From Arthrobacter citreus (lineage in GTDB: Bacteria; Bacillota; Bacilli; Bacillales; Bacillaceae_G), in NCBI GenBank assembly GCA_013200995.1, contig CP053688.1, forward strand, positions 2,728,001-2,792,000: DNA of 64,000 nt, written 5' to 3'. Positions 1 through 64,000 of this stretch are shown here, piece after piece. The position numbers and the translations under genes were made by a program. The notes below the pieces were generated by a model. It searched no databases and was not told the DNA's origin. It was given only the letters and a program-made list of their open reading frames with translations. Each line of letters begins with the position of its first letter. The stretch's first letter is position 1.

Positions 1-1335
1 TACATCTACTACCGGTAAAGTTTGCCCTTTTAGTTTTGTAATGTCATCACCATATCCACTTGCCATTAATTGTAAATTTGCTGATACATTATCCATTGAA
101 CCTTTTGCAGACATTGTTGTGATTGGAACATCACTTGCACCAACAGTTAACGCTAAAGCTGCAGTTCCTGGTGATCCTAATGTATACATCTTATTACCAG
201 CGTTACCAGCTGCAACTACTGCAGTTACGCCATTAAGTACTGCGTTATTAATCGCAATGCTTTCTGCAAGTAATGGGTCATTATAATTTGCACCTAGTGA
301 AAGGTTCATAACATCCATACCGTCAGCAACTGCTTGGTCAATTCCTGCAATGATATTTTCAGTCGAACCACTTCCACCCGGTCCTAATACACGATACACA
401 TAAAGATCAGCATCAGGTGCAATACCAGTTGTCGCATATTCACTTTCATTTTTCCCTTGACCTACAATTGTTCCAGATACGTGCGTTCCATGTTCTGTTA
501 CGTAACTTGCTGCACCTGTAGTTCCACCTGGTTTACCAGCCTTCACCCAATCATCCATCGTTGTTTCCATCGGATCATTGTCATTATCTACGAAATCATA
601 TCCGCCTTTAAACGCTGCTTTAATATCAGGATGATTGTAGTCAACACCTGTATCAAGAACAGCTACCTTTACACCTTTACCTGTATAACCTTCTTGATGT
701 AATTTATCAATCTTAAGATAAGTACGCTCGTCAGCCATTCCTTTTCCAGTTGAAGTAGATGTAGCTTCCTTTCCTTCAACAGGTAGCTCTGACTTTACAG
801 TTGCATCACTATAGATCGCTTGTACAGCTGTTGATTTCAGTAATTCCGTTAGTTTATTTGCAGGTACTTCTAACGCAACACCGTTAAACGCATGTTTATA
901 TTCACGTTTAATTTTATATGCACCGTCGGATTTCGTTTTAAATAAAGAACGTAAGTCTGATTTAAATGTGACGTGATCTTCATCAGCATTTTCTTTCGCT
1001 TTATCATCGGATAGAGCTTGTCCTTTTAAAGCTGCTTCCAATACAGCGATTTTTTGAGGCTTTTGTTTAAATGAAACAATGACAGAAACTGGTTCTACAC
1101 TATCTAAGCTCACATCTGAATCTATAAATAATCCAGATTGATCAGTAGTAGAAAGCTTTTGTAAAGCTTGTCGTTGCTGTGAAGTTAATTTAGATAAAAT
1201 TGATTCTGCAGTCGAAGCATTTTCTGCTTTCGTATCATTAGACACATACCCTAATGAACCTAATACAAAACTCGACGATAAAACTGCAACAGAAAGACTT
1301 TTTGCTAGTTTACTATTACCCATTCTTTTTGACAT
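1..1335 (-). CDS. S8 subtilisin-like serine protease, N-terminal 445 codons (cut by window edge)
   Basis: Open reading frame on the minus strand that starts at 1335 behind a GGGGGAAG ribosome site and runs off the left end with no stop. My translation begins MSKRMGNSKLAKSLSVAVLS, an export signal, followed by an inhibitor_I9-like propeptide region and the S8 catalytic domain with Asp, His and oxyanion-Asn motifs. It breaks off in the PA-domain insert, so the catalytic Ser is outside the window. It is very close in protein and DNA to the next gene (2389-6522), and the upstream DNA is also conserved, so this is a recent tandem duplication. It probably digests extracellular protein, like Bacillus Vpr. 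Whether it carries the C-terminal dockerin of its paralogues cannot be seen. Confidence 0.9.
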   Translation of the reverse strand, partial: MSKRMGNSKLAKSLSVAVLSSSFVLGSLGYVSNDTKAENASTAESILSKLTSQQRQALQKLSTTDQSGLFIDSDVSLDSVEPVSVIVSFKQKPQKIAVLEAALKGQALSDDKAKENADEDHVTFKSDLRSLFKTKSDGAYKIKREYKHAFNGVALEVPANKLTELLKSTAVQAIYSDATVKSELPVEGKEATSTSTGKGMADERTYLKIDKLHQEGYTGKGVKVAVLDTGVDYNHPDIKAAFKGGYDFVDNDNDPMETTMDDWVKAGKPGGTTGAASYVTEHGTHVSGTIVGQGKNESEYATTGIAPDADLYVYRVLGPGGSGSTENIIAGIDQAVADGMDVMNLSLGANYNDPLLAESIAINNAVLNGVTAVVAAGNAGNKMYTLGSPGTAALALTVGASDVPITTMSAKGSMDNVSANLQLMASGYGDDITKLKGQTLPVVDV

Positions 1336-1847
1336 ACTCTTCCCCCAATTATTCTAGTTATCAAAATAAAGTTTTTAATGTATGAGGAAATATGAATCTA
1401 AAATACTGCCATTTTATATTCGATTATCGCTCTTCATTAAACCTTTCCTTTGTAATTAGATTATCTAGAATATTCAAATAATTAACAATCGGGTTATTAG
1501 ATATCAATTAAATCAATACTTTTACAATATCCAACCATTTATTCGACATTTTTCTACTAAAAGCATCACGAAAATTGGGCACTTTATTATCTTTTTAAAA
1601 CTTTATTGAATGGTTAGATTGAAAAAGGTATAAATTTTTTCTCATTTTTATAATGAGAAGAGCTTGAAATCCCCCTCCCCGGAGTAGTAAGAGGCAATCT
1701 CCTAAACTAACGAAGAAAATCCACAAGTGTGTTCATTTTTTCTGGATTTTGTCTTGAGTTACACTCATATTTTGCTAGCTTCTAAAGAAAACAACTAAAT
1801 TGAATTAGATTATGCTTCGTTTTAGCAATAGCTCAACGCGAACTTGC
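1336..1847. promoter_or_regulatory. Upstream region of the first S8 protease gene, with conserved boxes
   Basis: No gene here. Read on the minus strand, the region about 45-105 bp before the protease start holds TGAAGAGCGAT, CGAATATAAA and AGTATTTTAGATTCATA. The same blocks occur upstream of the 2389-6522 gene, with 7 nt here against 9 nt there between CGAATATAAA and TATTTT. Further out, TAACCCGATTG (1497-1487) recurs upstream of two other S8 genes. These are promoter or operator candidates. The part from 1600 to 1847 shows nothing recognisable. Confidence 0.45.
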
Positions 1848-2281
1848 TATATATCAACAAAAATTAGGCTAATATCAACAAAAACTTGCTGTATATCAAC
1901 AAAAACTAGCCCTTTATCAACAAAGTCCACAACTTTATCAATAAAGTACATATAGTGTTCGTACTTGTGGCTGTCATTTTCACCCCGCTTAAATTTATCA
2001 ACGAGATCTTGCTATATATCAACGAGATCTCGCCATTTATCAACGAGATCTTGCCATTTATCAACGAAGTTCACAGCTTTATCAATATAGTTCACATAGT
2101 GTTCGGGTTTCCGCTTTCATATTTCCTGCACTTAAACAACAAAAAGCTATAGATCAACGGGACTTGTTATTTATCAACAAAAACTATTGGTATATCAACA
2201 AAAATTATAATATATCAACAAAAACTAGCCCTTTATCAACAAAGTCCACAACTTTATCAATAAAGTACACATAGTGTTCGC
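1848..2281. repeat. Three blocks of degenerate 21-bp direct repeats with a fixed end unit
   Basis: Units of about 21 bp built on ATCAACAAAAACTTGC or ATCAACGAGATCTTGC are repeated head to tail. Three blocks end at 1961, 2105 and 2280, each with the same terminal unit ATCAATA(A/T)AGT(A/T)CA followed by TAGTGTTCG. Block 1 and block 3 are nearly identical over the last 70 bp. There are no unique spacers, so this is not CRISPR. A reading frame across 1955-2152 gives seven-residue repeats only because 21 is divisible by three. A fourth, inverted block with the same cap lies at 26214-26330. Confidence 0.85.
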
Positions 2282-2298
2282 ATCGAAAGCTTCCATAT

Positions 2299-2345
2299 AA
2301 AATAAAAAGGCAGCCTCAAAAGTACTTTGACTAATGAGACAACCT
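2299..2345 (-). terminator. Intrinsic terminator of the 2389-6522 protease gene
   Basis: Read on the minus strand, AGGTTGTCTCA (2345-2335) pairs with TGAGGCTGCCT (2318-2308), with one mismatch and two G-U pairs, and is followed by TTTTTATTTT. It lies 44 bp after the stop codon. Confidence 0.75.
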
Positions 2346-2388
2346 TTAGCAACTATTCTATAAATTTCTTACTCTACTCAAATCTTGC

Positions 2389-5300
2389 TTATTGAATACC
2401 TAAATCACTCTTAATAGCTGCAAGATCTTTACCTTTATATTTCTTCACTGGTTTTGGTGCATTGTCTACTGCTGGATTTTGCATTAAGAAATTCTTTTCT
2501 ACATATGCGAAATCTTTTGCATCAACCGTTCCGTCAAAGTTGATATCTGCTGAGCGTTTGTTTGTTCCCCAGTATGTTTGAATTGCTAGTGCGTCATTTA
2601 TATCGATTACGTCGTCTTTGTTGACGTCTCCTGCAGTTGCAACATCAACAGATTCTGTTCCAATTGTTTTTTCAATTCCATACATGAAACCATCTAATGT
2701 ATTGTATACACTGTCAAACTTACCAGATGTTGTAAAGTGACCTGGAATATCTGTGATCACTGTAAACTCATCGCTTGTAACTGGTAATCCAGTTGCTCTA
2801 AATTGTCCTCTTGTATTGAGTGGTGCATCGTATGAATTTCCTTTGCTATCTACAATCGTTACTTTTGCGCCAAGTTTTGTAAAATCAACTGCTTTCAAAG
2901 AACCATCTGCATTTTGGAATGTTTCTGGATGAATATAGCTTTTCACAGCTGAGATATTTGGCAAAATTGCGATTGGTACGATATAAGTTAATGGTTTTGT
3001 CACTGTATTGTCTACACTTGTAAGAGTAGTCGCTACATTGTAGAAACTTGAATATACAATATCTTTTATTGCTGGAATTTTGAACGTTACATCTACCATT
3101 GGAATATCACCAGATACTTCCTTAGATCCATCAAACGTTACATTAACATCTGATTTAACAGTTGTACTAGTTGGGTTTGTTGTTGTTACGTTTAATTGTC
3201 CTCCTAGTTCCTTAGCCGCTGGATTTAATGCAATATTTACGATATTTGTATCAACTGTATTTGTTGTAAAGCTGTATCCCGCTTGTTTCAGTTTAGCCAC
3301 ATTATTAGCAGTTAGTGTAATTGTATTTGTATCACCTGGATGAGTAATAAGTCGATTATTTCTTGTTTTTGCTTGTGGTTGACCGTAAACATACGGAGTT
3401 CCTTCTTTTGTGAAAATGTATTGCTTATCACCAAATGTATTTGTCGCTTGGTCTCCCCCAAGGAATCTAAATGATAGAAATTGTGTGCTTGGATTCATTG
3501 CAATTTCATCTTTTACAAATCCATTTTCATCTAATGGCATTGTTCCAGATAACCAAGGGCTATTATAGTAATAAGCAATTATGTTTTGAGACTGATCTGC
3601 TTTTATTCCTGCTCCTTTCATTAGCTCAACTGATTTGTCATTAATTGAAGCAGTAAACGGTACGGAACTTTGGCCTTCCTTATACTCTACAAAAGGATTG
3701 CCTTCTTTTTCTCCTGCTACTTGAACATCAAATTTATTTGGCATTGTATTATCTACTAATAAATCTTGAGAAGTTGTATATGATTTCCCGTCATCATCAT
3801 ACCCAATTAATTTAATTTTGTATAAGCCTTCTTTTGGCAATAAAGGTTTTGTACTAACAGGATTTGTTGGATCGTTTGTAAAAGGATAATATGCTCCTAC
3901 AGTTGCTGCAATTTGATATTGAGTGTTTTCATCATAAGCAACACCATCGAATGTATTCATAACCCCTAAATCCTGACCTGTCACCGCATCAGTTAATACT
4001 ACGTCGATTGATCTCATATGAGATTTTAATGAGAAGTTTGTAAATAAATATGGATAAAATAAACCATTATTTAAATTATTTCGATCAGTTGAGAACGACT
4101 GACGAGTAAGATTCATTGATTGGAATCCTTTTTCTACATAATGTACGCCAAATGGAATTCGATATGTTTCAGCTGGATTATCTTTGTTTGTGTACACTAC
4201 ATATCCTTCATAAATTCCTTTTTCAGCTGTTTTAGGAATATTTAATGTAATATTTGTTTTCTTTTGACTAATTCCTTTTAATGTAACAGATGAAGCAGTT
4301 TGAACTTTCACTCCATTTGCAACTGCATCCTTAGAGCCACGTAAGTTTGACTGGAAATTGACTTTTACATTAAACGTCTTCGTCTTTTCTCCTCTGTTCA
4401 TTAACGTGATCGTACGGTCAGCTACATTGTCATTTCCATTAAAAGTTACATTCCCAAAGCTTAGTGCGCCTGTTTCTTCATTTATTTGTTTTTCTCTTCC
4501 GTTTACAATCATTGGTGTTTTTTCTTGAACTTTAATTTCAATCGTTGAATGGATTGCATTATATGGATCTATTCGACCTGCACCTTGTTCAAATACACTG
4601 TATGGTTTACTTAAAGAATCTGCAGTATTCATTAAAATCGCTTTAATATCTGCTGGTTGTAGGTTATGGTTAGCTTGTTTTAATAATACTGCAACACCTG
4701 TTGTAAATGGTGTGGCCATTGATGTACCTGACATACGCTCATATGCATTTTTATAATCTGTTGGATTATTTGGGTTATTAATAAAACCTGGAACTGTTGA
4801 TAATACATTCACACCTGGAGCCGTAATTTCTGGTTTGATATCGTAAGTTAATCTCGCTGGCCCTCTTGAACTGAAATCTGCTAATCTATCACCTTGCGTT
4901 TTTGCTTCCCCAATATCTGTAAACGTAAAGTTAGCTGATCCGGCTTGAAGCTTTTGCTTTAACGCAAGTCCTTCTGCATTTGGTAATGAGAAAGTTGGAA
5001 TGAAGTTAACCCCTTCACCAAAATAAGTTGGGATGAAACCTTCAGTTGGGTTATCATTATACATTAGAACTGCCGCCGCACCTTGAGATTTAGCTACAGC
5101 GATTTTAGAATCCATCGTATACGTTCCACGTGCCATTAGGACAATTTTTCCTTTTACATCTTTTCCAGAATATGCTTCTCCTAGGTTTACATCTACTACT
5201 GGTAAAGTTTGCCCTTTAAACTTTGTAACATCGTCTCCCTCACCACTTGCCATTAATTGTAAGTTAGCTGTTGCGTCATCGATTGATCCTTTTGCAGCCA

Positions 5301-6522
5301 TTGTAGAAATTGGTACATCGCTCGCTCCAACTGTTAATGCTAAAGCTGCTGATCCCGGTGATCCTAATGTATACATTTTATTTCCTGCATTACCAGCAGC
5401 TACTACTGCAGTTACACCATTTAGTACAGCATTATTAATAGCAATGCTTTCTGCAATTAGTGGATCATTATAATTCGCTCCTAATGAAAGGTTCATAACA
5501 TCCATTCCATCTGCAACTGCTTGATCAATACCTGCGATGATATTGTCAGTTGAACCACTTCCACCTGGTCCTAATACACGGTATACATAAAGATCCGCAT
5601 CTGGCGCAATACCTGTTGTAGCATCTTCACTTTCATTTTTCCCTTGTCCTACAATCGTTCCAGATACGTGAGTACCATGTTCAGTTACGTAATTTCCAGC
5701 GCCAGTATCTCCATATGGTTTACCAGCTTTTACATAATCAGCATAAGTTGTTTCCATTGGATCATTGTCGTTATCTACGAAATCATATCCACCCTTATAT
5801 GCTCCTTTAATATCAGGATGATTATAATCAACACCTGTATCAAGAACAGCTACTTTTACTCCTTTACCTGTATAACCTTCTTCATGTAATTTATCAATTT
5901 GTAGGAAAGAACGTTCATCTGCCATTCCTTTTCCTATTGATTTTGTAGAAGAATCTTTTCCCTCAACTGGAAGTTCTGATTGTACTTTTACATCACTATA
6001 TATAGCTTGCACTGCACTTGATTTCATTAATTCATTTAGTTTATTTGCAGGGACTTCTAAGGCTACCCCGTTAAAAGCATGTTTATATTCACGTTTTATT
6101 TTATAAGCACCATCAGATTTTGTTTTAAATAATGAACCTAAATCTGATTTAAACTTCGTATGATCTGCATTAGCATTACTTGCTGCTTTTGATTCAGATA
6201 AAGCTTGTCCTTTTAATGCCGCTTCTAATACTGCAATTTTTTGAGGCTTTTGTTTAAATGAAACGATTACTGAAACAGTTTCTGAACTGTTTAAATTTAC
6301 ATTCGAGTCTAGAAAAAGCCCTGATTGATCTGTAGTTGAAAGCTTCTGTAAAACCTCTCTTTGCTGTGGTGTTAATTTCGCCAAAATTGATTCTGCTGTT
6401 GAAGCATTTTCAGCTTTTGTTACATTTGAAATGTGACCTAACGAACCTAAAATAAAACTAGACGATAAAGCAGCTACAGTCAGGCTTTTTGCAATTTTAC
6501 TTTTACTCGTTCTCTTTAACAT
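2389..6522 (-). CDS. Vpr-like S8 subtilisin protease with C-terminal dockerin domain
   Basis: Secreted serine endopeptidase of 1377 residues. Residues 1-37 form a signal peptide, about 80-185 an inhibitor_I9-like propeptide, and about 215-660 the S8 catalytic domain. Catalytic residues are Asp228 (VLDTG), His282 (HGTHVSG) and Ser601 (GTSMATP), with oxyanion Asn378 (AAGN). A protease-associated (PA) insert sits at about 430-540. Beta-sandwich (Fn3-like) regions follow. A type I dockerin with two EF-hand-like repeats occupies about 1298-1350 (GDVNKDDVID, ADINFDGTVD). The last residues match a tail shared with its paralogues (YKG..L......LGIQ). The start is fixed by GGGGGAAG eight bases upstream. 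It is the second of four S8 paralogues in the window. Known Vpr is a minor extracellular protease; the dockerin partner is unknown. Confidence 0.93.
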   Translation of the reverse strand: MLKRTSKSKIAKSLTVAALSSSFILGSLGHISNVTKAENASTAESILAKLTPQQREVLQKLSTTDQSGLFLDSNVNLNSSETVSVIVSFKQKPQKIAVLEAALKGQALSESKAASNANADHTKFKSDLGSLFKTKSDGAYKIKREYKHAFNGVALEVPANKLNELMKSSAVQAIYSDVKVQSELPVEGKDSSTKSIGKGMADERSFLQIDKLHEEGYTGKGVKVAVLDTGVDYNHPDIKGAYKGGYDFVDNDNDPMETTYADYVKAGKPYGDTGAGNYVTEHGTHVSGTIVGQGKNESEDATTGIAPDADLYVYRVLGPGGSGSTDNIIAGIDQAVADGMDVMNLSLGANYNDPLIAESIAINNAVLNGVTAVVAAGNAGNKMYTLGSPGSAALALTVGASDVPISTMAAKGSIDDATANLQLMASGEGDDVTKFKGQTLPVVDVNLGEAYSGKDVKGKIVLMARGTYTMDSKIAVAKSQGAAAVLMYNDNPTEGFIPTYFGEGVNFIPTFSLPNAEGLALKQKLQAGSANFTFTDIGEAKTQGDRLADFSSRGPARLTYDIKPEITAPGVNVLSTVPGFINNPNNPTDYKNAYERMSGTSMATPFTTGVAVLLKQANHNLQPADIKAILMNTADSLSKPYSVFEQGAGRIDPYNAIHSTIEIKVQEKTPMIVNGREKQINEETGALSFGNVTFNGNDNVADRTITLMNRGEKTKTFNVKVNFQSNLRGSKDAVANGVKVQTASSVTLKGISQKKTNITLNIPKTAEKGIYEGYVVYTNKDNPAETYRIPFGVHYVEKGFQSMNLTRQSFSTDRNNLNNGLFYPYLFTNFSLKSHMRSIDVVLTDAVTGQDLGVMNTFDGVAYDENTQYQIAATVGAYYPFTNDPTNPVSTKPLLPKEGLYKIKLIGYDDDGKSYTTSQDLLVDNTMPNKFDVQVAGEKEGNPFVEYKEGQSSVPFTASINDKSVELMKGAGIKADQSQNIIAYYYNSPWLSGTMPLDENGFVKDEIAMNPSTQFLSFRFLGGDQATNTFGDKQYIFTKEGTPYVYGQPQAKTRNNRLITHPGDTNTITLTANNVAKLKQAGYSFTTNTVDTNIVNIALNPAAKELGGQLNVTTTNPTSTTVKSDVNVTFDGSKEVSGDIPMVDVTFKIPAIKDIVYSSFYNVATTLTSVDNTVTKPLTYIVPIAILPNISAVKSYIHPETFQNADGSLKAVDFTKLGAKVTIVDSKGNSYDAPLNTRGQFRATGLPVTSDEFTVITDIPGHFTTSGKFDSVYNTLDGFMYGIEKTIGTESVDVATAGDVNKDDVIDINDALAIQTYWGTNKRSADINFDGTVDAKDFAYVEKNFLMQNPAVDNAPKPVKKYKGKDLAAIKSDLGIQ

Positions 6523-6848
6523 ACTCTTCCCCCATTGTTGTATAATTCGGAAAATGATGTTTTAAAAGCAGAGGAATTATGAATCTAAAATACTAGTAGT
6601 CTTTATATTCGTTCATCGCTCTTCATTATCACTTTCTTAATCTAATTATTGTAAATATTCTAAAAATACTCAATCGGGTTATATGTGGTGGATTCTCTCT
6701 TTATCTACAACTTTTTTATACATATTTCGACACAATTCGTACCGGAAGTTTATAAACTTTCTTATATTTTTTATTGTTTAGATCAGTCAAAAATATAAAA
6801 ATATTTCTGGTTGACTCGCATTCAATAAGATTCTCAATTTTTCCCCAT
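6523..6848. promoter_or_regulatory. Upstream region of the 2389-6522 protease gene
   Basis: Minus-strand blocks TGAAGAGCGAT, CGAATATAAA and AGTATTTTAGATTCATA match those upstream of the first protease gene. TAACCCGATTG at 6681-6671 lies 149 bp before the start. No gene is seen in the region. Confidence 0.45.
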
Positions 6849-6880
6849 AGAAAAAGAGAAGCCAAAATTCAGCTTCTCTT
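6849..6880 (-). terminator. Intrinsic terminator of the 6891-11057 protease gene
   Basis: On the minus strand AGAGAAGC (6879-6872) and GCTTCTCT (6862-6855) form a perfect 8-bp stem followed by TTTTTCT, 11 bp after the stop codon. Confidence 0.85.
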
Positions 6881-6890
6881 CATTCCATGA

Positions 6891-9800
6891 TTATTGTAAT
6901 CCTAATTGAGTTAATACATCATCTAGTGTAACGCCTTTATAAGCAGTTTTTGCTTTTGGCGCATTTGAAACAGTCGGATTTTTTAATCCAAAGTTTTTAA
7001 CAATGTAATCCATATCCTTTTTATCTACTACTTTATCAAAATTAAAATCGGCAGCTGCTTTATTAGTACCCCAATATGTTTGCACTGCTAATGCATCTAG
7101 AATATCGATCACATTATCTTTGTTTACATCTCCTGCTGCTGCAGTTGGTAAATTAAACGCTAATCTTTTTCCTACTATTTCACCACGTACATTATTGGAT
7201 AATACAACTTGTTTGTTCATAGTAAAGTGACCTGGTAAATCAACTGTTAACGTATATGGATTTACTTCAGCTTTTAGACCTTCAATGATATACTGACCAC
7301 TCTTGTTTAAACTTGATGGAGTAGCAGTTGTTTTGCCGTCATAAGAAGTAACCGTTACATTTGCTCCAACTTTACTTAGATCCATTGCGTAAATAGGTTG
7401 ACCTGAGGAATCTTTAGCACCTTCAACTTGTACTGTCCCATCTAATCTTGAATATGTTGGTTTATATTTAATACTTTCCATATAAGAGTAGACATTATTA
7501 GTCTCTACATTTGATTGATCAATCGTAGAGGCTGTCATTGAATACCAATTGAAAGCAGATCCTCCATAAAGTCCATCCGTAAACTTTTTAGCCGTTTTTA
7601 GGTCGAAATTAAATAATTGTAAGTCTTCTGGTAATGCTTTGTCACCTAAATAAGTGAATGTAATTGTATAGTTCGTATTAGACGGACTTGTTTGAACAGC
7701 AGCTACAGAAACTTGCGCATCACCATACTGCTTAACTGCATCATTTACTACTACATTCTCAATTGAAGCTAGGTTAGGATCAACTGGTATTGTAATTTTA
7801 GATGTTTTTAAGTTTTTAACATTATTTGAACGAACACTATAATTTACTGTGTCTCCATTTGATACGATTTGTTTATTTGCCTTTAAATAGTAATAAGGTA
7901 AATTGTGATCCACAAAAACAACTCTTAACATGTTAAAAGCATTTCCTATAACGTTTCTTGCATAATCCATTCCATAAAACTGAACTTGTAAAGGTGCAGC
8001 TTGTTTTCTAACTACAAGTTTATCTGTGTAATTTCCATTTTTATCAGTATAAATTGGTGCTTTCGGCCATGGACCATTATAGAATGTAACAACTGAATTG
8101 TCTGATTGATCAACTGGAAAACCTAGTTTACTTGCTTCTTCTGTTTCAGGATCATTTAAGTTAATGTTAAAGTCATATAAGAATTGTCCATTTGAATCAA
8201 ATTGACTATCATTATATTCAATTACTTTTTGATCTAATGAATCAAAGCTAGAAGTCATAGTTGGTGCACCTTGATCATAAATGAACTCAGAAGATTTTGT
8301 AAATGTTTTACCTTGTTCGTTTGATCCAACCATCTTTATTTTATATCGTCCTGGTTGTGCAAATTCTGGTAGATAGCTAATCGGATTCTTAGAGTCACCA
8401 GTAAATGGATAATATGTTCCGGTAAATCCTTTTGTAACATAATAAGTTTGATTTTCGTTCAGTACGATTGGACTCAACGTGCCTAATAATCCTAGGTCTT
8501 CACCTGTAGTCGCATCTTGTAAAACAACTTCTAATGTTTTCATATGTGATTTTAATGAGAATGAATACGATTCGAATGGCCAAGCATTTTCCGGCCATGC
8601 TGTATCAGTTGAAAACATTGGTAAGGCGTCAACTGAATCAATGCCTTCATTTATTACACGTCCACCAAACGGAATTTGATATGTTTCTGTTGGATCTTGA
8701 GTATTTGTGAAAGTGATATACCCTTCATATGTTCCTTTTTCTGCTGTTTTTGGAATGCTTAAGTTAAACTTGATTGATTTTTGACTAATACCGTTTAATT
8801 TAACTGTTGAAGGACCTGATAAAGTTACATTGTTTTGAGCTGCGTCTTTCGATCCTCTTAAACCAGTTTGGAATTTCACATCTACGTTGAATGTTTTTGA
8901 TTTCTCACTACGGTTCTTTAATGTAACTGTGCGCGAATCAGCGATATCTTTATCATCAAATCCAAATGAACCAAAGCTCATTCCACCTGTTAATTCTTGA
9001 ATTGATTTTTCTTTACCATTAATGATTGTTGGTGTTTTATCAACTACTTCAAGTTCCACATTTGAATGGATTGCTTCATAAGCATCTACTCGGCCGCTAC
9101 CTTCTTCAAATACACTATAGGCTTTTGATAATGGATCTGCTGTGTTCATTAAGATTGATTTAATATCTTCTGGTTTTAAATCTTTATTTGATTGTAGTAG
9201 CAATGCAGATACACCAGCTACATATGGTGTCGCCATTGAAGTACCTGATAATCGCTCATACGAATATTTATAATCTTCTGGTTTTGAACCATCAACTGTT
9301 TTATCGTTGACATAGAATGGTACAGTTGAAAGAATTGACACACCAGGTGCAGTAACTTCTGGTTTAATATCATAGTTCACACGCGTTGGACCTCTAGAAC
9401 TGAATTGAGCTAATTCATCTGAAGCAGTTTTTAATTTCGTAAAATCTCCAAAAGTAAAGTCTGTCTTACCAGCTTTAATTGCAGCTGCGATTGTATTTCC
9501 ATCGTCATTTGAAACTGAGAATGCAGGAATCGCATCGACTGATTCACCAAGGAATGCTTGAATTGGTCCTTCAGCTTTATTTGTTTCATCGTTATACATT
9601 AAAACACCAGCTGCGCCAGCCGCTTTTGCAGCTTTAATTTTATCAATTAATGCGGTCGTACCACGTTTAATGAATGCAATCTTACCAGTTAAATCTTTTC
9701 CCTTAAAGTCGGCTGCGTTGGCTAAACCTACATCAACAAGCTGATATGTTTTACCTTTTAATGTAGTTAAATCGTCTTTATAATTTCTTGCTAATTGTCT

Positions 9801-11057
9801 TAAAGTATAATTTTTACCATCTTGCACACCTGCATATTGATAAATATCAAGTGCAATAGATGACGCTCCTACAGTTAAAGCTAACGCTGCAGCTCCAGGT
9901 GCACCAACAGTATACATTTGGTCCCCACTATTTCCTGCCGCAATAACAGTAGTCACCCCACTTAAAACTGCGTTGTTTACCGCAATAGAAGTTGCAAAAA
10001 GTGGGTCATTTAATGTTGCCCCTAGAGACATATTAATGACATTCATACCGTCTTTCACAGCTCGGTCAATTCCAGCAATGATTGCATCTGTTGTTCCACT
10101 GCCATATGGACCAAGTACTTTGTAAGAATAAATATCAGATTCTGGAGCCGCACCAACAGTTTTATACTCACTATCTGCTTTTCCACGACCACCGATAATT
10201 CCCGCTACGTGCGTACCGTGTTCAGTATAATACGCACTTCCACTAACGAATTCAGCTTGTCCAGATTTTTTCCAATCTGTGTATGTTGTTTCCATTGGAT
10301 CATTGTCATTGTTAACGAAATCATATCCACCTTTATATGCATCTTTCAAATCTGGGTGGTTGTAGTCAATTCCTGTATCTAGAATTCCTATTTTAATTCC
10401 TTTTCCAGTAAAGCCTTCCGCATGTAATCGATCTAAAGCATCATAAGGTGTATAGTTGCCAACATTTGATTCATCAGCTTTTAGTTCATCGTTTTCCTTT
10501 GGAGGATCAATTGTAAATGTTCGGTTACTCCAAACTGCTTTAACAGCTTTTGATTTCAATAGATTTTTAATTTGGTTTGCTGGTAGACTCATCGAAACAC
10601 CATTAAAAGCATTTTTATATGAACGACTAATCGTATAATCTACTTTTTTAGTTTTACCACTTTCTAGTACTTGCCCAACATCTTCAGCAAATGTCTCGTG
10701 ATCTTGATCGACAAGTTTTGCTGCATCAGATGTAGTTAATGTTTTACCTTCTACACTCGCCTCAATTTGGGCTACTTTAGCAGGTTTATTTGCAAACTCT
10801 ACAATAACACTTGCTTGCTCTGAAGAATTTAAGTTAATATCTGAAGAAATTTGAAGACCTGTTTGTTCACTAGTCGAAAGCTGTTCAAGTGCTGCTCTTT
10901 GTTCTGAAGTTAGATTCGCTAGTATGTTTTCTACATTACTTGGACTTGCTGCTTTTGTGCTATTGACTACATGACCAAGTGAGCTCAACATAAAACCCGA
11001 AGTTAAAGCTAAAACGGTAAAGCTTTTTAAAAACTTTTTCTCTGTCTTATTCCCCAT
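6891..11057 (-). CDS. Vpr-like S8 subtilisin protease with C-terminal dockerin domain
   Basis: Secreted serine protease of 1388 residues. I start it at the ATG at 11057 (MGNKTEKKFL), because CTAGGAGGAAGAG sits just before it and the signal peptide then begins correctly; the frame is open further upstream without a good ribosome site. The signal peptide spans 1-36 and an I9-like propeptide about 80-185. The S8 domain has Asp227, His280, oxyanion Asn376 and Ser607, with a PA insert at about 430-545. Beta-rich regions follow. A dockerin begins at GDVNKDNVID, with a second, less canonical repeat ADFNFDKVVD. The C-terminal tail is YKGVTLDDVLTQLGLQ. It diverges more from the other tandem copies than they do from each other, and the central PA region differs most. 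An extracellular nutrient-protease role is inferred. Confidence 0.92.
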   Translation of the reverse strand: MGNKTEKKFLKSFTVLALTSGFMLSSLGHVVNSTKAASPSNVENILANLTSEQRAALEQLSTSEQTGLQISSDINLNSSEQASVIVEFANKPAKVAQIEASVEGKTLTTSDAAKLVDQDHETFAEDVGQVLESGKTKKVDYTISRSYKNAFNGVSMSLPANQIKNLLKSKAVKAVWSNRTFTIDPPKENDELKADESNVGNYTPYDALDRLHAEGFTGKGIKIGILDTGIDYNHPDLKDAYKGGYDFVNNDNDPMETTYTDWKKSGQAEFVSGSAYYTEHGTHVAGIIGGRGKADSEYKTVGAAPESDIYSYKVLGPYGSGTTDAIIAGIDRAVKDGMNVINMSLGATLNDPLFATSIAVNNAVLSGVTTVIAAGNSGDQMYTVGAPGAAALALTVGASSIALDIYQYAGVQDGKNYTLRQLARNYKDDLTTLKGKTYQLVDVGLANAADFKGKDLTGKIAFIKRGTTALIDKIKAAKAAGAAGVLMYNDETNKAEGPIQAFLGESVDAIPAFSVSNDDGNTIAAAIKAGKTDFTFGDFTKLKTASDELAQFSSRGPTRVNYDIKPEVTAPGVSILSTVPFYVNDKTVDGSKPEDYKYSYERLSGTSMATPYVAGVSALLLQSNKDLKPEDIKSILMNTADPLSKAYSVFEEGSGRVDAYEAIHSNVELEVVDKTPTIINGKEKSIQELTGGMSFGSFGFDDKDIADSRTVTLKNRSEKSKTFNVDVKFQTGLRGSKDAAQNNVTLSGPSTVKLNGISQKSIKFNLSIPKTAEKGTYEGYITFTNTQDPTETYQIPFGGRVINEGIDSVDALPMFSTDTAWPENAWPFESYSFSLKSHMKTLEVVLQDATTGEDLGLLGTLSPIVLNENQTYYVTKGFTGTYYPFTGDSKNPISYLPEFAQPGRYKIKMVGSNEQGKTFTKSSEFIYDQGAPTMTSSFDSLDQKVIEYNDSQFDSNGQFLYDFNINLNDPETEEASKLGFPVDQSDNSVVTFYNGPWPKAPIYTDKNGNYTDKLVVRKQAAPLQVQFYGMDYARNVIGNAFNMLRVVFVDHNLPYYYLKANKQIVSNGDTVNYSVRSNNVKNLKTSKITIPVDPNLASIENVVVNDAVKQYGDAQVSVAAVQTSPSNTNYTITFTYLGDKALPEDLQLFNFDLKTAKKFTDGLYGGSAFNWYSMTASTIDQSNVETNNVYSYMESIKYKPTYSRLDGTVQVEGAKDSSGQPIYAMDLSKVGANVTVTSYDGKTTATPSSLNKSGQYIIEGLKAEVNPYTLTVDLPGHFTMNKQVVLSNNVRGEIVGKRLAFNLPTAAAGDVNKDNVIDILDALAVQTYWGTNKAAADFNFDKVVDKKDMDYIVKNFGLKNPTVSNAPKAKTAYKGVTLDDVLTQLGLQ

Positions 11058-11387
11058 TTCTCTTCCTCCTAGATCGTTTACAACAAAGTAGATTTCTACA
11101 TTGAAGTTCAAAAATATTCTTACTTTGACAAATTCTGAAATATTTCCCAAAAAATAAACAAACAAATTGTCATTTATTCAATTTAATTATTGAGAATTTT
11201 CATTTTTTTTACAATTGGGTTAATGAAGTTTTATACCACAGGGTTTACAGAACAATTCAGGAGAAAGTTCGACAAAATTTCCGTTAAATGTTTATAAACT
11301 TTTGGTATAAATTTTACTATTTTATTTAAATATAAATTTCTTATATATATATATCGATTTCTTATATGATGATCAACTTACTAGTTA
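11058..11387. promoter_or_regulatory. Upstream region of the 6891-11057 protease gene
   Basis: TAACCCAATTG (11222-11212, minus) lies 155 bp upstream of the start, the same distance as in the two other tandem proteases. The rest is AT-rich. I found no small gene here, in particular no pheromone-like peptide gene behind the neighbouring RRNPP regulator. Confidence 0.4.
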
Positions 11388-11430
11388 AAAAAAGCCTTTA
11401 GACAACGAATACTCGTTATCTAAAGACTTT
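11388..11430. terminator. Bidirectional terminator after the RRNPP regulator
   Basis: AAGCCTTTAGACAACGA (11392-11408) pairs with TCGTTATCTAAAGACTTT, with a four-base loop. T-rich tracts follow on both strands. The hairpin overlaps the stop codon of the regulator. Confidence 0.85.
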
Positions 11431-12685
11431 AATTTAACACTTGAGTCATCAATTTAAAGTGTTGATCTACTTCAATTGCTTTCTCATATTCTTCTTTCTC
11501 GACATAATAATTGTATAAGGTCTTTCCATATTGCTTAAAAAATGAAGTATTATTTGTCGCAATAAACTGTGGTACGACTACGTCAGCTAAAAATTGATAA
11601 TATTGGCTTAGATTTTTTTTACATTTCAAGGCTAACAGTTTATAAAGATTGAGATATATTGGGCATTGTTTCTTTGCTAATTTCAAACCTGCGTCTATTT
11701 TTTCTAAAATGTTTTCTTTTTTTAATAACTTTCCATCTAAACATGCTTCAGTAAAATGATACAATCGCCTTAAATACTTTATTGACGATTTATCAGTTAG
11801 TAAAAATGCTTCTTCAAAATAACTAACAGCTTGATCATATTTCCCTTTTTTGTATAACTCTTCTCCTAGATTATATAAAATATTTATTTTACTTTCTTGA
11901 GCACCTAAAATCATACAATTATGGATCAGATTCTTATAATTTTCGACTAACTCTAAAAAATCAATATCTCTTTCACTATCGAATTGCATTAGCATCAAGA
12001 TTTGAGCATTCATAGCATTCACATGATTATATGTTTTATTAAAAAATTGCAGTGCTTTCTCGGCATAATTAAATGCAGATACCTTTGCATTTGCATAGTG
12101 ATACGCAAGTGCTAGGTGGAAGTAATATTCTTCATTATTATATTCCGCTAAGTTAATTTGTTTTAAAAGATTCACAGCAATTTGACATTCTTCACATTCA
12201 ATCGTTCTAAAAGTACTAATACAATACATTCCTTTAATGTGGAGAAGAAGATTTTTTTCATAATTTGATAAGGTCGGAAACTCTTTTTCCACGTTTTCAA
12301 TTATGCTTTTTGCTTCTTTAAACATATTTTTGTGAAGATAATATCTCCCCGTTAAAAGCGTATAGTTTGCAGCATGTTTAGAGGCCATAATAAACGGGTT
12401 TTTTTCTAATTCCAATTTAATGCCTTCAATTTGTGCTGTTCTTTGCATTATGATTGCCTGATTCCAATCATTCAAGTGCTTTTCAATAAGATATAAAGAT
12501 TCAATTTCTTTATTAATATCAATTTCTAATTTATTGGCTAATTTGTATATAATTTCAGGAGATAATGTAACTTTTCCACTTTCAAACCTACTAATATACG
12601 CTTTACCACAAATACCTTCACCCAATTTAGATTGACTGATCCCTTTTTTCTCTCGATAATACTTGATGATTTCCCCAACTAACAT
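11429..12685 (-). CDS. RRNPP-type regulator: XRE helix-turn-helix plus TPR repeats (NprR/PlcR-like)
   Basis: Cytoplasmic transcription factor of 418 residues. I start it at ATG 12685 (MLVGEIIKYYREKKGISQSK) behind GGGAGG at six bases; a longer frame begins at 12709. Residues 5-60 are an XRE-type DNA-binding domain (ISQSKLGEGICGKAYISRFESGK). The rest is alpha-helical with TPR-like repeats, clearest at about 265-300 (ILYNLGEELYKKGKYDQAVSYF). Length and layout fit NprR and related quorum-sensing receptors, which control exoproteases in Bacillus. It lies directly upstream of, and on the same strand as, the protease block. A terminator overlaps its stop codon and no peptide gene follows, so it may sense a distant or non-cognate peptide, or none. 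A cre-like site lies upstream. A protease-control role is inference. Confidence 0.8.
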   Translation of the reverse strand: MLVGEIIKYYREKKGISQSKLGEGICGKAYISRFESGKVTLSPEIIYKLANKLEIDINKEIESLYLIEKHLNDWNQAIIMQRTAQIEGIKLELEKNPFIMASKHAANYTLLTGRYYLHKNMFKEAKSIIENVEKEFPTLSNYEKNLLLHIKGMYCISTFRTIECEECQIAVNLLKQINLAEYNNEEYYFHLALAYHYANAKVSAFNYAEKALQFFNKTYNHVNAMNAQILMLMQFDSERDIDFLELVENYKNLIHNCMILGAQESKINILYNLGEELYKKGKYDQAVSYFEEAFLLTDKSSIKYLRRLYHFTEACLDGKLLKKENILEKIDAGLKLAKKQCPIYLNLYKLLALKCKKNLSQYYQFLADVVVPQFIATNNTSFFKQYGKTLYNYYVEKEEYEKAIEVDQHFKLMTQVLN

Positions 12686-12761
12686 GTTTAGCCTCCCTAT
12701 TTTAGACAACGATCAAATTGAACAATAAAGCATCGTATATTGAGAAATTTTTCTAATTTTA

Positions 12762-12775
12762 AGAAAGCGCTTGAA
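12762..12775. promoter_or_regulatory. Possible CcpA (cre) site
   Basis: AGAAAGCGCTTGAA has the AAGCGCTT core of a catabolite-response element but imperfect flanks. It lies about 80 bp upstream of the RRNPP gene start. Confidence 0.3.
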
Positions 12776-12914
12776 AAATTGAAAGATTTAGTTCAACATT
12801 AATATTATTTTTATAATTCTCATGTACTTGATTGAAACTTTAGAAGAATACTATTTATTAAAACCAATTCTATATTTGCAAAATGATTAAGTAAATTTAC
12901 ATTTTTTAAAGATA

Positions 12915-12933
12915 ACTTCACGAATTGTGAAGT
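12915..12933. promoter_or_regulatory. Palindrome ACTTCAC-GAATT-GTGAAGT, candidate operator
   Basis: Perfect 7-bp inverted repeat with a 5-bp centre, 72 bp before the LysR start, in the divergent region between the RRNPP and LysR genes. The rest of 12686-13004 shows no gene. Confidence 0.45.
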
Positions 12934-13004
12934 AAAAAAGAAACAAAATTTCTATTTCAGAAAAGTTCTTTTCGTTGTATGAAAGGATAAAGGTGGTCAC
13001 GTTA

Positions 13005-13907
13005 ATGCATTTAGAAAAACTAGAGATTTTAGTGGAAGTGGCTAAAACAGGGTCGATTTCAATCGCTGCAGAAAATCTTCATGTAAGTCAATCCGGTATA
13101 AGCCAAGCAATCACTAAAATAGAGGAAGAGCTAGGAATCAAAATCTTCAATCGCTCTAGATTAGGCGCAAGTTTAACAGTAGATGGGGCAAAAATTGTGG
13201 AAAAATCACAAGAAATCCTCTTAAAATACACAGAAATAAAAGCAATAGCTCAAAAAAGTTTAGATACCCAAATCAGTGAACTTAGAGTTTCAATGGTGCC
13301 AGCATTTGTTAATTACTTATTGACACCATTAGTAGAATTTAAGGATCAACATTTGAATTTACATATAGACATTTTAGAAAGCACTACTGAACGTACAATT
13401 GAAATCATTAAAAAAAATCAAGTAGATATTGGGATTATCTGTTTTTATGAAGGGATTACAAAAAATTTAGAGGAGTTTAATTGCGAAGAATTAATAGATG
13501 GAAAAATGAAAGCATATGTAAAAAAGGACTCGCCTTTTGCAATTTCAAAAAAAATAACACCAGAAGAATTACTTCAGCAGAAATTTGTTCTGTATAACGG
13601 TGATTATATAAGATGGTTTACACATAACTTCCAACGTAACATCGGAGAATTAACGATTTTATTTTCTTCCAATCATACTGAGGAATTATTAAGGGCTATA
13701 TTAAATGGAAATGCTATTACATGGGGACCAAATTTTTCAATAAAAAATCATCCGTATATATTGAATGGCGAACTTGTTGAAGTCGATATCGTAAATTACG
13801 AACCTCTACATTCAACTCTTGGCGTAATTACTTCAAAAAAGAAGATTTTATCAAAAGTTGAAAAACAATTCATCAACTTTTTGAGATCTGAACTAACTTC
13901 ATATTGA
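13005..13907 (+). CDS. LysR-family transcriptional regulator
   Basis: Standard-length LysR regulator (300 residues). The ATG at 13005 is chosen because AAAGGTGG lies eight bases upstream and the protein then starts MHLEKLEILVEVAKTGSISI, aligning with its paralogue at 20350-21246; a TTG at 12975 would add ten unlikely residues. The winged helix-turn-helix spans about 1-60 (AAENLHVSQSGISQAITKIE) and a LysR substrate-binding fold about 88-295. It is transcribed away from the RRNPP gene, and a terminator follows. The effector and targets are unknown. The two LysR paralogues bracket the WxL locus, so that locus or the proteases are plausible targets, but nothing proves this. Confidence 0.88.
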   Translation: MHLEKLEILVEVAKTGSISIAAENLHVSQSGISQAITKIEEELGIKIFNRSRLGASLTVDGAKIVEKSQEILLKYTEIKAIAQKSLDTQISELRVSMVPAFVNYLLTPLVEFKDQHLNLHIDILESTTERTIEIIKKNQVDIGIICFYEGITKNLEEFNCEELIDGKMKAYVKKDSPFAISKKITPEELLQQKFVLYNGDYIRWFTHNFQRNIGELTILFSSNHTEELLRAILNGNAITWGPNFSIKNHPYILNGELVEVDIVNYEPLHSTLGVITSKKKILSKVEKQFINFLRSELTSY

Positions 13908-13911
13908 TAAG

Positions 13912-13955
13912 AAAAGGGAACATTTCAAAAAAGAAATGAGCCTTTTTTTATTTTT
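13912..13955 (+). terminator. Terminator after the LysR gene
   Basis: AAAAGG and ATTTC pair with GAAAT and CCTTTTTT, followed by a T-rich tract. Confidence 0.65.
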
Positions 13956-13993
13956 CTAATATACTTTTTTCGTTATTCCACAATACAAATTCC

Positions 13994-14023
13994 AAAATAA
14001 AAAACCACTTTTATAGAGTGGTT
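13994..14023 (-). terminator. Terminator of the WxL locus
   Basis: AACCACT / AGTGGTT stem read on the minus strand, followed by TTTTTTATTTT, 22 bp after the stop of the WxL adhesin. Confidence 0.75.
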
Positions 14024-14044
14024 GATATAAAATATAGAGTTTTT

Positions 14045-16429
14045 TTATGGAGCATCTGTAAGAGTCCAATTTATTATTGTCGTGTAATTCTCTGAATATA
14101 CATCACTAAAATCTGTTTTTACTAATATCCCTCTATGATCTGTCCAATCCACATGCGTAATTTGATCATCACCAGTAGTTTGTTGGAAAACTACTAACTC
14201 ATTATTATTTAAAGATGTTGAATTACCAAAACGATCGACAAAAACTAAAGCATTTATCATTTTATGATTAGGATTAGAAGTAGATGTTAACGGCTCGTCA
14301 ATCGATGCTCTAATCGTCCATTCGCTACCAGATCCTCTTGAATCAAATACCGACATTCCTAAGCTAGTCTCAGTTCTTAAAACATAGGTATCCGAACTAG
14401 TAATTGAAGTCGTCTTAAAATTAATCGTATTTGGGATTTTATCAAATTTTAAAATTGGAATTTCTGGCTTTGTAACCGTTATTTTTGTTGCCGCTTTAAA
14501 TGTTGCATCATGATAAACTGTATCGGTTTCCGGGTTCTTATTATTATTCCTGTCTGTTAAAAAGACTTGTATTATATCGCCTTCTTCAAGTGGACTATTT
14601 AAAGGAATTTCCCACTTACCATCAGGATCCACTTTTATTTCTTCCAGTAAATCTAATTCACGACCATTCAGTGTAGCTGTTACTTTTGCTCCAGGTTCAT
14701 CACTTAATCCACTTATTTTTTGATTAGTAACAGTAACTGGATTATTGATCGTTACAGGAGTAGGAGGAGTAACGTCTTTTACTGTAATTGAAATTTGATT
14801 CTCATCGATTGGATCATTTTCTTTAAGAACTACGGCTGTAAATACCGTATCTTCTTTATAAAATTTATCTAAATTAATAACAAATTCACCATTTGAATTC
14901 GTTGTAACATTCCATATTTTATCATCTTCATTATTCGAAACTTTCAAACTAACTTGTCCATCCCCTGCTGTAATACCAGCCAAAGTAACTTTACCTGATA
15001 GCTTCTTATCAGCGTTCGTCAATTCATTTAATGTAATAACTGGATTCATATTCGTTCCAGAGATTCTAGAAAAAGTTTTACCTTTATAATTTGTTTGAAT
15101 AGTAGGATCACTTGCAGATATCGGTATGCCACTTGAATCAGTAGTTAAACTTGCATGATCCCAGCTATACGATGGAGTACTATCTAAGTTTGTTCCTTTT
15201 GTCCATGCATTTACTTCTGAATTGGCGATTTCAAACGTAGCACCTGTTCCAAGTTGTACCGCATAGCCGTTATTACTAGATAGATTATTATTATTTCGAA
15301 TATCGTACAAAGCTGGTTTAGATAATAATAATTTTGATCCAGTAGATGTTAAATTAATAATCGGTGAAGTACTATTACCAACTACAAAAAAGTTAGCGCC
15401 TTCTTTTACATTAATCAAAATATCTTTAACTAAATGTCGTCTTGCATCAATTCCGATGACATTACTTCCTTTACTTAAACTTGAGGCTTTAAACGTTGCT
15501 CCTTTTTCAATATTTAATGACGATTTATCTTGATGGAATGCAACTGAAACGCCTTGTTTTTCTACATCTAATACTCCACCTGGTGCTATATTAATCGAAT
15601 CATAATACTGAAAAATCCCTGGATAAGTGGCACCATTAGTTGTCCCTCTTAATGTAACAGTAGCACCTTCTTTTACATTAAATTGATGGCTAGTTATTCC
15701 TGTTGAACTAACTCCATCTTGAAACCAAATAATTGAATAGTCGTAAAAACTAATAAACCCTTCATATGTTGAATTAGGCAAAAATGTCATTCCGCCTGTG
15801 TAAACATTTTCTGCTCTTGTATAAACTTTATTCGTTCCATCGAATGTAAAGTTACTTTTAGAAGCAGCAGCTAATCGTTCCATTTCCTTATTCGTCGTAA
15901 TGTTTTTAAAAGAAAGTGACCAAAATTCACTTCTATAATCGTGATAATATGTTTGAACAAAAGCAAAGACTGTTTTATTAACTAAAGTTGCATCTTCAAC
16001 TGAAAAATTATACTGTGTTGCATTTGTGATATTTTGAAGACGAATCCAGCTTGTATTTAAATCAATTTTATGATTATTACCATAAATTTTAATATCATGT
16101 CCTTGTACTAGGATTTCATAACCTGCCGGAGCACCTGTAATATCATCCACAATATTTATTTCTGTAATATTTACATTCCGAATTGCATCTCTAAATTGAA
16201 CAAAATTTGAAACATCAACAGCCGAAGCCTTTGTTTTAGATTGACTTGAAGTATCATTCTCAGAAGATTCATCTATAGGAGTTTGGGCATCATTTTCTGT
16301 TAACTCAATCGAAGTAATGTCAGACGCGTCAATTCCGTTGTCTTCAGCAAGTGTAACTAGGCTAAATTGATTAGATAATACAACTGTTATGAAGGAGACT
16401 AAAATTAATTTCTTTAGGCAACGGATCAT
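14045..16429 (-). CDS. WxL-domain surface protein with pectate-lyase-like adhesive domain
   Basis: Exported protein of 794 residues. A signal peptide covers about 1-28, then an acidic Ser/Thr linker. A pectate-lyase-like adhesive repeat region follows at about 75-430 (it opens FRDAIRNVNITEINIVDDIT, typical of such domains in WxL proteins). Two Ig-like modules span about 475-630. The C-terminal WxL domain (about 640-794) carries both motifs, WTI near 703 and the final WTLTDAP. WxL domains bind the peptidoglycan surface non-covalently. The start ATG has AAAGGGTG seven bases upstream. It is the last gene of a three-gene locus with a WxL-interacting protein and a small WxL protein. It probably acts as an adhesin or matrix binder; the ligand is unknown. 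Confidence 0.85.
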   Translation of the reverse strand: MIRCLKKLILVSFITVVLSNQFSLVTLAEDNGIDASDITSIELTENDAQTPIDESSENDTSSQSKTKASAVDVSNFVQFRDAIRNVNITEINIVDDITGAPAGYEILVQGHDIKIYGNNHKIDLNTSWIRLQNITNATQYNFSVEDATLVNKTVFAFVQTYYHDYRSEFWSLSFKNITTNKEMERLAAASKSNFTFDGTNKVYTRAENVYTGGMTFLPNSTYEGFISFYDYSIIWFQDGVSSTGITSHQFNVKEGATVTLRGTTNGATYPGIFQYYDSINIAPGGVLDVEKQGVSVAFHQDKSSLNIEKGATFKASSLSKGSNVIGIDARRHLVKDILINVKEGANFFVVGNSTSPIINLTSTGSKLLLSKPALYDIRNNNNLSSNNGYAVQLGTGATFEIANSEVNAWTKGTNLDSTPSYSWDHASLTTDSSGIPISASDPTIQTNYKGKTFSRISGTNMNPVITLNELTNADKKLSGKVTLAGITAGDGQVSLKVSNNEDDKIWNVTTNSNGEFVINLDKFYKEDTVFTAVVLKENDPIDENQISITVKDVTPPTPVTINNPVTVTNQKISGLSDEPGAKVTATLNGRELDLLEEIKVDPDGKWEIPLNSPLEEGDIIQVFLTDRNNNKNPETDTVYHDATFKAATKITVTKPEIPILKFDKIPNTINFKTTSITSSDTYVLRTETSLGMSVFDSRGSGSEWTIRASIDEPLTSTSNPNHKMINALVFVDRFGNSTSLNNNELVVFQQTTGDDQITHVDWTDHRGILVKTDFSDVYSENYTTIINWTLTDAP

Positions 16430-16449
16430 TACTTTTCACCCTTTCAAAC

Positions 16450-17490
16450 TCATTCTGGATTTTCCGATTGTACTTTTTCCTTTTTTCTTTTTTTGAAAAT
16501 AAATAAAATAATCAAACCAATTAAAAGTAGTGCTCCACCTCCAATATAAATCCAATAATTGTTTTGCTCGATTTCAACAGCCTTATTGTTCAGTTCCTTT
16601 GCTTCTTTGCCAATTGTAAATAATTCATCCCATTCCCAAACTTGAGTTCCAATAATCGCTTTCATCTTTAATCGATAAGTTCCAGGTTCAATTGGGTTAT
16701 TATTTAAATCAATTGCATAATCGAAATTTGAATTGGGTGCCATACTCATCTCAGCTTTTTTTGAGCTATATACGATTTTGTTAGATCCTTCTTTATAAAT
16801 TTTTGCATCAATACTCATATCCTTCACAATTGAGGCTTCACTATTTTGAATAGTCGCAGCAATTGAAGTATGATAATTCACTAATTTAGGTTTAATTTCT
16901 AGCAAGTGTAAATCCGGATTAACTTCCTTTGTATTTTCAGTCAATTTAATTCCAACTACATATGCATATTCATTCTTTATTTGAATGCTTTTATCTGCGG
17001 AGACTGTTTTTGCTTCTTCTGCTTTTTTCTTAAAGTGTACAGCCCCTACAATAACTCCATTATATTCATCATTAGGCATTGTAATTGAAAATGAAACTAC
17101 CTTAGATTTTCCAGATGGAATCACAACTTCTTTATGAGTCTCTTTTACAAGTTCGGTTAATGGATAAATTAAGGTTTTATCTGCTTTATTGCGATCTGTT
17201 TCAGAATAATCAATAAGACCATTATCATTTGTTGTAGCAAAAGTAATATTCGCTTCGATTGTTTTTTCCTTTTTACTATTATTAAACACTTCGATTTTAA
17301 GATCCTGATGTTGTCCTGGAGTCATTTTTAAATCAAAGTAGGATTTCAAATGATCAATTTGATTAGTTGGAATACTCGCTCTTACTGAAAAATCGATATC
17401 ATTTTCAGCCTTTACAGATAAAGGGATAAACGCAAGAGATAGTAAAATTGCTGAAAAAATTAACAGTAATTTTTGACGTTTAATATCCAT
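16450..17490 (-). CDS. WxL-interacting membrane protein (DUF916/DUF3324)
   Basis: Membrane-anchored extracellular protein of 346 residues with a signal peptide at 1-29. An N-terminal domain of the DUF916 type (now WxLIP peptidoglycan-binding) covers about 30-150 and opens DFSVRASIPTNQ. A DUF3324-type domain (WxLIP host-binding) covers about 165-300. One transmembrane helix at about 315-337 is followed by a lysine-rich cytoplasmic tail. The start has AAGGAGG nine bases upstream. It is encoded between two WxL proteins, the arrangement known from enterococcal and lactobacillal WxL loci, where the protein binds WxL partners. The family assignment is strong; the partner relationship is taken from the family. 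Confidence 0.87.
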   Translation of the reverse strand: MDIKRQKLLLIFSAILLSLAFIPLSVKAENDIDFSVRASIPTNQIDHLKSYFDLKMTPGQHQDLKIEVFNNSKKEKTIEANITFATTNDNGLIDYSETDRNKADKTLIYPLTELVKETHKEVVIPSGKSKVVSFSITMPNDEYNGVIVGAVHFKKKAEEAKTVSADKSIQIKNEYAYVVGIKLTENTKEVNPDLHLLEIKPKLVNYHTSIAATIQNSEASIVKDMSIDAKIYKEGSNKIVYSSKKAEMSMAPNSNFDYAIDLNNNPIEPGTYRLKMKAIIGTQVWEWDELFTIGKEAKELNNKAVEIEQNNYWIYIGGGALLLIGLIILFIFKKRKKEKVQSENPE

Positions 17491-17512
17491 TTTTAATATT
17501 CCTCCTTAAAAT

Positions 17513-17600
17513 TAGAGACTTTCTATTATTTGACGTTCACCTATACTTTTTTAGTAAAATTTACTTATACATAATCCGTTCACTTAATAAAAAGTCTCTA
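17513..17600 (-). promoter_or_regulatory. Long stem-loop between the small WxL gene and the DUF916 gene
   Basis: TAGAGACTTT and AAAGTCTCTA form a 10-bp stem enclosing about 70 nt that contains the inner palindrome AGTAAATTTTACT. AATTTT follows, then the ribosome site of the next gene. It could be a partial terminator or an mRNA-processing element that keeps the downstream genes at lower dose. Confidence 0.5.
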
Positions 17601-17626
17601 CATCTTGTTGTTTGAAAACTTATCTA

Positions 17627-18340
17627 TTATAAACCAGGTGCATCCGTTAGTGTCCAAGTAATTGTTGCCTCATGACTACCGACTGTTGCTGAGCCGGCCG
17701 GAATTGTTAAAATGACATTATCGTTTAAGCTTCCATCATTTTCTTCTGGGCTTGGACCAAGCCACCTGGTTACCCATGTCCCTAAACCTGTACCAGATTT
17801 TGCTGAAACAACTGATGCTGTTGTGATTCCATCTGTATTTATGGTGATTGTATTATTTACTACAGGCGAGGTACCGTTGCTTATAGAAACTGTAGAACCG
17901 TTTTTAAATGTTATAACTGCTCCTGGTAATGAATCTGTGGTTCCATTAGTAAATTTACTTGCCTTAGCAATTACCGACCATCCATCTCCTGTACCGCGAC
18001 GATCTGTTACTTGAATAAATGGCTTTTTAGATTTAGATGAATATTCTTCTGTTCTATTTGAAATTTCATTTGAACCGAATTCAACTGATGAAACATAATC
18101 TAATGTTAATGAACCTGCATTTCCTGTAGGTGGATCTGTTGGGTCAGTTGGACCTGATGGCACTAAAGGTTCAGTTGGATTCGTAGGATTTACTGGTGTA
18201 ACTGAACCTGAACCTGCAACAAAAGTTATAGCTGCTTTTGAACTCCCTACAGATGATACTTCCGCAAAAGTTGAGTGAGCTGCTCCAACTAATGATGTCA
18301 TTCCAATTACACTAACAAGTGCGATTTTAGTAAATTTCAT
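17627..18340 (-). CDS. Small WxL-domain cell-surface protein
   Basis: Exported protein of about 237 residues. A signal peptide covers about 1-27 (MKFTKIALVSVIGMTSLVG). A proline/threonine-rich linker (PTNPTEPLVPSGPTDPTDPP) leads into one WxL domain with WSVIA near 120 and the C-terminal WTLTDAPGL. ATG 18340 is preferred on the signal sequence; GTG 18346 in the same frame is possible (AAGGGG lies 4 or 10 bases upstream). It is the first gene of the WxL locus, divergent from the Mga-like regulator. It would bind peptidoglycan non-covalently and pair with the DUF916-type protein. Confidence 0.87.
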   Translation of the reverse strand: MKFTKIALVSVIGMTSLVGAAHSTFAEVSSVGSSKAAITFVAGSGSVTPVNPTNPTEPLVPSGPTDPTDPPTGNAGSLTLDYVSSVEFGSNEISNRTEEYSSKSKKPFIQVTDRRGTGDGWSVIAKASKFTNGTTDSLPGAVITFKNGSTVSISNGTSPVVNNTITINTDGITTASVVSAKSGTGLGTWVTRWLGPSPEENDGSLNDNVILTIPAGSATVGSHEATITWTLTDAPGL

Positions 18341-18566
18341 TATCACTTTACCCCTTAAAATTTATTTTTGTTGTTCAATGATGTCATTATATCGTTATAG
18401 CAAAGTGATTCCCATGATGTTTTTTACCTTTGATTTCGGTAAAAATAATAACTTGCTTTCATAAAAAATTCACAGTTATCTCATGAAAAGCTGTTCTTCA
18501 TTGAATTAAGACAGAGTATTAAAAGCAATAATAAAAATAAAAGCTCAAAGTTTATGAGGAATTGAA

Positions 18567-20021
18567 ATGGATAAATCAACTAAGCGTAAATTACAAATAA
18601 TTGATATTTTAATTAAGCAAGATAAGTGGTTTAAAACAGAGGAACTGGCAAGTGAGTTATTATGTACCGAAAAGACAATCCGAAATGATTTACAGACAAT
18701 TAACTCGTACTTACCGAAAGGATGGCAGATTGAAACAATCAAGGGGAAAGGAATTTATTTAAATAAGCCAATTTCTTCATCAATTAATCAAATCCGTTCA
18801 CTTTTTGTAAAAAACTCATTGAAATTTCAAGCTATTATGCTCATACAGTTTAAACAAATTAAAAGTATCGCCGAGCTTGCAAATGCACTATTTACACAGC
18901 AACCAGCAGTCTATTCAATACTTGATCGAGTTGAGGAATTATTGGAATCTTATCATTTGAAATTAAAACGTGGACCGCTTGAAATCGTTGGAAGAGAATT
19001 AGAAATTCGAATTTTATGTAGAGATATCCTAAATGCTTTATTTGCTCATTCGAATCAAAATTGGCCCCTTGAAGACTTTTCATATAAAGATATAGAAGAA
19101 ATTGTTACTACGACTACAAAAAAGCACAAATTATTTTTATATCCTTCAACAACTAGAAGTTTCGTTTATTTACTAGGAACAATGCTATATAGAATTGATA
19201 AAGAGGTCAAATTAGATTTAACTGAACAAAATATTACTCAAATTTTAACCTCTGATTTTTACCAAATCTCTAATGAAATTTGTGAGAAGCTAGGGCATTT
19301 ATATCGAAAACATATTTCAGTGAATGAACGAGGTGCCTTCACTTTATTAATTTCCACACTACCTTATTATGCATTTGATGAAATAGACAAAAATGAATTT
19401 CTTTCCTTATACAGAAGTTCTAGAGACACAAATTATAAAAAACTTTATCACTTTGTTGAATTACTAGAAGAAAAAATAGGGATTCCTTTAAATGGAGACG
19501 AAGAATTTCTTTATACGCTTCAAGCTCAATATAAAAGATATACAATAATCCATTTAATTGATAAAAAGGAACCTTCCTATTCTCTAGATCGTTATGTAAT
19601 AAAACATTATCCAGCTTTATTCAATCAAGTGAAGGATGCTTTACAAATCTGGACCAAAACCTATTCATACCCTGATATGACAAAAGATAAAATTGCCAAA
19701 CTAACCTTAAATGTACAATCTTCTATTATAAACTCTTCACTCTCAAAGAAGAAAGTTTTGTTATTAACAAGTAATGGTCCAGGCGTGCATCGTTATATAG
19801 AAACGAAATTAAATAAAGCTTTTAGTCATCAAATTGATTTTATTCCAACAAACCAAGGTGAATTTGAATCAGAGAAAATTAATGAATTAAACATTGAATT
19901 TATTATTTCTGATTTTTTGCTTGAGGGGGAAATTGTCCATCCTATCATAACCATTGATCCTATTCTTACGGAAAGAGATATTGATCAAATTTCCAATTTC
20001 TTAAATTCAAAAATGAAATAA
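18567..20021 (+). CDS. Mga/PRD-like multi-domain transcriptional regulator of the WxL locus
   Basis: Cytoplasmic regulator of 484 residues. An N-terminal helix-turn-helix spans about 5-60 (LASELLCTEKTIRNDLQTIN). A second Mga-type helix-turn-helix lies at about 75-135, a helical PRD-like centre at about 150-390, and an EIIB-like C-terminus at about 390-484 (KKVLLLTSNGPGVHRYIETK). TGAGGAATTGAA precedes the ATG. It is divergent from the small WxL gene across 226 bp. Mga-type regulators commonly sit beside WxL clusters in Gram-positive bacteria, so control of the 14045-18340 genes is a reasonable inference. The EIIB-like end suggests input from sugar phosphotransfer. Confidence 0.8.
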   Translation: MDKSTKRKLQIIDILIKQDKWFKTEELASELLCTEKTIRNDLQTINSYLPKGWQIETIKGKGIYLNKPISSSINQIRSLFVKNSLKFQAIMLIQFKQIKSIAELANALFTQQPAVYSILDRVEELLESYHLKLKRGPLEIVGRELEIRILCRDILNALFAHSNQNWPLEDFSYKDIEEIVTTTTKKHKLFLYPSTTRSFVYLLGTMLYRIDKEVKLDLTEQNITQILTSDFYQISNEICEKLGHLYRKHISVNERGAFTLLISTLPYYAFDEIDKNEFLSLYRSSRDTNYKKLYHFVELLEEKIGIPLNGDEEFLYTLQAQYKRYTIIHLIDKKEPSYSLDRYVIKHYPALFNQVKDALQIWTKTYSYPDMTKDKIAKLTLNVQSSIINSSLSKKKVLLLTSNGPGVHRYIETKLNKAFSHQIDFIPTNQGEFESEKINELNIEFIISDFLLEGEIVHPIITIDPILTERDIDQISNFLNSKMK

Positions 20022-20023
20022 AA

Positions 20024-20056
20024 AAGGAAGGCTTATTGATTGAGCCTTCTTTTTTT
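20024..20056 (+). terminator. Terminator after the Mga-like regulator
   Basis: GAAGGCT (20027-20033) pairs with AGCCTTC (20043-20049), followed by TTTTTTT. Confidence 0.85.
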
Positions 20057-20289
20057 GCATCACATTTAAATTCCAGGTGTCGCAATTAAAATAACAAAAC
20101 CCCTTACTTGTTATGGGATTCTGCCCTAAAATTACACAAATTTAGGTTCGTTCAAATGAAAAACTAGCTAATTTGCTCTATTATTTTCTATTTCGAATAA
20201 TTTATGGAACAAAATCCATTCATTTTTATAAAAAGTATCGACTAAATCAGTTACCAATGATAAAAGCCCCTCTACTTTTTGACTAAAAC

Positions 20290-20338
20290 TAAAAAGAACC
20301 GTTTAATAGGTCAGTTAGCAAGACTTATTCGACGGTCC
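20290..20338 (-). terminator. Terminator of the second LysR gene
   Basis: On the minus strand GGACCGTCGAATAAGTC pairs imperfectly with GACCTATTAAACGGTTC, followed by TTTTTAG. The stretch 20057-20289 holds nothing else I recognise. Confidence 0.6.
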
Positions 20339-20349
20339 ATTGTTCAATA

Positions 20350-21246
20350 TCATGAATTTAATTCTTCCTTTAATTTCGATATATAATCTTTAATCATCCT
20401 TGAACAATGTTTTTTACTCGACATGATCCACACATATTGAAGATTTACAGCATCGTAATCTTTAATATCAAGTAATATTACATCATCACTCAAATTGTAG
20501 TTAACTCCATTGAAGGCTGGTACAAATGAAACACCTAAGTTTTCTTCGATTGCTTTTTTTAATGTATCAGTATTTGTAGTCGTAAATAACTCATACATTG
20601 CACCAAACTGTCTATAGAAAAGTTTTTTAAACCAATGAATGAATTCCCCATCGTAAGTAATCAGTGTTTCGTTTAATATTTGTTGTGGTGAAACAAATGC
20701 CTCTACTGCTAGTGGAGAATTTTTATTTACCATTAATTTCATTTTTGCTTCAAATAAATTGTGATAAACAATCCGATCATTATTTTCTACTAAATGCTTA
20801 ATAAATGGTAAAACACCGATATCACTTCGCTCTTCCAAAATATCATCAATAATATCTTGTCCTGGCTTTTGAAAAATCTCGATATTGATTTTAGGATAGT
20901 CATCTCTAATAGCTGAAATTGGTTTTAAAAGTACTGCAAAAAAGCCAGGTGTGGTAGATATTTTCAGCTTACCATTCACATTATTATTAATGATTTGTGC
21001 TTTTTCGATTAGTTCTTGATATTTTATAAATAGTTCTTTTACAATCGCAACTATTTCTTCTCCTTCGCTCGTAAGAATTGCGCTATTACCGCGAGATCTC
21101 TCGAACAATTTTACCCCTAATTTCTTTTCGATACTGACAATCGATTGACTAATAGCGGACTGACTCACATAAAGATTTTGTGAAGCAATCGAGAAGGAAC
21201 CTGTTTTAGCAACTTCTACAAGATACTCTAATTTTTCGATATTCAT
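20350..21246 (-). CDS. LysR-family transcriptional regulator
   Basis: Full-length LysR regulator of 298 residues: helix-turn-helix at 1-60 (ASQNLYVSQSAISQSIVSIE) and a substrate-binding domain at about 90-295. The start ATG follows GAAGGAGAAG. It closely resembles the LysR at 13005-13907 and lies downstream of the fourth S8 protease gene on the same strand. The two terminator-like hairpins between them argue for separate transcription. The effector is unknown. Confidence 0.88.
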   Translation of the reverse strand: MNIEKLEYLVEVAKTGSFSIASQNLYVSQSAISQSIVSIEKKLGVKLFERSRGNSAILTSEGEEIVAIVKELFIKYQELIEKAQIINNNVNGKLKISTTPGFFAVLLKPISAIRDDYPKINIEIFQKPGQDIIDDILEERSDIGVLPFIKHLVENNDRIVYHNLFEAKMKLMVNKNSPLAVEAFVSPQQILNETLITYDGEFIHWFKKLFYRQFGAMYELFTTTNTDTLKKAIEENLGVSFVPAFNGVNYNLSDDVILLDIKDYDAVNLQYVWIMSSKKHCSRMIKDYISKLKEELNS

Positions 21247-21307
21247 ATTCTTCTCCTTCTACAAACGTTATTAGTATACTACAGATTATATTTTTTAAAA
21301 TATTGAA

Positions 21308-21338
21308 AAGCCTGCTCTCAAGTATTGAGAACAGGCTT
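21308..21338 (-). terminator. Hairpin 62 bp upstream of the LysR start
   Basis: AAGCCTGTTCTCAA and TTGAGAGCAGGCTT on the minus strand form a 14-bp stem with one mismatch and a 3-nt loop, followed by TTCAATATTTT. It is either a second terminator of the protease transcript or an attenuator of the LysR gene. The rest of 21247-21533 shows nothing else. Confidence 0.6.
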
Positions 21339-21533
21339 ACAGTTGAGACCATATCCGAAAAATTGATTTTCAGTGCTTACTATTAAAGTAATCCTCTTAA
21401 CTGATACTAAAGTTGCAACTTTAAAGTTAATTTCTGCAATTTACGTTTGTTCTACTTCGTCTAAAAGTTTCTAAATTTCTCTAGATTGTGCTGATCTAAT
21501 TTCACCGAAACTCATTAATTTTTCGCTCAATTA

Positions 21534-21581
21534 GAAAAAAATGGAGTAACCTAAACAACTATGAAGCTGTTTAGATTACCA
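21534..21581 (-). terminator. Terminator of the fourth S8 protease gene
   Basis: On the minus strand GGTAATCTAAACA pairs with TGTTTAGGTTAC, followed by CCATTTTTTT, just after the stop codon. Confidence 0.8.
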
Positions 21582-21587
21582 GTTAAA

Positions 21588-24500
21588 TTAATTTAAACCT
21601 AATTCTACAATGATGCTGTCCAACGTTTGACCTTTATAAGTTTTCTTAGCTTTTGGATTTGCATTTGGATTTGTTGGGTTACCCATTCCATAATTGTAGT
21701 AAACATATGCCAAGTCATTTACATCTGTTGTGCCGTCATTATTAATGTCTGTACTACGCTTGTTTGTGCCCCAATACGTTTGAATTTCAAGTGCATCCAT
21801 GATGTCGATTACGTTGTCTTTATTTACATCGCCACCAATGGCTGTATTAACGTCAGAACCAATATAAGCAGCTACTCCGTAATCTTCATTACCTAGGTTT
21901 TCATACGCGCCATGGAAATTAGTATACGTATTAAAGTGACCAGGAACATCAAACACAATTGACAGATCGTCATGAGTAAGAGGTAGTCCACTTACAAGAT
22001 ATTGACCATTCTTAGCCATTGTTCCAGCGTAAGTTTTGCCGTCTTTATCTTGAACATATGTCTTAATTCCCATTGCTGTGTAATCTCTAGTAGTGCTGCC
22101 ATTGAATTTTCCATCCGCTGTTAATAATCCTTGAGCATATACATATCCACCTATAGAAGAGAACTTCGGTAAGATAACGATTGTTGCCAACACACCAAAA
22201 GGTCTTGTTACAACACCATCAACATTTGTAAATTGCGGTGAACCATCAAATTTTAAGCTTGAATTTGATTTAACGACTTTTGGATCTTGAATTTTAAATG
22301 TTACATCAACCATTGGAATATCTCCTGATACTTCTTTTGTTCCATCGAATGTAACAGTAACACTAGTGTTAACAGCCGTTTGATATCCAGCAGTTGTTGT
22401 AGTTTTTAATACACCACCTAAAGCTTTAGCTTCAGGAGTTAATTTAATATCCGCGATGTTTGTATCAACCGAGTCTGCAGTTAAATTATATTTAGCTTCT
22501 TTTACTTTGCTTACGTTATTAGCAGTAAGTGTAACTGTCCTTGTATCTCCATAATGCGTAATCATTTGATTATAACGTGTTGGACCTTGTGGTTGCCCAT
22601 ATACATATGAGTAATCATCTTGAACAAAGTAGTACGTTTTTTGTGCGTTCGCATTTGATGCTTGGTCTCCACCGACAAAGATCATTTGAGTGATTGGTGA
22701 AGTTAATGCAATTTGGTCTGCACCATTTCCATTTTCATCTAATTTTAGAGTTCCAGTGATTTTATTGCTGTTCCAAGAATAAGGTATTCCATTTGTTCCT
22801 TGATTAATATCAACCCCAGCTGCTTTCATTTGATCAACCATTTGGTCATGGATAGAAGCTGTAACTGGAATTGAAGTATCACCTTTTTTGAATTCAACGA
22901 ATGGACTTCCTTCTTTTTCACCTGGTACTTTCACATTGAATTGATCAGGAGCTGTGTTATCAATGAATAAATCTTGTGAATTAACAAATTCTTGACCAGC
23001 ATCATTTACACCAACGATTTTCAGTTTGTAATGACCTTCTCTTGGTAAAGTTGCCACTTTCTTAACAAACTGGTGAGTGCTATCTGTAAACGGATAAATG
23101 TATCCTGAGAATGGAACAAAGTTATATGTTTTACCTTCTTCGTAATACATTCCATCGAATGAATTCGCCATACCTAAATCTTCACCAGTTTTTGCATCAC
23201 TAAGGATTGAATAAACATATCTCATATGAGAATTTAATGTCATTGCTGCACCTAAAGACGGGTTCATAATCATACTTGACAATGCATTACGATCATTTGT
23301 GATTGAGTGACGAGAAAGTGTAACATCTTTAATCCCTTCTTCAACATAATGAACTCCGAATGGAACACGATATGTTTCAGCTGGATTGCTGTGATTTGTG
23401 TACGTTACATACCCTTCGTAAATTCCTTTTTCTGCAATCTTCGGAATCGTTAAGATCGCCTTCTTTGTTACTTTCCCGTATGCAGGCACTTTGAATGAAC
23501 TGTCAAAGGAAACTGATACGCCATTCTTCGCTGCATCTTTTGAACCTCTTGCATCCGTTTGGTACGATACATTCACATCAAATGTTTTTGGTGTCAGACT
23601 GTTATTCTCGATTGTTACAGTGCGAGGATTAACTAAATCTTTACCTGTATAAGCAACATTACCATAGCTTAATGCACTTGTTGTTTCTTTGAAATCCTTC
23701 ATTTGTCCATTAATAAGGATAGATGTTTTCTCTTGAACTTTAATTTCAACTGAAGAATGTAAAGCTTGGAAAGGATCTACACGTCCTGCGCCTTCCTCGA
23801 ATACAGAGTAAGTTTTACTTAGTGGATCAGCTGTATTCATTAAAAGTGCTTTGATATCTTCTGGTTGTAAGTTGTGATTAGCACCTTTTAACAATGCTGC
23901 AACACCTGCTACAAATGGAGTTGCCATTGATGTTCCTGACATATGGTCATATGCATATGTGTAATCAATTGGATTATCTGGGCTATGCACAAATCCAGGA
24001 ACAGTTGATAATACGCTTACACCTGGAGCTGTAACTTCTGGTTTGATATCGTAAGTTACTCGAGATGGTCCACGTGAACTGAACGATGCTAACTCGTCAC
24101 CTTTTGTTGTGATTTGAGCTAAGTCGCTAAAAGTAAATTCTGTTTTACCGCTTAAGATTTTAGATTGTAATGCAAGACCATCAGCATTTGTTAAGTTAAA
24201 AGAAGGAATAAAGTCCGCACCTTCTGCTAGATAAAATGGCATATAACCAGTTGTGTCATTGTTGTAGATCAGGATTGCCGCTGCACCTTTTAATTTAGCT
24301 TGTAGGATTTTATCGTTGATTGTAGTTGAACCACGAGCAACTAGAACTACTTTGCCAGTAACATCTAAGTTAGTATAGTTGTAAGATGCACCAAATCCAG
24401 GAATTCGTACAATTTGATATGTCTTATTTGCTAATTTTGAAATATCATCACTGAATCCTCGTGCTAATAATTGCATGTCGAAGTTCACAGTGTCGTCGTG

Positions 24501-25751
24501 ACCTTTCATTGTTGGAATCGCTGTTGGTACATCACTTGCACCTACCGTTAAAGCTAAAGCAGCATTACCAGGATTTCCTAAAGTGTACATTGCGTCTCCA
24601 GAGTTACCAGCAGCAACAATCGATGTTACGCCACTTAATACAGCATAGTTAAGTGCCATACTTTGAGGTTGTAATGGATCATTGTAAGCTGCGCCTAAAG
24701 ATAAATTGATCACATCCATTCCATCTTGAACAGCTCGATCAATACCAGCGATAATTGCATCGAATGTACCGCCACCACCTGGCCCAAGTACTCGATAAGA
24801 ATAAATATCAGCATCAGGTGCAACACCTTCAGTTGAAAGATCGCTATTTGCTTTTCCTTGACCAGCAATTATCCCTGCTACGTGAGTTCCGTGTTCAGTA
24901 TAGTAAGGTTCAGCTCCACCATTGATAACTGGTTTGCCAGCTTTTACCCAATCAGCATACGTCGTTTCCATTGGGTCATTGTCATTATCAACAAAGTCAT
25001 AACCGCCTTTGTAAGCATCTTTTAAGTCAGGGTGATTATAGTCAATCCCTGTATCAAGGATACCGATTTTAACGCCTTTACCAGTAAAACCTTCTTTGTG
25101 AAGTTGGTTTATTTTAAGGTAAGAACGTTCAGCTGCCATTCCATGTGTGCTTCCTTCAGTATTAAGTGATTCTGAATTAGGAGACTTAGGCTCATCCAAT
25201 TGTACAGTTTGGTTGCTGTAGATTGCTTTAACAGCTCCTGATTGAACTAACGTTTGAAGTTTGTTTGCAGGAACTTTAAGTGTTAATCCGTTGAATGCGG
25301 TTTTGAATTCTCGAGTTACTTTGTATGTTCCGTCTGATTTTGAAGTAAATGCATTTTCTAAATCAGTTTTAAATGTTTCATGGTCGTTGTCTACATCGCT
25401 TTGTGCTTCCGAAGAAGACAGGGTTTGTCCATTTACAGCCGCTTCAAGCATAGCGATTTTCTTTGGTTTGTTCTTGAACTCAACGATCACTGATACAGTT
25501 TTTGAACTATCTAAATCTACGTTATCTGCTAAATGAAGTCCTCGTGCATTGAACTTGTCTATGTTTTTAAGAGCTTGACGTTGTTCCGCAGTTAGATTCA
25601 ATTTGCTTTCTACATTAGATTTAAGATTTTCTACAGCACCATCTAATTTAGTTGGGCCTTGTGCAAATACATTGAGCATATTAGTTTGTGAAAATACGAA
25701 ACTAGCAGTTAGTGCGCCTACTAGCAGTTTGCTTGTTTGCTTTTTCTTCAT
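21588..25751 (-). CDS. Vpr-like S8 subtilisin protease with C-terminal dockerin domain
   Basis: Secreted serine protease of 1387 residues, paralogous to the three at 1-11057 but about 10 kb away. The signal peptide covers about 1-30 and an I9-like propeptide about 85-185. The S8 domain has Asp233, His287, oxyanion Asn383 and Ser608, with a PA insert at about 430-545. The C-terminal dockerin shows two calcium-loop repeats (GDVNKDNVID, TDINNDGTTD) and the tail YKGQTLDSIIVELGLN. Unlike the tandem copies it lacks the TAACCCRATTG box upstream, so it may be regulated differently. The signal sequence also differs. The start is supported by a GGAGA just upstream and by homology. Confidence 0.92.
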   Translation of the reverse strand: MKKKQTSKLLVGALTASFVFSQTNMLNVFAQGPTKLDGAVENLKSNVESKLNLTAEQRQALKNIDKFNARGLHLADNVDLDSSKTVSVIVEFKNKPKKIAMLEAAVNGQTLSSSEAQSDVDNDHETFKTDLENAFTSKSDGTYKVTREFKTAFNGLTLKVPANKLQTLVQSGAVKAIYSNQTVQLDEPKSPNSESLNTEGSTHGMAAERSYLKINQLHKEGFTGKGVKIGILDTGIDYNHPDLKDAYKGGYDFVDNDNDPMETTYADWVKAGKPVINGGAEPYYTEHGTHVAGIIAGQGKANSDLSTEGVAPDADIYSYRVLGPGGGGTFDAIIAGIDRAVQDGMDVINLSLGAAYNDPLQPQSMALNYAVLSGVTSIVAAGNSGDAMYTLGNPGNAALALTVGASDVPTAIPTMKGHDDTVNFDMQLLARGFSDDISKLANKTYQIVRIPGFGASYNYTNLDVTGKVVLVARGSTTINDKILQAKLKGAAAILIYNNDTTGYMPFYLAEGADFIPSFNLTNADGLALQSKILSGKTEFTFSDLAQITTKGDELASFSSRGPSRVTYDIKPEVTAPGVSVLSTVPGFVHSPDNPIDYTYAYDHMSGTSMATPFVAGVAALLKGANHNLQPEDIKALLMNTADPLSKTYSVFEEGAGRVDPFQALHSSVEIKVQEKTSILINGQMKDFKETTSALSYGNVAYTGKDLVNPRTVTIENNSLTPKTFDVNVSYQTDARGSKDAAKNGVSVSFDSSFKVPAYGKVTKKAILTIPKIAEKGIYEGYVTYTNHSNPAETYRVPFGVHYVEEGIKDVTLSRHSITNDRNALSSMIMNPSLGAAMTLNSHMRYVYSILSDAKTGEDLGMANSFDGMYYEEGKTYNFVPFSGYIYPFTDSTHQFVKKVATLPREGHYKLKIVGVNDAGQEFVNSQDLFIDNTAPDQFNVKVPGEKEGSPFVEFKKGDTSIPVTASIHDQMVDQMKAAGVDINQGTNGIPYSWNSNKITGTLKLDENGNGADQIALTSPITQMIFVGGDQASNANAQKTYYFVQDDYSYVYGQPQGPTRYNQMITHYGDTRTVTLTANNVSKVKEAKYNLTADSVDTNIADIKLTPEAKALGGVLKTTTTAGYQTAVNTSVTVTFDGTKEVSGDIPMVDVTFKIQDPKVVKSNSSLKFDGSPQFTNVDGVVTRPFGVLATIVILPKFSSIGGYVYAQGLLTADGKFNGSTTRDYTAMGIKTYVQDKDGKTYAGTMAKNGQYLVSGLPLTHDDLSIVFDVPGHFNTYTNFHGAYENLGNEDYGVAAYIGSDVNTAIGGDVNKDNVIDIMDALEIQTYWGTNKRSTDINNDGTTDVNDLAYVYYNYGMGNPTNPNANPKAKKTYKGQTLDSIIVELGLN

Positions 25752-26213
25752 TCTCCGTTGTTCCCCTCATCCGGTATTTTTTAGTTTTGTTGTTTTACTA
25801 TTTTTTCTTTTTTGTTAATATTGTTGTGAAATTGTCTGCTACTTTAATTTCAAAATTTAAGTGAATCTCATTTTTATGGATCTATTGCCCTCTCTTTGTA
25901 TTAAGACAACATTTTTTTACAATTTTTCTATAAATACTTCTTCCCCATTTATCCAGTTATCCTGAAAACAAAATATAATATTTTGATAGAATTCGATCAG
26001 GTCCCATTACAAAATGTAATCTAGATACGGATAATTCATTAAATTTCGACCTTATTCGAGCTCCTTCCCCAATTGCTATTATTAGTATACATAATCAGAA
26101 TTTTCTAATAAAATTAGAAATATTGATATTAAAATAAGACATTCTTATAACTTCTGTAAAATTGCTAATTTATTGAAGCCGACGCTTATTTACCGATACG
26201 ATATTTAAAAATA
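25752..26213. promoter_or_regulatory. Upstream region of the fourth protease gene
   Basis: AT-rich, no gene seen. It contains the small inverted repeat ATTACA-AAA-TGTAAT near 26006-26020. No protease-type box is recognisable. Confidence 0.25.
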
Positions 26214-26330
26214 CGAACACAAGATGAACTATATTGATAAGGTTGTGAACTTCGTTGATATATTGGTGATTCTCGTTGATATATCACCAAACCTCGTTGA
26301 TATTTAGCTCTTGTGCGTTGATATATTGAC
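26214..26330. repeat. Inverted block of the capped 21-bp repeat family
   Basis: Read on the minus strand, four to five ATATCAACG-type units with about 21-bp spacing end in ATCAATATAGTTCATCTTG followed by TGTTCG. This is the same end unit as in the blocks at 1848-2281, here in the opposite orientation. Confidence 0.8.
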
Positions 26331-26346
26331 AGTACTCTAATTTTTT

Positions 26347-26395
26347 TGTGCTATAAAAAAAAGGAGCCACCAAAATTTGGGACACCCTCCTTCTA
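26347..26395 (-). terminator. Terminator of the esterase gene
   Basis: On the minus strand GGAG...CCAAA / TTTGG...CTCC can pair, followed by TTTTTTT, directly after the stop codon. The stem is imperfect. Confidence 0.55.
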
Positions 26396-26405
26396 AAACC
26401 ACTAT

Positions 26406-27416
26406 TTAATTTCCAAGATGCTCCTTAATATACTGCGCAATCTCAGTGTTCGCCTGCTTACTAATAGGTGAAGCCTTATCCATTAACTGAAAATTATGGA
26501 ACATTCCTCTCCAGACTTTACATGTCACCGCTACACCTTGAAAATTCGCTTCAGCAGCATATGCTAAAATATCGTCCAATAGCTCTTCCCTTGCACCAGC
26601 GTGTATAAGCATTGGCGGTAGGCCTTTTAAATCACCATATAAAGGTGAGATTAAAGGATTTTTCCTATCATTATTTCCTACATATGTATCAATAATATTA
26701 ATGTCATTTCCGTGATAATTTGCGTGAATACTATCAAAATCAGAAGTGTATAATTGACTTTCTTTCGTTAAGTCAGTCGCCGGAGAGATTCCGACTACAG
26801 CAGACGGATATTTTCCATTTAACGTTTTTAATTGATTTAATAATGCAAATGTCAGATTACCACCCGCGCTATCCCCGACAATTACAACTTTTGACTTCGG
26901 ACTCAAATTTTTGACTAGAGAACTATAGACCTTTTCAACATCTGTTAAACCTGTAGGAAATGGATTTTCTGGTGAAAGTCTATACTGAATTGTTAATACT
27001 CTATAGCCTGCCTCCCTTGCTAAGATTGTTCCTAGATTTCTTGAATATCCTAACCCACCTCTAGACCACCCTCCACCATGTACATAAAAAACAATTTTAT
27101 CTTCGGGAGATTTGTCCGGTATTAACCATTCCACTTTTGTTCCTTCAATTGTTTCTCCTTTTATTTTAATATTCGAAGGAGTCGGCACTAATTGTTTTTC
27201 AATTTCAATTCGTTTTTGCTCTAACGTTGCAGTTCTACCTTCTTTTGCTTTTTGTTTATATAATGCTCGAAGGTCCTCTGTTACTTTATTTGGTTTATCA
27301 TTTTGAAAGATCAGGGATGATTTACTTTCACTTTTAACAGTATTTTTTGAAGCAACTAAATAATTTCCAATTAATAAACAAAACACTAGCGAAAGAAATA
27401 AATATACTTTTTTCAA
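26406..27416 (-). CDS. Secreted alpha/beta hydrolase (HSL-type esterase/lipase)
   Basis: Esterase of about 336 residues with an N-terminal hydrophobic signal or anchor (MKKVYLFLSLVFCLLIGNYL). It has the HSL-family oxyanion motif HGGGW at about 113-117, the nucleophile elbow GDSAGGN with Ser183, and C-terminal acid/His motifs (EELLDD, MFHNF). It hydrolyses short acyl esters outside the cell or at the membrane; the substrate is unknown. The start is uncertain: TTG 27416 is preferred, with AAGG 12 bases upstream. TTG 27428 would add four residues but has no room for a ribosome site. Confidence 0.82.
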   Translation of the reverse strand: MKKVYLFLSLVFCLLIGNYLVASKNTVKSESKSSLIFQNDKPNKVTEDLRALYKQKAKEGRTATLEQKRIEIEKQLVPTPSNIKIKGETIEGTKVEWLIPDKSPEDKIVFYVHGGGWSRGGLGYSRNLGTILAREAGYRVLTIQYRLSPENPFPTGLTDVEKVYSSLVKNLSPKSKVVIVGDSAGGNLTFALLNQLKTLNGKYPSAVVGISPATDLTKESQLYTSDFDSIHANYHGNDINIIDTYVGNNDRKNPLISPLYGDLKGLPPMLIHAGAREELLDDILAYAAEANFQGVAVTCKVWRGMFHNFQLMDKASPISKQANTEIAQYIKEHLGN

Positions 27417-27487
27417 ATTGGTTCCCAACCTTATTGGTATTTTTTGTCTTCATTAATTAAAATTTCCATTTCCCTTTAAATTACTCA

Positions 27488-27618
27488 AATAAAGAAAACT
27501 CACCGATTGGCGAGCTTTTTGGCGAAGACAGAGGGGTAGTTGCACTTATACTTAATTCCTAAAATTGGAAACTGCGTCGTTTTTTCTTCTTCGCTGCCAA
27601 TTTATACTTTCTTAATGT
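27488..27618. repeat. Copy 1 of a ~130-bp structured intergenic repeat
   Basis: It starts TAAAGAAAACTCACCGATTGG and contains GTTGCACTTATACTTAATT and CCAATTTATACTTTCTTAAT. It is about 85-90% identical by eye to 47459-47590. Read on the minus strand both copies end in a CTCGCC-AAT-CGG(C/T)GAG hairpin followed by TTTTC, like an intrinsic terminator. Both lie downstream of a minus-strand gene. Confidence 0.8.
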
Positions 27619-27679
27619 AAAATGAAAAGGCACACGAAAACTCGTGCACCATTCATCGTCATATAAAAAATTTAAAAAA

Positions 27680-27961
27680 TTAAAAAGGAGCGAGATTACT
27701 TAAATTATTCGTTGGATCTCCATCGGGATACGAGCGAAGTGTTTTATGTGGATTCTCACCACGCGTTAATCCTGTGTTAACATCTTCAATTTGCTCAAGT
27801 TCTGCCATTGCAATTGCTTGCTCAATTCCAACAATTTCACCGTTTTGAAATTTTACATCTGTAATATCACCATCGCCATTTTTCCTCACAGCAACAATAT
27901 GTAATTTATTTGGATCATCATGATGTTCAGGATGTCCGATACCACGATTTTGAAATGACAT
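27680..27961 (-). CDS. DUF3892 family protein
   Basis: Small protein of 93 residues. ATG 27961 (MSFQNRGIGHPEHHDDPNKL) is chosen for the GGAGGTGTGGGT before it. The DUF3892 pattern is clear: KLHIVAVRKNGDGDITDVKF, then a C-terminus rich in SYPDGDPTNNLSNLAPF. The function is unknown. No signal peptide or membrane helix is seen. The 130-bp repeat follows it. Confidence 0.8.
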   Translation of the reverse strand: MSFQNRGIGHPEHHDDPNKLHIVAVRKNGDGDITDVKFQNGEIVGIEQAIAMAELEQIEDVNTGLTRGENPHKTLRSYPDGDPTNNLSNLAPF

Positions 27962-28183
27962 ACCCACACCTCCATTTTTTTGACACAAAAATAGTATGGC
28001 GGGATGAAACTACGCTTATCCTTCCAATTTCTGACAAGTCTATTCTGTTTACTATTAAGCGCTAAATTTACGATTAAAAGTTTGTTAAAGTTTTCACATT
28101 TTATCCACAGACAAATCTTAACCAACATTATACGATAGTTATGTAAAAATCAATCTAATCAACTTTCGAAAGAAGGAATCAGC

Positions 28184-28396
28184 ATGACTACTATTTTAGG
28201 AATGACAAGCGAAGGAAGATTAATGCACAAAATTGGCAATGGCTATTATCGTTATACAAAATTAAACAAAGACGAGCTTAAAATTTTAAATTTACTTGTA
28301 AATGAAGGAATGGCGACAGTTATTAAAAAAGGAATCGGGTATACTTCGCTAGTAAAACTCACTGAACAAGGAAAACTTATTAGCAACGAGTGTTAA
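28184..28396 (+). CDS. Small protein of unknown function
   Basis: Protein of 70 residues behind GAAGGAATCAGC, ending before a strong terminator. It is soluble and basic, with an alternating pattern at about 25-66 (LNKDELKILNLLVNEGMATV) that could be a small winged-helix-like fold. I do not recognise the family. It stands alone between a divergent DUF3892 gene and gene-poor DNA. Confidence 0.65.
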   Translation: MTTILGMTSEGRLMHKIGNGYYRYTKLNKDELKILNLLVNEGMATVIKKGIGYTSLVKLTEQGKLISNEC

Positions 28397-28433
28397 TATC
28401 TATTTTAAATTGTTATAATCCCCTTTCTATATA

Positions 28434-28490
28434 TCCCCCTTTAAGTAGAGGTTGTTTTACCTTAGCATCTACTTAAAGGGATTTTTTTGG
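28434..28490 (+). terminator. Terminator after the 70-residue protein gene
   Basis: CCCTTTAAGTAGA pairs with TCTACTTAAAGGG and is followed by ATTTTTTT. Confidence 0.85.
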
Positions 28491-28499
28491 TTGAAATTA

Positions 28500-29400
28500 G
28501 AAGTTTTAGGGAATCTTGAAAAATGATAATCAAATGAATTTTAATATGCTTGCTCATATAAAATTTTTACCAGCTCAATAAAGAATTTTATGACTGTGGA
28601 TTCGCAGTTGAATCTTGATTCTCTACATTCTCGTAAAGAAATTCCTAATTATATTTTATGTATTGAAACTTCTAAATTATCTCCACTTAAAGTATTGGAA
28701 TTTGTTCAACTTCATAAATACCATTGGGAACAATTCTCTATTAAAGCTCCTTCTTGATTTCAGCTATATTCTTTTCCATTAAATCATCAGTCAGATCAAT
28801 CCATTATTTTAGTAAAACAAATTGTTTGCTTTAGCATGGTTTACTAACTTTTTAATCTCTTTACACACGAAATATCGCATGTTATTTTCCTAACAAAGAG
28901 CCCTACTCGATAAAAATGAGGGATCGTAAGTACAATTGTATTGGCATATTTATATTTCTTTAAAAATATTCATAATACCATAATCTATTTACCATTGCTT
29001 GGTGGTTGCATTGGCCTTAGTAAGTATATTAAAAAGCAAGAATTTTTGGTTGAATAAACTTACTCAAGTTTGTTTTTCGCTCAAAAATAATTATCTTAAT
29101 AAAATAAATATTTCACTTTAATCATTTAAACAAGTAAAAATAAACAAATAAACTTAGTAATTACACATTAAAAAATACAAGTTTATCAATAGCTTAGTGG
29201 TTAAAATTGTAAACAAGCAGAAGCAATTTAGTTCAAAATTATAAGATGAATATTAATCACTATTCATCTTATTACACATTTTAAACAAACATAAAAAACC
29301 AAAGCTTATGGAAGAATTTTTCCCTTTGCTTTGGTTTTTATGTGCTTTAACACCCGTTCATTAGCTTGATATTAACACAATAAACTTCATACTTTATCCT
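28500..29400. other. Gene-poor, probably decayed DNA
   Basis: Only short open stretches occur. A 55-codon frame at 28590-28757 (MTVDSQLNLDSLHSRKEIPN) has no ribosome site and reads on in frame past its stop for about 30 codons. A start-less frame at about 28950-29057 ends LPLLGGCIGLSKYIKKQEF. Hairpins at 29242-29271 (11-bp perfect stem) and 29289-29342 look like terminators without genes. A tRNA-like D-arm sequence lies at 29191. This fits a former gene region in decay. Confidence 0.4.
29289..29342 (+). terminator. Strong hairpin, orphan terminator
   Basis: ACATAAAAAACCAAAGC pairs with GCTTTGGTTTTTATGT. No complete gene precedes it on the plus strand. Confidence 0.6.
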
Positions 29401-29413
29401 CATAAAGATACTG

Positions 29414-29442
29414 TTGATATTTAAATTAATTAAATGTAATAT
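29414..29442 (+). promoter_or_regulatory. Predicted sigma-A promoter of the riboswitch operon
   Basis: TTGATA (29414-29419), a 17-bp spacer, then TAATAT (29437-29442). Transcription would start near 29449, about 50 nt before the riboswitch aptamer. Confidence 0.5.
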
Positions 29443-29500
29443 AAAAAAGTAATATCCCTGCAGGTTATTATTACCAATTTACCCATTTTTTACCAAATTA

Positions 29501-29574
29501 TTACTCGTATATACTCAGAAATATGGTCTGAGAGTCTCTACCTAGTTCCCAAAAAGAATTAGACTACGTGGTAA
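29501..29574 (+). ncRNA. Purine riboswitch aptamer, guanine class
   Basis: P1 is TTAC.CGTA / TACG..GTAA. P2 is CTCAGA/TCTGAG with the conserved loop AATATGG. J2/3 is GTCTCTACC, keeping the two core uridines. P3 is TAGTTC/GAATTA with loop CCAAAAA, whose CC can kiss the loop-2 GG. J3/1 is GACTACG. The C in GACTA is the specificity base, predicting guanine (adenine aptamers have U). It precedes an HD-domain dNTPase gene by about 255 bp, with terminator hairpins between, so guanine most likely turns the operon off by termination. Confidence 0.88.
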
Positions 29575-29730
29575 TTTTTACTTTATTCGTACTTAAAAGC
29601 TGAGTTTTATAAAGGATCACTTTATTCGCGTGCCTTTGAATAGTAAAACTACTAAAAAGTAGTTTATTCTTAGATTCTTTGAATAAAGTTGTATTACTAC
29701 CTTTAAAAACTTCAACTTTTTATTTGCGCG

Positions 29731-29795
29731 CCAAGATAAAGTAGGACTTATCTCTCTAGTAGAGAAAATGTTCCTTCTCTATCTTGGTTTTTTTG
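29731..29795 (+). terminator. Riboswitch-associated terminator
   Basis: CCAAGATA (29731-29738) pairs with TATCTTGG (29780-29787), followed by TTTTTTT. A second, weaker candidate upstream (AATAAAGTTG / CAACTTTTTATT, about 29682-29722) could be an alternative arm. One of these should be the expression platform of the guanine riboswitch. Confidence 0.7.
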
Positions 29796-29829
29796 TAAAA
29801 CTTAAAGTTTATCGAAGGGGTTTATTGAT

Positions 29830-31062
29830 ATGTATAAGGCCATGTATCATACTTTTGACCATCTAAGACTATCTTCCAAGCAAGCGCAAGAAAGTGATAT
29901 TGCGTTCTTACATGATTTTAATGCAATTTTAGAATCCCCCCATTTAAAAAAATTAGCAAATAAAACTCAGTTAATTCCCAACTCAGATCAATGCAATAAT
30001 CGTTTATCTCATACTATTGACGTTTGCCACGTTTCAAGCTTAATTGTGGAACGCGTTAACTATGTTTTTCATGAGAATAACATTGCACTCATAAATAAAG
30101 ATTTAGTAAAAGCAATTAGTCTTGCTCATGATATTGGCCATCCTCCATTCGGGCATACCGGTGAACGAGCATTAGATAAAATGATGAAAAAAATGGGTGG
30201 ATTTGAATCAAATGCACAGAGCCTTAAAATTTTAGTAAATAGTTCGGATGATTATACATATAGGACCATTGCAGCTTTAATGAAGTACAAAACCAAAATT
30301 CCTTTAGTTAGACAAGAATATAACGGTTTAATCAAAGGCTATTATGAATACATGTCTAATCATATAGAGCCTCTATTTTTGACATATCAAGATAATGTAA
30401 TTGAGCAATACATCGTAGACCTAGCAGATACATTATCTTATGCCCTATCTGATATTAAAGATCTACTAATCTATTTTGGTGAAAATCGATTTACTCAATT
30501 ACTTGCCAATTTTTTTACTAAAAATGCAATGCTTGAAGAAGCTGTGCTTGTTTTTACCGAAGTTAGTAGATCAGAATTGCTTTATTTAATACCGAAGATT
30601 TTGGAAGATATAAAAGATACTATTCTTTCGAAGGTTTTGCGAAATTACCGTAAATTGAGTTCAGAACCACTACACTCTATTATTTACGATTTTATACATA
30701 CACTAGTGATTACTATAAACCATGAAAAACCTATGTATAGTAAATTAAATCTTTCAATCGAAAATGCAATAAAACTGTTTTTATTAAATCAAATTCCAAA
30801 GAAATGTTTCTTAGAGAGGAAAATTAATAGAGACATAGATAAAAAGATTACTCATAATATCCAACTCACCTACGATTATCTTTTTAACTTAAACAGTGAG
30901 GATTCTTTACTGAATGTCGAAAAAGAAATCTTGCAAAAATTAATCAATCTCTCTAATCATGTTGAGCGTTCAAGATATGTTTGCGATGTGATGTGTCATT
31001 TAAGTGATATGGAGATTGTGGATTTTGTAAAAAAATTTAGTAAAAAAAGAATTGTAGTATAA
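29830..31062 (+). CDS. HD-domain dNTP triphosphohydrolase (dGTPase-like)
   Basis: Cytoplasmic protein of 410 residues. HD-superfamily metal ligands are visible: His61 (RLSHTIDVCHV), His100-Asp101 (SLAHDIGHPPFGHTGE) and a distal Asp at about 197-200 (DLADTLSYALSDI). This is the layout of dGTPase/SAMHD1-type enzymes, which cut dNTPs to deoxynucleosides and triphosphate. It lacks the N-terminal extension of E. coli Dgt and is divergent in its C-terminal half. GAAGGGG lies about ten bases before the ATG. It is the first gene after a guanine-class riboswitch, and a P450 gene follows 15 bp later. Substrate preference for a guanine nucleotide is inferred from the riboswitch. Phage-defence dGTPases are an alternative role. 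Confidence 0.8.
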   Translation: MYKAMYHTFDHLRLSSKQAQESDIAFLHDFNAILESPHLKKLANKTQLIPNSDQCNNRLSHTIDVCHVSSLIVERVNYVFHENNIALINKDLVKAISLAHDIGHPPFGHTGERALDKMMKKMGGFESNAQSLKILVNSSDDYTYRTIAALMKYKTKIPLVRQEYNGLIKGYYEYMSNHIEPLFLTYQDNVIEQYIVDLADTLSYALSDIKDLLIYFGENRFTQLLANFFTKNAMLEEAVLVFTEVSRSELLYLIPKILEDIKDTILSKVLRNYRKLSSEPLHSIIYDFIHTLVITINHEKPMYSKLNLSIENAIKLFLLNQIPKKCFLERKINRDIDKKITHNIQLTYDYLFNLNSEDSLLNVEKEILQKLINLSNHVERSRYVCDVMCHLSDMEIVDFVKKFSKKRIVV

Positions 31063-31077
31063 CAGGAGGAAATTAAA

Positions 31078-32334
31078 ATGAGTTCAATTGTAAAGCAATC
31101 TGTTGACCAGTTCAGTATATATAGCAAAGAGTACCATGAAAGAAGAAATGAAGTTTATGAAAACTTAAGAAATAATGCGCCAGTGTTTTGGCATGAAGAA
31201 ATGAAATCATGGTTTATTACTAGATATGAGGATGTTTCTAAGTATTTACTAGGAGATAAATTTATTTCAAGTAATGTCATTCCTCAAAAAATGAGTAATC
31301 TTGCAGAAGGAGAAGATCAACACTTTAAGGATATACTCGATATTATTAAAACTTGGATGGTATACAATGACCGCCCTGTTCATTCTCAACTAAAAGGTTA
31401 TATGAATAGAGCTTTTTTAGTGAATGAAATAGAGCTTATTACTCCTGAAATTAAGAAAATTGTTTCTAATGTCATTGATAAAGTGCTTGAAAATAACTCA
31501 GAATCTTTTGACTTTGTAAAAGAAATCGCCCACCCGATTCCTGCGATGGTTCTATGTAAAATGTTAGGGATTCCAGTTAAAGAAGTTGCTCGATTCATTA
31601 AGTGGTCTGATGATATTGCATTATTTATGCAGGATTTTGTTGTGTCTCACGTTCCTAGTAAAGAAATTAGTGAACAAGTTAGAGGAAGTGTAAGAGAAAT
31701 TTATGCATACCTTTCTGATGCGATTGCCGAAAGACGTAAAGAGAAGAAAAATGATCTATTAAGTAGATTAATTTCGGATACTCCAGGTGTCGATGGTGAA
31801 CTTACTGATGCTCAATTAATCGCTCAAACTATGCACTTGATTTTTGGTGGACACAAAATTCCTCAGTTTGTGTTAAGTAATACTTTACACCTTCTGTTTA
31901 AAAATCAAGAGGTGCTAGAAATGTTGAAAAATGATATGTCACTTCTTCCAAAAGTATTAGATGAAACAATGAGGCTTGAAGGACCAATCCAATATATTGT
32001 TAGACATGCTTCAAATGATATAGAAATACATGGACAGCAAATCAAGAAAGATGATTCTGTTTATTTCTTCTTAGCATCTGCAGGCCGAGATGAACGAGTA
32101 TTTGATAATCCAGAAAAAATGGATATTAGTAGAACAGGGTTCCGCCATGTTGCTTTCGGTGGTGGCTATCATACTTGTATTGCTGCTGCTTTTGCTCGTG
32201 CCGAAATTATGGAAATTCTAAAAGAAGTACTAACTCGTTTTCCAAATATCGAGCCATTATATGATTTAGAAAAACCGGAGTGGACTTCAAACCCTACTTT
32301 CACTGGAATGACACAAATGCCAGTAAAAATCTAA
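31078..32334 (+). CDS. Cytochrome P450
   Basis: Soluble bacterial P450 of 418 residues, start ATG behind AGGAGG. The K-helix ExxR is Glu296-Arg299 (ETMR), and the heme-ligand loop is FGGGYHTCIAA with Cys367. The I-helix reads LIFGGHKIPQ at about 254-263, so the usual acidic-residue/threonine pair that delivers protons to bound oxygen is missing. This is seen in atypical P450s (for example peroxygenase-type or nitrating ones). Electron partners are not encoded nearby. It is translated right after the HD dNTPase under the same riboswitch, so the substrate may be a purine-derived metabolite, which is inference. A terminator follows. Confidence 0.9.
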   Translation: MSSIVKQSVDQFSIYSKEYHERRNEVYENLRNNAPVFWHEEMKSWFITRYEDVSKYLLGDKFISSNVIPQKMSNLAEGEDQHFKDILDIIKTWMVYNDRPVHSQLKGYMNRAFLVNEIELITPEIKKIVSNVIDKVLENNSESFDFVKEIAHPIPAMVLCKMLGIPVKEVARFIKWSDDIALFMQDFVVSHVPSKEISEQVRGSVREIYAYLSDAIAERRKEKKNDLLSRLISDTPGVDGELTDAQLIAQTMHLIFGGHKIPQFVLSNTLHLLFKNQEVLEMLKNDMSLLPKVLDETMRLEGPIQYIVRHASNDIEIHGQQIKKDDSVYFFLASAGRDERVFDNPEKMDISRTGFRHVAFGGGYHTCIAAAFARAEIMEILKEVLTRFPNIEPLYDLEKPEWTSNPTFTGMTQMPVKI

Positions 32335-32357
32335 TTGGGTATATCAAATGAGATTCG

Positions 32358-32392
32358 ATAGGAATAGAACGAAAATTCTATTCCTATTTTTT
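32358..32392 (+). terminator. Terminator after the P450 gene
   Basis: ATAGGAATAGA (32358-32368) pairs with TCTATTCCTAT (32377-32387), followed by TTTTTCTC. It splits the riboswitch unit (dNTPase, P450) from the next three genes unless it is leaky. Confidence 0.85.
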
Positions 32393-32430
32393 CTCTTGTC
32401 ATGTAAATCGGTGTTAGAGGTGGTTAAACT

Positions 32431-33063
32431 TTGAGTAATAGTGACGTTCATAATACTACCATTATTATTATTCATGAAATTTACGGAATAAACAACCATA
32501 TTAGGGGTATTGGTGACAATTTAAAAAAGTTAGGTTTTACTGTTTTATGTCCAAATTTACTAGGTAAAATAGAGAGCTTTTGCTATAAAGAGGAAAACAA
32601 GGCTTATCAATATTTTGTTAATGAAATTGGGTTCGAGAACGCTGCAGATCAAGTAGTAACTCTTGCAAAAGAACTTCGAACGCGTTGTTCTAATTTATAT
32701 ATTTTAGGTTTTAGTGTAGGTGCAACGATAGCATGGTTATGTAGTAAAAATGAAGAATTATTTGATGGAGTTATTGGATTTTATGGTTCAAGAATTAGAG
32801 ACTACTTAGAGTTGAGTCCAAAATGTGAGACTTTATTATTTTTCCCAATGAAAGAAAAATCATTTGATCCGGAAACTGTCATAAAAAAACTAAAAACAAA
32901 AGTTCTAACCGAAATCATAAAAGTAGAAGGTGGTCACGGTTTTACAAATCAATCAACACCTTATTATGATCAAGATGCTTCTGATTTCTGTTTCCAAAAA
33001 ATGCATGATTTTATTAGGAAACAAAATCAAAATAAACTTTTCATAACTGGAGGCATCAAATGA
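32431..33063 (+). CDS. Alpha/beta hydrolase, dienelactone-hydrolase-like
   Basis: Protein of 210 residues that starts with TTG behind AGAGGTGG (seven bases). The fold opens TTIIIIHEIYGINNHIRG, like dienelactone hydrolases. The nucleophile elbow is GFSVGA, serine where classical family members have cysteine. A late GGHGF gives the catalytic His. It probably hydrolyses an ester or lactone in the cytoplasm. The ATGA overlap with the following MFS gene shows translational coupling. Confidence 0.8.
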   Translation: MSNSDVHNTTIIIIHEIYGINNHIRGIGDNLKKLGFTVLCPNLLGKIESFCYKEENKAYQYFVNEIGFENAADQVVTLAKELRTRCSNLYILGFSVGATIAWLCSKNEELFDGVIGFYGSRIRDYLELSPKCETLLFFPMKEKSFDPETVIKKLKTKVLTEIIKVEGGHGFTNQSTPYYDQDASDFCFQKMHDFIRKQNQNKLFITGGIK

Positions 33064-34262
33064 AAAGTCAAAGATGGATGTCTTTACAGTTTTTTGGGTT
33101 TTTCTTCACCTTTGGAATATTCGTACCTTATTGGTCTACCTGGCTTACGGCAAGTAAAGGTTTTTCACCAGATAAGGCTGGACTAATCATTGCTTTAGGT
33201 TTAATAGCAAGGTCAGTAACAACTTTTTATATTTTTCCGTTTGTAAGCAGATACGTAAATCTAGCGAGATTAAATCAAGTTGTTTCTTTAACATCTGTCA
33301 CATTGTTAATCATTTTAATACCGTTTAATAGTTTAATTGTAGTAGCTTCTATTACAGTTTTACTCAGCCTAGTTTATCCAATGCCTCTAGCAATGTATGA
33401 AGCTATGGCCTCTATACTGATTAGAGAAAGCAAAATTCAGTACGGGATAAGTAGATCTTATGGTTCGATTGGCTACATTATCTCACTATCGTTGACTGGA
33501 ATATTAATAACTTGGAAGAGTGAAAATATCGTTATTTATCTATTAATTATTGGATGCGTTCTCCTTGCTTTCATTACATCTATGAACGCCCCCTTACCTT
33601 TAAAAACAAAAATAGCATCAAAGAAAGTACCCTTTTTTAAGTTATTTAAATCAAAAGCATTTTTATTGGTTTTAGCAATCTGTATCACCCTTCAAGCTGC
33701 TCATGCAGCGTATTACAGTTATGCTGTTCTTTTTTTGAAAAATATAGGCGTAAAATCTAGTTTTACTGGATTCATACTTATCATTGCAGTAATCTCAGAA
33801 ATTGCTTTCTTTTATATATGTGATTCTCTTTTTAAAAGACGATCCGTTCCAATTCTATTAACGTTTAGTGTAAGTGCTTCCATAATAAGATGGCTTTTAA
33901 TCTTTTCGTTTAATAGTATTTCAGTTTTTGTATTGTCTCAACTATTACACTCTCTTACTTTTGGACTTACTCAGTTTGCATTTGTTAAATACTTAGATGA
34001 AAACATTGAAAATAAGTTCTTCCCATTTGCTCATGGAATTTATGCAGCGCTAGGTTTAAGTTTAGGTAGTGGTCTATTAACTTTATTAAGTGGTTACCTC
34101 TACACTATATCTCCACCTTTCGCTTTTTTAGGTATGGCAATAGTCTGTGTCCCTTGCTTAGTTATGAGTTACTTGTTGAAATTAACATTAGATTACAGGG
34201 ATCAAAAAAACTTAACAGGAGAGATCAGTGAACATGTTACTAGTAAAAGAAAAAGTATTTAG
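33060..34262 (+). CDS. MFS transporter (HcaT/NupG-like MFS_1_like group)
   Basis: Integral membrane protein of 400 residues with about 12 hydrophobic helices. The N-terminus (FFFTFGIFVPYWSTWLTASK) resembles the phenylpropionate/nucleoside permease group. It starts within the stop of the hydrolase gene (ATGA). It may import or export the metabolite handled by the neighbouring P450 and hydrolases; the substrate is unknown. Confidence 0.82.
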   Translation: MKSQRWMSLQFFGFFFTFGIFVPYWSTWLTASKGFSPDKAGLIIALGLIARSVTTFYIFPFVSRYVNLARLNQVVSLTSVTLLIILIPFNSLIVVASITVLLSLVYPMPLAMYEAMASILIRESKIQYGISRSYGSIGYIISLSLTGILITWKSENIVIYLLIIGCVLLAFITSMNAPLPLKTKIASKKVPFFKLFKSKAFLLVLAICITLQAAHAAYYSYAVLFLKNIGVKSSFTGFILIIAVISEIAFFYICDSLFKRRSVPILLTFSVSASIIRWLLIFSFNSISVFVLSQLLHSLTFGLTQFAFVKYLDENIENKFFPFAHGIYAALGLSLGSGLLTLLSGYLYTISPPFAFLGMAIVCVPCLVMSYLLKLTLDYRDQKNLTGEISEHVTSKRKSI

Positions 34263-34659
34263 TGCACTCAAAAATATAAATTCTAATGATATAATTCATA
34301 CGGAAGTTTATCAAATAAATCAAAAAAAAGAGCTTAAAGTTAAATTTTTGAATTCAAATTCTTCTAGAAATCAAGGAGTCTGCTTTATCTCTGAAAATGG
34401 TATATCGAAAAATAATGCTCCAAAACAAAGAACTGTAATTATATGGCAGAATGAGCTACAATCAGAGCTGATCTTAAAATGCACTAGTGGCTTTTTAAAT
34501 GTTTTTAATGTGTGGGAAGAAGAACGAATGGTTGGTTTCCACGACTTTAAGTCTGGTATGCGGATTAAAAAGGAGAAAGATGTATTAATCTATAATTGTA
34601 ATGATGCTTACGGAAATGGTGATTTTAACTCACTAGTATTCTCTATTGAAATACTGTAG
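34228..34659 (+). CDS. Unknown protein, last gene of the P450/MFS cluster
   Basis: Protein of 143 residues (GTG 34228 behind AGGAGAG; ATG 34234 possible), overlapping the MFS gene by 35 bp in another frame. No signal peptide or membrane helix is seen. The C-terminal half is beta-rich (VGFHDFKSGMRIKKEKDVLI) and could be a small beta-barrel or C2-like fold. I do not recognise it. The tight overlap implies it works with the transporter or its neighbours. Confidence 0.7.
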   Translation: MNMLLVKEKVFSALKNINSNDIIHTEVYQINQKKELKVKFLNSNSSRNQGVCFISENGISKNNAPKQRTVIIWQNELQSELILKCTSGFLNVFNVWEEERMVGFHDFKSGMRIKKEKDVLIYNCNDAYGNGDFNSLVFSIEIL

Positions 34660-34687
34660 GCTAAAACGAAAACTTAATCGATTCTAA

Positions 34688-34718
34688 GCAGAGTTATCTT
34701 ATTAACTCTGCTTTTTTT
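34688..34718 (+). terminator. Terminator of the MFS cluster
   Basis: GCAGAGTTA pairs with TAACTCTGC, followed by TTTTTTT. Confidence 0.9.
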
Positions 34719-34855
34719 ATTTTTCTAATTTTTTCTTCACTATCCTTTTGTCTATTTTTGGAAGGATTAGGAAAAACTATAAATAAAAAGTTCGATATAT
34801 AAAACATTTAGATGACAATTCAAACTTCAAAATTTTTAAAAAGTAGGTATATGAT

Positions 34856-35320
34856 ATGACTGAAGATTTTTTTGCTGACTATGAAAAATTTGTTGTTCCA
34901 CCAATATATCAATATAAATTTGATAAACTAAAATTTAATCCTAAAGAGTATGCTATGTATTACATCTTAACCGTTTCATTAAATGACGCTCTAATAACAA
35001 ATTGGGATGATGCAACTAAATATAATATTGACGTACGAAAAAGCATAGATCATGTATTGGAAGAATTTAATGAAAGAAAAGGCGGTAAATACTATCTTCA
35101 ATTACTTGAGTTTGACAATGAAAAGCCATATTTCGTTGTTGCTCTATCATTTAAAAATAAAATTGAAAAAGAAAAAATAAAAGATATTATTTCAAAGTAT
35201 ATTGAGCAATTAGTAGCGAATTCTTTTTATATTGGTCAAAACTGGTATTGGCTAATTGGGCAAAAAGGGAAAAGAGATCGTAAACTATTTAATATATCAA
35301 TAAAAGAATTTACACACTGA
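34856..35320 (+). CDS. Unknown protein
   Basis: Soluble protein of 154 residues with AGTAGG upstream of the ATG. It is rich in aromatic and charged residues (EDFFADYEKFVVPPIYQYKF; YIGQNWYWLIGQKGKRDRKL). It has no signal peptide or membrane segment and I do not recognise the family. It is monocistronic, followed by the bidirectional terminator near 35454. Confidence 0.65.
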   Translation: MTEDFFADYEKFVVPPIYQYKFDKLKFNPKEYAMYYILTVSLNDALITNWDDATKYNIDVRKSIDHVLEEFNERKGGKYYLQLLEFDNEKPYFVVALSFKNKIEKEKIKDIISKYIEQLVANSFYIGQNWYWLIGQKGKRDRKLFNISIKEFTH

Positions 35321-35451
35321 TGGTTTGGCTGAAATGATTAGTTCGCATTTAGTATTGCACTCTTGTTTGATGGTCTCACCGACGGGCTTGTTGCTCCTTT
35401 CACAAATATCTCCCGGCTTTCTTCACTAAATGTATTAGCAACATATATAAA

Positions 35452-35498
35452 TAAAAACCTGAACAGCCTACTTAACGTAATCTGCTCAGGTTTTATTT
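35452..35498. terminator. Bidirectional terminator between the unknown gene and modA
   Basis: AAAACCTGA..CAG pairs with CTG.TCAGGTTTT, with T-rich tracts on both strands. Confidence 0.75.
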
Positions 35499-35586
35499 CT
35501 TACTATTACAAGTCCGATTTCACTACTGTTCTAGACGTCCATGTGTGTACCATCGATATAGATAACGATAATATGCTCTTACTTAA

Positions 35587-36393
35587 TTAAAGTCCTTTAA
35601 ACCCATACTTCTCTAAAATATTCATCGATTCAGCACTTTGAAGATATTCATAGAATAATTGAGCTTCTTTAGGTTGTTTACTATTTTTAATTACACCTAA
35701 TGGATAAATAATCGAATCATGTGTATTTTCAGCCGCTGTCGCTACAATTTTTACTTTAGAAGAAGTTAATGCATCTGTTTTATAAACAATACCTGCATCT
35801 ACATTATTTGTTTCAACATATGAAAGTACTTGTCTAACATCCTTACCATATACTACTTTTCCTTCAATAGATTTCCAGATATTTAAGTTTTCTAATGTTT
35901 CTTTACCGTATTGTCCAGCTGGAACAGCTTCTGGAGTACCGATTGAAACTTTATCTGCCTTCGTAATATCTTCGAATGAGTTAATTGCTTTAGTTGAATC
36001 TTTTGGTACTACTAGCACCAGTTCATTTCCAACTACATCTTTACCTTGGCTCTTATCAATTAGTCCTTCTTGTACTAGGTTATTAAACTTGTCCTCTGCA
36101 GCAGAGAAGAAAAGATCTACCGGTGCTCCTTGAGAAATTTGTTGTTGAAGTGCCCCTGATGCACCAAAATTAAAATTAATTTTTACATTAGGATTAGACT
36201 TCTCAAAATTTGCTTTAATATCATTTAGTGCATCTTGCAAACTAGCTGCTGCTGAAATAGTCAATTCTACTTTCTTTTCCGAAACTTCTTGTTTCGTGTC
36301 AGTTGATTTTTTAGCTTGGTCATTAGTTGAACAACCAGATACAACTAGTCCTAATAACATCATCGAAAAAATTAAAGAATAAAGTTTTTTCAT
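35587..36393 (-). CDS. modA: Molybdate ABC transporter substrate-binding lipoprotein ModA
   Basis: Lipoprotein of 268 residues: signal with lipobox cysteine at 21 (LLGLVVSGC), then the ModA fold. It opens LTISAAASLQDALNDIKANF and has the ligand-binding segments FGASGALQQQI and VDLFFSAAEDKF typical of molybdate/tungstate binders. It captures the oxyanion for the ModBC importer, but no modB or modC gene follows within the window. It is divergent from the YvgK-like regulator, with direct repeats between them. Confidence 0.9.
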   Translation of the reverse strand: MKKLYSLIFSMMLLGLVVSGCSTNDQAKKSTDTKQEVSEKKVELTISAAASLQDALNDIKANFEKSNPNVKINFNFGASGALQQQISQGAPVDLFFSAAEDKFNNLVQEGLIDKSQGKDVVGNELVLVVPKDSTKAINSFEDITKADKVSIGTPEAVPAGQYGKETLENLNIWKSIEGKVVYGKDVRQVLSYVETNNVDAGIVYKTDALTSSKVKIVATAAENTHDSIIYPLGVIKNSKQPKEAQLFYEYLQSAESMNILEKYGFKGL

Positions 36394-36426
36394 TTTTCAT
36401 CTGCCTTTCGTGTTTCAAATTAAATC

Positions 36427-36462
36427 TAGTTATATCTAATTATATTTAGTTATATCTAATTA
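36427..36462. promoter_or_regulatory. Two 16-bp direct repeats with 20-bp period between modA and the regulator
   Basis: TAGTTATATCTAATTA occurs at 36427-36442 and again, unchanged, at 36447-36462. It lies 34-69 bp upstream of modA and is likely an operator for the regulator at 36552. Confidence 0.6.
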
Positions 36463-36551
36463 AGAAATAAAAATTTAAAATTTTCATTAAAATTATTTGG
36501 AATATACTTTTTAAAATGCCTTAGGGTAAAATAAAGATTGGAGGGATGTAA

Positions 36552-37487
36552 ATGACGATGGAACTTTCTTATACGATTGAAGAAGTGTCTCAGTTTTTAA
36601 AAGTGTCGAAATTAACCATTTATGACCTTGTAAAAAAAGGAGAATTACCTGTGTTCCGAGTGGGAAGACAGATGAGAATTGCAGGAAATGACTTGGACAA
36701 TTATATAAAAAATCATAAAACAAATCAGCCTACTACATTATCTGCCTCTGTTTTCGAACCTCGCAGAAGCAATCCAAAAGAATCCAATAATATTGTTATT
36801 AGTGGACAAGACTTAGTTTTAGATATTCTTGGGAAACATATTGAGAAAAATTCAACTTATAAATCTTTACGATCCTTTACAGGAAGCTTAAACAGTCTGA
36901 TTTCAATGTATAATGGCGAATGCGACGTCGTTAGTTTACATCTGTTTGATGGAGATACTGGTGAATATAATCTTCCATATCTAAAAAAAATTTTAGTGGG
37001 CTATCCTTATATCTTAATCAATCTTCTTTCCAGAAAAGCAGGCTTATACGTTAAAAAGGGTAACCCTTTAAATATTACCTCATGGAGTGATTTAAGCCGT
37101 GAAGATGTAAAAATCATTAATAGAGAAAAAGGTTCAGGAGCACGAATTCTTCTAGACGAACAACTGCGAATCAACGATATTTCTTATAAATACATAAAAG
37201 GATATGAGCATGAAGAAAATAATCATTTAAGTGTAGCCTCTGCCGTTGCGACAGGCGTAGGAGATGTCGGAGTCGGAATTGAAAAAGCTGCTAAAATGAT
37301 TGGAATTGATTTTATTCCTTTAATAACAGAACAGTATGACCTAGTTATTTTAAAAAATGCTAAAAATGAACATCTCATAAATATCGTAAAAGATATCTTA
37401 TCATCACATCAGTTTCAATCTGAGGTCGATTCTATAGGGGATTATGATACTACTAAGACGGGAAAAGTCTTATTTGAGACAAAATAA
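36552..37487 (+). CDS. YvgK-like regulator: excisionase-type HTH plus molybdate-binding PBP domain
   Basis: Protein of 311 residues. A MerR/excisionase-type helix-turn-helix at about 5-55 (YTIEEVSQFLKVSKLTIYDL) is followed by a periplasmic-binding-protein-like domain at about 80-295 (INREKGSGARILLDEQL; VATGVGDVGVGIEKAA). This architecture and the position next to modA match B. subtilis YvgK, a presumed molybdate-responsive regulator. The ATG has GGAGGG upstream; MEL at 36558 is an alternative. It probably represses modA using the 20-bp-spaced repeats. Confidence 0.82.
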   Translation: MTMELSYTIEEVSQFLKVSKLTIYDLVKKGELPVFRVGRQMRIAGNDLDNYIKNHKTNQPTTLSASVFEPRRSNPKESNNIVISGQDLVLDILGKHIEKNSTYKSLRSFTGSLNSLISMYNGECDVVSLHLFDGDTGEYNLPYLKKILVGYPYILINLLSRKAGLYVKKGNPLNITSWSDLSREDVKIINREKGSGARILLDEQLRINDISYKYIKGYEHEENNHLSVASAVATGVGDVGVGIEKAAKMIGIDFIPLITEQYDLVILKNAKNEHLINIVKDILSSHQFQSEVDSIGDYDTTKTGKVLFETK

Positions 37488-37519
37488 AAGAAGGCTCCTT
37501 AAATGAAGCCTTCTTTTTT
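37488..37519. terminator. Bidirectional terminator after the YvgK-like gene
   Basis: AAGAAGGCT (37488-37496) pairs with AGCCTTCTT (37507-37515), followed by TTTTT. Confidence 0.85.
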
Positions 37520-37523
37520 CATT

Positions 37524-37835
37524 CTATAAGATACTTACGTCATACATCAAATTGCGATTAACGGAAGATTTATTATTAAATGCTTTAATTTCTTCTTCCA
37601 GTTCCTTTATATTCCAAACTATATCCTTTATGATTGGAATAATTTGTAGTCCTTCAAATGAGGGGATCACTTTTGAATCCATATCACACTCAATTAATCT
37701 TACTCCTAGTTCGATTTCCAAACTAATAATCGATTCTTTAATATCAGTTTCACTAAGATTGAATTTCTTTGCTGCAATTATAAAGGAACCACTTTCTAAT
37801 ACTTCAAAAAGATGCCTTAACTGTTCGATATTCAT
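37524..37835 (-). CDS. LysR-type protein reduced to the DNA-binding half
   Basis: 103 residues starting MNIEQLRHLFEVLESGSFII, aligning with the helix-turn-helix and linker helix of the two full LysR proteins in this window, then ending at about the point where the effector domain should begin. The HTH itself is degenerate (SETDIKESIISLEIELGVRL). GGAGGAGCTAAAT precedes the ATG and a terminator follows, so it is expressible. It is either a decayed gene or a stand-alone DNA-binding/dimerising fragment. Confidence 0.65.
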   Translation of the reverse strand: MNIEQLRHLFEVLESGSFIIAAKKFNLSETDIKESIISLEIELGVRLIECDMDSKVIPSFEGLQIIPIIKDIVWNIKELEEEIKAFNNKSSVNRNLMYDVSIL

Positions 37836-38192
37836 TTAGCTCCTCCTAAAAACTTTGATGCTCTTCTTTTTCTCTAGCTTTATTATATTGAGTGTTGACG
37901 TAATTTTAATTTTGAAAAAAAATATCAATTTTAGTTTCCCTATGATTTCAACGTGATGTAATGATCCACCAAATAAATCATTTTGATTAAACCATCCCCT
38001 CCTTAAAACTAACTGAACAAATATAAATTACTCCCACTTCAATAAGAAAATCATTCTACAATTTTGGTTCAACTCCTGCTGATTTTATATTGGGTTATTT
38101 TCGCCTTTTTTGATCAATTTTTGATTTATTTTAGGAGCTCAATTGTAAAGAAAACGGGTACTTTGGTCCATATTTTGGAAATTTTCTTGATG

Positions 38193-38299
38193 TATAATCT
38201 CTAAAGTTAAAAATCCCTTTAAATAGATTGTTTTTCTCACGCTGTTGAAATATGACTACGTCAAGTTAAATGCCACGAATTTTTCGTGGCATTTTTTGT
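38193..38299 (+). ncRNA. Candidate small RNA of ~95 nt
   Basis: A consensus TATAAT (38193-38198) is followed about 70 bp later by a strong terminator (AAATGCCACGAA / TTCGTGGCATTT, then TTTTTG). No reading frame lies between. The -35 is poor. No gene in 37836-38593 explains this terminator. Confidence 0.4.
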
Positions 38300-38420
38300 T
38301 TTATTTATTCAATTAGTCTATTTCTTGGTAAATTAATTAAAATTGTGATTTTCCATATAATTCATATCTCATAAAGTTTACGATTTTTTGTGTTGTCTAA
38401 ATTCTATTTATAGTAGTACA

Positions 38421-38466
38421 AAAAAATCCCCCTTGTAATAATTTTTCTACAAAGGGGGATTTTTTC
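38421..38466. terminator. Orphan bidirectional terminator
   Basis: AAAAATCCCCCTTGTAA pairs with CTACAAAGGGGGATTTTTT. It may end the nine-gene operon on the minus strand (its last stop is at 38594) or an unseen plus-strand RNA. Confidence 0.7.
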
Positions 38467-38593
38467 TAAAATTATATACATAGTTCTGTTGATAAAGTCT
38501 TAAAAACTAATATAACTATAATTAAGTAGGAAGTTTGTCACATTTCTTTGAAAAAGTTTTAAAAAGTCTGATTTCGCTTTAGAATTAATTGGG

Positions 38594-39313
38594 TTAATTC
38601 CACTCTATATTTAATAATTCCTTCACTTTTCCTACGACCGTTTTTCCAGTTTGTTGATCTATTAATGAAGTATATAGATGAGGAATTACTAAATCAGCAC
38701 CATGGTCTAAGCATGTTTGCACAATTGAATGAACATTATCTAAGTCAATCCCACCTGTTGGCTCAAAAATTTTAATACCAGCATTAACTGCAGCTCGTAC
38801 CATGGCTGCAACTTCATCTAATCTTTTATCACCATCGATTGGATAAAATTTAATAGAATGAATCCCTATCTCAGCTAACATAGTAGCCGCTAATTCACAT
38901 GATACTTTTTCTTTATATTGCTTACTTTTGGGTCCAGTTGAAATATACACTTCACCGACAGTTCCGCTTGGTTCGATCAGTGCATTAACAATAGAAAGAT
39001 TATCTTTTAGTTGTTGAATTGCTCCAAGTGTATAGGCTGCTGCTGGAAACACTTGATTAATATGATTTGGAATGACTTTTGTAGAAACGCTCACTACTCG
39101 GTTCCATACGCTTGGGTCACCGGCACCTAAGCCAATAGAAATTGGAATTCCTTTAGATTTAAATGATAATGCAGTTTCAATAGCAGCTTCCTCGGAACTA
39201 AAATCTTTCACCATCAACCCAATTAATACTCGTTCATTAGCCAATTCATAAATTTCCATTGCATTCTCTAAATCTTTAGCCAGTACATTAAAAATTATCC
39301 GCTTGTCTATCAT
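38594..39313 (-). CDS. KDGP-aldolase family protein (DgaF-like)
   Basis: Protein of 239 residues of the 2-keto-3-deoxy-phosphogluconate-type aldolase group, a TIM barrel. A lysine-bearing strand HSIKFYPIDGDKRLDEVAAM is followed by FEPTGGIDLDNV, the phosphate-binding end. It should split the keto-deoxy product of the upstream DgaE-like lyase to pyruvate and glyceraldehyde phosphate. It overlaps that gene by 4 bp (ATGA) and is the last gene of the operon. The family assignment is firm; the exact substrate is inferred. Confidence 0.82.
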   Translation of the reverse strand: MIDKRIIFNVLAKDLENAMEIYELANERVLIGLMVKDFSSEEAAIETALSFKSKGIPISIGLGAGDPSVWNRVVSVSTKVIPNHINQVFPAAAYTLGAIQQLKDNLSIVNALIEPSGTVGEVYISTGPKSKQYKEKVSCELAATMLAEIGIHSIKFYPIDGDKRLDEVAAMVRAAVNAGIKIFEPTGGIDLDNVHSIVQTCLDHGADLVIPHLYTSLIDQQTGKTVVGKVKELLNIEWN

Positions 39314-40422
39314 TGTGCTCGTTGTCCTCCAATAATCTCTATTATTCTATCAACAATAATATCCTCTTGTCCTTCTAGTAAAGGACGTGGATCAATGTGT
39401 AGAAGACCTAAATTTGAATAGTGATCTCTTAAATAAATAGCAGGGCTTCCCTTTCTCAATGTTTCACTCAACTCACTGGCAGTAATACCTGTTTCCAGAG
39501 CATTTAATTGGATACGAGTACGATAAATGGGGCGTCCTGCTTCATCTTGTTCAATTCCTGTTGTTACTCCTGGTATTTCCGATAAGCGATTGCACAAGAT
39601 TTCCATTCTTTCTTTCTGCTTTTCTAGATTACTATCTTTAGCTACATAATTGTCTAATGCCATGATTAAGCCAACCATCGATTCTTTACTGACTTTCATT
39701 GCACGACCAATCCCTTTATATTGCATGCGACATGCTTCGATCCAAACTTGATCGCCACATATAAATCCAGATGTTGGTCCATTCAATGCTTTTCCACCGC
39801 TGTAAATGATTAGATTGGCACCTAATTTACTATATTTTTTCAAATCCTCCTCGGCGGCTGCATCTACAATTAACGGTAGATTGTGTTTTTTCGCAATATC
39901 AATCATTACCTCTAAAGATTGCATCCCTTTTTGAACCGTATGATGCGACTTAACATAAAATAACGCAACTGTTTTATTTGTAATTGCTTGTTCAATATGT
40001 TCCCGATACGTACGATTCGCAAAACCTACTTCTATAGCACGTCCTCCACCTAGTGAAATCATTTGCTTAATACTTGCTCCAAAATGTACTACATGCCCTT
40101 TTTGAATAATAATTTCATTCGCTGCTCCATCAAAAAATGGTAGCTGTTCAATAATATGTAAATTCGTTTTCGAGATGGTAGCTGCCACACTAATCGCTAT
40201 TCCCGCAGCAGCTCCAATTGTTGGACATGCATTTTCTGTATTAGTATGTTTTGAAATTACTTTTCCTGTATATTGAATTAACTCATCAATTTCTACATAA
40301 TCTTGTAGAGCCTGACTCATTGATTCAGCAACTTCATTTTTAACAGCCGATACGCCTAGTGGTGTCATTTTCCCACATGCATTTATCACTTTTTTTAACC
40401 CTATTTGCTCATATATATTCAT
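39310..40422 (-). CDS. DgaE-like PLP-dependent ammonia-lyase
   Basis: Protein of 370 residues of the SelA/DgaE fold-type I PLP group. The PLP lysine is Lys211 in IIYSGGKALNGPTSG, and Asp187 in IVDAAAEE is the ring-nitrogen acid. D-glucosaminate-6-phosphate ammonia-lyase (DgaE) gives 2-keto-3-deoxygluconate-6-phosphate, which the next gene would cleave. The pair sits with DUF4310-4312 proteins and an amidohydrolase, so the true substrate may be a different amino sugar acid derivative. Confidence 0.82.
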   Translation of the reverse strand: MNIYEQIGLKKVINACGKMTPLGVSAVKNEVAESMSQALQDYVEIDELIQYTGKVISKHTNTENACPTIGAAAGIAISVAATISKTNLHIIEQLPFFDGAANEIIIQKGHVVHFGASIKQMISLGGGRAIEVGFANRTYREHIEQAITNKTVALFYVKSHHTVQKGMQSLEVMIDIAKKHNLPLIVDAAAEEDLKKYSKLGANLIIYSGGKALNGPTSGFICGDQVWIEACRMQYKGIGRAMKVSKESMVGLIMALDNYVAKDSNLEKQKERMEILCNRLSEIPGVTTGIEQDEAGRPIYRTRIQLNALETGITASELSETLRKGSPAIYLRDHYSNLGLLHIDPRPLLEGQEDIIVDRIIEIIGGQRAQ

Positions 40423-40432
40423 AGTTTCCTCC

Positions 40433-41092
40433 TTACTCTAATGGAAGCGGGAAGAAGCCACCAAATAACATTGCTCCTAAAATGGCACCGCCAGCAATTG
40501 GTTTTTTCCAAATATAAAATACTAATGCACCAATTATTGATCCTATACCGACTGGTAAAGAGGCTTGGCATGCTGAAATAATAATTAATGGGCCAAAATA
40601 GCGTCCTGCCATATTTCCCGCACCCATCATAACATCAGCCCCAAATGTTGACCGCGCTGACTTAATCGAAATTTTTCGAATTCCAATAATGATATACCCA
40701 ATCGCTAAACCTATAAATAACCCGGTTGCAATCGCTAAAGAGAAATTATATACAGGAGCTTTAATCCCAGCTGCTAGTAAAATCGCTGGAATCCCAACGC
40801 CGACTCCAGTGTTTAATGATCCACCAATATCTAATATCCCAACTAATGGTCCCTCTAGTACCCTAGCAAATAAGAAACTAGCACCAAATGCGGCTGCTGC
40901 ACCATATCCACCACCATCAAGTCCTGCTTTTAACAAAGCGATAACTGCAATGTCATTAAAAGCTCCAACTCCATGTACTACGTACATATGACAAGCTGCA
41001 AATGTTCCAGCTGCCAATAATGCAGTAAAAAATGGAAATGCCCAGTCAGCGTACCAAAATGAATTATAATTTATTTGTTTATTATTTGTCAT
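40433..41092 (-). CDS. DUF4310 family membrane protein
   Basis: Polytopic membrane protein of 219 residues, about six helices, glycine-rich (FFTALLAAGTFAACHMYVVH; LDGGGYGAAAAFGASFLF). ATG 41092 is chosen: AGAGGTG lies eight bases upstream and the codon comes two bases after the preceding stop; the frame is open upstream to 41140. It is always reported next to DUF4311 and DUF4312 in such operons. With those it probably forms a sugar-derivative transporter; this role is inferred. Confidence 0.8.
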   Translation of the reverse strand: MTNNKQINYNSFWYADWAFPFFTALLAAGTFAACHMYVVHGVGAFNDIAVIALLKAGLDGGGYGAAAAFGASFLFARVLEGPLVGILDIGGSLNTGVGVGIPAILLAAGIKAPVYNFSLAIATGLFIGLAIGYIIIGIRKISIKSARSTFGADVMMGAGNMAGRYFGPLIIISACQASLPVGIGSIIGALVFYIWKKPIAGGAILGAMLFGGFFPLPLE

Positions 41093-41094
41093 AA

Positions 41095-41880
41095 TCATTT
41101 CACCTCTTGACCAGCAAATTTGTGTAAGTGGGTTAACCAATTTGGTATCTTCATATGCATTTGTTGAAGTAATGTTAAGTCACTACCTCGGAAAAACGCA
41201 CTTAGAATAAATAAAATGATGATTGTAGTAAATATTGTTTTCGTTGCTCGACTCCAGCCTAAGTCATCTACACCTTTTCCAAGTAAAATCCCTAAAACTA
41301 CTCCTGGAACAGCATTTCCCATAATTAATTGTGCAATACCACCGAAAAGGGTTCCCCAAAATCCGCTACGTTTTCCGGCATCGATTGCTGCGAGCCAAAA
41401 TATTGCCGGCATGACATAAACAATTAGTAAATTGGCAGCAGGTGCCAGTACTTTCATAGCTACAACTTGTAAAGAATCCGGTATTGCCGATGCTGTTGTA
41501 CATAAAAAGGACACAGTAATCGCACCTACTATCGCTCCGATGATCCCCATTTTTTTAGGATTATGCAAAGTTTCTTCAGGATTCTTTTTTCCTCTTAAAG
41601 CAATTGCTGCTGTCCAATGTGGCAACACGCGGTGATCTGTTTCAGAAGTTATTGCACCTACTCCAACCGCAGAAGCCCATGCTTTGAAAAAGAATCCTAA
41701 TCCGAATGTAAAGTGTGAAATACTATCTCCTGCGCATGAGTTTAACTCCCCTAAAGTACGAAAAGATCCTAAGCCTTGTACTTTAGGCGTATGAAACATT
41801 CGGGCAGCCCCTGCTCCGATTGAAAAACCCGTTAACGCACCTACTATCGCTGCTTTAAATAAAATCGTTAGCGTTTCCAT
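41095..41880 (-). CDS. DUF4311 family membrane protein
   Basis: Polytopic membrane protein of 261 residues with several hydrophobic helices and glycine-rich turns (AAIVGALTGFSIGAGAARMF; GLGFFFKAWASAVGVGAITS). The start ATG follows TAGGTGAGAT. It sits between DUF4312 and DUF4310 and is probably the main channel subunit with DUF4310. No biochemical function is known to me. Confidence 0.8.
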   Translation of the reverse strand: METLTILFKAAIVGALTGFSIGAGAARMFHTPKVQGLGSFRTLGELNSCAGDSISHFTFGLGFFFKAWASAVGVGAITSETDHRVLPHWTAAIALRGKKNPEETLHNPKKMGIIGAIVGAITVSFLCTTASAIPDSLQVVAMKVLAPAANLLIVYVMPAIFWLAAIDAGKRSGFWGTLFGGIAQLIMGNAVPGVVLGILLGKGVDDLGWSRATKTIFTTIIILFILSAFFRGSDLTLLQQMHMKIPNWLTHLHKFAGQEVK

Positions 41881-41887
41881 ATCTCAC

Positions 41888-42238
41888 CTACCTAACTTTT
41901 TTCACTTTGTATTTTATAAACTCGGGGATATTATTCTTTTGAACATGTGTTTCATGCTGAATTTCATCAACATTTAACATCGATACACTAACTTTTATAT
42001 CTAATTTATATTCGTACTTTCTTCTTTCCCTTGGAAAGAAAAAAAATAAGAAGCGTTCTGTATAGATAATTTCTTTTGCTTCAATTACTCCGACACTTAA
42101 AGGCTCGATTCGTATAATAATTTGAGAATTATCTTTTACTAACTTTTTTTGGACTTGATTAAGTGCCAAACCAATTGCCTGTTCTTTTGATTGACCAGAA
42201 GAAGTCACTTCAACATGCACTTCTTTTGTTAACATCAT
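41888..42238 (-). CDS. DUF4312 family protein
   Basis: Small soluble protein of 116 residues with alternating strands (EVHVEVTSSGQSKEQAIGLA) and a stretch RFLFFFFPRERRKYEYKLDI. The ATG overlaps the stop of the SFCGS gene (ATGA). It co-occurs with DUF4310/4311 and may be a cytoplasmic subunit of that system. Confidence 0.78.
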   Translation of the reverse strand: MMLTKEVHVEVTSSGQSKEQAIGLALNQVQKKLVKDNSQIIIRIEPLSVGVIEAKEIIYTERFLFFFFPRERRKYEYKLDIKVSVSMLNVDEIQHETHVQKNNIPEFIKYKVKKVR

Positions 42239-42603
42239 TCATTTCCACCTCTTACTTGAATGAGCGCTTTTGTTATTTCCGTACCAAGCTCTTCAAGATC
42301 CATAAAACCAAAACCAAGTACTTCTATTCCATCTCTTATCGCCGTTTTACCTTCTTCTATTGATTTCATTCCATATCTTGCTTTATAACCATATTTATTT
42401 TGTGCTGTGATTGCACCGGCACCACCACTCCCGCAAAATGAAATACCAAGATCCGCATTTTCTGCCTTCATTACATCTCCTAATCTCATATCAGCTGCAA
42501 CACCTTCAATGACAATTGCTTTTCCTCCTGCTGCTTCAACTCCCTTGCCAACCTTTTTCCCATTTCCAAGTCGATCCCCGATAACTACAACAAATTGTTT
42601 CAT
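42235..42603 (-). CDS. Glycine-rich SFCGS family protein
   Basis: 122 residues with the diagnostic motif GISFCGSGGAGAITAQNKYG at about 54-73. It opens FVVVIGDRLGNGKKVGKGVE. The motif cysteine could carry a modification or bind substrate, as in a PTS EIIB cysteine loop, but this is speculation. It is translationally coupled to DUF4312. Confidence 0.8.
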   Translation of the reverse strand: MKQFVVVIGDRLGNGKKVGKGVEAAGGKAIVIEGVAADMRLGDVMKAENADLGISFCGSGGAGAITAQNKYGYKARYGMKSIEEGKTAIRDGIEVLGFGFMDLEELGTEITKALIQVRGGNE

Positions 42604-42618
42604 TTTCTTTTCCTCCTA

Positions 42619-42960
42619 TTATTTATTATTTTTTATTGTTTCAAAGTGAATAGCTAATAAATACTTTTCATCCTCATGTAATTGTGGAAGCCAATCACAA
42701 ACTAATTTTGCCATTTCGATTGATGCATTCGATACCTCTGAAAATAGTGATGCATTCAAACCTTGGATTAACTCTATTTTTACACTTCTGTTAACCATAG
42801 CTGAGACATGTGAAACAAGTGAAAGCCACTGTAAATCAGTTGGCATCATCCCTTTTTCTATAATTAATAACTGTAAATTATCAAGTATTTCTCTACATTT
42901 ATTTTCATCTTCACTTTTTAAAATCATTTCTTTAATTTCCATTTTGTATGGTTCCAGCAT
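42619..42960 (-). CDS. Stand-alone PRD domain protein
   Basis: 113 residues, about one PTS regulation domain, all alpha-helical. The two PRD-type histidines are His51 (LVSHVSAMVNR) and His105 (LLAIHFET). There is no DNA- or RNA-binding domain. It overlaps the amidohydrolase gene by 29 bp. It probably transmits PTS phosphorylation state to this operon or to the transporter; the partner is unknown. Confidence 0.75.
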   Translation of the reverse strand: MLEPYKMEIKEMILKSEDENKCREILDNLQLLIIEKGMMPTDLQWLSLVSHVSAMVNRSVKIELIQGLNASLFSEVSNASIEMAKLVCDWLPQLHEDEKYLLAIHFETIKNNK

Positions 42961-44086
42961 TACTTTCGAACACCTTTCTTCCTTCTCGTATAGTTAGATA
43001 AGGTTCAATCACTTTCTCTACCATTAGTGCATCACCTTCTGAATCAATTAATCTAGCACTCTTTTCTTTTTCGTAGAATAGTGTGACATCAGCTCTTGTA
43101 CCATAGGCAAATGTTCCTTGCTCATTCAATTGAAGAGTTTTTGCTGGTAGACTAGTTACTGCCTGCACAACTTCTAATAACGAATAACCAAGTCCTCTAA
43201 TTTTGGACATTGTCTGCATTAAACTCCCTACGGGTTCGTTATAATTTTTTATATGGAGATCACTGCTTATTGAAAAAGGATATTGATATTTTTTCTTATA
43301 AACTGCAAGAGTTTTAAAGCTAAAACTAGCAGAGCCGTGCCCAACATCAAACAAAACGCCCCTATTTAAACAATCAATGGCTGCTGGTAATAATGTTTGA
43401 TTACTAGTTATGATTCGATTTTTTTGTTTACCATGAAAAGCATGTGTAACGATGTCTCCCTTTTTTAGCATCGGCAAGATTTCTTCTATTAATGGAGGGG
43501 GATTACCGATATGTACCATAATTGGCACATTCAATGCATCAGATAATTTTCTTGCATGAATTAAAGGTTTAATACCAGTATCTTTCACAACTGAGCTACT
43601 CATTCTAGCCTTGAGACCAAGTATGGATGCTTCTGTTTCAAAGATTTTTTCAGCTTCTGCCATGTCCATTAGATCTTCTAAATTAGCTAACTCTGCCCCT
43701 CCATTACATAAACCCTTTTTTGAAATATTTAGAAAAGCTAGTACTTCCGTTTTGCTAGTATTCATAATTTTCCGTTTAAAAACTTCATAGTGTTCGATTC
43801 CAGTGCTTCCCGCATCTACTATCGTTGTCACACCTTGGTTAATTCCTATTTCATCTGCAGCTATTCCTAAATATGTATAATCTTTAAAAACATGAGTATG
43901 AATATCGATAAAACCCGGTGCCACATATGATTCCTTAGCGTCGATATAGTTTACATAGCCTACTTGTCCCTTAATAATTGAAGGATCAATAAATTTACCT
44001 TCTAAAATACCAACCTCTTTTTTTTCGATTTTTGCTGATTCTGGATCAACAACATATCCGTTTTTTATAATAGTGGCTTCAAGCAT
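42932..44086 (-). CDS. Amidohydrolase/deacetylase family metallohydrolase
   Basis: 384 residues of the amidohydrolase TIM-barrel superfamily. Metal ligands are in GFIDIHTHVFKDYTY (HxH, near residue 60) and later histidines (VMVHIGNPP, THAFHGK, ISSDLH). It resembles the deacetylase/dihydroorotase-like enzymes found with DgaE and probably removes an acyl or amide group before the lyase acts. Being early in the operon, it points to an N-acylated amino-sugar acid as substrate. Confidence 0.82.
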   Translation of the reverse strand: MLEATIIKNGYVVDPESAKIEKKEVGILEGKFIDPSIIKGQVGYVNYIDAKESYVAPGFIDIHTHVFKDYTYLGIAADEIGINQGVTTIVDAGSTGIEHYEVFKRKIMNTSKTEVLAFLNISKKGLCNGGAELANLEDLMDMAEAEKIFETEASILGLKARMSSSVVKDTGIKPLIHARKLSDALNVPIMVHIGNPPPLIEEILPMLKKGDIVTHAFHGKQKNRIITSNQTLLPAAIDCLNRGVLFDVGHGSASFSFKTLAVYKKKYQYPFSISSDLHIKNYNEPVGSLMQTMSKIRGLGYSLLEVVQAVTSLPAKTLQLNEQGTFAYGTRADVTLFYEKEKSARLIDSEGDALMVEKVIEPYLTIREGRKVFESNAGTIQNGN

Positions 44087-44098
44087 ATGTCCACTCCC

Positions 44099-45955
44099 TT
44101 ATTGAAAGTATTGTAATAATGCTACTAATTCAGCATCATTCAAGCGTAAATTACTTTTCTCTAGGATTTCTCGTAATTTTAATCTTGTACTCTCGTATTT
44201 CCAATCTAATTTTCCATCGTTATAGGCAAAGTAATCATATTGTTTATCAAAGTAACATCGATGCACCATTAAAAAAATATGCATCATTAATGCATTCCTT
44301 TTATTTTGTTCATCTGTACCATTGAAAAATTCAAGAACTATATCTTGATACACTTCATAACCTTTTACGATAATTTCTTGACTGATCATTTCGCTGCTTT
44401 CTGTTTCTTCCTTATAAAATCCATTTGTTAATAAATCATCTAATTGCCTATTCTCATAACTAACAATTTTTCCAACTGCCTTTTTTATTACCTTTAAATC
44501 ACTTTTTGTTGGTATTGGATTAACAACAATTACAGGAACATTTGCCTCAATTGGAAGAACGCTAATAATTAAGTCAATTTGCTCTTTTTTACATATTTCA
44601 TTTACTTCCATAATTGAACAATAAGCAAAAATATCAATCCCAGGTATTTCTTTTTCTACTTTATTTTTTATTAGCCTTGCAACTCCATGACCCGTCGCAC
44701 ATACATAAAGTGTTTTTGCCTGTTTCTTTGCTCCTAATTTATTTTGATTTGAAACTAGGAAATGCAAAGCAATAAATGTTATAAATGACTGTTGAGCAAG
44801 CATGACATAATTTCCAATGTATAATTGACACGCCTCTTTTATAGCTTGGACTAAAGTTGGATGATTTTTATTAATTTCCTCTGCAAATGGATTTATTTCT
44901 ACACGGTAAGTTGTACCACTATGTATGCGCAGGGATAGATGTCCTAACAAGTTACTGTATAATTTCAAATCACTTTCATAATCGATTCTTTCTTTATTAC
45001 TCACATATTTAATAATTTGTTTCGTTACAAATGCTAAATCAATTTGCTTTATTTCCTCAAACATGCCTTGGGAAATATATATAAACTCACTTTCTAGTAG
45101 TGGCAACTCTGCTTCAGCAAAAACATTTTCTACTACTTGGAGTACGAAATCTTTTTGTAGTTTTGTATACTCTTCTTTTTTTAATAGTCGATAACTTCCT
45201 AAGGAAAATCCTAAATTTAATCTCATAATTGAAACCATTAATTTTATTAAGAGCGTGATTAAATCTGAACGATTAGTATAAGTTTCATCAGTTTCCATTA
45301 TTTGTCTACGTACATGATGTAACGACAAAGCATATCCAAATAAAAATTCCTCGGGTATTGCCAATTCTAAATCACGATTCTTCAATTCATCTAATAAATA
45401 CATATTAATCTGATAAAGATCATAGTGACTTATTTCTTCTTTTAAGATATGTTCACATAGAAATCGTAAATGCTTCTCCTCACCGATTATCCGATAACCT
45501 GCTCGTTGCTTTCTCTCTAAATAAATCTGCCATGGGTCAATATATTCTTCTACTTGATTTAAATCATTTAAAACCGTATTTCTACTAACATTTAAATAAT
45601 CTGCTAACATTTGTGCTGTCACATAATTTGAATTTGATAGCAAGTAGCCAATAATCCGCTGTACTCGAACATTTTGATCAAGAAATAATTCTGACTTTTC
45701 AATATGAGTGAGTTTATTATGCAAATGAATTCTCTCATTTTCTAAACATTCAATCCATATTCCTTTATTTGGTTGTGCGTGAAAGTTGACCTCCTGCTCC
45801 CTAAACCAACTTTTCACATTTTCCAAGTCGTTTTTTATCGTCCGATCACTAACGCAGAACTCCTCTGATACATCTTTAATACGAACTGCATTTTTTGTCC
45901 GAAGTAGTTTTTCTACAATTTGAAATTCTCGAGTTGTAAGCGTTTTAACCACCAC
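44099..45955 (-). CDS. BglG-type PRD transcriptional regulator of the operon
   Basis: 618 residues. A helix-turn-helix at about 1-60 (RIKDVSEEFCVSDRTIKNDL) and a second one at about 85-135 (LADYLNVSRNTVLNDLNQVE) are followed by two PRD modules (about 185-295 and 300-405, with conserved histidines), an EIIB-like domain at about 410-500 (LYVCATGHGVARLIKNKVEK) and a helical end. It starts at GTG 45955 with AGGTG close by; the exact start is uncertain. Such proteins are DNA-binding activators controlled by PTS phosphorylation. It is the first gene of the operon, so it is presumably self-activating. No EII permease is present in the operon. Confidence 0.83.
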   Translation of the reverse strand: MVVKTLTTREFQIVEKLLRTKNAVRIKDVSEEFCVSDRTIKNDLENVKSWFREQEVNFHAQPNKGIWIECLENERIHLHNKLTHIEKSELFLDQNVRVQRIIGYLLSNSNYVTAQMLADYLNVSRNTVLNDLNQVEEYIDPWQIYLERKQRAGYRIIGEEKHLRFLCEHILKEEISHYDLYQINMYLLDELKNRDLELAIPEEFLFGYALSLHHVRRQIMETDETYTNRSDLITLLIKLMVSIMRLNLGFSLGSYRLLKKEEYTKLQKDFVLQVVENVFAEAELPLLESEFIYISQGMFEEIKQIDLAFVTKQIIKYVSNKERIDYESDLKLYSNLLGHLSLRIHSGTTYRVEINPFAEEINKNHPTLVQAIKEACQLYIGNYVMLAQQSFITFIALHFLVSNQNKLGAKKQAKTLYVCATGHGVARLIKNKVEKEIPGIDIFAYCSIMEVNEICKKEQIDLIISVLPIEANVPVIVVNPIPTKSDLKVIKKAVGKIVSYENRQLDDLLTNGFYKEETESSEMISQEIIVKGYEVYQDIVLEFFNGTDEQNKRNALMMHIFLMVHRCYFDKQYDYFAYNDGKLDWKYESTRLKLREILEKSNLRLNDAELVALLQYFQ

Positions 45956-46075
45956 CTATAGAATATAAAATTCTCGACTCTCCTCCGTAAATAAAGTATA
46001 GCAATCACTATAATTACTTTTACAGACCAAAATTCTTCACTAATTAAAAGTGAAATTAAGTTGAGATTTTTCACT

Positions 46076-46107
46076 AAATAGCTTGAGCTGTTTTGCGCTC
46101 AAACTAT
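46076..46107. other. Hairpin in the divergent region 45956-46368
   Basis: AATAG.TTGAGC pairs with GCTCAA.CTATT around an 8-nt loop. It lies upstream of the BglG-type gene; its role as operator or terminator is unclear. A TATAAT box at 46306-46311 may serve the plus-strand genes that follow. Confidence 0.4.
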
Positions 46108-46368
46108 TTATATTAAAAGATAATATCATAATTCTTCAAATGTTTTATGAAATTAAATTTCAACTCCTTAAATTCAGTACCATTCAAGCAGCCTCAACTT
46201 AATATCTTTTTATCACCTCACTTAATACAAAAATAATCGAAAAAAATTAGAAATCCCCCAATATTTCTTAGCAAAATTTAATTATTAATAAGGCTTAAAC
46301 CATTCTATAATTGCATATAAGAAATGAAAGATAGAAAACAAACTAACGACCACAATTGGGGGAATAAC

Positions 46369-46518
46369 ATGGTTTTCTTTTATCAATTCGGAATTTTAGT
46401 TGTTATTATTGGTGCTGTACTTTTCCTACTTTTTTATAAGGTTTTTATTAAGATTGGTAGATTATTTGATAATCGCATTCAAAAAATAAAGAAAGAAATT
46501 GGGAGAGATGAAGAGTGA
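46369..46518 (+). CDS. Small single-span membrane protein
   Basis: 49 residues (MVFFYQFGILVVIIGAVLFL): one transmembrane helix and a basic/acidic tail. ATG 46369 is chosen because GGGGG lies six bases upstream; the frame is open to 46324. It overlaps the start of the SPFH gene (GTGA), so the two are coupled and may form a membrane complex. Confidence 0.68.
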   Translation: MVFFYQFGILVVIIGAVLFLLFYKVFIKIGRLFDNRIQKIKKEIGRDEE

Positions 46519-47330
46519 AAGGCTTAAGAAGTCTTACTGTAGGCGGAGTCATTATCGTAGGAGGCATCATTTATACGATAGGCGGTATGTCTCATATTAG
46601 TGTTGGTAGCATCGGGATTGAGAAGCATATGAGTGGACAAATTACTGAAGTACCACAAGGTTTTCATTGGACTGGTTGGGGAGTTTCAGTGCAGGAGTAT
46701 CCTACATATACACAATCATTAGTTTTATCAGATGATAAACATGAAGGTGGCAACACTGATCAAGCGTGGTCAGTCGGTACTGGAGATCAACAAGAACTAC
46801 CTGTTAATACAAATTTAACGTGGAAAATTTCAACTAAAAATGTAGCTAATCTTTATCAATCAGTAGGTGGAAAAAATATTAGTTATATCAAAAATAATAT
46901 CGTTAAACCGACAATGAAAAATGTTGTAAACAAAATCACTCATAAATATAGCTGGAACGACATTAAAGGTTCAAAGCAAGCCGATATTACCGAAGAAATT
47001 AATATTGAATTAGATACGGAACTAGCAAAGCAAGGTATTGAAGTCGGTACGTTTGGCTTTACACATGTAGGTTCGCCCGCTGGTATGGCACAGTCACAAG
47101 CACAATTAGCAACTTCTGAACTAAATGTCAAAAAAGCATTAGCTGACCAAGAAAAAGCTAAGATCGAAAATCAAACAAAAATTCTAAATGCCGAAGCAGA
47201 TGCTAAAGCAAATAAAATTTTAGCAGATTCGCTCACTCCAGAGTTATTAAAGAAAATGGAAATGGATGCACGACAAAAATTTGGTTGGGTTACAGTTCAA
47301 GGCGGAACACCTTTAGTTCAAGCAAAATAA
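46515..47330 (+). CDS. SPFH/Band-7 domain membrane protein
   Basis: 271 residues: an N-terminal membrane helix at about 7-28, then a prohibitin-like SPFH domain (IGIEKHMSGQITEVPQGFHW) and a coiled, alanine/lysine-rich tail (NVKKALADQEKAKIENQTKI). It starts with GTG. Such proteins scaffold membrane microdomains or regulate proteases. Its partner gene is the small membrane protein just before it. Confidence 0.82.
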   Translation: MKGLRSLTVGGVIIVGGIIYTIGGMSHISVGSIGIEKHMSGQITEVPQGFHWTGWGVSVQEYPTYTQSLVLSDDKHEGGNTDQAWSVGTGDQQELPVNTNLTWKISTKNVANLYQSVGGKNISYIKNNIVKPTMKNVVNKITHKYSWNDIKGSKQADITEEINIELDTELAKQGIEVGTFGFTHVGSPAGMAQSQAQLATSELNVKKALADQEKAKIENQTKILNAEADAKANKILADSLTPELLKKMEMDARQKFGWVTVQGGTPLVQAK

Positions 47331-47458
47331 ATACCCAGTTAGCTCATGATGTCAAAATCAAAAACTACTGGTCTTTTTAATTAAATCAATCCCCCCAATT
47401 GTTATAAGTAGAATGTTTTCAAATAATCGTTTGAAATACCCATAAAAGTATCAGATTT

Positions 47459-47590
47459 AATAAAGAAAACTCGCCGATTGGCGAGCCGTCAGGCGAAGAC
47501 AGATGGGTAGTTGCACTTATACTTAATTCCTAAAATTGGAAACTACGTCGACTTTTCTTCACCGTTGCCAATTTATACTTTCTTAATGTG
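47459..47590. repeat. Copy 2 of the ~130-bp structured intergenic repeat
   Basis: It matches 27488-27618 along its length. Here the hairpin CTCGCC-GATT-GGCGAG is perfect. It lies between the SPFH gene and the exporter operon, beyond the exporter terminator and in the same orientation relative to the minus-strand gene as copy 1. Confidence 0.8.
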
Positions 47591-47596
47591 GAACAT

Positions 47597-47642
47597 AAAA
47601 AGAGGATGCCCCATAAAAGTTTTACTTTCGGGACATCCTCTT
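47597..47642 (-). terminator. Terminator of the exporter operon
   Basis: AAAGAGGATG.CCC pairs with GGG.CATCCTCTTT on the minus strand, followed by TTTTTAT, directly after the permease stop. Confidence 0.85.
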
Positions 47643-47650
47643 TATTTTGT

Positions 47651-48805
47651 TTATTCATATCGAAGGGCTTGAATCGGATCAAGCTTAGACGCTTTATTGG
47701 CTGGAAAAACACCAAATACTACCCCAACTAATAAAGAGAATACAAATGATAACAGCATAACTGGAACAGAGAATGCAATTGTCGTTCCTGTTGTTACAGT
47801 GTATATTTGAGCACTTATTACACCAAGTCCTACGCCTATAATTCCGCCAAGAGAACTTAATACCATTGATTCAATAAGGAACTGTAGAAGGATACTTCCA
47901 CGTTTTGCTCCAATTGCTTTTCGAATACCGATTTCTTTTGTGCGCTCAGAAACCGATACAAGCATAATATTCATAATACCGATACCGCCTACAATTAGTG
48001 AGATTGCAGCACTTCCGCCTAGCATTAATGTCATAGTTTTATTAACCGATGAAGCTGTTTCCATTAAGTCTTCAGGACTAGACACACTATAACTATCTTC
48101 ATCACCAATTATCGTAAACATTTTTTGTTCAATTCTACGTTTTGTAAAGTTAACCATATCTTCATTTTCTACTTTAACATATACTGACCCAATTGAAGTT
48201 GTAGATGCTAAGCGTTGTGCAGTGCTAAGAGGAACAATAATTGTACTGTCTCCACTTGATCCTAACGAACTACCAACTGATTCAAGAACCCCAACAACTC
48301 TGTAAGACGTACCATTGACCTTAACAAATTGACCAACCGGGCTTCCAAAACCGAATAATGTTTGCGCTGTAGTTGCACCAAGTACAGCTATTTTTGAATG
48401 GTTATCATTATCTAAGTCGGCGATAAATCGACCAGATTGTAGCTCTAAATCTCGAACTTTTAAATAAGAAGAAGTTGTTCCTGTCATTGAAACTTGTGCG
48501 TTCGTTTCTCCATTTTTTACGGTTACTCTTCCTGAAACAGTCGGAGCAATTGCTTGTACTCCATCGACTTTCTCAAGTTGATTCGCATCATCTTCTTTGA
48601 ACGTAACATCCGAACCTGTAACACTTACAGTAAGGACATTTGTACCTAAACTTCCAATTTGATCTTGTACTTCTTTCGTTGATCCTTGCCCAATCGCAAC
48701 CATAACAATTACGGAGGATACACCGATAATAATACCAAGCATTGTTAGGAACGCTCTTACTTTATTTCCTTTAATGCTTTTAAGCGCCATTTTCAGTGTC
48801 TGCAA
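47651..48805 (-). CDS. MacB/YknZ-like ABC transporter permease
   Basis: 384 residues, FtsX/MacB type: an N-terminal helix (FLTMLGIIIGVSSVIVMVAI), a large extracellular MacB_PCD domain, and three C-terminal helices near the end (LMLGGSAAISLIVGGIGIMN; MVLSSLGGIIGVGLGVISAQ). I start it at TTG 48805 (GGAGG eight bases upstream), inside the ATPase gene; the frame is open to 48853. It pairs with the ATPase and adaptor upstream and probably exports a toxic peptide or protects the envelope, as YknWXYZ does in B. subtilis. Confidence 0.85.
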   Translation of the reverse strand: MQTLKMALKSIKGNKVRAFLTMLGIIIGVSSVIVMVAIGQGSTKEVQDQIGSLGTNVLTVSVTGSDVTFKEDDANQLEKVDGVQAIAPTVSGRVTVKNGETNAQVSMTGTTSSYLKVRDLELQSGRFIADLDNDNHSKIAVLGATTAQTLFGFGSPVGQFVKVNGTSYRVVGVLESVGSSLGSSGDSTIIVPLSTAQRLASTTSIGSVYVKVENEDMVNFTKRRIEQKMFTIIGDEDSYSVSSPEDLMETASSVNKTMTLMLGGSAAISLIVGGIGIMNIMLVSVSERTKEIGIRKAIGAKRGSILLQFLIESMVLSSLGGIIGVGLGVISAQIYTVTTGTTIAFSVPVMLLSFVFSLLVGVVFGVFPANKASKLDPIQALRYE

Positions 48806-49499
48806 ACCATTCGCCTCCATTCTCGAACAGCTGGCCATCGTGAATTCGAACAATTCGGCTTGCTTGTTTTGCTACTTCTAAATCATGTGTAATAAGAATA
48901 ATCGTGTGTCCTTGCTCATTTAATAAATTCATAATCTCCAATATTTCCTGACTAGTTTTACTATCAAGAGCACCAGTTGGTTCATCTGCTAGTAAAATTG
49001 GAGGGTTTCCAGCGAGGGCGCGCGCAATTGCGACACGCTGCTGTTGCCCCCCTGATAACTGAGTAGGTAAATGATTCGCACGATCAACAAGTCCTACTTT
49101 TTTTAACGCTGAAAGAGCAAGTTCTCTTCTTTCAGCTGTTTTCATTCCTCTATAAATGAGTGGAAGTTCTACATTTTCAACCGCTGATAGCTTAGGAATA
49201 AGATTGAAATTTTGAAAGATAAATCCAATTTTTTCATTTCGTATTGTCGCTAGTTGCGAGCTCTTCATTTCCCCTACGTCTTCACTATCAATCAAATATT
49301 TTCCAGTATCTGGTGAATCTAAACATCCGATCATGTTCATAAATGTTGACTTTCCTGAACCAGATGGGCCAATGATTGATATGAAATCGCCCTTATGAAT
49401 ATCGAGGGATACACTCTGAAGAGCCATTACCGTTTCTCCACCAAGTTCATACATCTTCGTCATGTTTTTAATTTGAATAATGGGCTCATGCATAGTCAT
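48780..49499 (-). CDS. MacB/YknY-like ABC transporter ATPase
   Basis: 239 residues. Walker A GPSGSGKS is at 44-51, the signature [14 protein letters not shown] at 148-161, and Walker B ILLADEPT at 168-175. It is of the LolD/MacB type. It overlaps the adaptor stop (TAATG) and the permease start, so all three genes are coupled. Confidence 0.92.
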
Positions 49500-50746
49500 T
49501 ATTTCCCTCCTTGTCCGCCACCAGTTTGATTTCTTTCAAAGTTTCTTCCTCCGAAGTTACCGCCGCCTGAGAAGCCTCCACCTGAGAAGCCACCTGGGAA
49601 TCCTCCGCCTTGCATCATAAATCCACCAGTAGAATTACCTCTGGATTGAACACTCGGTATTTCAACAGATTCTCCTTCTGTTAATCCACTTGTAATTTCA
49701 ACACTCTTATCATTTGTGATACCAGTTTTCACAGTAACTTTCTCTGTAGATTGATTAGAACCGTCAGTAGATGTAGGAACTAATACATATTTTTCATTTC
49801 CATTTTTATATACTGCTTCTATTGGAACGTATAACGCATTTTCTTTACTTTGAATTAAAATGCTCGCTTCTGTTGACATACCAATTTTTAAACTTTTTGG
49901 ATTTTTAATTTTTACAGTTACATCAAATGTAGAAACTCCATTTGTCGATGTTCCTTCATTTGATACTTTCGTAACAGTTCCATCGAATGATTGACCTTCA
50001 AAGGCACTTGCTGTAATTTTTACTGATTGTCCAACTTTTACCTTTGTGATATCTAATTCATCAACGCTAATTGTTGTTTCCAAAGAACTGTAATTTGTCA
50101 TATGTGCAACTGTCGCTGAACTTTGCACTGAATCGCCGCTTTTAACGTCAAGACTTGTAATTGTCCCAGAAACCGGTGCCTGTAGAATGCTTCCATCAGT
50201 AAAAGTTACAAGTGTTGCTCCAGCTTTTACAACATCGCCTTCCTTCACACTCACCGAATCTGCTACTAAACTGCTTCCTCCAGTGTTCTCAGCACTTGAA
50301 TTTCCAGAAGTACTACCACTGTCTTCACTTGTAATCGGTAAAGTTACGCCATCTTCATCTTCCATACGAAATAGTACTTTTCCTTGTGTTACTCCATTAC
50401 CATCTACCGCGTAAACCTTTGTGATTTCTCCATCCTTTGGAGCCGTCACAACATCACCATTCTCAAAAGTTGCAAGTGTGTCACCTTTATCTACTGATTC
50501 TCCAGAAGTAACACTTACACTTTCCACAATCTGCTTCGTATCTGCCGCTGTAACATCTTGGTCAGTCACTGCTGTTACAGAACCCGAACCAGTAACAGCT
50601 ACCTCTAACTTCCCTTTTTGCGCTGTTATTGTTTGTGCTGTTGCCATAACACTTTGGGTTTGATTATTCTTCTTACTATATATGAACCAACCACTACCTC
50701 CCCCTACTACTACAACAATAACTGAAATAATAACCCACTTTTTCAA
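49499..50746 (-). CDS. MacA/YknX-like membrane-fusion (HlyD-type) adaptor
   Basis: 415 residues. An N-terminal membrane anchor (VIISVIVVVVGGGSGWFIYS) is followed by two lipoyl-like segments (VESVSVTSGESVDKGDTLAT; DSVSVKEGDVVKAGATLVTF), a beta-barrel domain, and a Gly/Phe-rich tail (about 375-415) of repeated GGGF type. It starts at TTG with GGAGAAAGG upstream. It is the first gene of a three-gene exporter. Two lipoyl repeats and the glycine tail are unusual for MacA-type proteins. Confidence 0.87.
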   Translation of the reverse strand: MKKWVIISVIVVVVGGGSGWFIYSKKNNQTQSVMATAQTITAQKGKLEVAVTGSGSVTAVTDQDVTAADTKQIVESVSVTSGESVDKGDTLATFENGDVVTAPKDGEITKVYAVDGNGVTQGKVLFRMEDEDGVTLPITSEDSGSTSGNSSAENTGGSSLVADSVSVKEGDVVKAGATLVTFTDGSILQAPVSGTITSLDVKSGDSVQSSATVAHMTNYSSLETTISVDELDITKVKVGQSVKITASAFEGQSFDGTVTKVSNEGTSTNGVSTFDVTVKIKNPKSLKIGMSTEASILIQSKENALYVPIEAVYKNGNEKYVLVPTSTDGSNQSTEKVTVKTGITNDKSVEITSGLTEGESVEIPSVQSRGNSTGGFMMQGGGFPGGFSGGGFSGGGNFGGRNFERNQTGGGQGGK

Positions 50747-51441
50747 TTTCCTTTCTCCTCTCCATTATTGAGATTGATTCGATTAATTTTTAATTGATTA
50801 ATCTTTAAGCTAATTCAAATAAATTCCGATCCTTGCGAACCTAAAAACAGGGCCTGTCTTTCGTTTATACTACATTCTCCCTCTAATAAATGATTGCTCT
50901 TACTGCGAATACCAGAGTTTGTTTTATATACTTTTTTTACTCCTCCTAATTTCTTTTGATAAGGTCATTTTGGATTGTGTACCTTAAATTTTCCTTAAAA
51001 GAAAACAAAGTTTTTTAATGGAGGGCGAACTTAGGTCAATATTGGAGTGCTAAAAAATAAAAAATCCCCTTCTAGGTTTTTAGAAGGGGATTTTTGGTTT
51101 TTTAGTTGCTTTGAAAAATAGGACTTGATTAGGTACAATCAACCCCAATATTTCTGCTTATAAATATCTTTTTACTGCTAAATGCTTTTTAAATGTCTTA
51201 CCATAGCTAAGAGTTAGTACGATTAGTAAGGAAAAGAATGTAAGGTTTAAAGTGACATAACTCACTATTTAGAAGAACCGACTATTTTAAATTTTTGTAC
51301 TGATTTTTATTATTTAAAAATAATTTATAACATGAGAAACCAATAATTAAGGAGTATGTACAAATTAAGCATTCCCTTCCTAATCTAATATTCCAAAAAC
51401 TTTTTTCATTATAATTTACTAAATTAATTTTCAACCGAAAT
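50747..51441. other. Gene-free stretch with an orphan bidirectional terminator
   Basis: Only the hairpin at 51061-51095 stands out (AAAATCCCCTTCTA / TAGAAGGGGATTTT with T-tracts on both sides). The sequence just upstream of the adaptor gene should hold its promoter, but I cannot place it firmly. Confidence 0.5.
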
Positions 51442-51492
51442 CAAAAAAAGCTTGTAGGCCAATGACATTACCATTGTCTACAAGCTTTAATT
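51442..51492 (-). terminator. Terminator of the symporter operon
   Basis: AAAGCTTGTAG..AATG pairs with CATTG..CTACAAGCTTT on the minus strand, followed by TTTTGATTT, 93 bp after the symporter stop. Confidence 0.8.
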
Positions 51493-51584
51493 TTAATAAA
51501 TGTTCTTTTGGTTTGCTCCATGTTTCCGTCAAAACTAGGGTCACGACATTACCCGATACACCATTGTTTCAATTTAATTCTAAC

Positions 51585-53057
51585 CTAAGCAACAATTTCT
51601 TTCTTACTTTGAACCGCAATATTTTTAGTAAGTAAGCTTACAACAACTAAAAATACAAGATTTACAACTAAACCAATAACACCAATATTCATATCTTTAA
51701 TGTATTGAGGCAGTGATGGGAATAATGTTCCGATTGTTGTATTACTTATAGTGACATAAGTAACTGTTGCAACTCCAGTAAGAATACCAGCAAATGCTCC
51801 TTGTTTCGTTACAAAGTTATTTTTCATTAAACTACAGATAAGAGTTGGGAATAGTTGAGTAACTAGACTGTATCCCATTAAAAGTAGGGTTACTAATGAA
51901 GTTCCACCGTTAAATGTGAAATACACTGCGAATAGAGCAACGGCAGGAACAAGGTATTTGGCTAAAGTAGCAACTTGCTTTTCTGAAGCAGAAGGTACAA
52001 ACACTTTATAAATATTTTTTGAAATTAATGTAGCAGATGCCATTAAAATCATTGAACCAGGTACAATTGCAGTCAATACGCCTGCTCCTCCAATGATTCC
52101 GACAAACCATGGGTTAAAAGATTGTTTACTTAATTTTAATAAAGAAAGATCGGCAGCTGGACCTTGTAATCCAGGAACTTGAAGAATAGCTGCAAATCCT
52201 ACGAAGAACACAAAAAGCAATACAAGTTGATATAAAGGCATTATAATAGCATTTCTACGAAATACGTTTTCACTTTTAGCTGAGTAAATAGAGCCAAATG
52301 TATGAGGCCACATATAGAAACCTATAGCTGTTAAAAGAACTGTAGAATTAAACCAAGATACACTTAATCCCTCTTTTGGAAGAGTTAGAAAACCTGGTTT
52401 TGCTTTATCAACTGCTTCAAACATCGCTTGAAACCCACCATAATAATGATAAGGAAGATAGATTCCTAGAAAAAGTACAACAACTAGAATCATAATATCC
52501 TTTAATGCTGCAGTCCAAGCAGATCCATGGATACCAGATATCATCACGTATATTGTTACAGAAATTGCACCGATCCAAATCGCAACAGTTGGTGAAATCA
52601 ATCCATAAGAAGCTTCTGAAACAATGCTCCCCAAACCTTTTAATTGTAGAACCAGGTAAGGAATAACAGCAGCTACACCAACAAGTGAAACTAAAACTCC
52701 AAGTGCTTTACTTTTGTATTTACTTGCGAAAAAGTCTGGTTGAGACATTAAATTATTTTCTTTTGCGTATTTCCAAATTTTTGGCAGCAACCAATAAGAC
52801 ATAATATAAGCAAGAGCACCGTAAGCAGTGATATAGTAGGTTGGTCCTCCTTTTCCGTACGCCCAACCACTTCCACCTAGGAATGTAAAGGTTGTATAGA
52901 TTTCACCAGCCATAAGAAGAAAGACAAAAATTGTACCAAATCCTCTTCCTCCAACACTCCATTGCTCAAGATTCATGTCCTTCCCTTTCCTAGCTTGAAT
53001 CCCTAGAAAGATTGATACTGCTAGAAAGAGAAATATTATAATTAATGCACTATTCAT
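51585..53057 (-). CDS. Sodium:solute symporter (SSS family, YhjB-like)
   Basis: 490 residues, about 13 transmembrane helices (ALIIIFLFLAVSIFLGIQAR near the N-terminus; EIYTTFTFLGGSGWAYGKGG is the typical SSS segment). GGAGGG lies before the ATG. It is two bases downstream of the DUF3311 gene, the same order as B. subtilis yhjC-yhjB. Beside M20 hydrolases it probably imports an acylated or ureido amino acid. Confidence 0.88.
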   Translation of the reverse strand: MNSALIIIFLFLAVSIFLGIQARKGKDMNLEQWSVGGRGFGTIFVFLLMAGEIYTTFTFLGGSGWAYGKGGPTYYITAYGALAYIMSYWLLPKIWKYAKENNLMSQPDFFASKYKSKALGVLVSLVGVAAVIPYLVLQLKGLGSIVSEASYGLISPTVAIWIGAISVTIYVMISGIHGSAWTAALKDIMILVVVLFLGIYLPYHYYGGFQAMFEAVDKAKPGFLTLPKEGLSVSWFNSTVLLTAIGFYMWPHTFGSIYSAKSENVFRRNAIIMPLYQLVLLFVFFVGFAAILQVPGLQGPAADLSLLKLSKQSFNPWFVGIIGGAGVLTAIVPGSMILMASATLISKNIYKVFVPSASEKQVATLAKYLVPAVALFAVYFTFNGGTSLVTLLLMGYSLVTQLFPTLICSLMKNNFVTKQGAFAGILTGVATVTYVTISNTTIGTLFPSLPQYIKDMNIGVIGLVVNLVFLVVVSLLTKNIAVQSKKEIVA

Positions 53058-53058
53058 C

Positions 53059-53253
53059 TTATCTGCCCTCCTTATTTGTCGAATCTAATTTGAAGATAAT
53101 CCACATAATTGGCGTTGAAATAACAGTCCATAACACAACCCAAAAAAGAAGAAATGGCATTCCTAATACATATGGTTCAACATGATTTGCCCAAGATGAA
53201 AAACCGAGAATAGCAATAAATGGAATAAGTGCTAATAAATGATAGATTTTCAA
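53059..53253 (-). CDS. DUF3311 small membrane protein (YhjC-like)
   Basis: 64 residues with two transmembrane helices (IYHLLALIPFIAILGFSSWA; MPFLLFWVVLWTVISTPIMW). It starts at TTG with GAGGGG eight bases upstream. DUF3311 proteins accompany SSS symporters and are presumed accessory subunits. Confidence 0.82.
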   Translation of the reverse strand: MKIYHLLALIPFIAILGFSSWANHVEPYVLGMPFLLFWVVLWTVISTPIMWIIFKLDSTNKEGR

Positions 53254-53318
53254 AAATAGTTCCCCTCTTCCAACATTAAATTTATACTAGTTCAAAAATT
53301 CAGAAATATTAAAAGATA

Positions 53319-53354
53319 GATTAAGTAGAGCATCGTGTATGCGTCTACTTAATC
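53319..53354 (-). terminator. Hairpin after the M20D gene
   Basis: GATTAAGTAGA.GCAT pairs with ATGC.TCTACTTAATC, followed by TATCTTTT. The T-tract is weak, so read-through to the symporter pair is possible. Confidence 0.6.
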
Positions 53355-53363
53355 ATAAAACTA

Positions 53364-54539
53364 TTAATCTAAAAGCTTAAATGTAGCATGAACAAATGTG
53401 TTTACACCAATTTCTAATGCGTCCTCATCTATTGTAAAACGAGCATGATGATGCGGATAGACGATATCTTTTTCTTTGTTTCCCGCTCCTACATAGAAAT
53501 AAGTTCCCGGAGCCTTTTGTTGGTATGCAGAGAAATCTTCGCCTCCCATGTTTGGTTTCATTAGTTCAAGAGTCTCTTCACCAAACACTTCCAGAACAGT
53601 TTCTTCAATCGCCTTCGTAAGTTGATCATTATTGATAACTGGGCGGTATCCGAACTCATATTTAAATTTGTATTGTGCACCATGTGCCTCCGTTATTCCT
53701 TTTACAACTCGCTCCATAAGTGCAGGAACCGATTTTCTAAGTTCAGCATCGAAACTACGAACGGTTCCACATATTTCAACTGATCCTGGAATTACATTAT
53801 GGGTTGTACCAGCAACAAATTGAGTAACAGATAAAACTAGATTATCAAGTGGATCTGTATTTCTTGAAACGATATGTTGAAGATTGGTTACAACCTGGGC
53901 AGCAACAGCAATTGAATCGATCGTGTCATGAGGAAGTGCTGCATGTCCACCTTTACCTTCTACTGTGATATAGAAAGTATCGGGTGCAGCCATCATCGGA
54001 CCATATGCTACTCCTACTTTACCTAGTTTCATAGGAGCCCAAAGATGTGCGCCAATCACCATATCTACTCCATCCATTACACCAACTTGTACCATTTCCT
54101 CGGCACCACCAGGAAACAATTCTTCAGCGTGTTGAAACAAAAAGCGAACTTCACCTTTAATATCGTCTTTTAAACTAGTTAAAATCTTTGCCGTTCCTAG
54201 TAGCATTGCAGTATGACCATCGTGCCCACAAGCATGCATCACACCTGGATTTTTAGAAGCAAATTCAAAAGTGCTTTCCTCCTCGATCGGTAAAGCATCC
54301 ATATCAGCGCGAATAGCTAACACCTTTCCAGGCTGCGATCCAATCAGTCGAGCCATAACACTTGTCTTTGTTGGTCGAGATAATTCTAAATTGCCGAAAG
54401 ATTGAAGTGTATCATACACATATTGGGCTGTTTTTTCTTCATGAAAAGATAACTCTGGATATTGGTGAAAATGTCTTCTCCACGCAATTACTTCCTCTTT
54501 TGTTTGTTCTACTAATTTGTCTAATGCTAATGTTTGCAT
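53364..54539 (-). CDS. M20D family amidohydrolase (N-acyl-L-amino acid amidohydrolase)
   Basis: 391 residues. Metal-binding motifs are HACGHDGHTAML (about 101-112), QHAEELFPGG (about 135) and GGEDFSAY near the C-terminus. It resembles hippurate/N-acetyl-amino-acid deacylases, releasing free amino acid and an acid in the cytoplasm. It follows the M20 Zn hydrolase by 14 bp. Confidence 0.88.
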   Translation of the reverse strand: MQTLALDKLVEQTKEEVIAWRRHFHQYPELSFHEEKTAQYVYDTLQSFGNLELSRPTKTSVMARLIGSQPGKVLAIRADMDALPIEEESTFEFASKNPGVMHACGHDGHTAMLLGTAKILTSLKDDIKGEVRFLFQHAEELFPGGAEEMVQVGVMDGVDMVIGAHLWAPMKLGKVGVAYGPMMAAPDTFYITVEGKGGHAALPHDTIDSIAVAAQVVTNLQHIVSRNTDPLDNLVLSVTQFVAGTTHNVIPGSVEICGTVRSFDAELRKSVPALMERVVKGITEAHGAQYKFKYEFGYRPVINNDQLTKAIEETVLEVFGEETLELMKPNMGGEDFSAYQQKAPGTYFYVGAGNKEKDIVYPHHHARFTIDEDALEIGVNTFVHATFKLLD

Positions 54540-54553
54540 TATTGTTTCCTCCT

Positions 54554-55783
54554 CTATTCATTATTTGATAACTGAAGTACGGTATGATAAAGTACGTTAG
54601 CACCGTCTGTACAATCTTCCTTTGAACTCCATTCTGCGGGATTATGGCTGATCCCATCTTTTGACCGGATAAAGAGCATCCCTATTGGACAAAGACTTGT
54701 AAGCTGCATGCAATCATGACCAGCCCCACTTGGTAGGAATAATGTTCCCACACCAGTTTTTTCACACGCTAATTTTGCAATATCCTGAATTTCATTTGAG
54801 CATAATGATGGTTTAATACGCTGAAGTACTTCAATTTGTAATCCTACGCCGCGTTGTTCACATAAAATTTGCGACCCTTCTAAAATTCGATTTTCTACCT
54901 GATCACGAATTTCTTCATTTACATCGCGGAGATCCAAAGTAAATTCAACTTTCCCAGGAATAATATTAATTCCTCCTGGAAACAGCTGCAATTGACCAAC
55001 TGTTCCAACCGTTGAACCTGTCTTAGATGATTCCTTTTCTATTAGTTGAATAATTTGAGATGCAGCAACTAAGGCATCATTACGATCATTCATTGGCGTT
55101 GTCCCCGCATGTCCCGCTTTTCCTTCAATTATGAATTTAAGCCATAACGGGCCAGCGATTCCTGTAACAATACCAACTGATAAATTACTGTTCTCAAGCA
55201 CTTTTCCTTGTTCAATATGTAGTTCCACATAGGCTTTTACTGATTCATTACTTCTAACTGACTGTTCAATTAATAATGGATCATATCCAGCATCTGTCAT
55301 TGCTTGCGCTATCGTAATCCCTTGTTGATCCTTATTTTGAAGATCCTCTAATTTGAGCGTTCCAGCAATTCCCCGGCTGCCAATCATGCCAAAGCTAAAT
55401 CTTGCTCCTTCTTCATCGGTAAATGCAATCACTTCAATTGGATGCTCTGTTGTGATTCCCTGCTCGTTCATCGTTTGTAGGATTTCAATCCCCGATAGAA
55501 CACCAAGTGGTCCGTCAAAGTTCCCACCGTTATATACAGAATCAACGTGTGAGCCTACTAAGACAACCGGCGCGTTTGGGTTATTGCCCTCTTTACGTCC
55601 AACAAGATTTCCAACAGTATCTTCATATACTTTTAATCCTGCTTCAATCATATAAGTAGTAACCAATTCTTTAGCTTTTCTCTCTTCTTCACTAAAAGAC
55701 AAACGAGTAATCCCTCCAGAATCTCGTTTTCCTATGGCTCCTAACTCCATAAGGCGATTCCACAATCGTTCCTGATTAATCAT
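54554..55783 (-). CDS. M20 Zn-dependent hydrolase (N-carbamoyl-L-amino-acid hydrolase/allantoate type)
   Basis: 409 residues from ATG 55783 ([20 protein letters not shown]), with GGGAGG upstream; the frame is open to 55795. Motifs [39 protein letters not shown] and GAGHDCMQL define the allantoate amidohydrolase/L-carbamoylase group. It hydrolyses ureido compounds to amino acid, CO2 and ammonia. A 16-bp box shared with the 59402 gene lies 42 bp upstream, so it likely begins its own transcript. Confidence 0.87.
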
Positions 55784-55824
55784 TTTTCCTCCCATTTAAT
55801 CTTTATTTAAGGTCTATTTATGGC

Positions 55825-55840
55825 TATGACCATAACTATA
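55825..55840. promoter_or_regulatory. Shared 16-bp box upstream of the Zn hydrolase gene
   Basis: TATGACCATAACTATA; the partner at 59463-59478 differs at two positions. On the minus strand it contains the partial palindrome TATGG-TCATAG-CCATA. Confidence 0.5.
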
Positions 55841-55894
55841 TCACTAATTATTTATTTTGTTAAGTAATAATATTCAGAATATTTAATATAAAAT

Positions 55895-55926
55895 TAAAAA
55901 AAACGGTAAATTCAGTCTTTACCGTT
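55895..55926 (-). terminator. Terminator of the AbgA-EamA-regulator operon
   Basis: AAACGGTAAA pairs with TTTACCGTTT on the minus strand, followed by TTTTTTAATTTT. It touches the stop codon of the regulator gene. Confidence 0.85.
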
Positions 55927-57228
55927 TCACAGAATAATTTTATAAATGTTTCTTGGCCTTCCACGTGAATAAGGCGTTTCCTCACCGATCACCTGAGCAA
56001 TTCCTTGTTCCTCTAATTCTTTTAATATTCTACGAGCGCTTCTCGGCATGATTTGCATATACTGTGCCAGCTCATGTGCTCCAATCTCACTCTTTCCTAT
56101 TTTTCGAAGAATTGACTCTAGTTTACTTAGTGTAGAAATACTAAGTGAAGTTTTTTCGCTAATTTCCTGTAGTTCTTTTGAAACATATGAGTATGTGATA
56201 CTTTCTTCTCTTCCTAATGGACCTGCAATCGTTTGATTATCGAGAGCAACCATCCAACTTCCTTTTCCATACTCTCTAGCATGAAATAAAGCTCTACCTG
56301 CATGAATTTCTGCTTCGTATGCCGTTTTACCGATTCCAATACCACAAGTAATTACTTCTTTCTTTAACTCTTCCAGATCTTCCAAATTCGGAATAACAGA
56401 AAATTCATTCGTTATATCCTGTAATAGTCCGCGTGTTGTAAAAATGACATATCTACCAGGACCTGCAGATTTAAGTGATCCTTGAATTTTATTGGCGTAA
56501 ACTAGTAACTTCTCTGCCATTTTGATTTCAATTTTATACATTTCATCGGTAGAAAAAGTATCCTTCGCCAATCCAAAAAATGAGTCGATTTCAATCATTT
56601 GAACTGCAATTTGACTTTGTTTAAAATGCAACATCTCATAAGTTCGAAGTGCTAAATTTAGAACCGAATCAATAGCTGATTTAGCAGGTAGTACTCGATA
56701 AACTGGGACACCCATTTTATCAAGTTCAATATGTGCAGATCGCAAACATGTAACTGCTGCTTTCGTCTTCCCGCTTTTCCATAACTCATAATGGTATCCG
56801 GCAAGTATCTTTGCATCAATTTCCCCTTCATAATATTTCAGATAAAGATCATTTGCTTTAATTTCTGCTTCATCTAAAATACTTTTCAGTTCATCCATAT
56901 GGAAGTTATCAAAGCTGATCTGCTCCATTGCAATCTCGTTATGATAGAATATTTGTAATAAAGTTTTATAAAGACTCGGTCCAGTATGTGGAGTAAAAAA
57001 CATCGGTTTTGTCATTCCACCCCATTCTTTTGCTATTGAATATGGAACCTTACCCGAAAAGAGCCAAATATCAAAGTTATTTGCAATTGGTTTTAAAAGG
57101 TCAACAATCTCCTCTTCTCTCCAATAGACGATCGGAACGCATTCAAATTCAGGGTATTCCTTTATAACAGATTGAATAACGTCAATTGAATCATCCGATC
57201 CAAGTAGACCTAAACGGATTTTTTTCAT
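55927..57228 (-). CDS. Transcriptional regulator with N-terminal sensor and C-terminal winged helix
   Basis: 433 residues from ATG 57228 (MKKIRLGLLGSDDSIDVIQS), GTGGAGG upstream; the frame is open to 57279. The N-terminal half resembles a substrate- or phosphate-binding response fold. A degenerate GGDEF-like module lies at about 240-330 (CGIGIGKTAYEAEIHAGRAL). A C-terminal winged helix spans about 365-433 (AHELAQYMQIMPRSARRILK). I do not recognise a named protein. Being in the M20 operon, it is the natural candidate to bind the two 16-bp boxes. Confidence 0.72.
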   Translation of the reverse strand: MKKIRLGLLGSDDSIDVIQSVIKEYPEFECVPIVYWREEEIVDLLKPIANNFDIWLFSGKVPYSIAKEWGGMTKPMFFTPHTGPSLYKTLLQIFYHNEIAMEQISFDNFHMDELKSILDEAEIKANDLYLKYYEGEIDAKILAGYHYELWKSGKTKAAVTCLRSAHIELDKMGVPVYRVLPAKSAIDSVLNLALRTYEMLHFKQSQIAVQMIEIDSFFGLAKDTFSTDEMYKIEIKMAEKLLVYANKIQGSLKSAGPGRYVIFTTRGLLQDITNEFSVIPNLEDLEELKKEVITCGIGIGKTAYEAEIHAGRALFHAREYGKGSWMVALDNQTIAGPLGREESITYSYVSKELQEISEKTSLSISTLSKLESILRKIGKSEIGAHELAQYMQIMPRSARRILKELEEQGIAQVIGEETPYSRGRPRNIYKIIL

Positions 57229-57239
57229 CTTTTCCTCCA

Positions 57240-58073
57240 CTACTCTATGATAAATAAAATTCCTAAAATAGTAATACAACAGGCAATCAATTTAGCCGCT
57301 GTAATTTTTTCCTTATAATAAATTCGAGCTAAAACTAAAGCAAATATTGGCGATGTATAGGCTAAAGCAACAACAAGAGTCCCATCGGCTATCTTTAAAG
57401 CAGCAAACAATGCGATCCATTGAGCAATCGCAAGTACACCACGCATTGAAAGATGTTTATTTAGTCCAGGATACCAAATTTTTGGACGATATAATAAATA
57501 AATAATAAGTGCAATTCCAGTAGCTCTAAAAAAGTAAAGTGTAGGAGCATTGATCAATTGATGAACAAGCAGCTGTTGGGTAGGAACCATACTGAGTCCA
57601 GCTGATACTGCTGCTGCAACCCCTAATAAATTTCCAGGCTTTTTAATTTCTACTAATGGAGACAACAAGTTTTTCCCTTTAATATTTAGAAAATACACAC
57701 CAAGAACAATAAGCAGGACCGGTATTAATATATGTACATCAAATCCATGCAAAATGCTATTTGGAATAAATGTGAATAATGGGGTTAGCGCAGTATACAC
57801 CGCTAATTGAGATACTTCTATTCGTCCTAACGCTAAGAAAAATGATACATTTGACACTGTATCTAATAAAATTACAATTAATAACAGACCCATTGAAACT
57901 GGAGTAGCAGAAAATGAATAATACCACGGCATTACACAGCCAAGTAGTATAGTAACGACTAGAAAAGAAGTCACGATAAAACTATTATTATCTTTCATTT
58001 GCAATGTTATTTTTTTAGCATACAACGCATTCACCGCATTCAAAAAGGAACTGATTAATGCAAGAAAAAACAT
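57240..58073 (-). CDS. DMT (EamA-type) transporter
   Basis: 277 residues, about ten hydrophobic helices (FFLALISSFLNAVNALYAKK at the start; LIACCITILGILFIIE at the end) in two EamA halves. It probably exports an amino acid or its derivative produced by the neighbouring M20 enzymes. It lies 24 bp after the AbgA-like gene and 11 bp before the regulator. Confidence 0.8.
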   Translation of the reverse strand: MFFLALISSFLNAVNALYAKKITLQMKDNNSFIVTSFLVVTILLGCVMPWYYSFSATPVSMGLLLIVILLDTVSNVSFFLALGRIEVSQLAVYTALTPLFTFIPNSILHGFDVHILIPVLLIVLGVYFLNIKGKNLLSPLVEIKKPGNLLGVAAAVSAGLSMVPTQQLLVHQLINAPTLYFFRATGIALIIYLLYRPKIWYPGLNKHLSMRGVLAIAQWIALFAALKIADGTLVVALAYTSPIFALVLARIYYKEKITAAKLIACCITILGILFIIE

Positions 58074-58097
58074 ATTCTTTTCTCCTCTCTTTCTAGA

Positions 58098-59402
58098 TTA
58101 ATATCCTGCTAAATGGATTAGGATATTTCCATAAACTTCAACTGCAAACGGAATTGTTTTTTCATTAAAATCGAATGCACAGTTATGATGTCCTGCCGCC
58201 AATTCAGTTCCAAATAATAGATAAGTAGCCATTCCACCATTCGCTTGAACCCTTTTCATCATATAAGTTACATCTTCAGAAGCAAGAAAAGGCTGAGAAG
58301 TAACAATCTCACTCGTTTGTTTAACTTTCGATCCAATACTGTATACAAGGCTTGCAAGATCTGAATCACATACTGCTGAAATCGAACGGCCAACTACTAC
58401 TGTTTGCTCCTTAACCCCATACATCTGAGCAGCTGCTTGAATGATACGAAGTGACTCATCTTTCATATATTGATCAACCTCATTCGTCGTCCCTCTTGTT
58501 TCAAACTTTAACTTAGCATGGCCCGGGATAATATTTCGACCTTCTCCACCTTGAATAACACCTACATTTACTCTAGAATCCCCTAAGCCATGACGTGAGA
58601 TTGCATACAATTGCAAGGTGATTGTAGATGCAGCAAGGATTGCATTTCTACCTTCATGCGGCGCTAATGCTGCATGTGCCTGCACTCCTTCCAGTTCTAA
58701 ATCAATCTTAGTGGCAGCGAAAAAGTCAGTTACGCTACAGACAAGTTGATTTTGTTTTGTTGCAGTTACACCAATATGACCACTAAAGAAATAATTAACA
58801 TCTTCTAAAACACCAGCGTCAACCATTGCCCTCGCACCACGTGCACCTTCTTCAGCAGGTTGAAAGATAAGTTTAATTTTTCCTGACAGTTTCTCTTTCA
58901 TATTTGAAACTAACCGTGCCAATCCCAACCCAATAGCGATATGGCCATCATGTCCACAAGCATGCATGTAGCCCTCTACTTTCGAACTAAAATTCTGATT
59001 CCATGGCACATGACCTGTTCCTTTGTCCTCAGAAATTTCTAATGCATCAATATCAAATCGGAAGGCAAGTGTTGGGCCAATTCGCCCAGTATCGCATACT
59101 CCTACAACACCAGTTAACCCATCCTCCATTTTCTCAACCCAATAAGGATTAGCACCAAATGCCATTGCCCGATCCTTCGCTTCCTGTAGCGTTTTTTCAT
59201 CTGGGACACCCATTCTAGATTCAGAAACAATGACTTCTCTTCCAACTTTTACTTCAAAACCCAAATCTGATAAGAAATCTGCTATAAGAGATGAAGTTCG
59301 GAATTCCGTCCATCCAATTTCCGGAAAACAGTGGATATTACGCCTAAAATTGATCAAACTTTCTTCCATATTATCAACCAACTGTGAGATTAATTCCTCC
59401 AA
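58098..59402 (-). CDS. M20 peptidase, AbgA-like (p-aminobenzoyl-glutamate hydrolase type)
   Basis: 434 residues; TTG 59402 with AGGAGG eight bases upstream. Motifs HACGHDGHIAIGL, QPAEEGARGAR and SGHIGVTA fit the aminobenzoyl-glutamate hydrolase subunit A group; the length equals AbgA (about 436). It hydrolyses an N-acyl-glutamate-like amide. First gene of a three-gene operon, with the 16-bp box 61 bp upstream. Confidence 0.85.
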   Translation of the reverse strand: MEELISQLVDNMEESLINFRRNIHCFPEIGWTEFRTSSLIADFLSDLGFEVKVGREVIVSESRMGVPDEKTLQEAKDRAMAFGANPYWVEKMEDGLTGVVGVCDTGRIGPTLAFRFDIDALEISEDKGTGHVPWNQNFSSKVEGYMHACGHDGHIAIGLGLARLVSNMKEKLSGKIKLIFQPAEEGARGARAMVDAGVLEDVNYFFSGHIGVTATKQNQLVCSVTDFFAATKIDLELEGVQAHAALAPHEGRNAILAASTITLQLYAISRHGLGDSRVNVGVIQGGEGRNIIPGHAKLKFETRGTTNEVDQYMKDESLRIIQAAAQMYGVKEQTVVVGRSISAVCDSDLASLVYSIGSKVKQTSEIVTSQPFLASEDVTYMMKRVQANGGMATYLLFGTELAAGHHNCAFDFNEKTIPFAVEVYGNILIHLAGY

Positions 59403-59462
59403 ATTACTTACCTCCTTATTAATTGAGCTTTAGAATGATTTTATTTTCGGTTGAATTCAGGT

Positions 59463-59478
59463 TACGACCATAATTATA
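59463..59478. promoter_or_regulatory. Shared 16-bp box upstream of the AbgA-like gene
   Basis: TACGACCATAATTATA, two changes from the box at 55825-55840. The remaining part of 59403-60046 shows no gene. Confidence 0.5.
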
Positions 59479-60046
59479 GACTATTCTGACACTTTTGGAT
59501 AGAAAGCTAAAATACTATTTTGTTAGATGATTCTTTTATACTATTCTAGTTGTTAGGATTCTCTATGATGTTTTTTTCATAGGAATGCTTCAAATAGGGC
59601 TGAACACTTTAATCTTCTTGGACAACTAGATCAGGGAATCAGTATTTCCCCCAATATACAACAAGTTAGTCTGTTACAATTTCCTACGCTTTATCAGTAA
59701 ATTTTTATTCCTCCCTATACACTTTCTATTTAATTGGATGATTGTATTTCTCTTAAATATTAAAAGAAATTAACGTAATTAACAGAAAATTAAGTAATCC
59801 TTAATACAAAGTTAAGAAAACCCAAAGGTAATTCCATCAATTTTTGGGAAACTGTAGTAGTTTTATAAATAATTAACAAATATAATTATTATTGTTCTTA
59901 ATTAAGAAAAATATTAAAAAGGATTATTCCTATCTAAAAGAAGATACTTCTAACGTTAATAATCGAAATTAAAATTAAAGACTAATAAAAAATAGGCGTG
60001 GCTTCTATACTAAGTCAACCGTTTGAATTCAGGGAGGAAAATAGAA

Positions 60047-60283
60047 ATGGAAAAGAAACCAATATTTTATGATGGAAGTAATTTAGTGGAAAGTACGATT
60101 CAGGAAGATCAAATTAAAACAAATGTAAAGAATGATGAAACTAAAGTGACAGATGATATGAGAAAAAACATTAGTGGGAACCCGTACATATTTGAATAAG
60201 TTTTCGGAGCGGTACTGATCGTGGTATCGCTTTGTTGTTTGATTCTCTATAAAAGACTAGTTGAATTAAGTTGTTTCGGATAA
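60047..60283 (+). pseudogene. Small membrane protein interrupted by an in-frame stop
   Basis: ATG 60047 follows a perfect GGGAGGAAAATAGAA. Codons 1-50 encode a hydrophilic, acidic segment (MEKKPIFYDGSNLVESTIQE). Codon 51 is TAA (60197-60199). The same frame then continues for 27 codons with a clear transmembrane helix (VFGAVLIVVSLCCLILYKRL) to TAA at 60281. As one protein it would be a 77-residue tail-anchored type. It may be a recent nonsense mutation, a real 50-residue protein, or a read-through product. Confidence 0.5.
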
Positions 60284-60403
60284 ATATGATATTCGGCCTC
60301 TAATTCTAGTACTCTAACCATTAGTTAGTCGAGGAAAAATGAAACTTGCAAATTACTATCATCTTTAGTTCCCTAACTCTAAGATTATTCTTCCCTTTAC
60401 TTG

Positions 60404-60441
60404 AATAAAAAGGGCTTTACTTCATTAATTAAAGTAAAGCA
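60404..60441 (-). terminator. Terminator of the amino-acid permease gene
   Basis: GCTTTACTT pairs with AAGTAAAGC on the minus strand, followed by CCTTTTTATT. Confidence 0.7.
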
Positions 60442-60547
60442 CCAGTTTATTAAAGTATAAGTCTATAATAAATGTAGTGACTGTATTAACATCCTCAAGG
60501 CTTACTAGTAATCAATCTACTTTAAATATTACTAATAATCACTTCTA

Positions 60548-61897
60548 CTAGTTTTTGTGGAGACGATTCTTCCATACATACGTTAAAGTAATAAAGATGT
60601 AGATGCAAAGTGTAATAATCGTTACGATTGCAGGTGTAGTAAAAATAATTCCAACCAAGATTGCTAATAAAGCGATGATCACTGCCCAAGTCGTATACGG
60701 AAACCATTTAACTAAATAGCCACTTGGTTTTTCAGATAGTAGTTTACGTGATTTCAAATGAGCAATGGCTATGATCAACCAAATGAATAATACGGTATAT
60801 CCTAGAGATCCCATCAGGAAATCGAATGTCTTGCTTCCAGCAAATAAAGAAATCAGCACACCGGCAAATAATGTGGAAGTACACATTAATATTGCATAAA
60901 CAGGAACTTTTTTCTTCGTTAATTTTGAAAAGATTTTCGGAATGCGCCCGTCCACCGCTTGCGTATACAGAACACGGGATGAACCATACAATCCAGAGTT
61001 CATGGATGAAATAATCGCTATTAAAACAACCGCGTTCATAATATGGTCAGCACCTGGAATTCCGATCATTTTAAATACCATCACAAACGGACTTTCAGGA
61101 ACCCCATTTACTTTGTTCCAAGGAATTAAACTAACGATAATGAAAAATGGAATGATATAGAAAGAGATGATTCTAACCAATGTACTGCGAACGGCTTTTG
61201 GAACCACCTTTTCGGGATTTTTCGTTTCTGCTAATGTAACTCCAATTATTTCTGTACCACCATATGAATAAATTACTACTAGCATTGCCGTGATCAAACC
61301 TTTTGGTCCATTCGGAAAGAATCCGCCATGGTCAGTTAAGTTAGAGAAACCGACTGCTTTATGATCACCAAAATTCACAAGCAGCAATATTAAGCCAGCC
61401 ACTATGAATACAATGATGACCGTAATTTTAATTAATGCAAGCCAGTACTCCGTTTCGGCAAAAACCTTTACAGATAGCAAGTTGATTGTTGTAACTAACA
61501 CAGAAACTGCTAATGCCAGCATCCAGATTGAATAATTAGGCAACCAATATTGAATGAAAATAGCAGCCACAACTGATTCAGCAGTGATGTTTAATACCCA
61601 CATTTTCCAATAAATCCAATCAAGGAAATAAGCAGGATACTTTCCTAAAATAGTTTGGACAAGATCTCTGAACGTTCTTGCACTGCTATTACGCACCGCC
61701 ATTTCAGCTAAACCTTGCAAGATGAATAAAAGAATGATGCCTCCTATCAAGTAAGCAATTAATACCGATGGGCCTGCCATATCAATTGCTGAACTACTTC
61801 CTTTAAATAAACCAGCCCCGATGGCACCTCCTAACGCCATCATCGTAATATGCCTTGAAGTCATTGTCCTTTGTAAATTACGCTTGTCCTTTTCCAT
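60548..61897 (-). CDS. APC-family amino-acid permease under T-box control
   Basis: 449 residues, 12 hydrophobic helices, AAT-type (HITMMALGGAIGAGLFKGSS; SYGGTEIIGVTLAETKNPEK). Imports an amino acid with protons. GGAGG precedes the ATG. The T-box leader upstream has a CTT (Leu) specifier candidate, suggesting leucine or a related branched-chain substrate; the protein alone does not reveal specificity. Confidence 0.88.
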   Translation of the reverse strand: MEKDKRNLQRTMTSRHITMMALGGAIGAGLFKGSSSAIDMAGPSVLIAYLIGGIILLFILQGLAEMAVRNSSARTFRDLVQTILGKYPAYFLDWIYWKMWVLNITAESVVAAIFIQYWLPNYSIWMLALAVSVLVTTINLLSVKVFAETEYWLALIKITVIIVFIVAGLILLLVNFGDHKAVGFSNLTDHGGFFPNGPKGLITAMLVVIYSYGGTEIIGVTLAETKNPEKVVPKAVRSTLVRIISFYIIPFFIIVSLIPWNKVNGVPESPFVMVFKMIGIPGADHIMNAVVLIAIISSMNSGLYGSSRVLYTQAVDGRIPKIFSKLTKKKVPVYAILMCTSTLFAGVLISLFAGSKTFDFLMGSLGYTVLFIWLIIAIAHLKSRKLLSEKPSGYLVKWFPYTTWAVIIALLAILVGIIFTTPAIVTIITLCIYIFITLTYVWKNRLHKN

Positions 61898-61920
61898 ATC
61901 CTAACCTCCTAAAAAATCAA

Positions 61921-62221
61921 AAAAGGCATGTCGTCTCTTTCTTCATAATCAAATGAAAAAAGAGACGACATGCCTTAAGCTCACCGCGGTACCACTCTCA
62001 TTGGCTCTTTACGAACCCTACTTTAAAAACCTTGTAACGAAGGTCAATCGTTAAAACTCGAGAATAGATTAATCTAAACTTTCGCTTTACCACTCCCAGG
62101 CAAGTTCAAAGTATCATTGGACTGCGTTGCACCAACCCGCAGCTCTCTTAACCGAACAATTATCTTTTACTACTCCTGATCTTTGCGTTTTGAAAAACAT
62201 TTCTGAATATTTTTTATAATA
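61921..62221 (-). ncRNA. T-box riboswitch leader (specifier probably leucine)
   Basis: Minus strand. The T-box TGGTACCGCGGTGAGC is at 61994-61979, followed by a terminator (AAGGCATGTCGTCTCTTT / AAAGAGACGACATGCCTT, then TTTT). Stem I includes AGGAGTAGTAA near its base and the GGTGCAA apical loop. The specifier candidate is CTT at 62104-62102 in GAA-CTT-GCC, a leucine codon. Uncharged tRNA should stabilise the antiterminator. Confidence 0.88.
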
Positions 62222-62227
62222 AATAAT

Positions 62228-62256
62228 ACTATACGGATGAGAAACAGAGTTGTCAA
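62228..62256 (-). promoter_or_regulatory. Promoter of the T-box leader
   Basis: On the minus strand TTGACA (62256-62251), 17 bp, TATAGT (62233-62228). Start of transcription near 62221, just before the T-box stem I. Confidence 0.75.
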
Positions 62257-63090
62257 CAGTTTTTTTAGAATAATAATTTCAAAGAAACAACTGCTCGGCG
62301 AATTTTTTCATTACCCAGTTTTTGTGTAGTAATGTCATTTTCATTAAATTTACTAGACATTTTTAATTGTTCTAAACTGTAAAAAAAGACCGCTATAGCA
62401 TTATTCACAATGTCCAACTAACACATATTTTATTTTTTCCCCAGTAATGTTAAATCGGCAAAATAAAACAAATGAAAAAGGTATAGACGCTGATAAAACC
62501 CTATAAAAATTTATTTCTGAGGACTCTTTTAAATAAAAAAAATATAATACAACTACTTATACGAAAGTAATAATAAATTTATTTAACCTTTTTCTTATAT
62601 CAATCCATTTCATATTTTTTAAATTTATTAATGTTAAAGTTAAGACATATACGAGAATAAACTAACAAAAATTACATAACCAAATACAAATTTAATGGCA
62701 AATGAATGATCAAACCTACTACACCTAAAATTTCTTTTTTAGTCCTCATCATTACTATGTTTTTTTGATTCATCAAATTCATCCCCATATAGTTCTAATT
62801 AACTTATAAATGCAGTAACAAATTAATTAAATCTAACCTATCAATTTTTGTAATTTGGGGGAATTTTACAGTTTCTCTATATTTTTTGAGTTCTCTTCTG
62901 TAAATTATTTCTCTTATACAAATACATTTTTTTATTTTGCTTGATGTTTTTTTATTCAAATGAAAGCATCGTTCTTTTTTAATTTTTATCCCTTCAAAAG
63001 AAACCGATATTTATAATAAAATATGTTTTTTCTAAAATCAATAGAATATTTAATATCAATAATAATATAATAAAAAACAATAATGATTTA
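62257..63090. other. AT-rich gene-free stretch
   Basis: I see no gene, hairpin with a T-tract or repeat worth naming here. Confidence 0.5.
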
Positions 63091-63119
63091 TTGAAAAACG
63101 ATAATTCACATGTTAAAAT
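63091..63119 (+). promoter_or_regulatory. Promoter of the DUF2975/HTH pair
   Basis: TTGAAA (63091-63096), 17-bp spacer, TAAAAT (63114-63119), 47 bp before the ATG. Confidence 0.55.
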
Positions 63120-63165
63120 CAACCTATCATTAATTTTGTGGAAAATTTAATTAACGAGGTGCTTT

Positions 63166-63648
63166 ATGAAAAAAGCTACGACACTCTTTTTAAAAATAGC
63201 TGTTATTTTTATAGGAATCCCAGTTCTTGCATTGTGCGTATTTTTGGTGCCTAAATTCGCAAATTTTGCTGGAGATTTGTATCCAAATCTTACTTATATG
63301 AAATCGCTTGTTTTAATTGATATATACGCAGCAACGATCCCTTTTTACTTTGCTCTGTATCAAGCTTTTAAACTTTTAGGCTATATTGATAAAAGCCAAG
63401 CGTTCTCGGAATTATCGGTACAAGCCTTAAAAAAAATAAAATACTGTGCCATTACGATCTGTGGATTGTACCTGCTTGGTATGCCACTTTACTATTTGAT
63501 GGCAAAAAAAATTGACCCACCTAGTGTCATGCCAATGGATTTTGTCATTATTTTCGCCTCTATGGTAATCGCAGTTTTTGCTGCAGTTCTTCAAAGACTT
63601 TTACAAGAAGCAATTAATATAAAATCGGAAAATGATTTAACGATCTGA
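63166..63648 (+). CDS. DUF2975 membrane protein (YoaS-like)
   Basis: 160 residues, four transmembrane helices (IAVIFIGIPVLALCVFLVPK; YAATIPFYFALYQAFKLLGY). DUF2975 proteins are encoded with a small HTH partner, here the next gene; the pair equals B. subtilis yoaS-yozG. Function unknown; perhaps a membrane sensor controlling its HTH partner. GAGGTG precedes the ATG. Confidence 0.83.
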   Translation: MKKATTLFLKIAVIFIGIPVLALCVFLVPKFANFAGDLYPNLTYMKSLVLIDIYAATIPFYFALYQAFKLLGYIDKSQAFSELSVQALKKIKYCAITICGLYLLGMPLYYLMAKKIDPPSVMPMDFVIIFASMVIAVFAAVLQRLLQEAINIKSENDLTI

Positions 63649-63658
63649 GGTGACTATC

Positions 63659-63874
63659 ATGGCGATTATCATAAATGTTGATGTGATGTTGGCAAAAAGG
63701 AAAATGAGCCTAACGGAACTTTCGGAGAGAGTGGGAATTACTATGGCGAATCTTTCCATATTGAAAAATGGGAAGGCAAAAGCTGTTCGCTTCTCAACAT
63801 TAGAAGCGATCTGTAAGACTTTGGATTGTCAGCCGGGTGATATTTTGGAATATAAAAGTGAAGAAGACACTTAA
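63659..63874 (+). CDS. Small XRE-type regulator (YozG-like)
   Basis: 71 residues from ATG 63659 (AGGTG six bases upstream; GTG 63650 possible). XRE/Cro helix-turn-helix: LAKRKMSLTELSERVGITMA and CKTLDCQPGDILEYK. It follows the DUF2975 gene by 10 bp. Confidence 0.85.
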   Translation: MAIIINVDVMLAKRKMSLTELSERVGITMANLSILKNGKAKAVRFSTLEAICKTLDCQPGDILEYKSEEDT

Positions 63875-63930
63875 TAAAAACTGATAGGAACTTTCTTCAA
63901 CCAGCGGAATTAGATAGTCAAATTAAGATG

Positions 63931-63956
63931 AAGGGATAGCTATTAAGCTGTCCCTT
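63931..63956 (+). terminator. Probable terminator after the YozG-like gene
   Basis: AAGGGATAGCT pairs with AGCTGTCCCTT (one mismatch); the T-tract is weak. Confidence 0.55.
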
Positions 63957-64000
63957 CTCTGCGTTTATAAATGATATTTACTGTTCAATTAGTCCCTTAC

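Follow-up and report, generated by a model that had tools for sequence, protein, structure and literature searches.

Guanine-I riboswitches (RF00167), with xpt and pbuG of B. subtilis as examples, have purine synthesis, salvage and base-transport genes as their targets. P450 enzymes usually relay protons through an acid–alcohol pair in the I-helix. In Bacillus, oxetanocin A synthesis involves the HD phosphohydrolase OxsA, and in oxetanocin-type pathways a cobalamin radical-SAM partner lies beside the HD gene; the bacterial dGTP triphosphohydrolases (TIGR01353; T. thermophilus 2dqb and V. cholerae 7lwz) are HD enzymes too. Guanine is described as contacted by U22, U51 and C74, the xanthine-II variant as carrying U51G plus insertions, and riboswitch variants with a changed ligand as having been flagged earlier by an unusual gene association (PMC9295807).

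In the stretch of 64,000 nucleotides analyzed here (the window), a riboswitch of this class precedes an operon of another kind. Its leader is like those of guanine-I riboswitches in the full-length family match, the standard junctions and a terminating leader in which P1 and the antiterminator overlap. It is unlike them in its target, a P450/hydrolase/MFS operon with a dGTPase-type gene, and in the terminator, which in leaders of the window type starts 113-219 nt past the P1 3' strand. The features of the locus are:

29414..29442, + strand, promoter-like TTGATA-17-TAATAT (scan match 9/12)
29457..29464, no strand assigned, conserved palindrome CCTGCAGG just 3' of the promoter (locus alignment)
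29485..29586, + strand, purine (guanine-class) riboswitch aptamer (RF00167, 80.1 bits, E 9.8e-13)
29567..29591, + strand, predicted antiterminator strand, which overlaps the P1 3' strand and pairs with the terminator 5' arm
29731..29794, + strand, leader intrinsic terminator (stem 29731-29787, U-tract 29788-29794, -21.6 kcal/mol)
29830..31062, + strand, HD-domain dGTPase-type protein, 410 aa (Pfam HD)
31078..32334, + strand, cytochrome P450 of the GGHK(I/V)PQ group, 418 aa (PF00067)
32357..32388, + strand, terminator-like hairpin between the P450 and hydrolase genes (scan)
32431..33063, + strand, dienelactone-hydrolase (DLH)-family protein, 210 aa (PF01738, 78.2 bits)
33060..34262, + strand, MFS transporter, 400 aa (PF12832, 148 bits)
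34228..34659, + strand, orf5, 143 aa, no family match, beta-rich predicted fold
34686..34713, + strand, terminator-like hairpin 3' of orf5 (scan)

The initial annotation had placed a guanine aptamer with its specificity C at 29501-29574 and had proposed a search with the Rfam purine family. Performed with Infernal on the 64 kb, this search aligned the model over its full length (1-102), in a match that encloses the proposed core and lies well above the gathering score of 37 bits; the purine riboswitch is one of two RNA families that reach their gathering score in the window. Both loop motifs and the junctions are kept in the printed Rfam alignment, with J1/2 GUAUA, J2/3 GUCUCUACC and J3/1 GACUAC, the last of which carries the specificity C. 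The pocket was compared across the window aptamer, the aptamers of 13 further leaders and the genome's remaining ten purine riboswitches; in the position numbering assigned in this analysis, U22, U51 and C74 are present and the junctions have no insertions. Judged by these letters the aptamer is of the plain guanine-I class and the RNA itself is ordinary. The interest is that a plain guanine sensor is tied to an uncharacterised P450 group.

Each of the 14 leaders, which comprise 13 distinct sequences (eight from the genus of the window), has a hairpin with a U-tract ahead of the first gene, with energies of -20.4 to -35.3 kcal/mol. In every one the 5' arm of the terminator is able to pair with the strand on the 3' side of P1 (-15.1 to -20.4 kcal/mol; z -2.7 to -5.5; 0-4 of 200 arm shuffles as good), which, as far as computed pairing goes, is the P1-versus-antiterminator expression platform of the guanine-I class. 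Since the antiterminator strand overlaps P1, stabilization of P1 by the ligand should favour termination, and the riboswitch is predicted to be OFF with ligand, leaving the operon probably silent at plentiful guanine. The initial annotation had named no direction of control. In five representatives, no strand window at least 24 nt away pairs better with the terminator arm and windows shifted by less than 24 nt pair slightly better, and in a cross-table of five leaders the own strand is the best in four of five columns. The window itself shows the weakest antiterminator pairing of the 14 leaders (-15.1 kcal/mol; 3 of 200 shuffles as good) and the second-weakest terminator. Its nearest competing strand at least 24 nt away reaches -14.4 kcal/mol, and on its terminator arm three foreign strands outpair its own and one ties. 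The fold of the window leader, in which 243 nt separate the Rfam match from the HD start codon, has a z of -4.0.

The operon continues past the two genes that were described initially, with the hydrolase, MFS and orf5 genes on the same strand up to the hairpin at 34686-34713. The gap between the HD and P450 genes is 15 nt, and the MFS gene overlaps the hydrolase gene. The hairpin at 32357..32388 may lower the expression of the later genes or uncouple the operon from the hydrolase onward. A simple scan lists four terminator-like sites in the region (2.6 in shuffles); the leader terminator at 29731..29794 is absent from its list. Four of the five solved chains matched by the DLH protein are carboxymethylenebutenolidases, all of them weak matches. 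The best matches of the MFS protein are MFS_1_like, the 3-phenylpropionate transporter (PRK11128, 233, under the cut-off of 259) and the nucleoside symporter (PF03825, nucleoside H+ symporter, 32.7 bits with a cut-off of 25.9), families that we take to be proton-coupled importers; NF037955 is also above its cut-off. The domain scan of the ten neighbouring proteins detected no redox partner for the P450, no PKS, NRPS, glycosyltransferase or methyltransferase, and no cobalamin radical-SAM partner of the oxetanocin type.

The P450 domain is clear (PF00067, 108.5 bits, cut-off 22.8), and the haem ligand C367 is invariant in 26 of 26 aligned P450s. Like BioI, PksS and CypX, the window protein has the P450 domain and the haem-ligand motif, here FGGGYHTC. 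Unlike BioI, which reads AGHETT in the alignment, its I-helix reads GGHKIPQ, where Lys-Ile/Val replaces the usual Glu-Thr, and the acid–alcohol pair of the standard mechanism is thus missing. This is the specific sense in which the P450 had rightly been called atypical. GGHK(I/V)PQ is found in 69 of the 120 matches listed (of 176, window included) and Glu-Thr is kept in the remaining 51. Among the matches listed, the group reaches Streptomyces, Kitasatospora, Photorhabdus, Ralstonia and Paenibacillus.

The HD protein is dGTPase-like, as had been stated for the first gene, by its Pfam and NCBIfam matches. It has intact H...HD...D metal ligands and the dGTPase fold, and its best NCBIfam match, TIGR01353 dGTP_triPase, scores 149.4 bits, about 3 bits short of the cut-off of 152.35. 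In comparison with the bacterial dGTP triphosphohydrolases it has no match to Pfam HD_assoc, and its identity to solved structures is 16-25% across 50 rows. Its closest homologues (38-78% identity) come from taxa that also yield P450 matches.

One of the questions is whether the pairing of this riboswitch with these genes is a local accident. Among named organisms, Gottfriedia and close Bacillus sp. records are nearest to the window, and in six of six loci from these the riboswitch lies ahead of the HD gene. Across related P450 loci with upstream DNA it is found in 13 of 14, namely the window, L012-L015, L017, L030-L034, L039 and L040, which cover four genera; a fifth genus is without it. The exception among the 14 is L036, where the P450, hydrolase and MFS genes are present and the Rfam scan gave no riboswitch. 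L016 has the riboswitch and the HD gene on a contig that stops before the P450; if it is included on the strength of its HD gene, 14 of 14 four-genus loci with upstream DNA have the riboswitch (G013, locus L022, with only 156 bases upstream, was left out). As it is kept at 13 of the 14 loci, across four genera, the pairing is not a local accident, and regulation of the P450 operon by a guanine-class riboswitch is well supported by sequence comparison. The order P450-hydrolase-MFS is the same in eight of eight regions (L030-L034, L036, L039, L040); orf5 is present in five of these (not in L032, L033 and L036) and in all five Gottfriedia-group loci that are long enough to show it. Judged by gene order, the conserved unit is the P450, the DLH-type hydrolase and the MFS transporter, often with orf5.

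The HD gene was not found in L031, L039 and L040, all of one genus, where the riboswitch stands directly ahead of the P450. Since this genus keeps the riboswitch and the P450 operon, the HD enzyme is not the core target. Ahead of the P450, L036 has a decayed C-terminal HD remnant that matches P0021 at E 2e-7 and the window HD at 0.077. In L032 and L033, ORFs recognised by eye as transposase-like lie between the HD and P450 genes, and the L033 P450 is without its N-terminus. A neighbourhood search for an HD-dNTPase next to a P450, which the initial annotation had suggested, thus finds the arrangement again in relatives but not in the three loci of this one genus. The annotation knew of no guanine riboswitch paired with such genes, and likewise none is published among the literature matches listed for the pairing. 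In the operon-less genome G011 the flanking genes are kept together with fragments of the P450 (residues 195-266) and orf5 (residues 105-124), and the Rfam scan of this remnant site gives no family at gathering score.

In whole-genome samples, which overlap one another, the P450 was found in 8/19 genomes of the family, 11/397 of the order, 1/398 of the phylum (the window's own genome), 1/394 of the Paenibacillus-like family, and 2/9, 1/16 and 3/80 of further groups. Of the 11 genomes with the P450 in the order sample, 10 also have this HD protein at E 1e-60 or better; none of the remaining 386 does, and three of these have only distant dGTPases (1e-26 to 1e-28).

The genome has ten other purine riboswitches, mostly ahead of purine genes. 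Taking as target the first ORF of at least 100 codons after each, xpt, purE, guaA, pbuX and adenine deaminase were named by models above cut-off and two AzgA-permease-like genes were recognised from sequence with no model match. Of the remaining three, one was left unnamed and two stayed under cut-off, a GntR-type regulator and an MTA/SAH-deaminase-like gene; the aptamer of the latter has U in the specificity position. Within this regulon the P450 operon stands apart.

Our preferred reading, to which we give a little less than an even chance, is that of a guanine-repressed operon that would take in and oxidise a purine- or nucleoside-related compound. Plentiful guanine (or a near relative of it, e.g., hypoxanthine) would stabilise P1, block the antiterminator pairing and let the terminator form, so that transcription would end early and the HD dGTPase, P450, DLH hydrolase and MFS genes would be reserved for purine scarcity. 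With less weight, we suggest that the MFS protein would import the compound, the P450 would oxidise it, the DLH-type hydrolase would open the product, and a usable base would pass to the salvage genes of this regulon. In the loci that have it, the HD enzyme may turn (deoxy)nucleotide forms of the substrate into nucleosides. This uptake and oxidation is favoured by the predicted OFF control, the purine genes of the regulon, the type of transporter and the lack of scaffold enzymes nearby. It is weakened by the HD enzyme, which has no obvious place in a scavenging route, by the P450 spread from Streptomyces to Paenibacillus, which also fits specialised metabolism, and by the weak antiterminator pairing of the window itself. 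Further points against it are the hairpin at 32357-32388, with its possible uncoupling of the genes that follow, and L036, with the three genes and no riboswitch. The purine-handling or nucleotide-derived pathway that had been suggested initially gains support as the likely setting from the riboswitch conservation and the purine regulon.

Nearly as likely is synthesis by the operon of a specialised metabolite derived from a purine or nucleoside, e.g., an oxidised guanine antimetabolite. A nucleotide precursor would lose its phosphates to the HD enzyme, be tailored by the P450 and hydrolase and be exported by the MFS protein, with the guanine aptamer serving as product feedback or limiting synthesis to purine-poor conditions. 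Synthesis comes this close because the P450 is spread patchily and has relatives in producer genera. The P450 is also non-canonical, the operon is lost or decayed in some lineages, and the HD and P450 matches are probably on one contig in distant records too (e.g., P0028/P0156, P0020/P0151 and P0021/P0165). OxsA is similar as an idea, in that an HD phosphohydrolase supplies a nucleoside pathway of a Bacillales member, but the HD protein here is dGTPase-like. Against synthesis speak the presumed importer relatives of the MFS protein, the missing scaffold enzymes and the OFF control by a precursor base, which is the less expected direction. That the aptamer senses another purine, such as 2'-deoxyguanosine, 8-oxoguanine or a substrate or product of the pathway itself, is improbable: the unusual gene association would fit such a variant, but the J2/3 and J3/1 letters equal those of L009, a permease-linked switch of the same genome, and the aptamer retains U51 and C74, unlike the U51G of xanthine-II. 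A role in defence had also been proposed, with the HD enzyme depleting nucleotides in response to the guanine level; that it is an anti-phage effector of this kind we now regard as very unlikely. The dGTPase fold and the intact metal ligands agree with it, as does a match of 176.6 bits to the generic dGTPase model of PADLOC, but the score for the anti-phage dGTPase NF041026 is 139.7 with a cut-off of 400, PADLOC matches none of the other five proteins scanned, the sensor is of a housekeeping purine type, and in one genus the P450 keeps its riboswitch even at loci where the HD gene was not found. Least probable of all is a riboswitch left from a lost purine gene, behind which the operon landed by chance. 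The length of the leader could suggest such a relic, but it is largely contradicted by the terminator with its possible antiterminator in every leader of four genera, and by G011, where the operon was lost and no riboswitch is left.

The conserved pairing in several Bacillus-relative genera points to an undescribed purine-linked pathway, and would make the P450 operon a purine-responsive regulon member beyond known purine metabolism. A bolder form, which we hold to be rather doubtful, is an undescribed Bacillales purine-derived pathway gated by the guanine riboswitch, where P450s without the acid–alcohol pair, supplied by a dedicated dGTPase-type enzyme, would carry out an unusual reaction on guanine or one of its nucleosides; the product of the pathway may itself imitate guanine and feed back on the riboswitch. 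What kind of molecule an operon answers to can be told from its riboswitch, which here links a P450 group to purines. An open substrate search becomes a short list, for a group that is also present in Streptomyces, Photorhabdus and Ralstonia.

Upstream of the aptamer, the scan finds 36 promoter-like sites in the region, equal to the 35.6 of shuffles, and the match at 29414..29442 alone therefore says little; both of its hexamers are unchanged in eight of eight aligned Gottfriedia-group loci. The palindrome CCTGCAGG was not seen in the compared stretches of L031, L039, L040 and L033. It is present in the same eight loci and in L030, and is possibly an operator or a 5' RNA element.

In the leader of the operon, the palindrome CCTGCAGG is found about 15 nt downstream of the promoter, and another gene, orf6, lies past the operon terminator.

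29457-29464: palindrome CCTGCAGG
34856-35320: orf6, 154 aa

Among the loci compared, the palindrome is kept in all of those of the Gottfriedia group (8/8) and also in L030, a related P450 locus with a riboswitch, and it may act as an operator or as a 5' RNA element. The orf6 product, for which no match was found in Pfam or NCBIfam, shows 78-80% identity across the Gottfriedia-group loci, where its gene keeps its position after the operon terminator, and orf6 is kept even where the operon is lost. At the site of operon loss in G011, fragments of the P450 gene and orf5 are seen on opposite strands (L056:8578-8852).

Other RNA elements and genes were also observed in the window and, for the purine riboswitch, elsewhere in the same genome.

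61958-62192 (-): T-box leader (RF00230, 114.5 bits)
L007:1501-1600: adenine-type purine riboswitch, its specificity position occupied by U, upstream of an MTA/SAH-deaminase-like gene
21588-25751 (-): 1387-aa ORF
38594-45955 (-): run of ORFs

We take the 1387-aa product to be a Vpr-like S8 protease with a dockerin-like stretch at its C-terminus. The minus-strand run presumably encodes an amidohydrolase that resembles deacetylases, together with small membrane proteins and a regulator of the PRD type.
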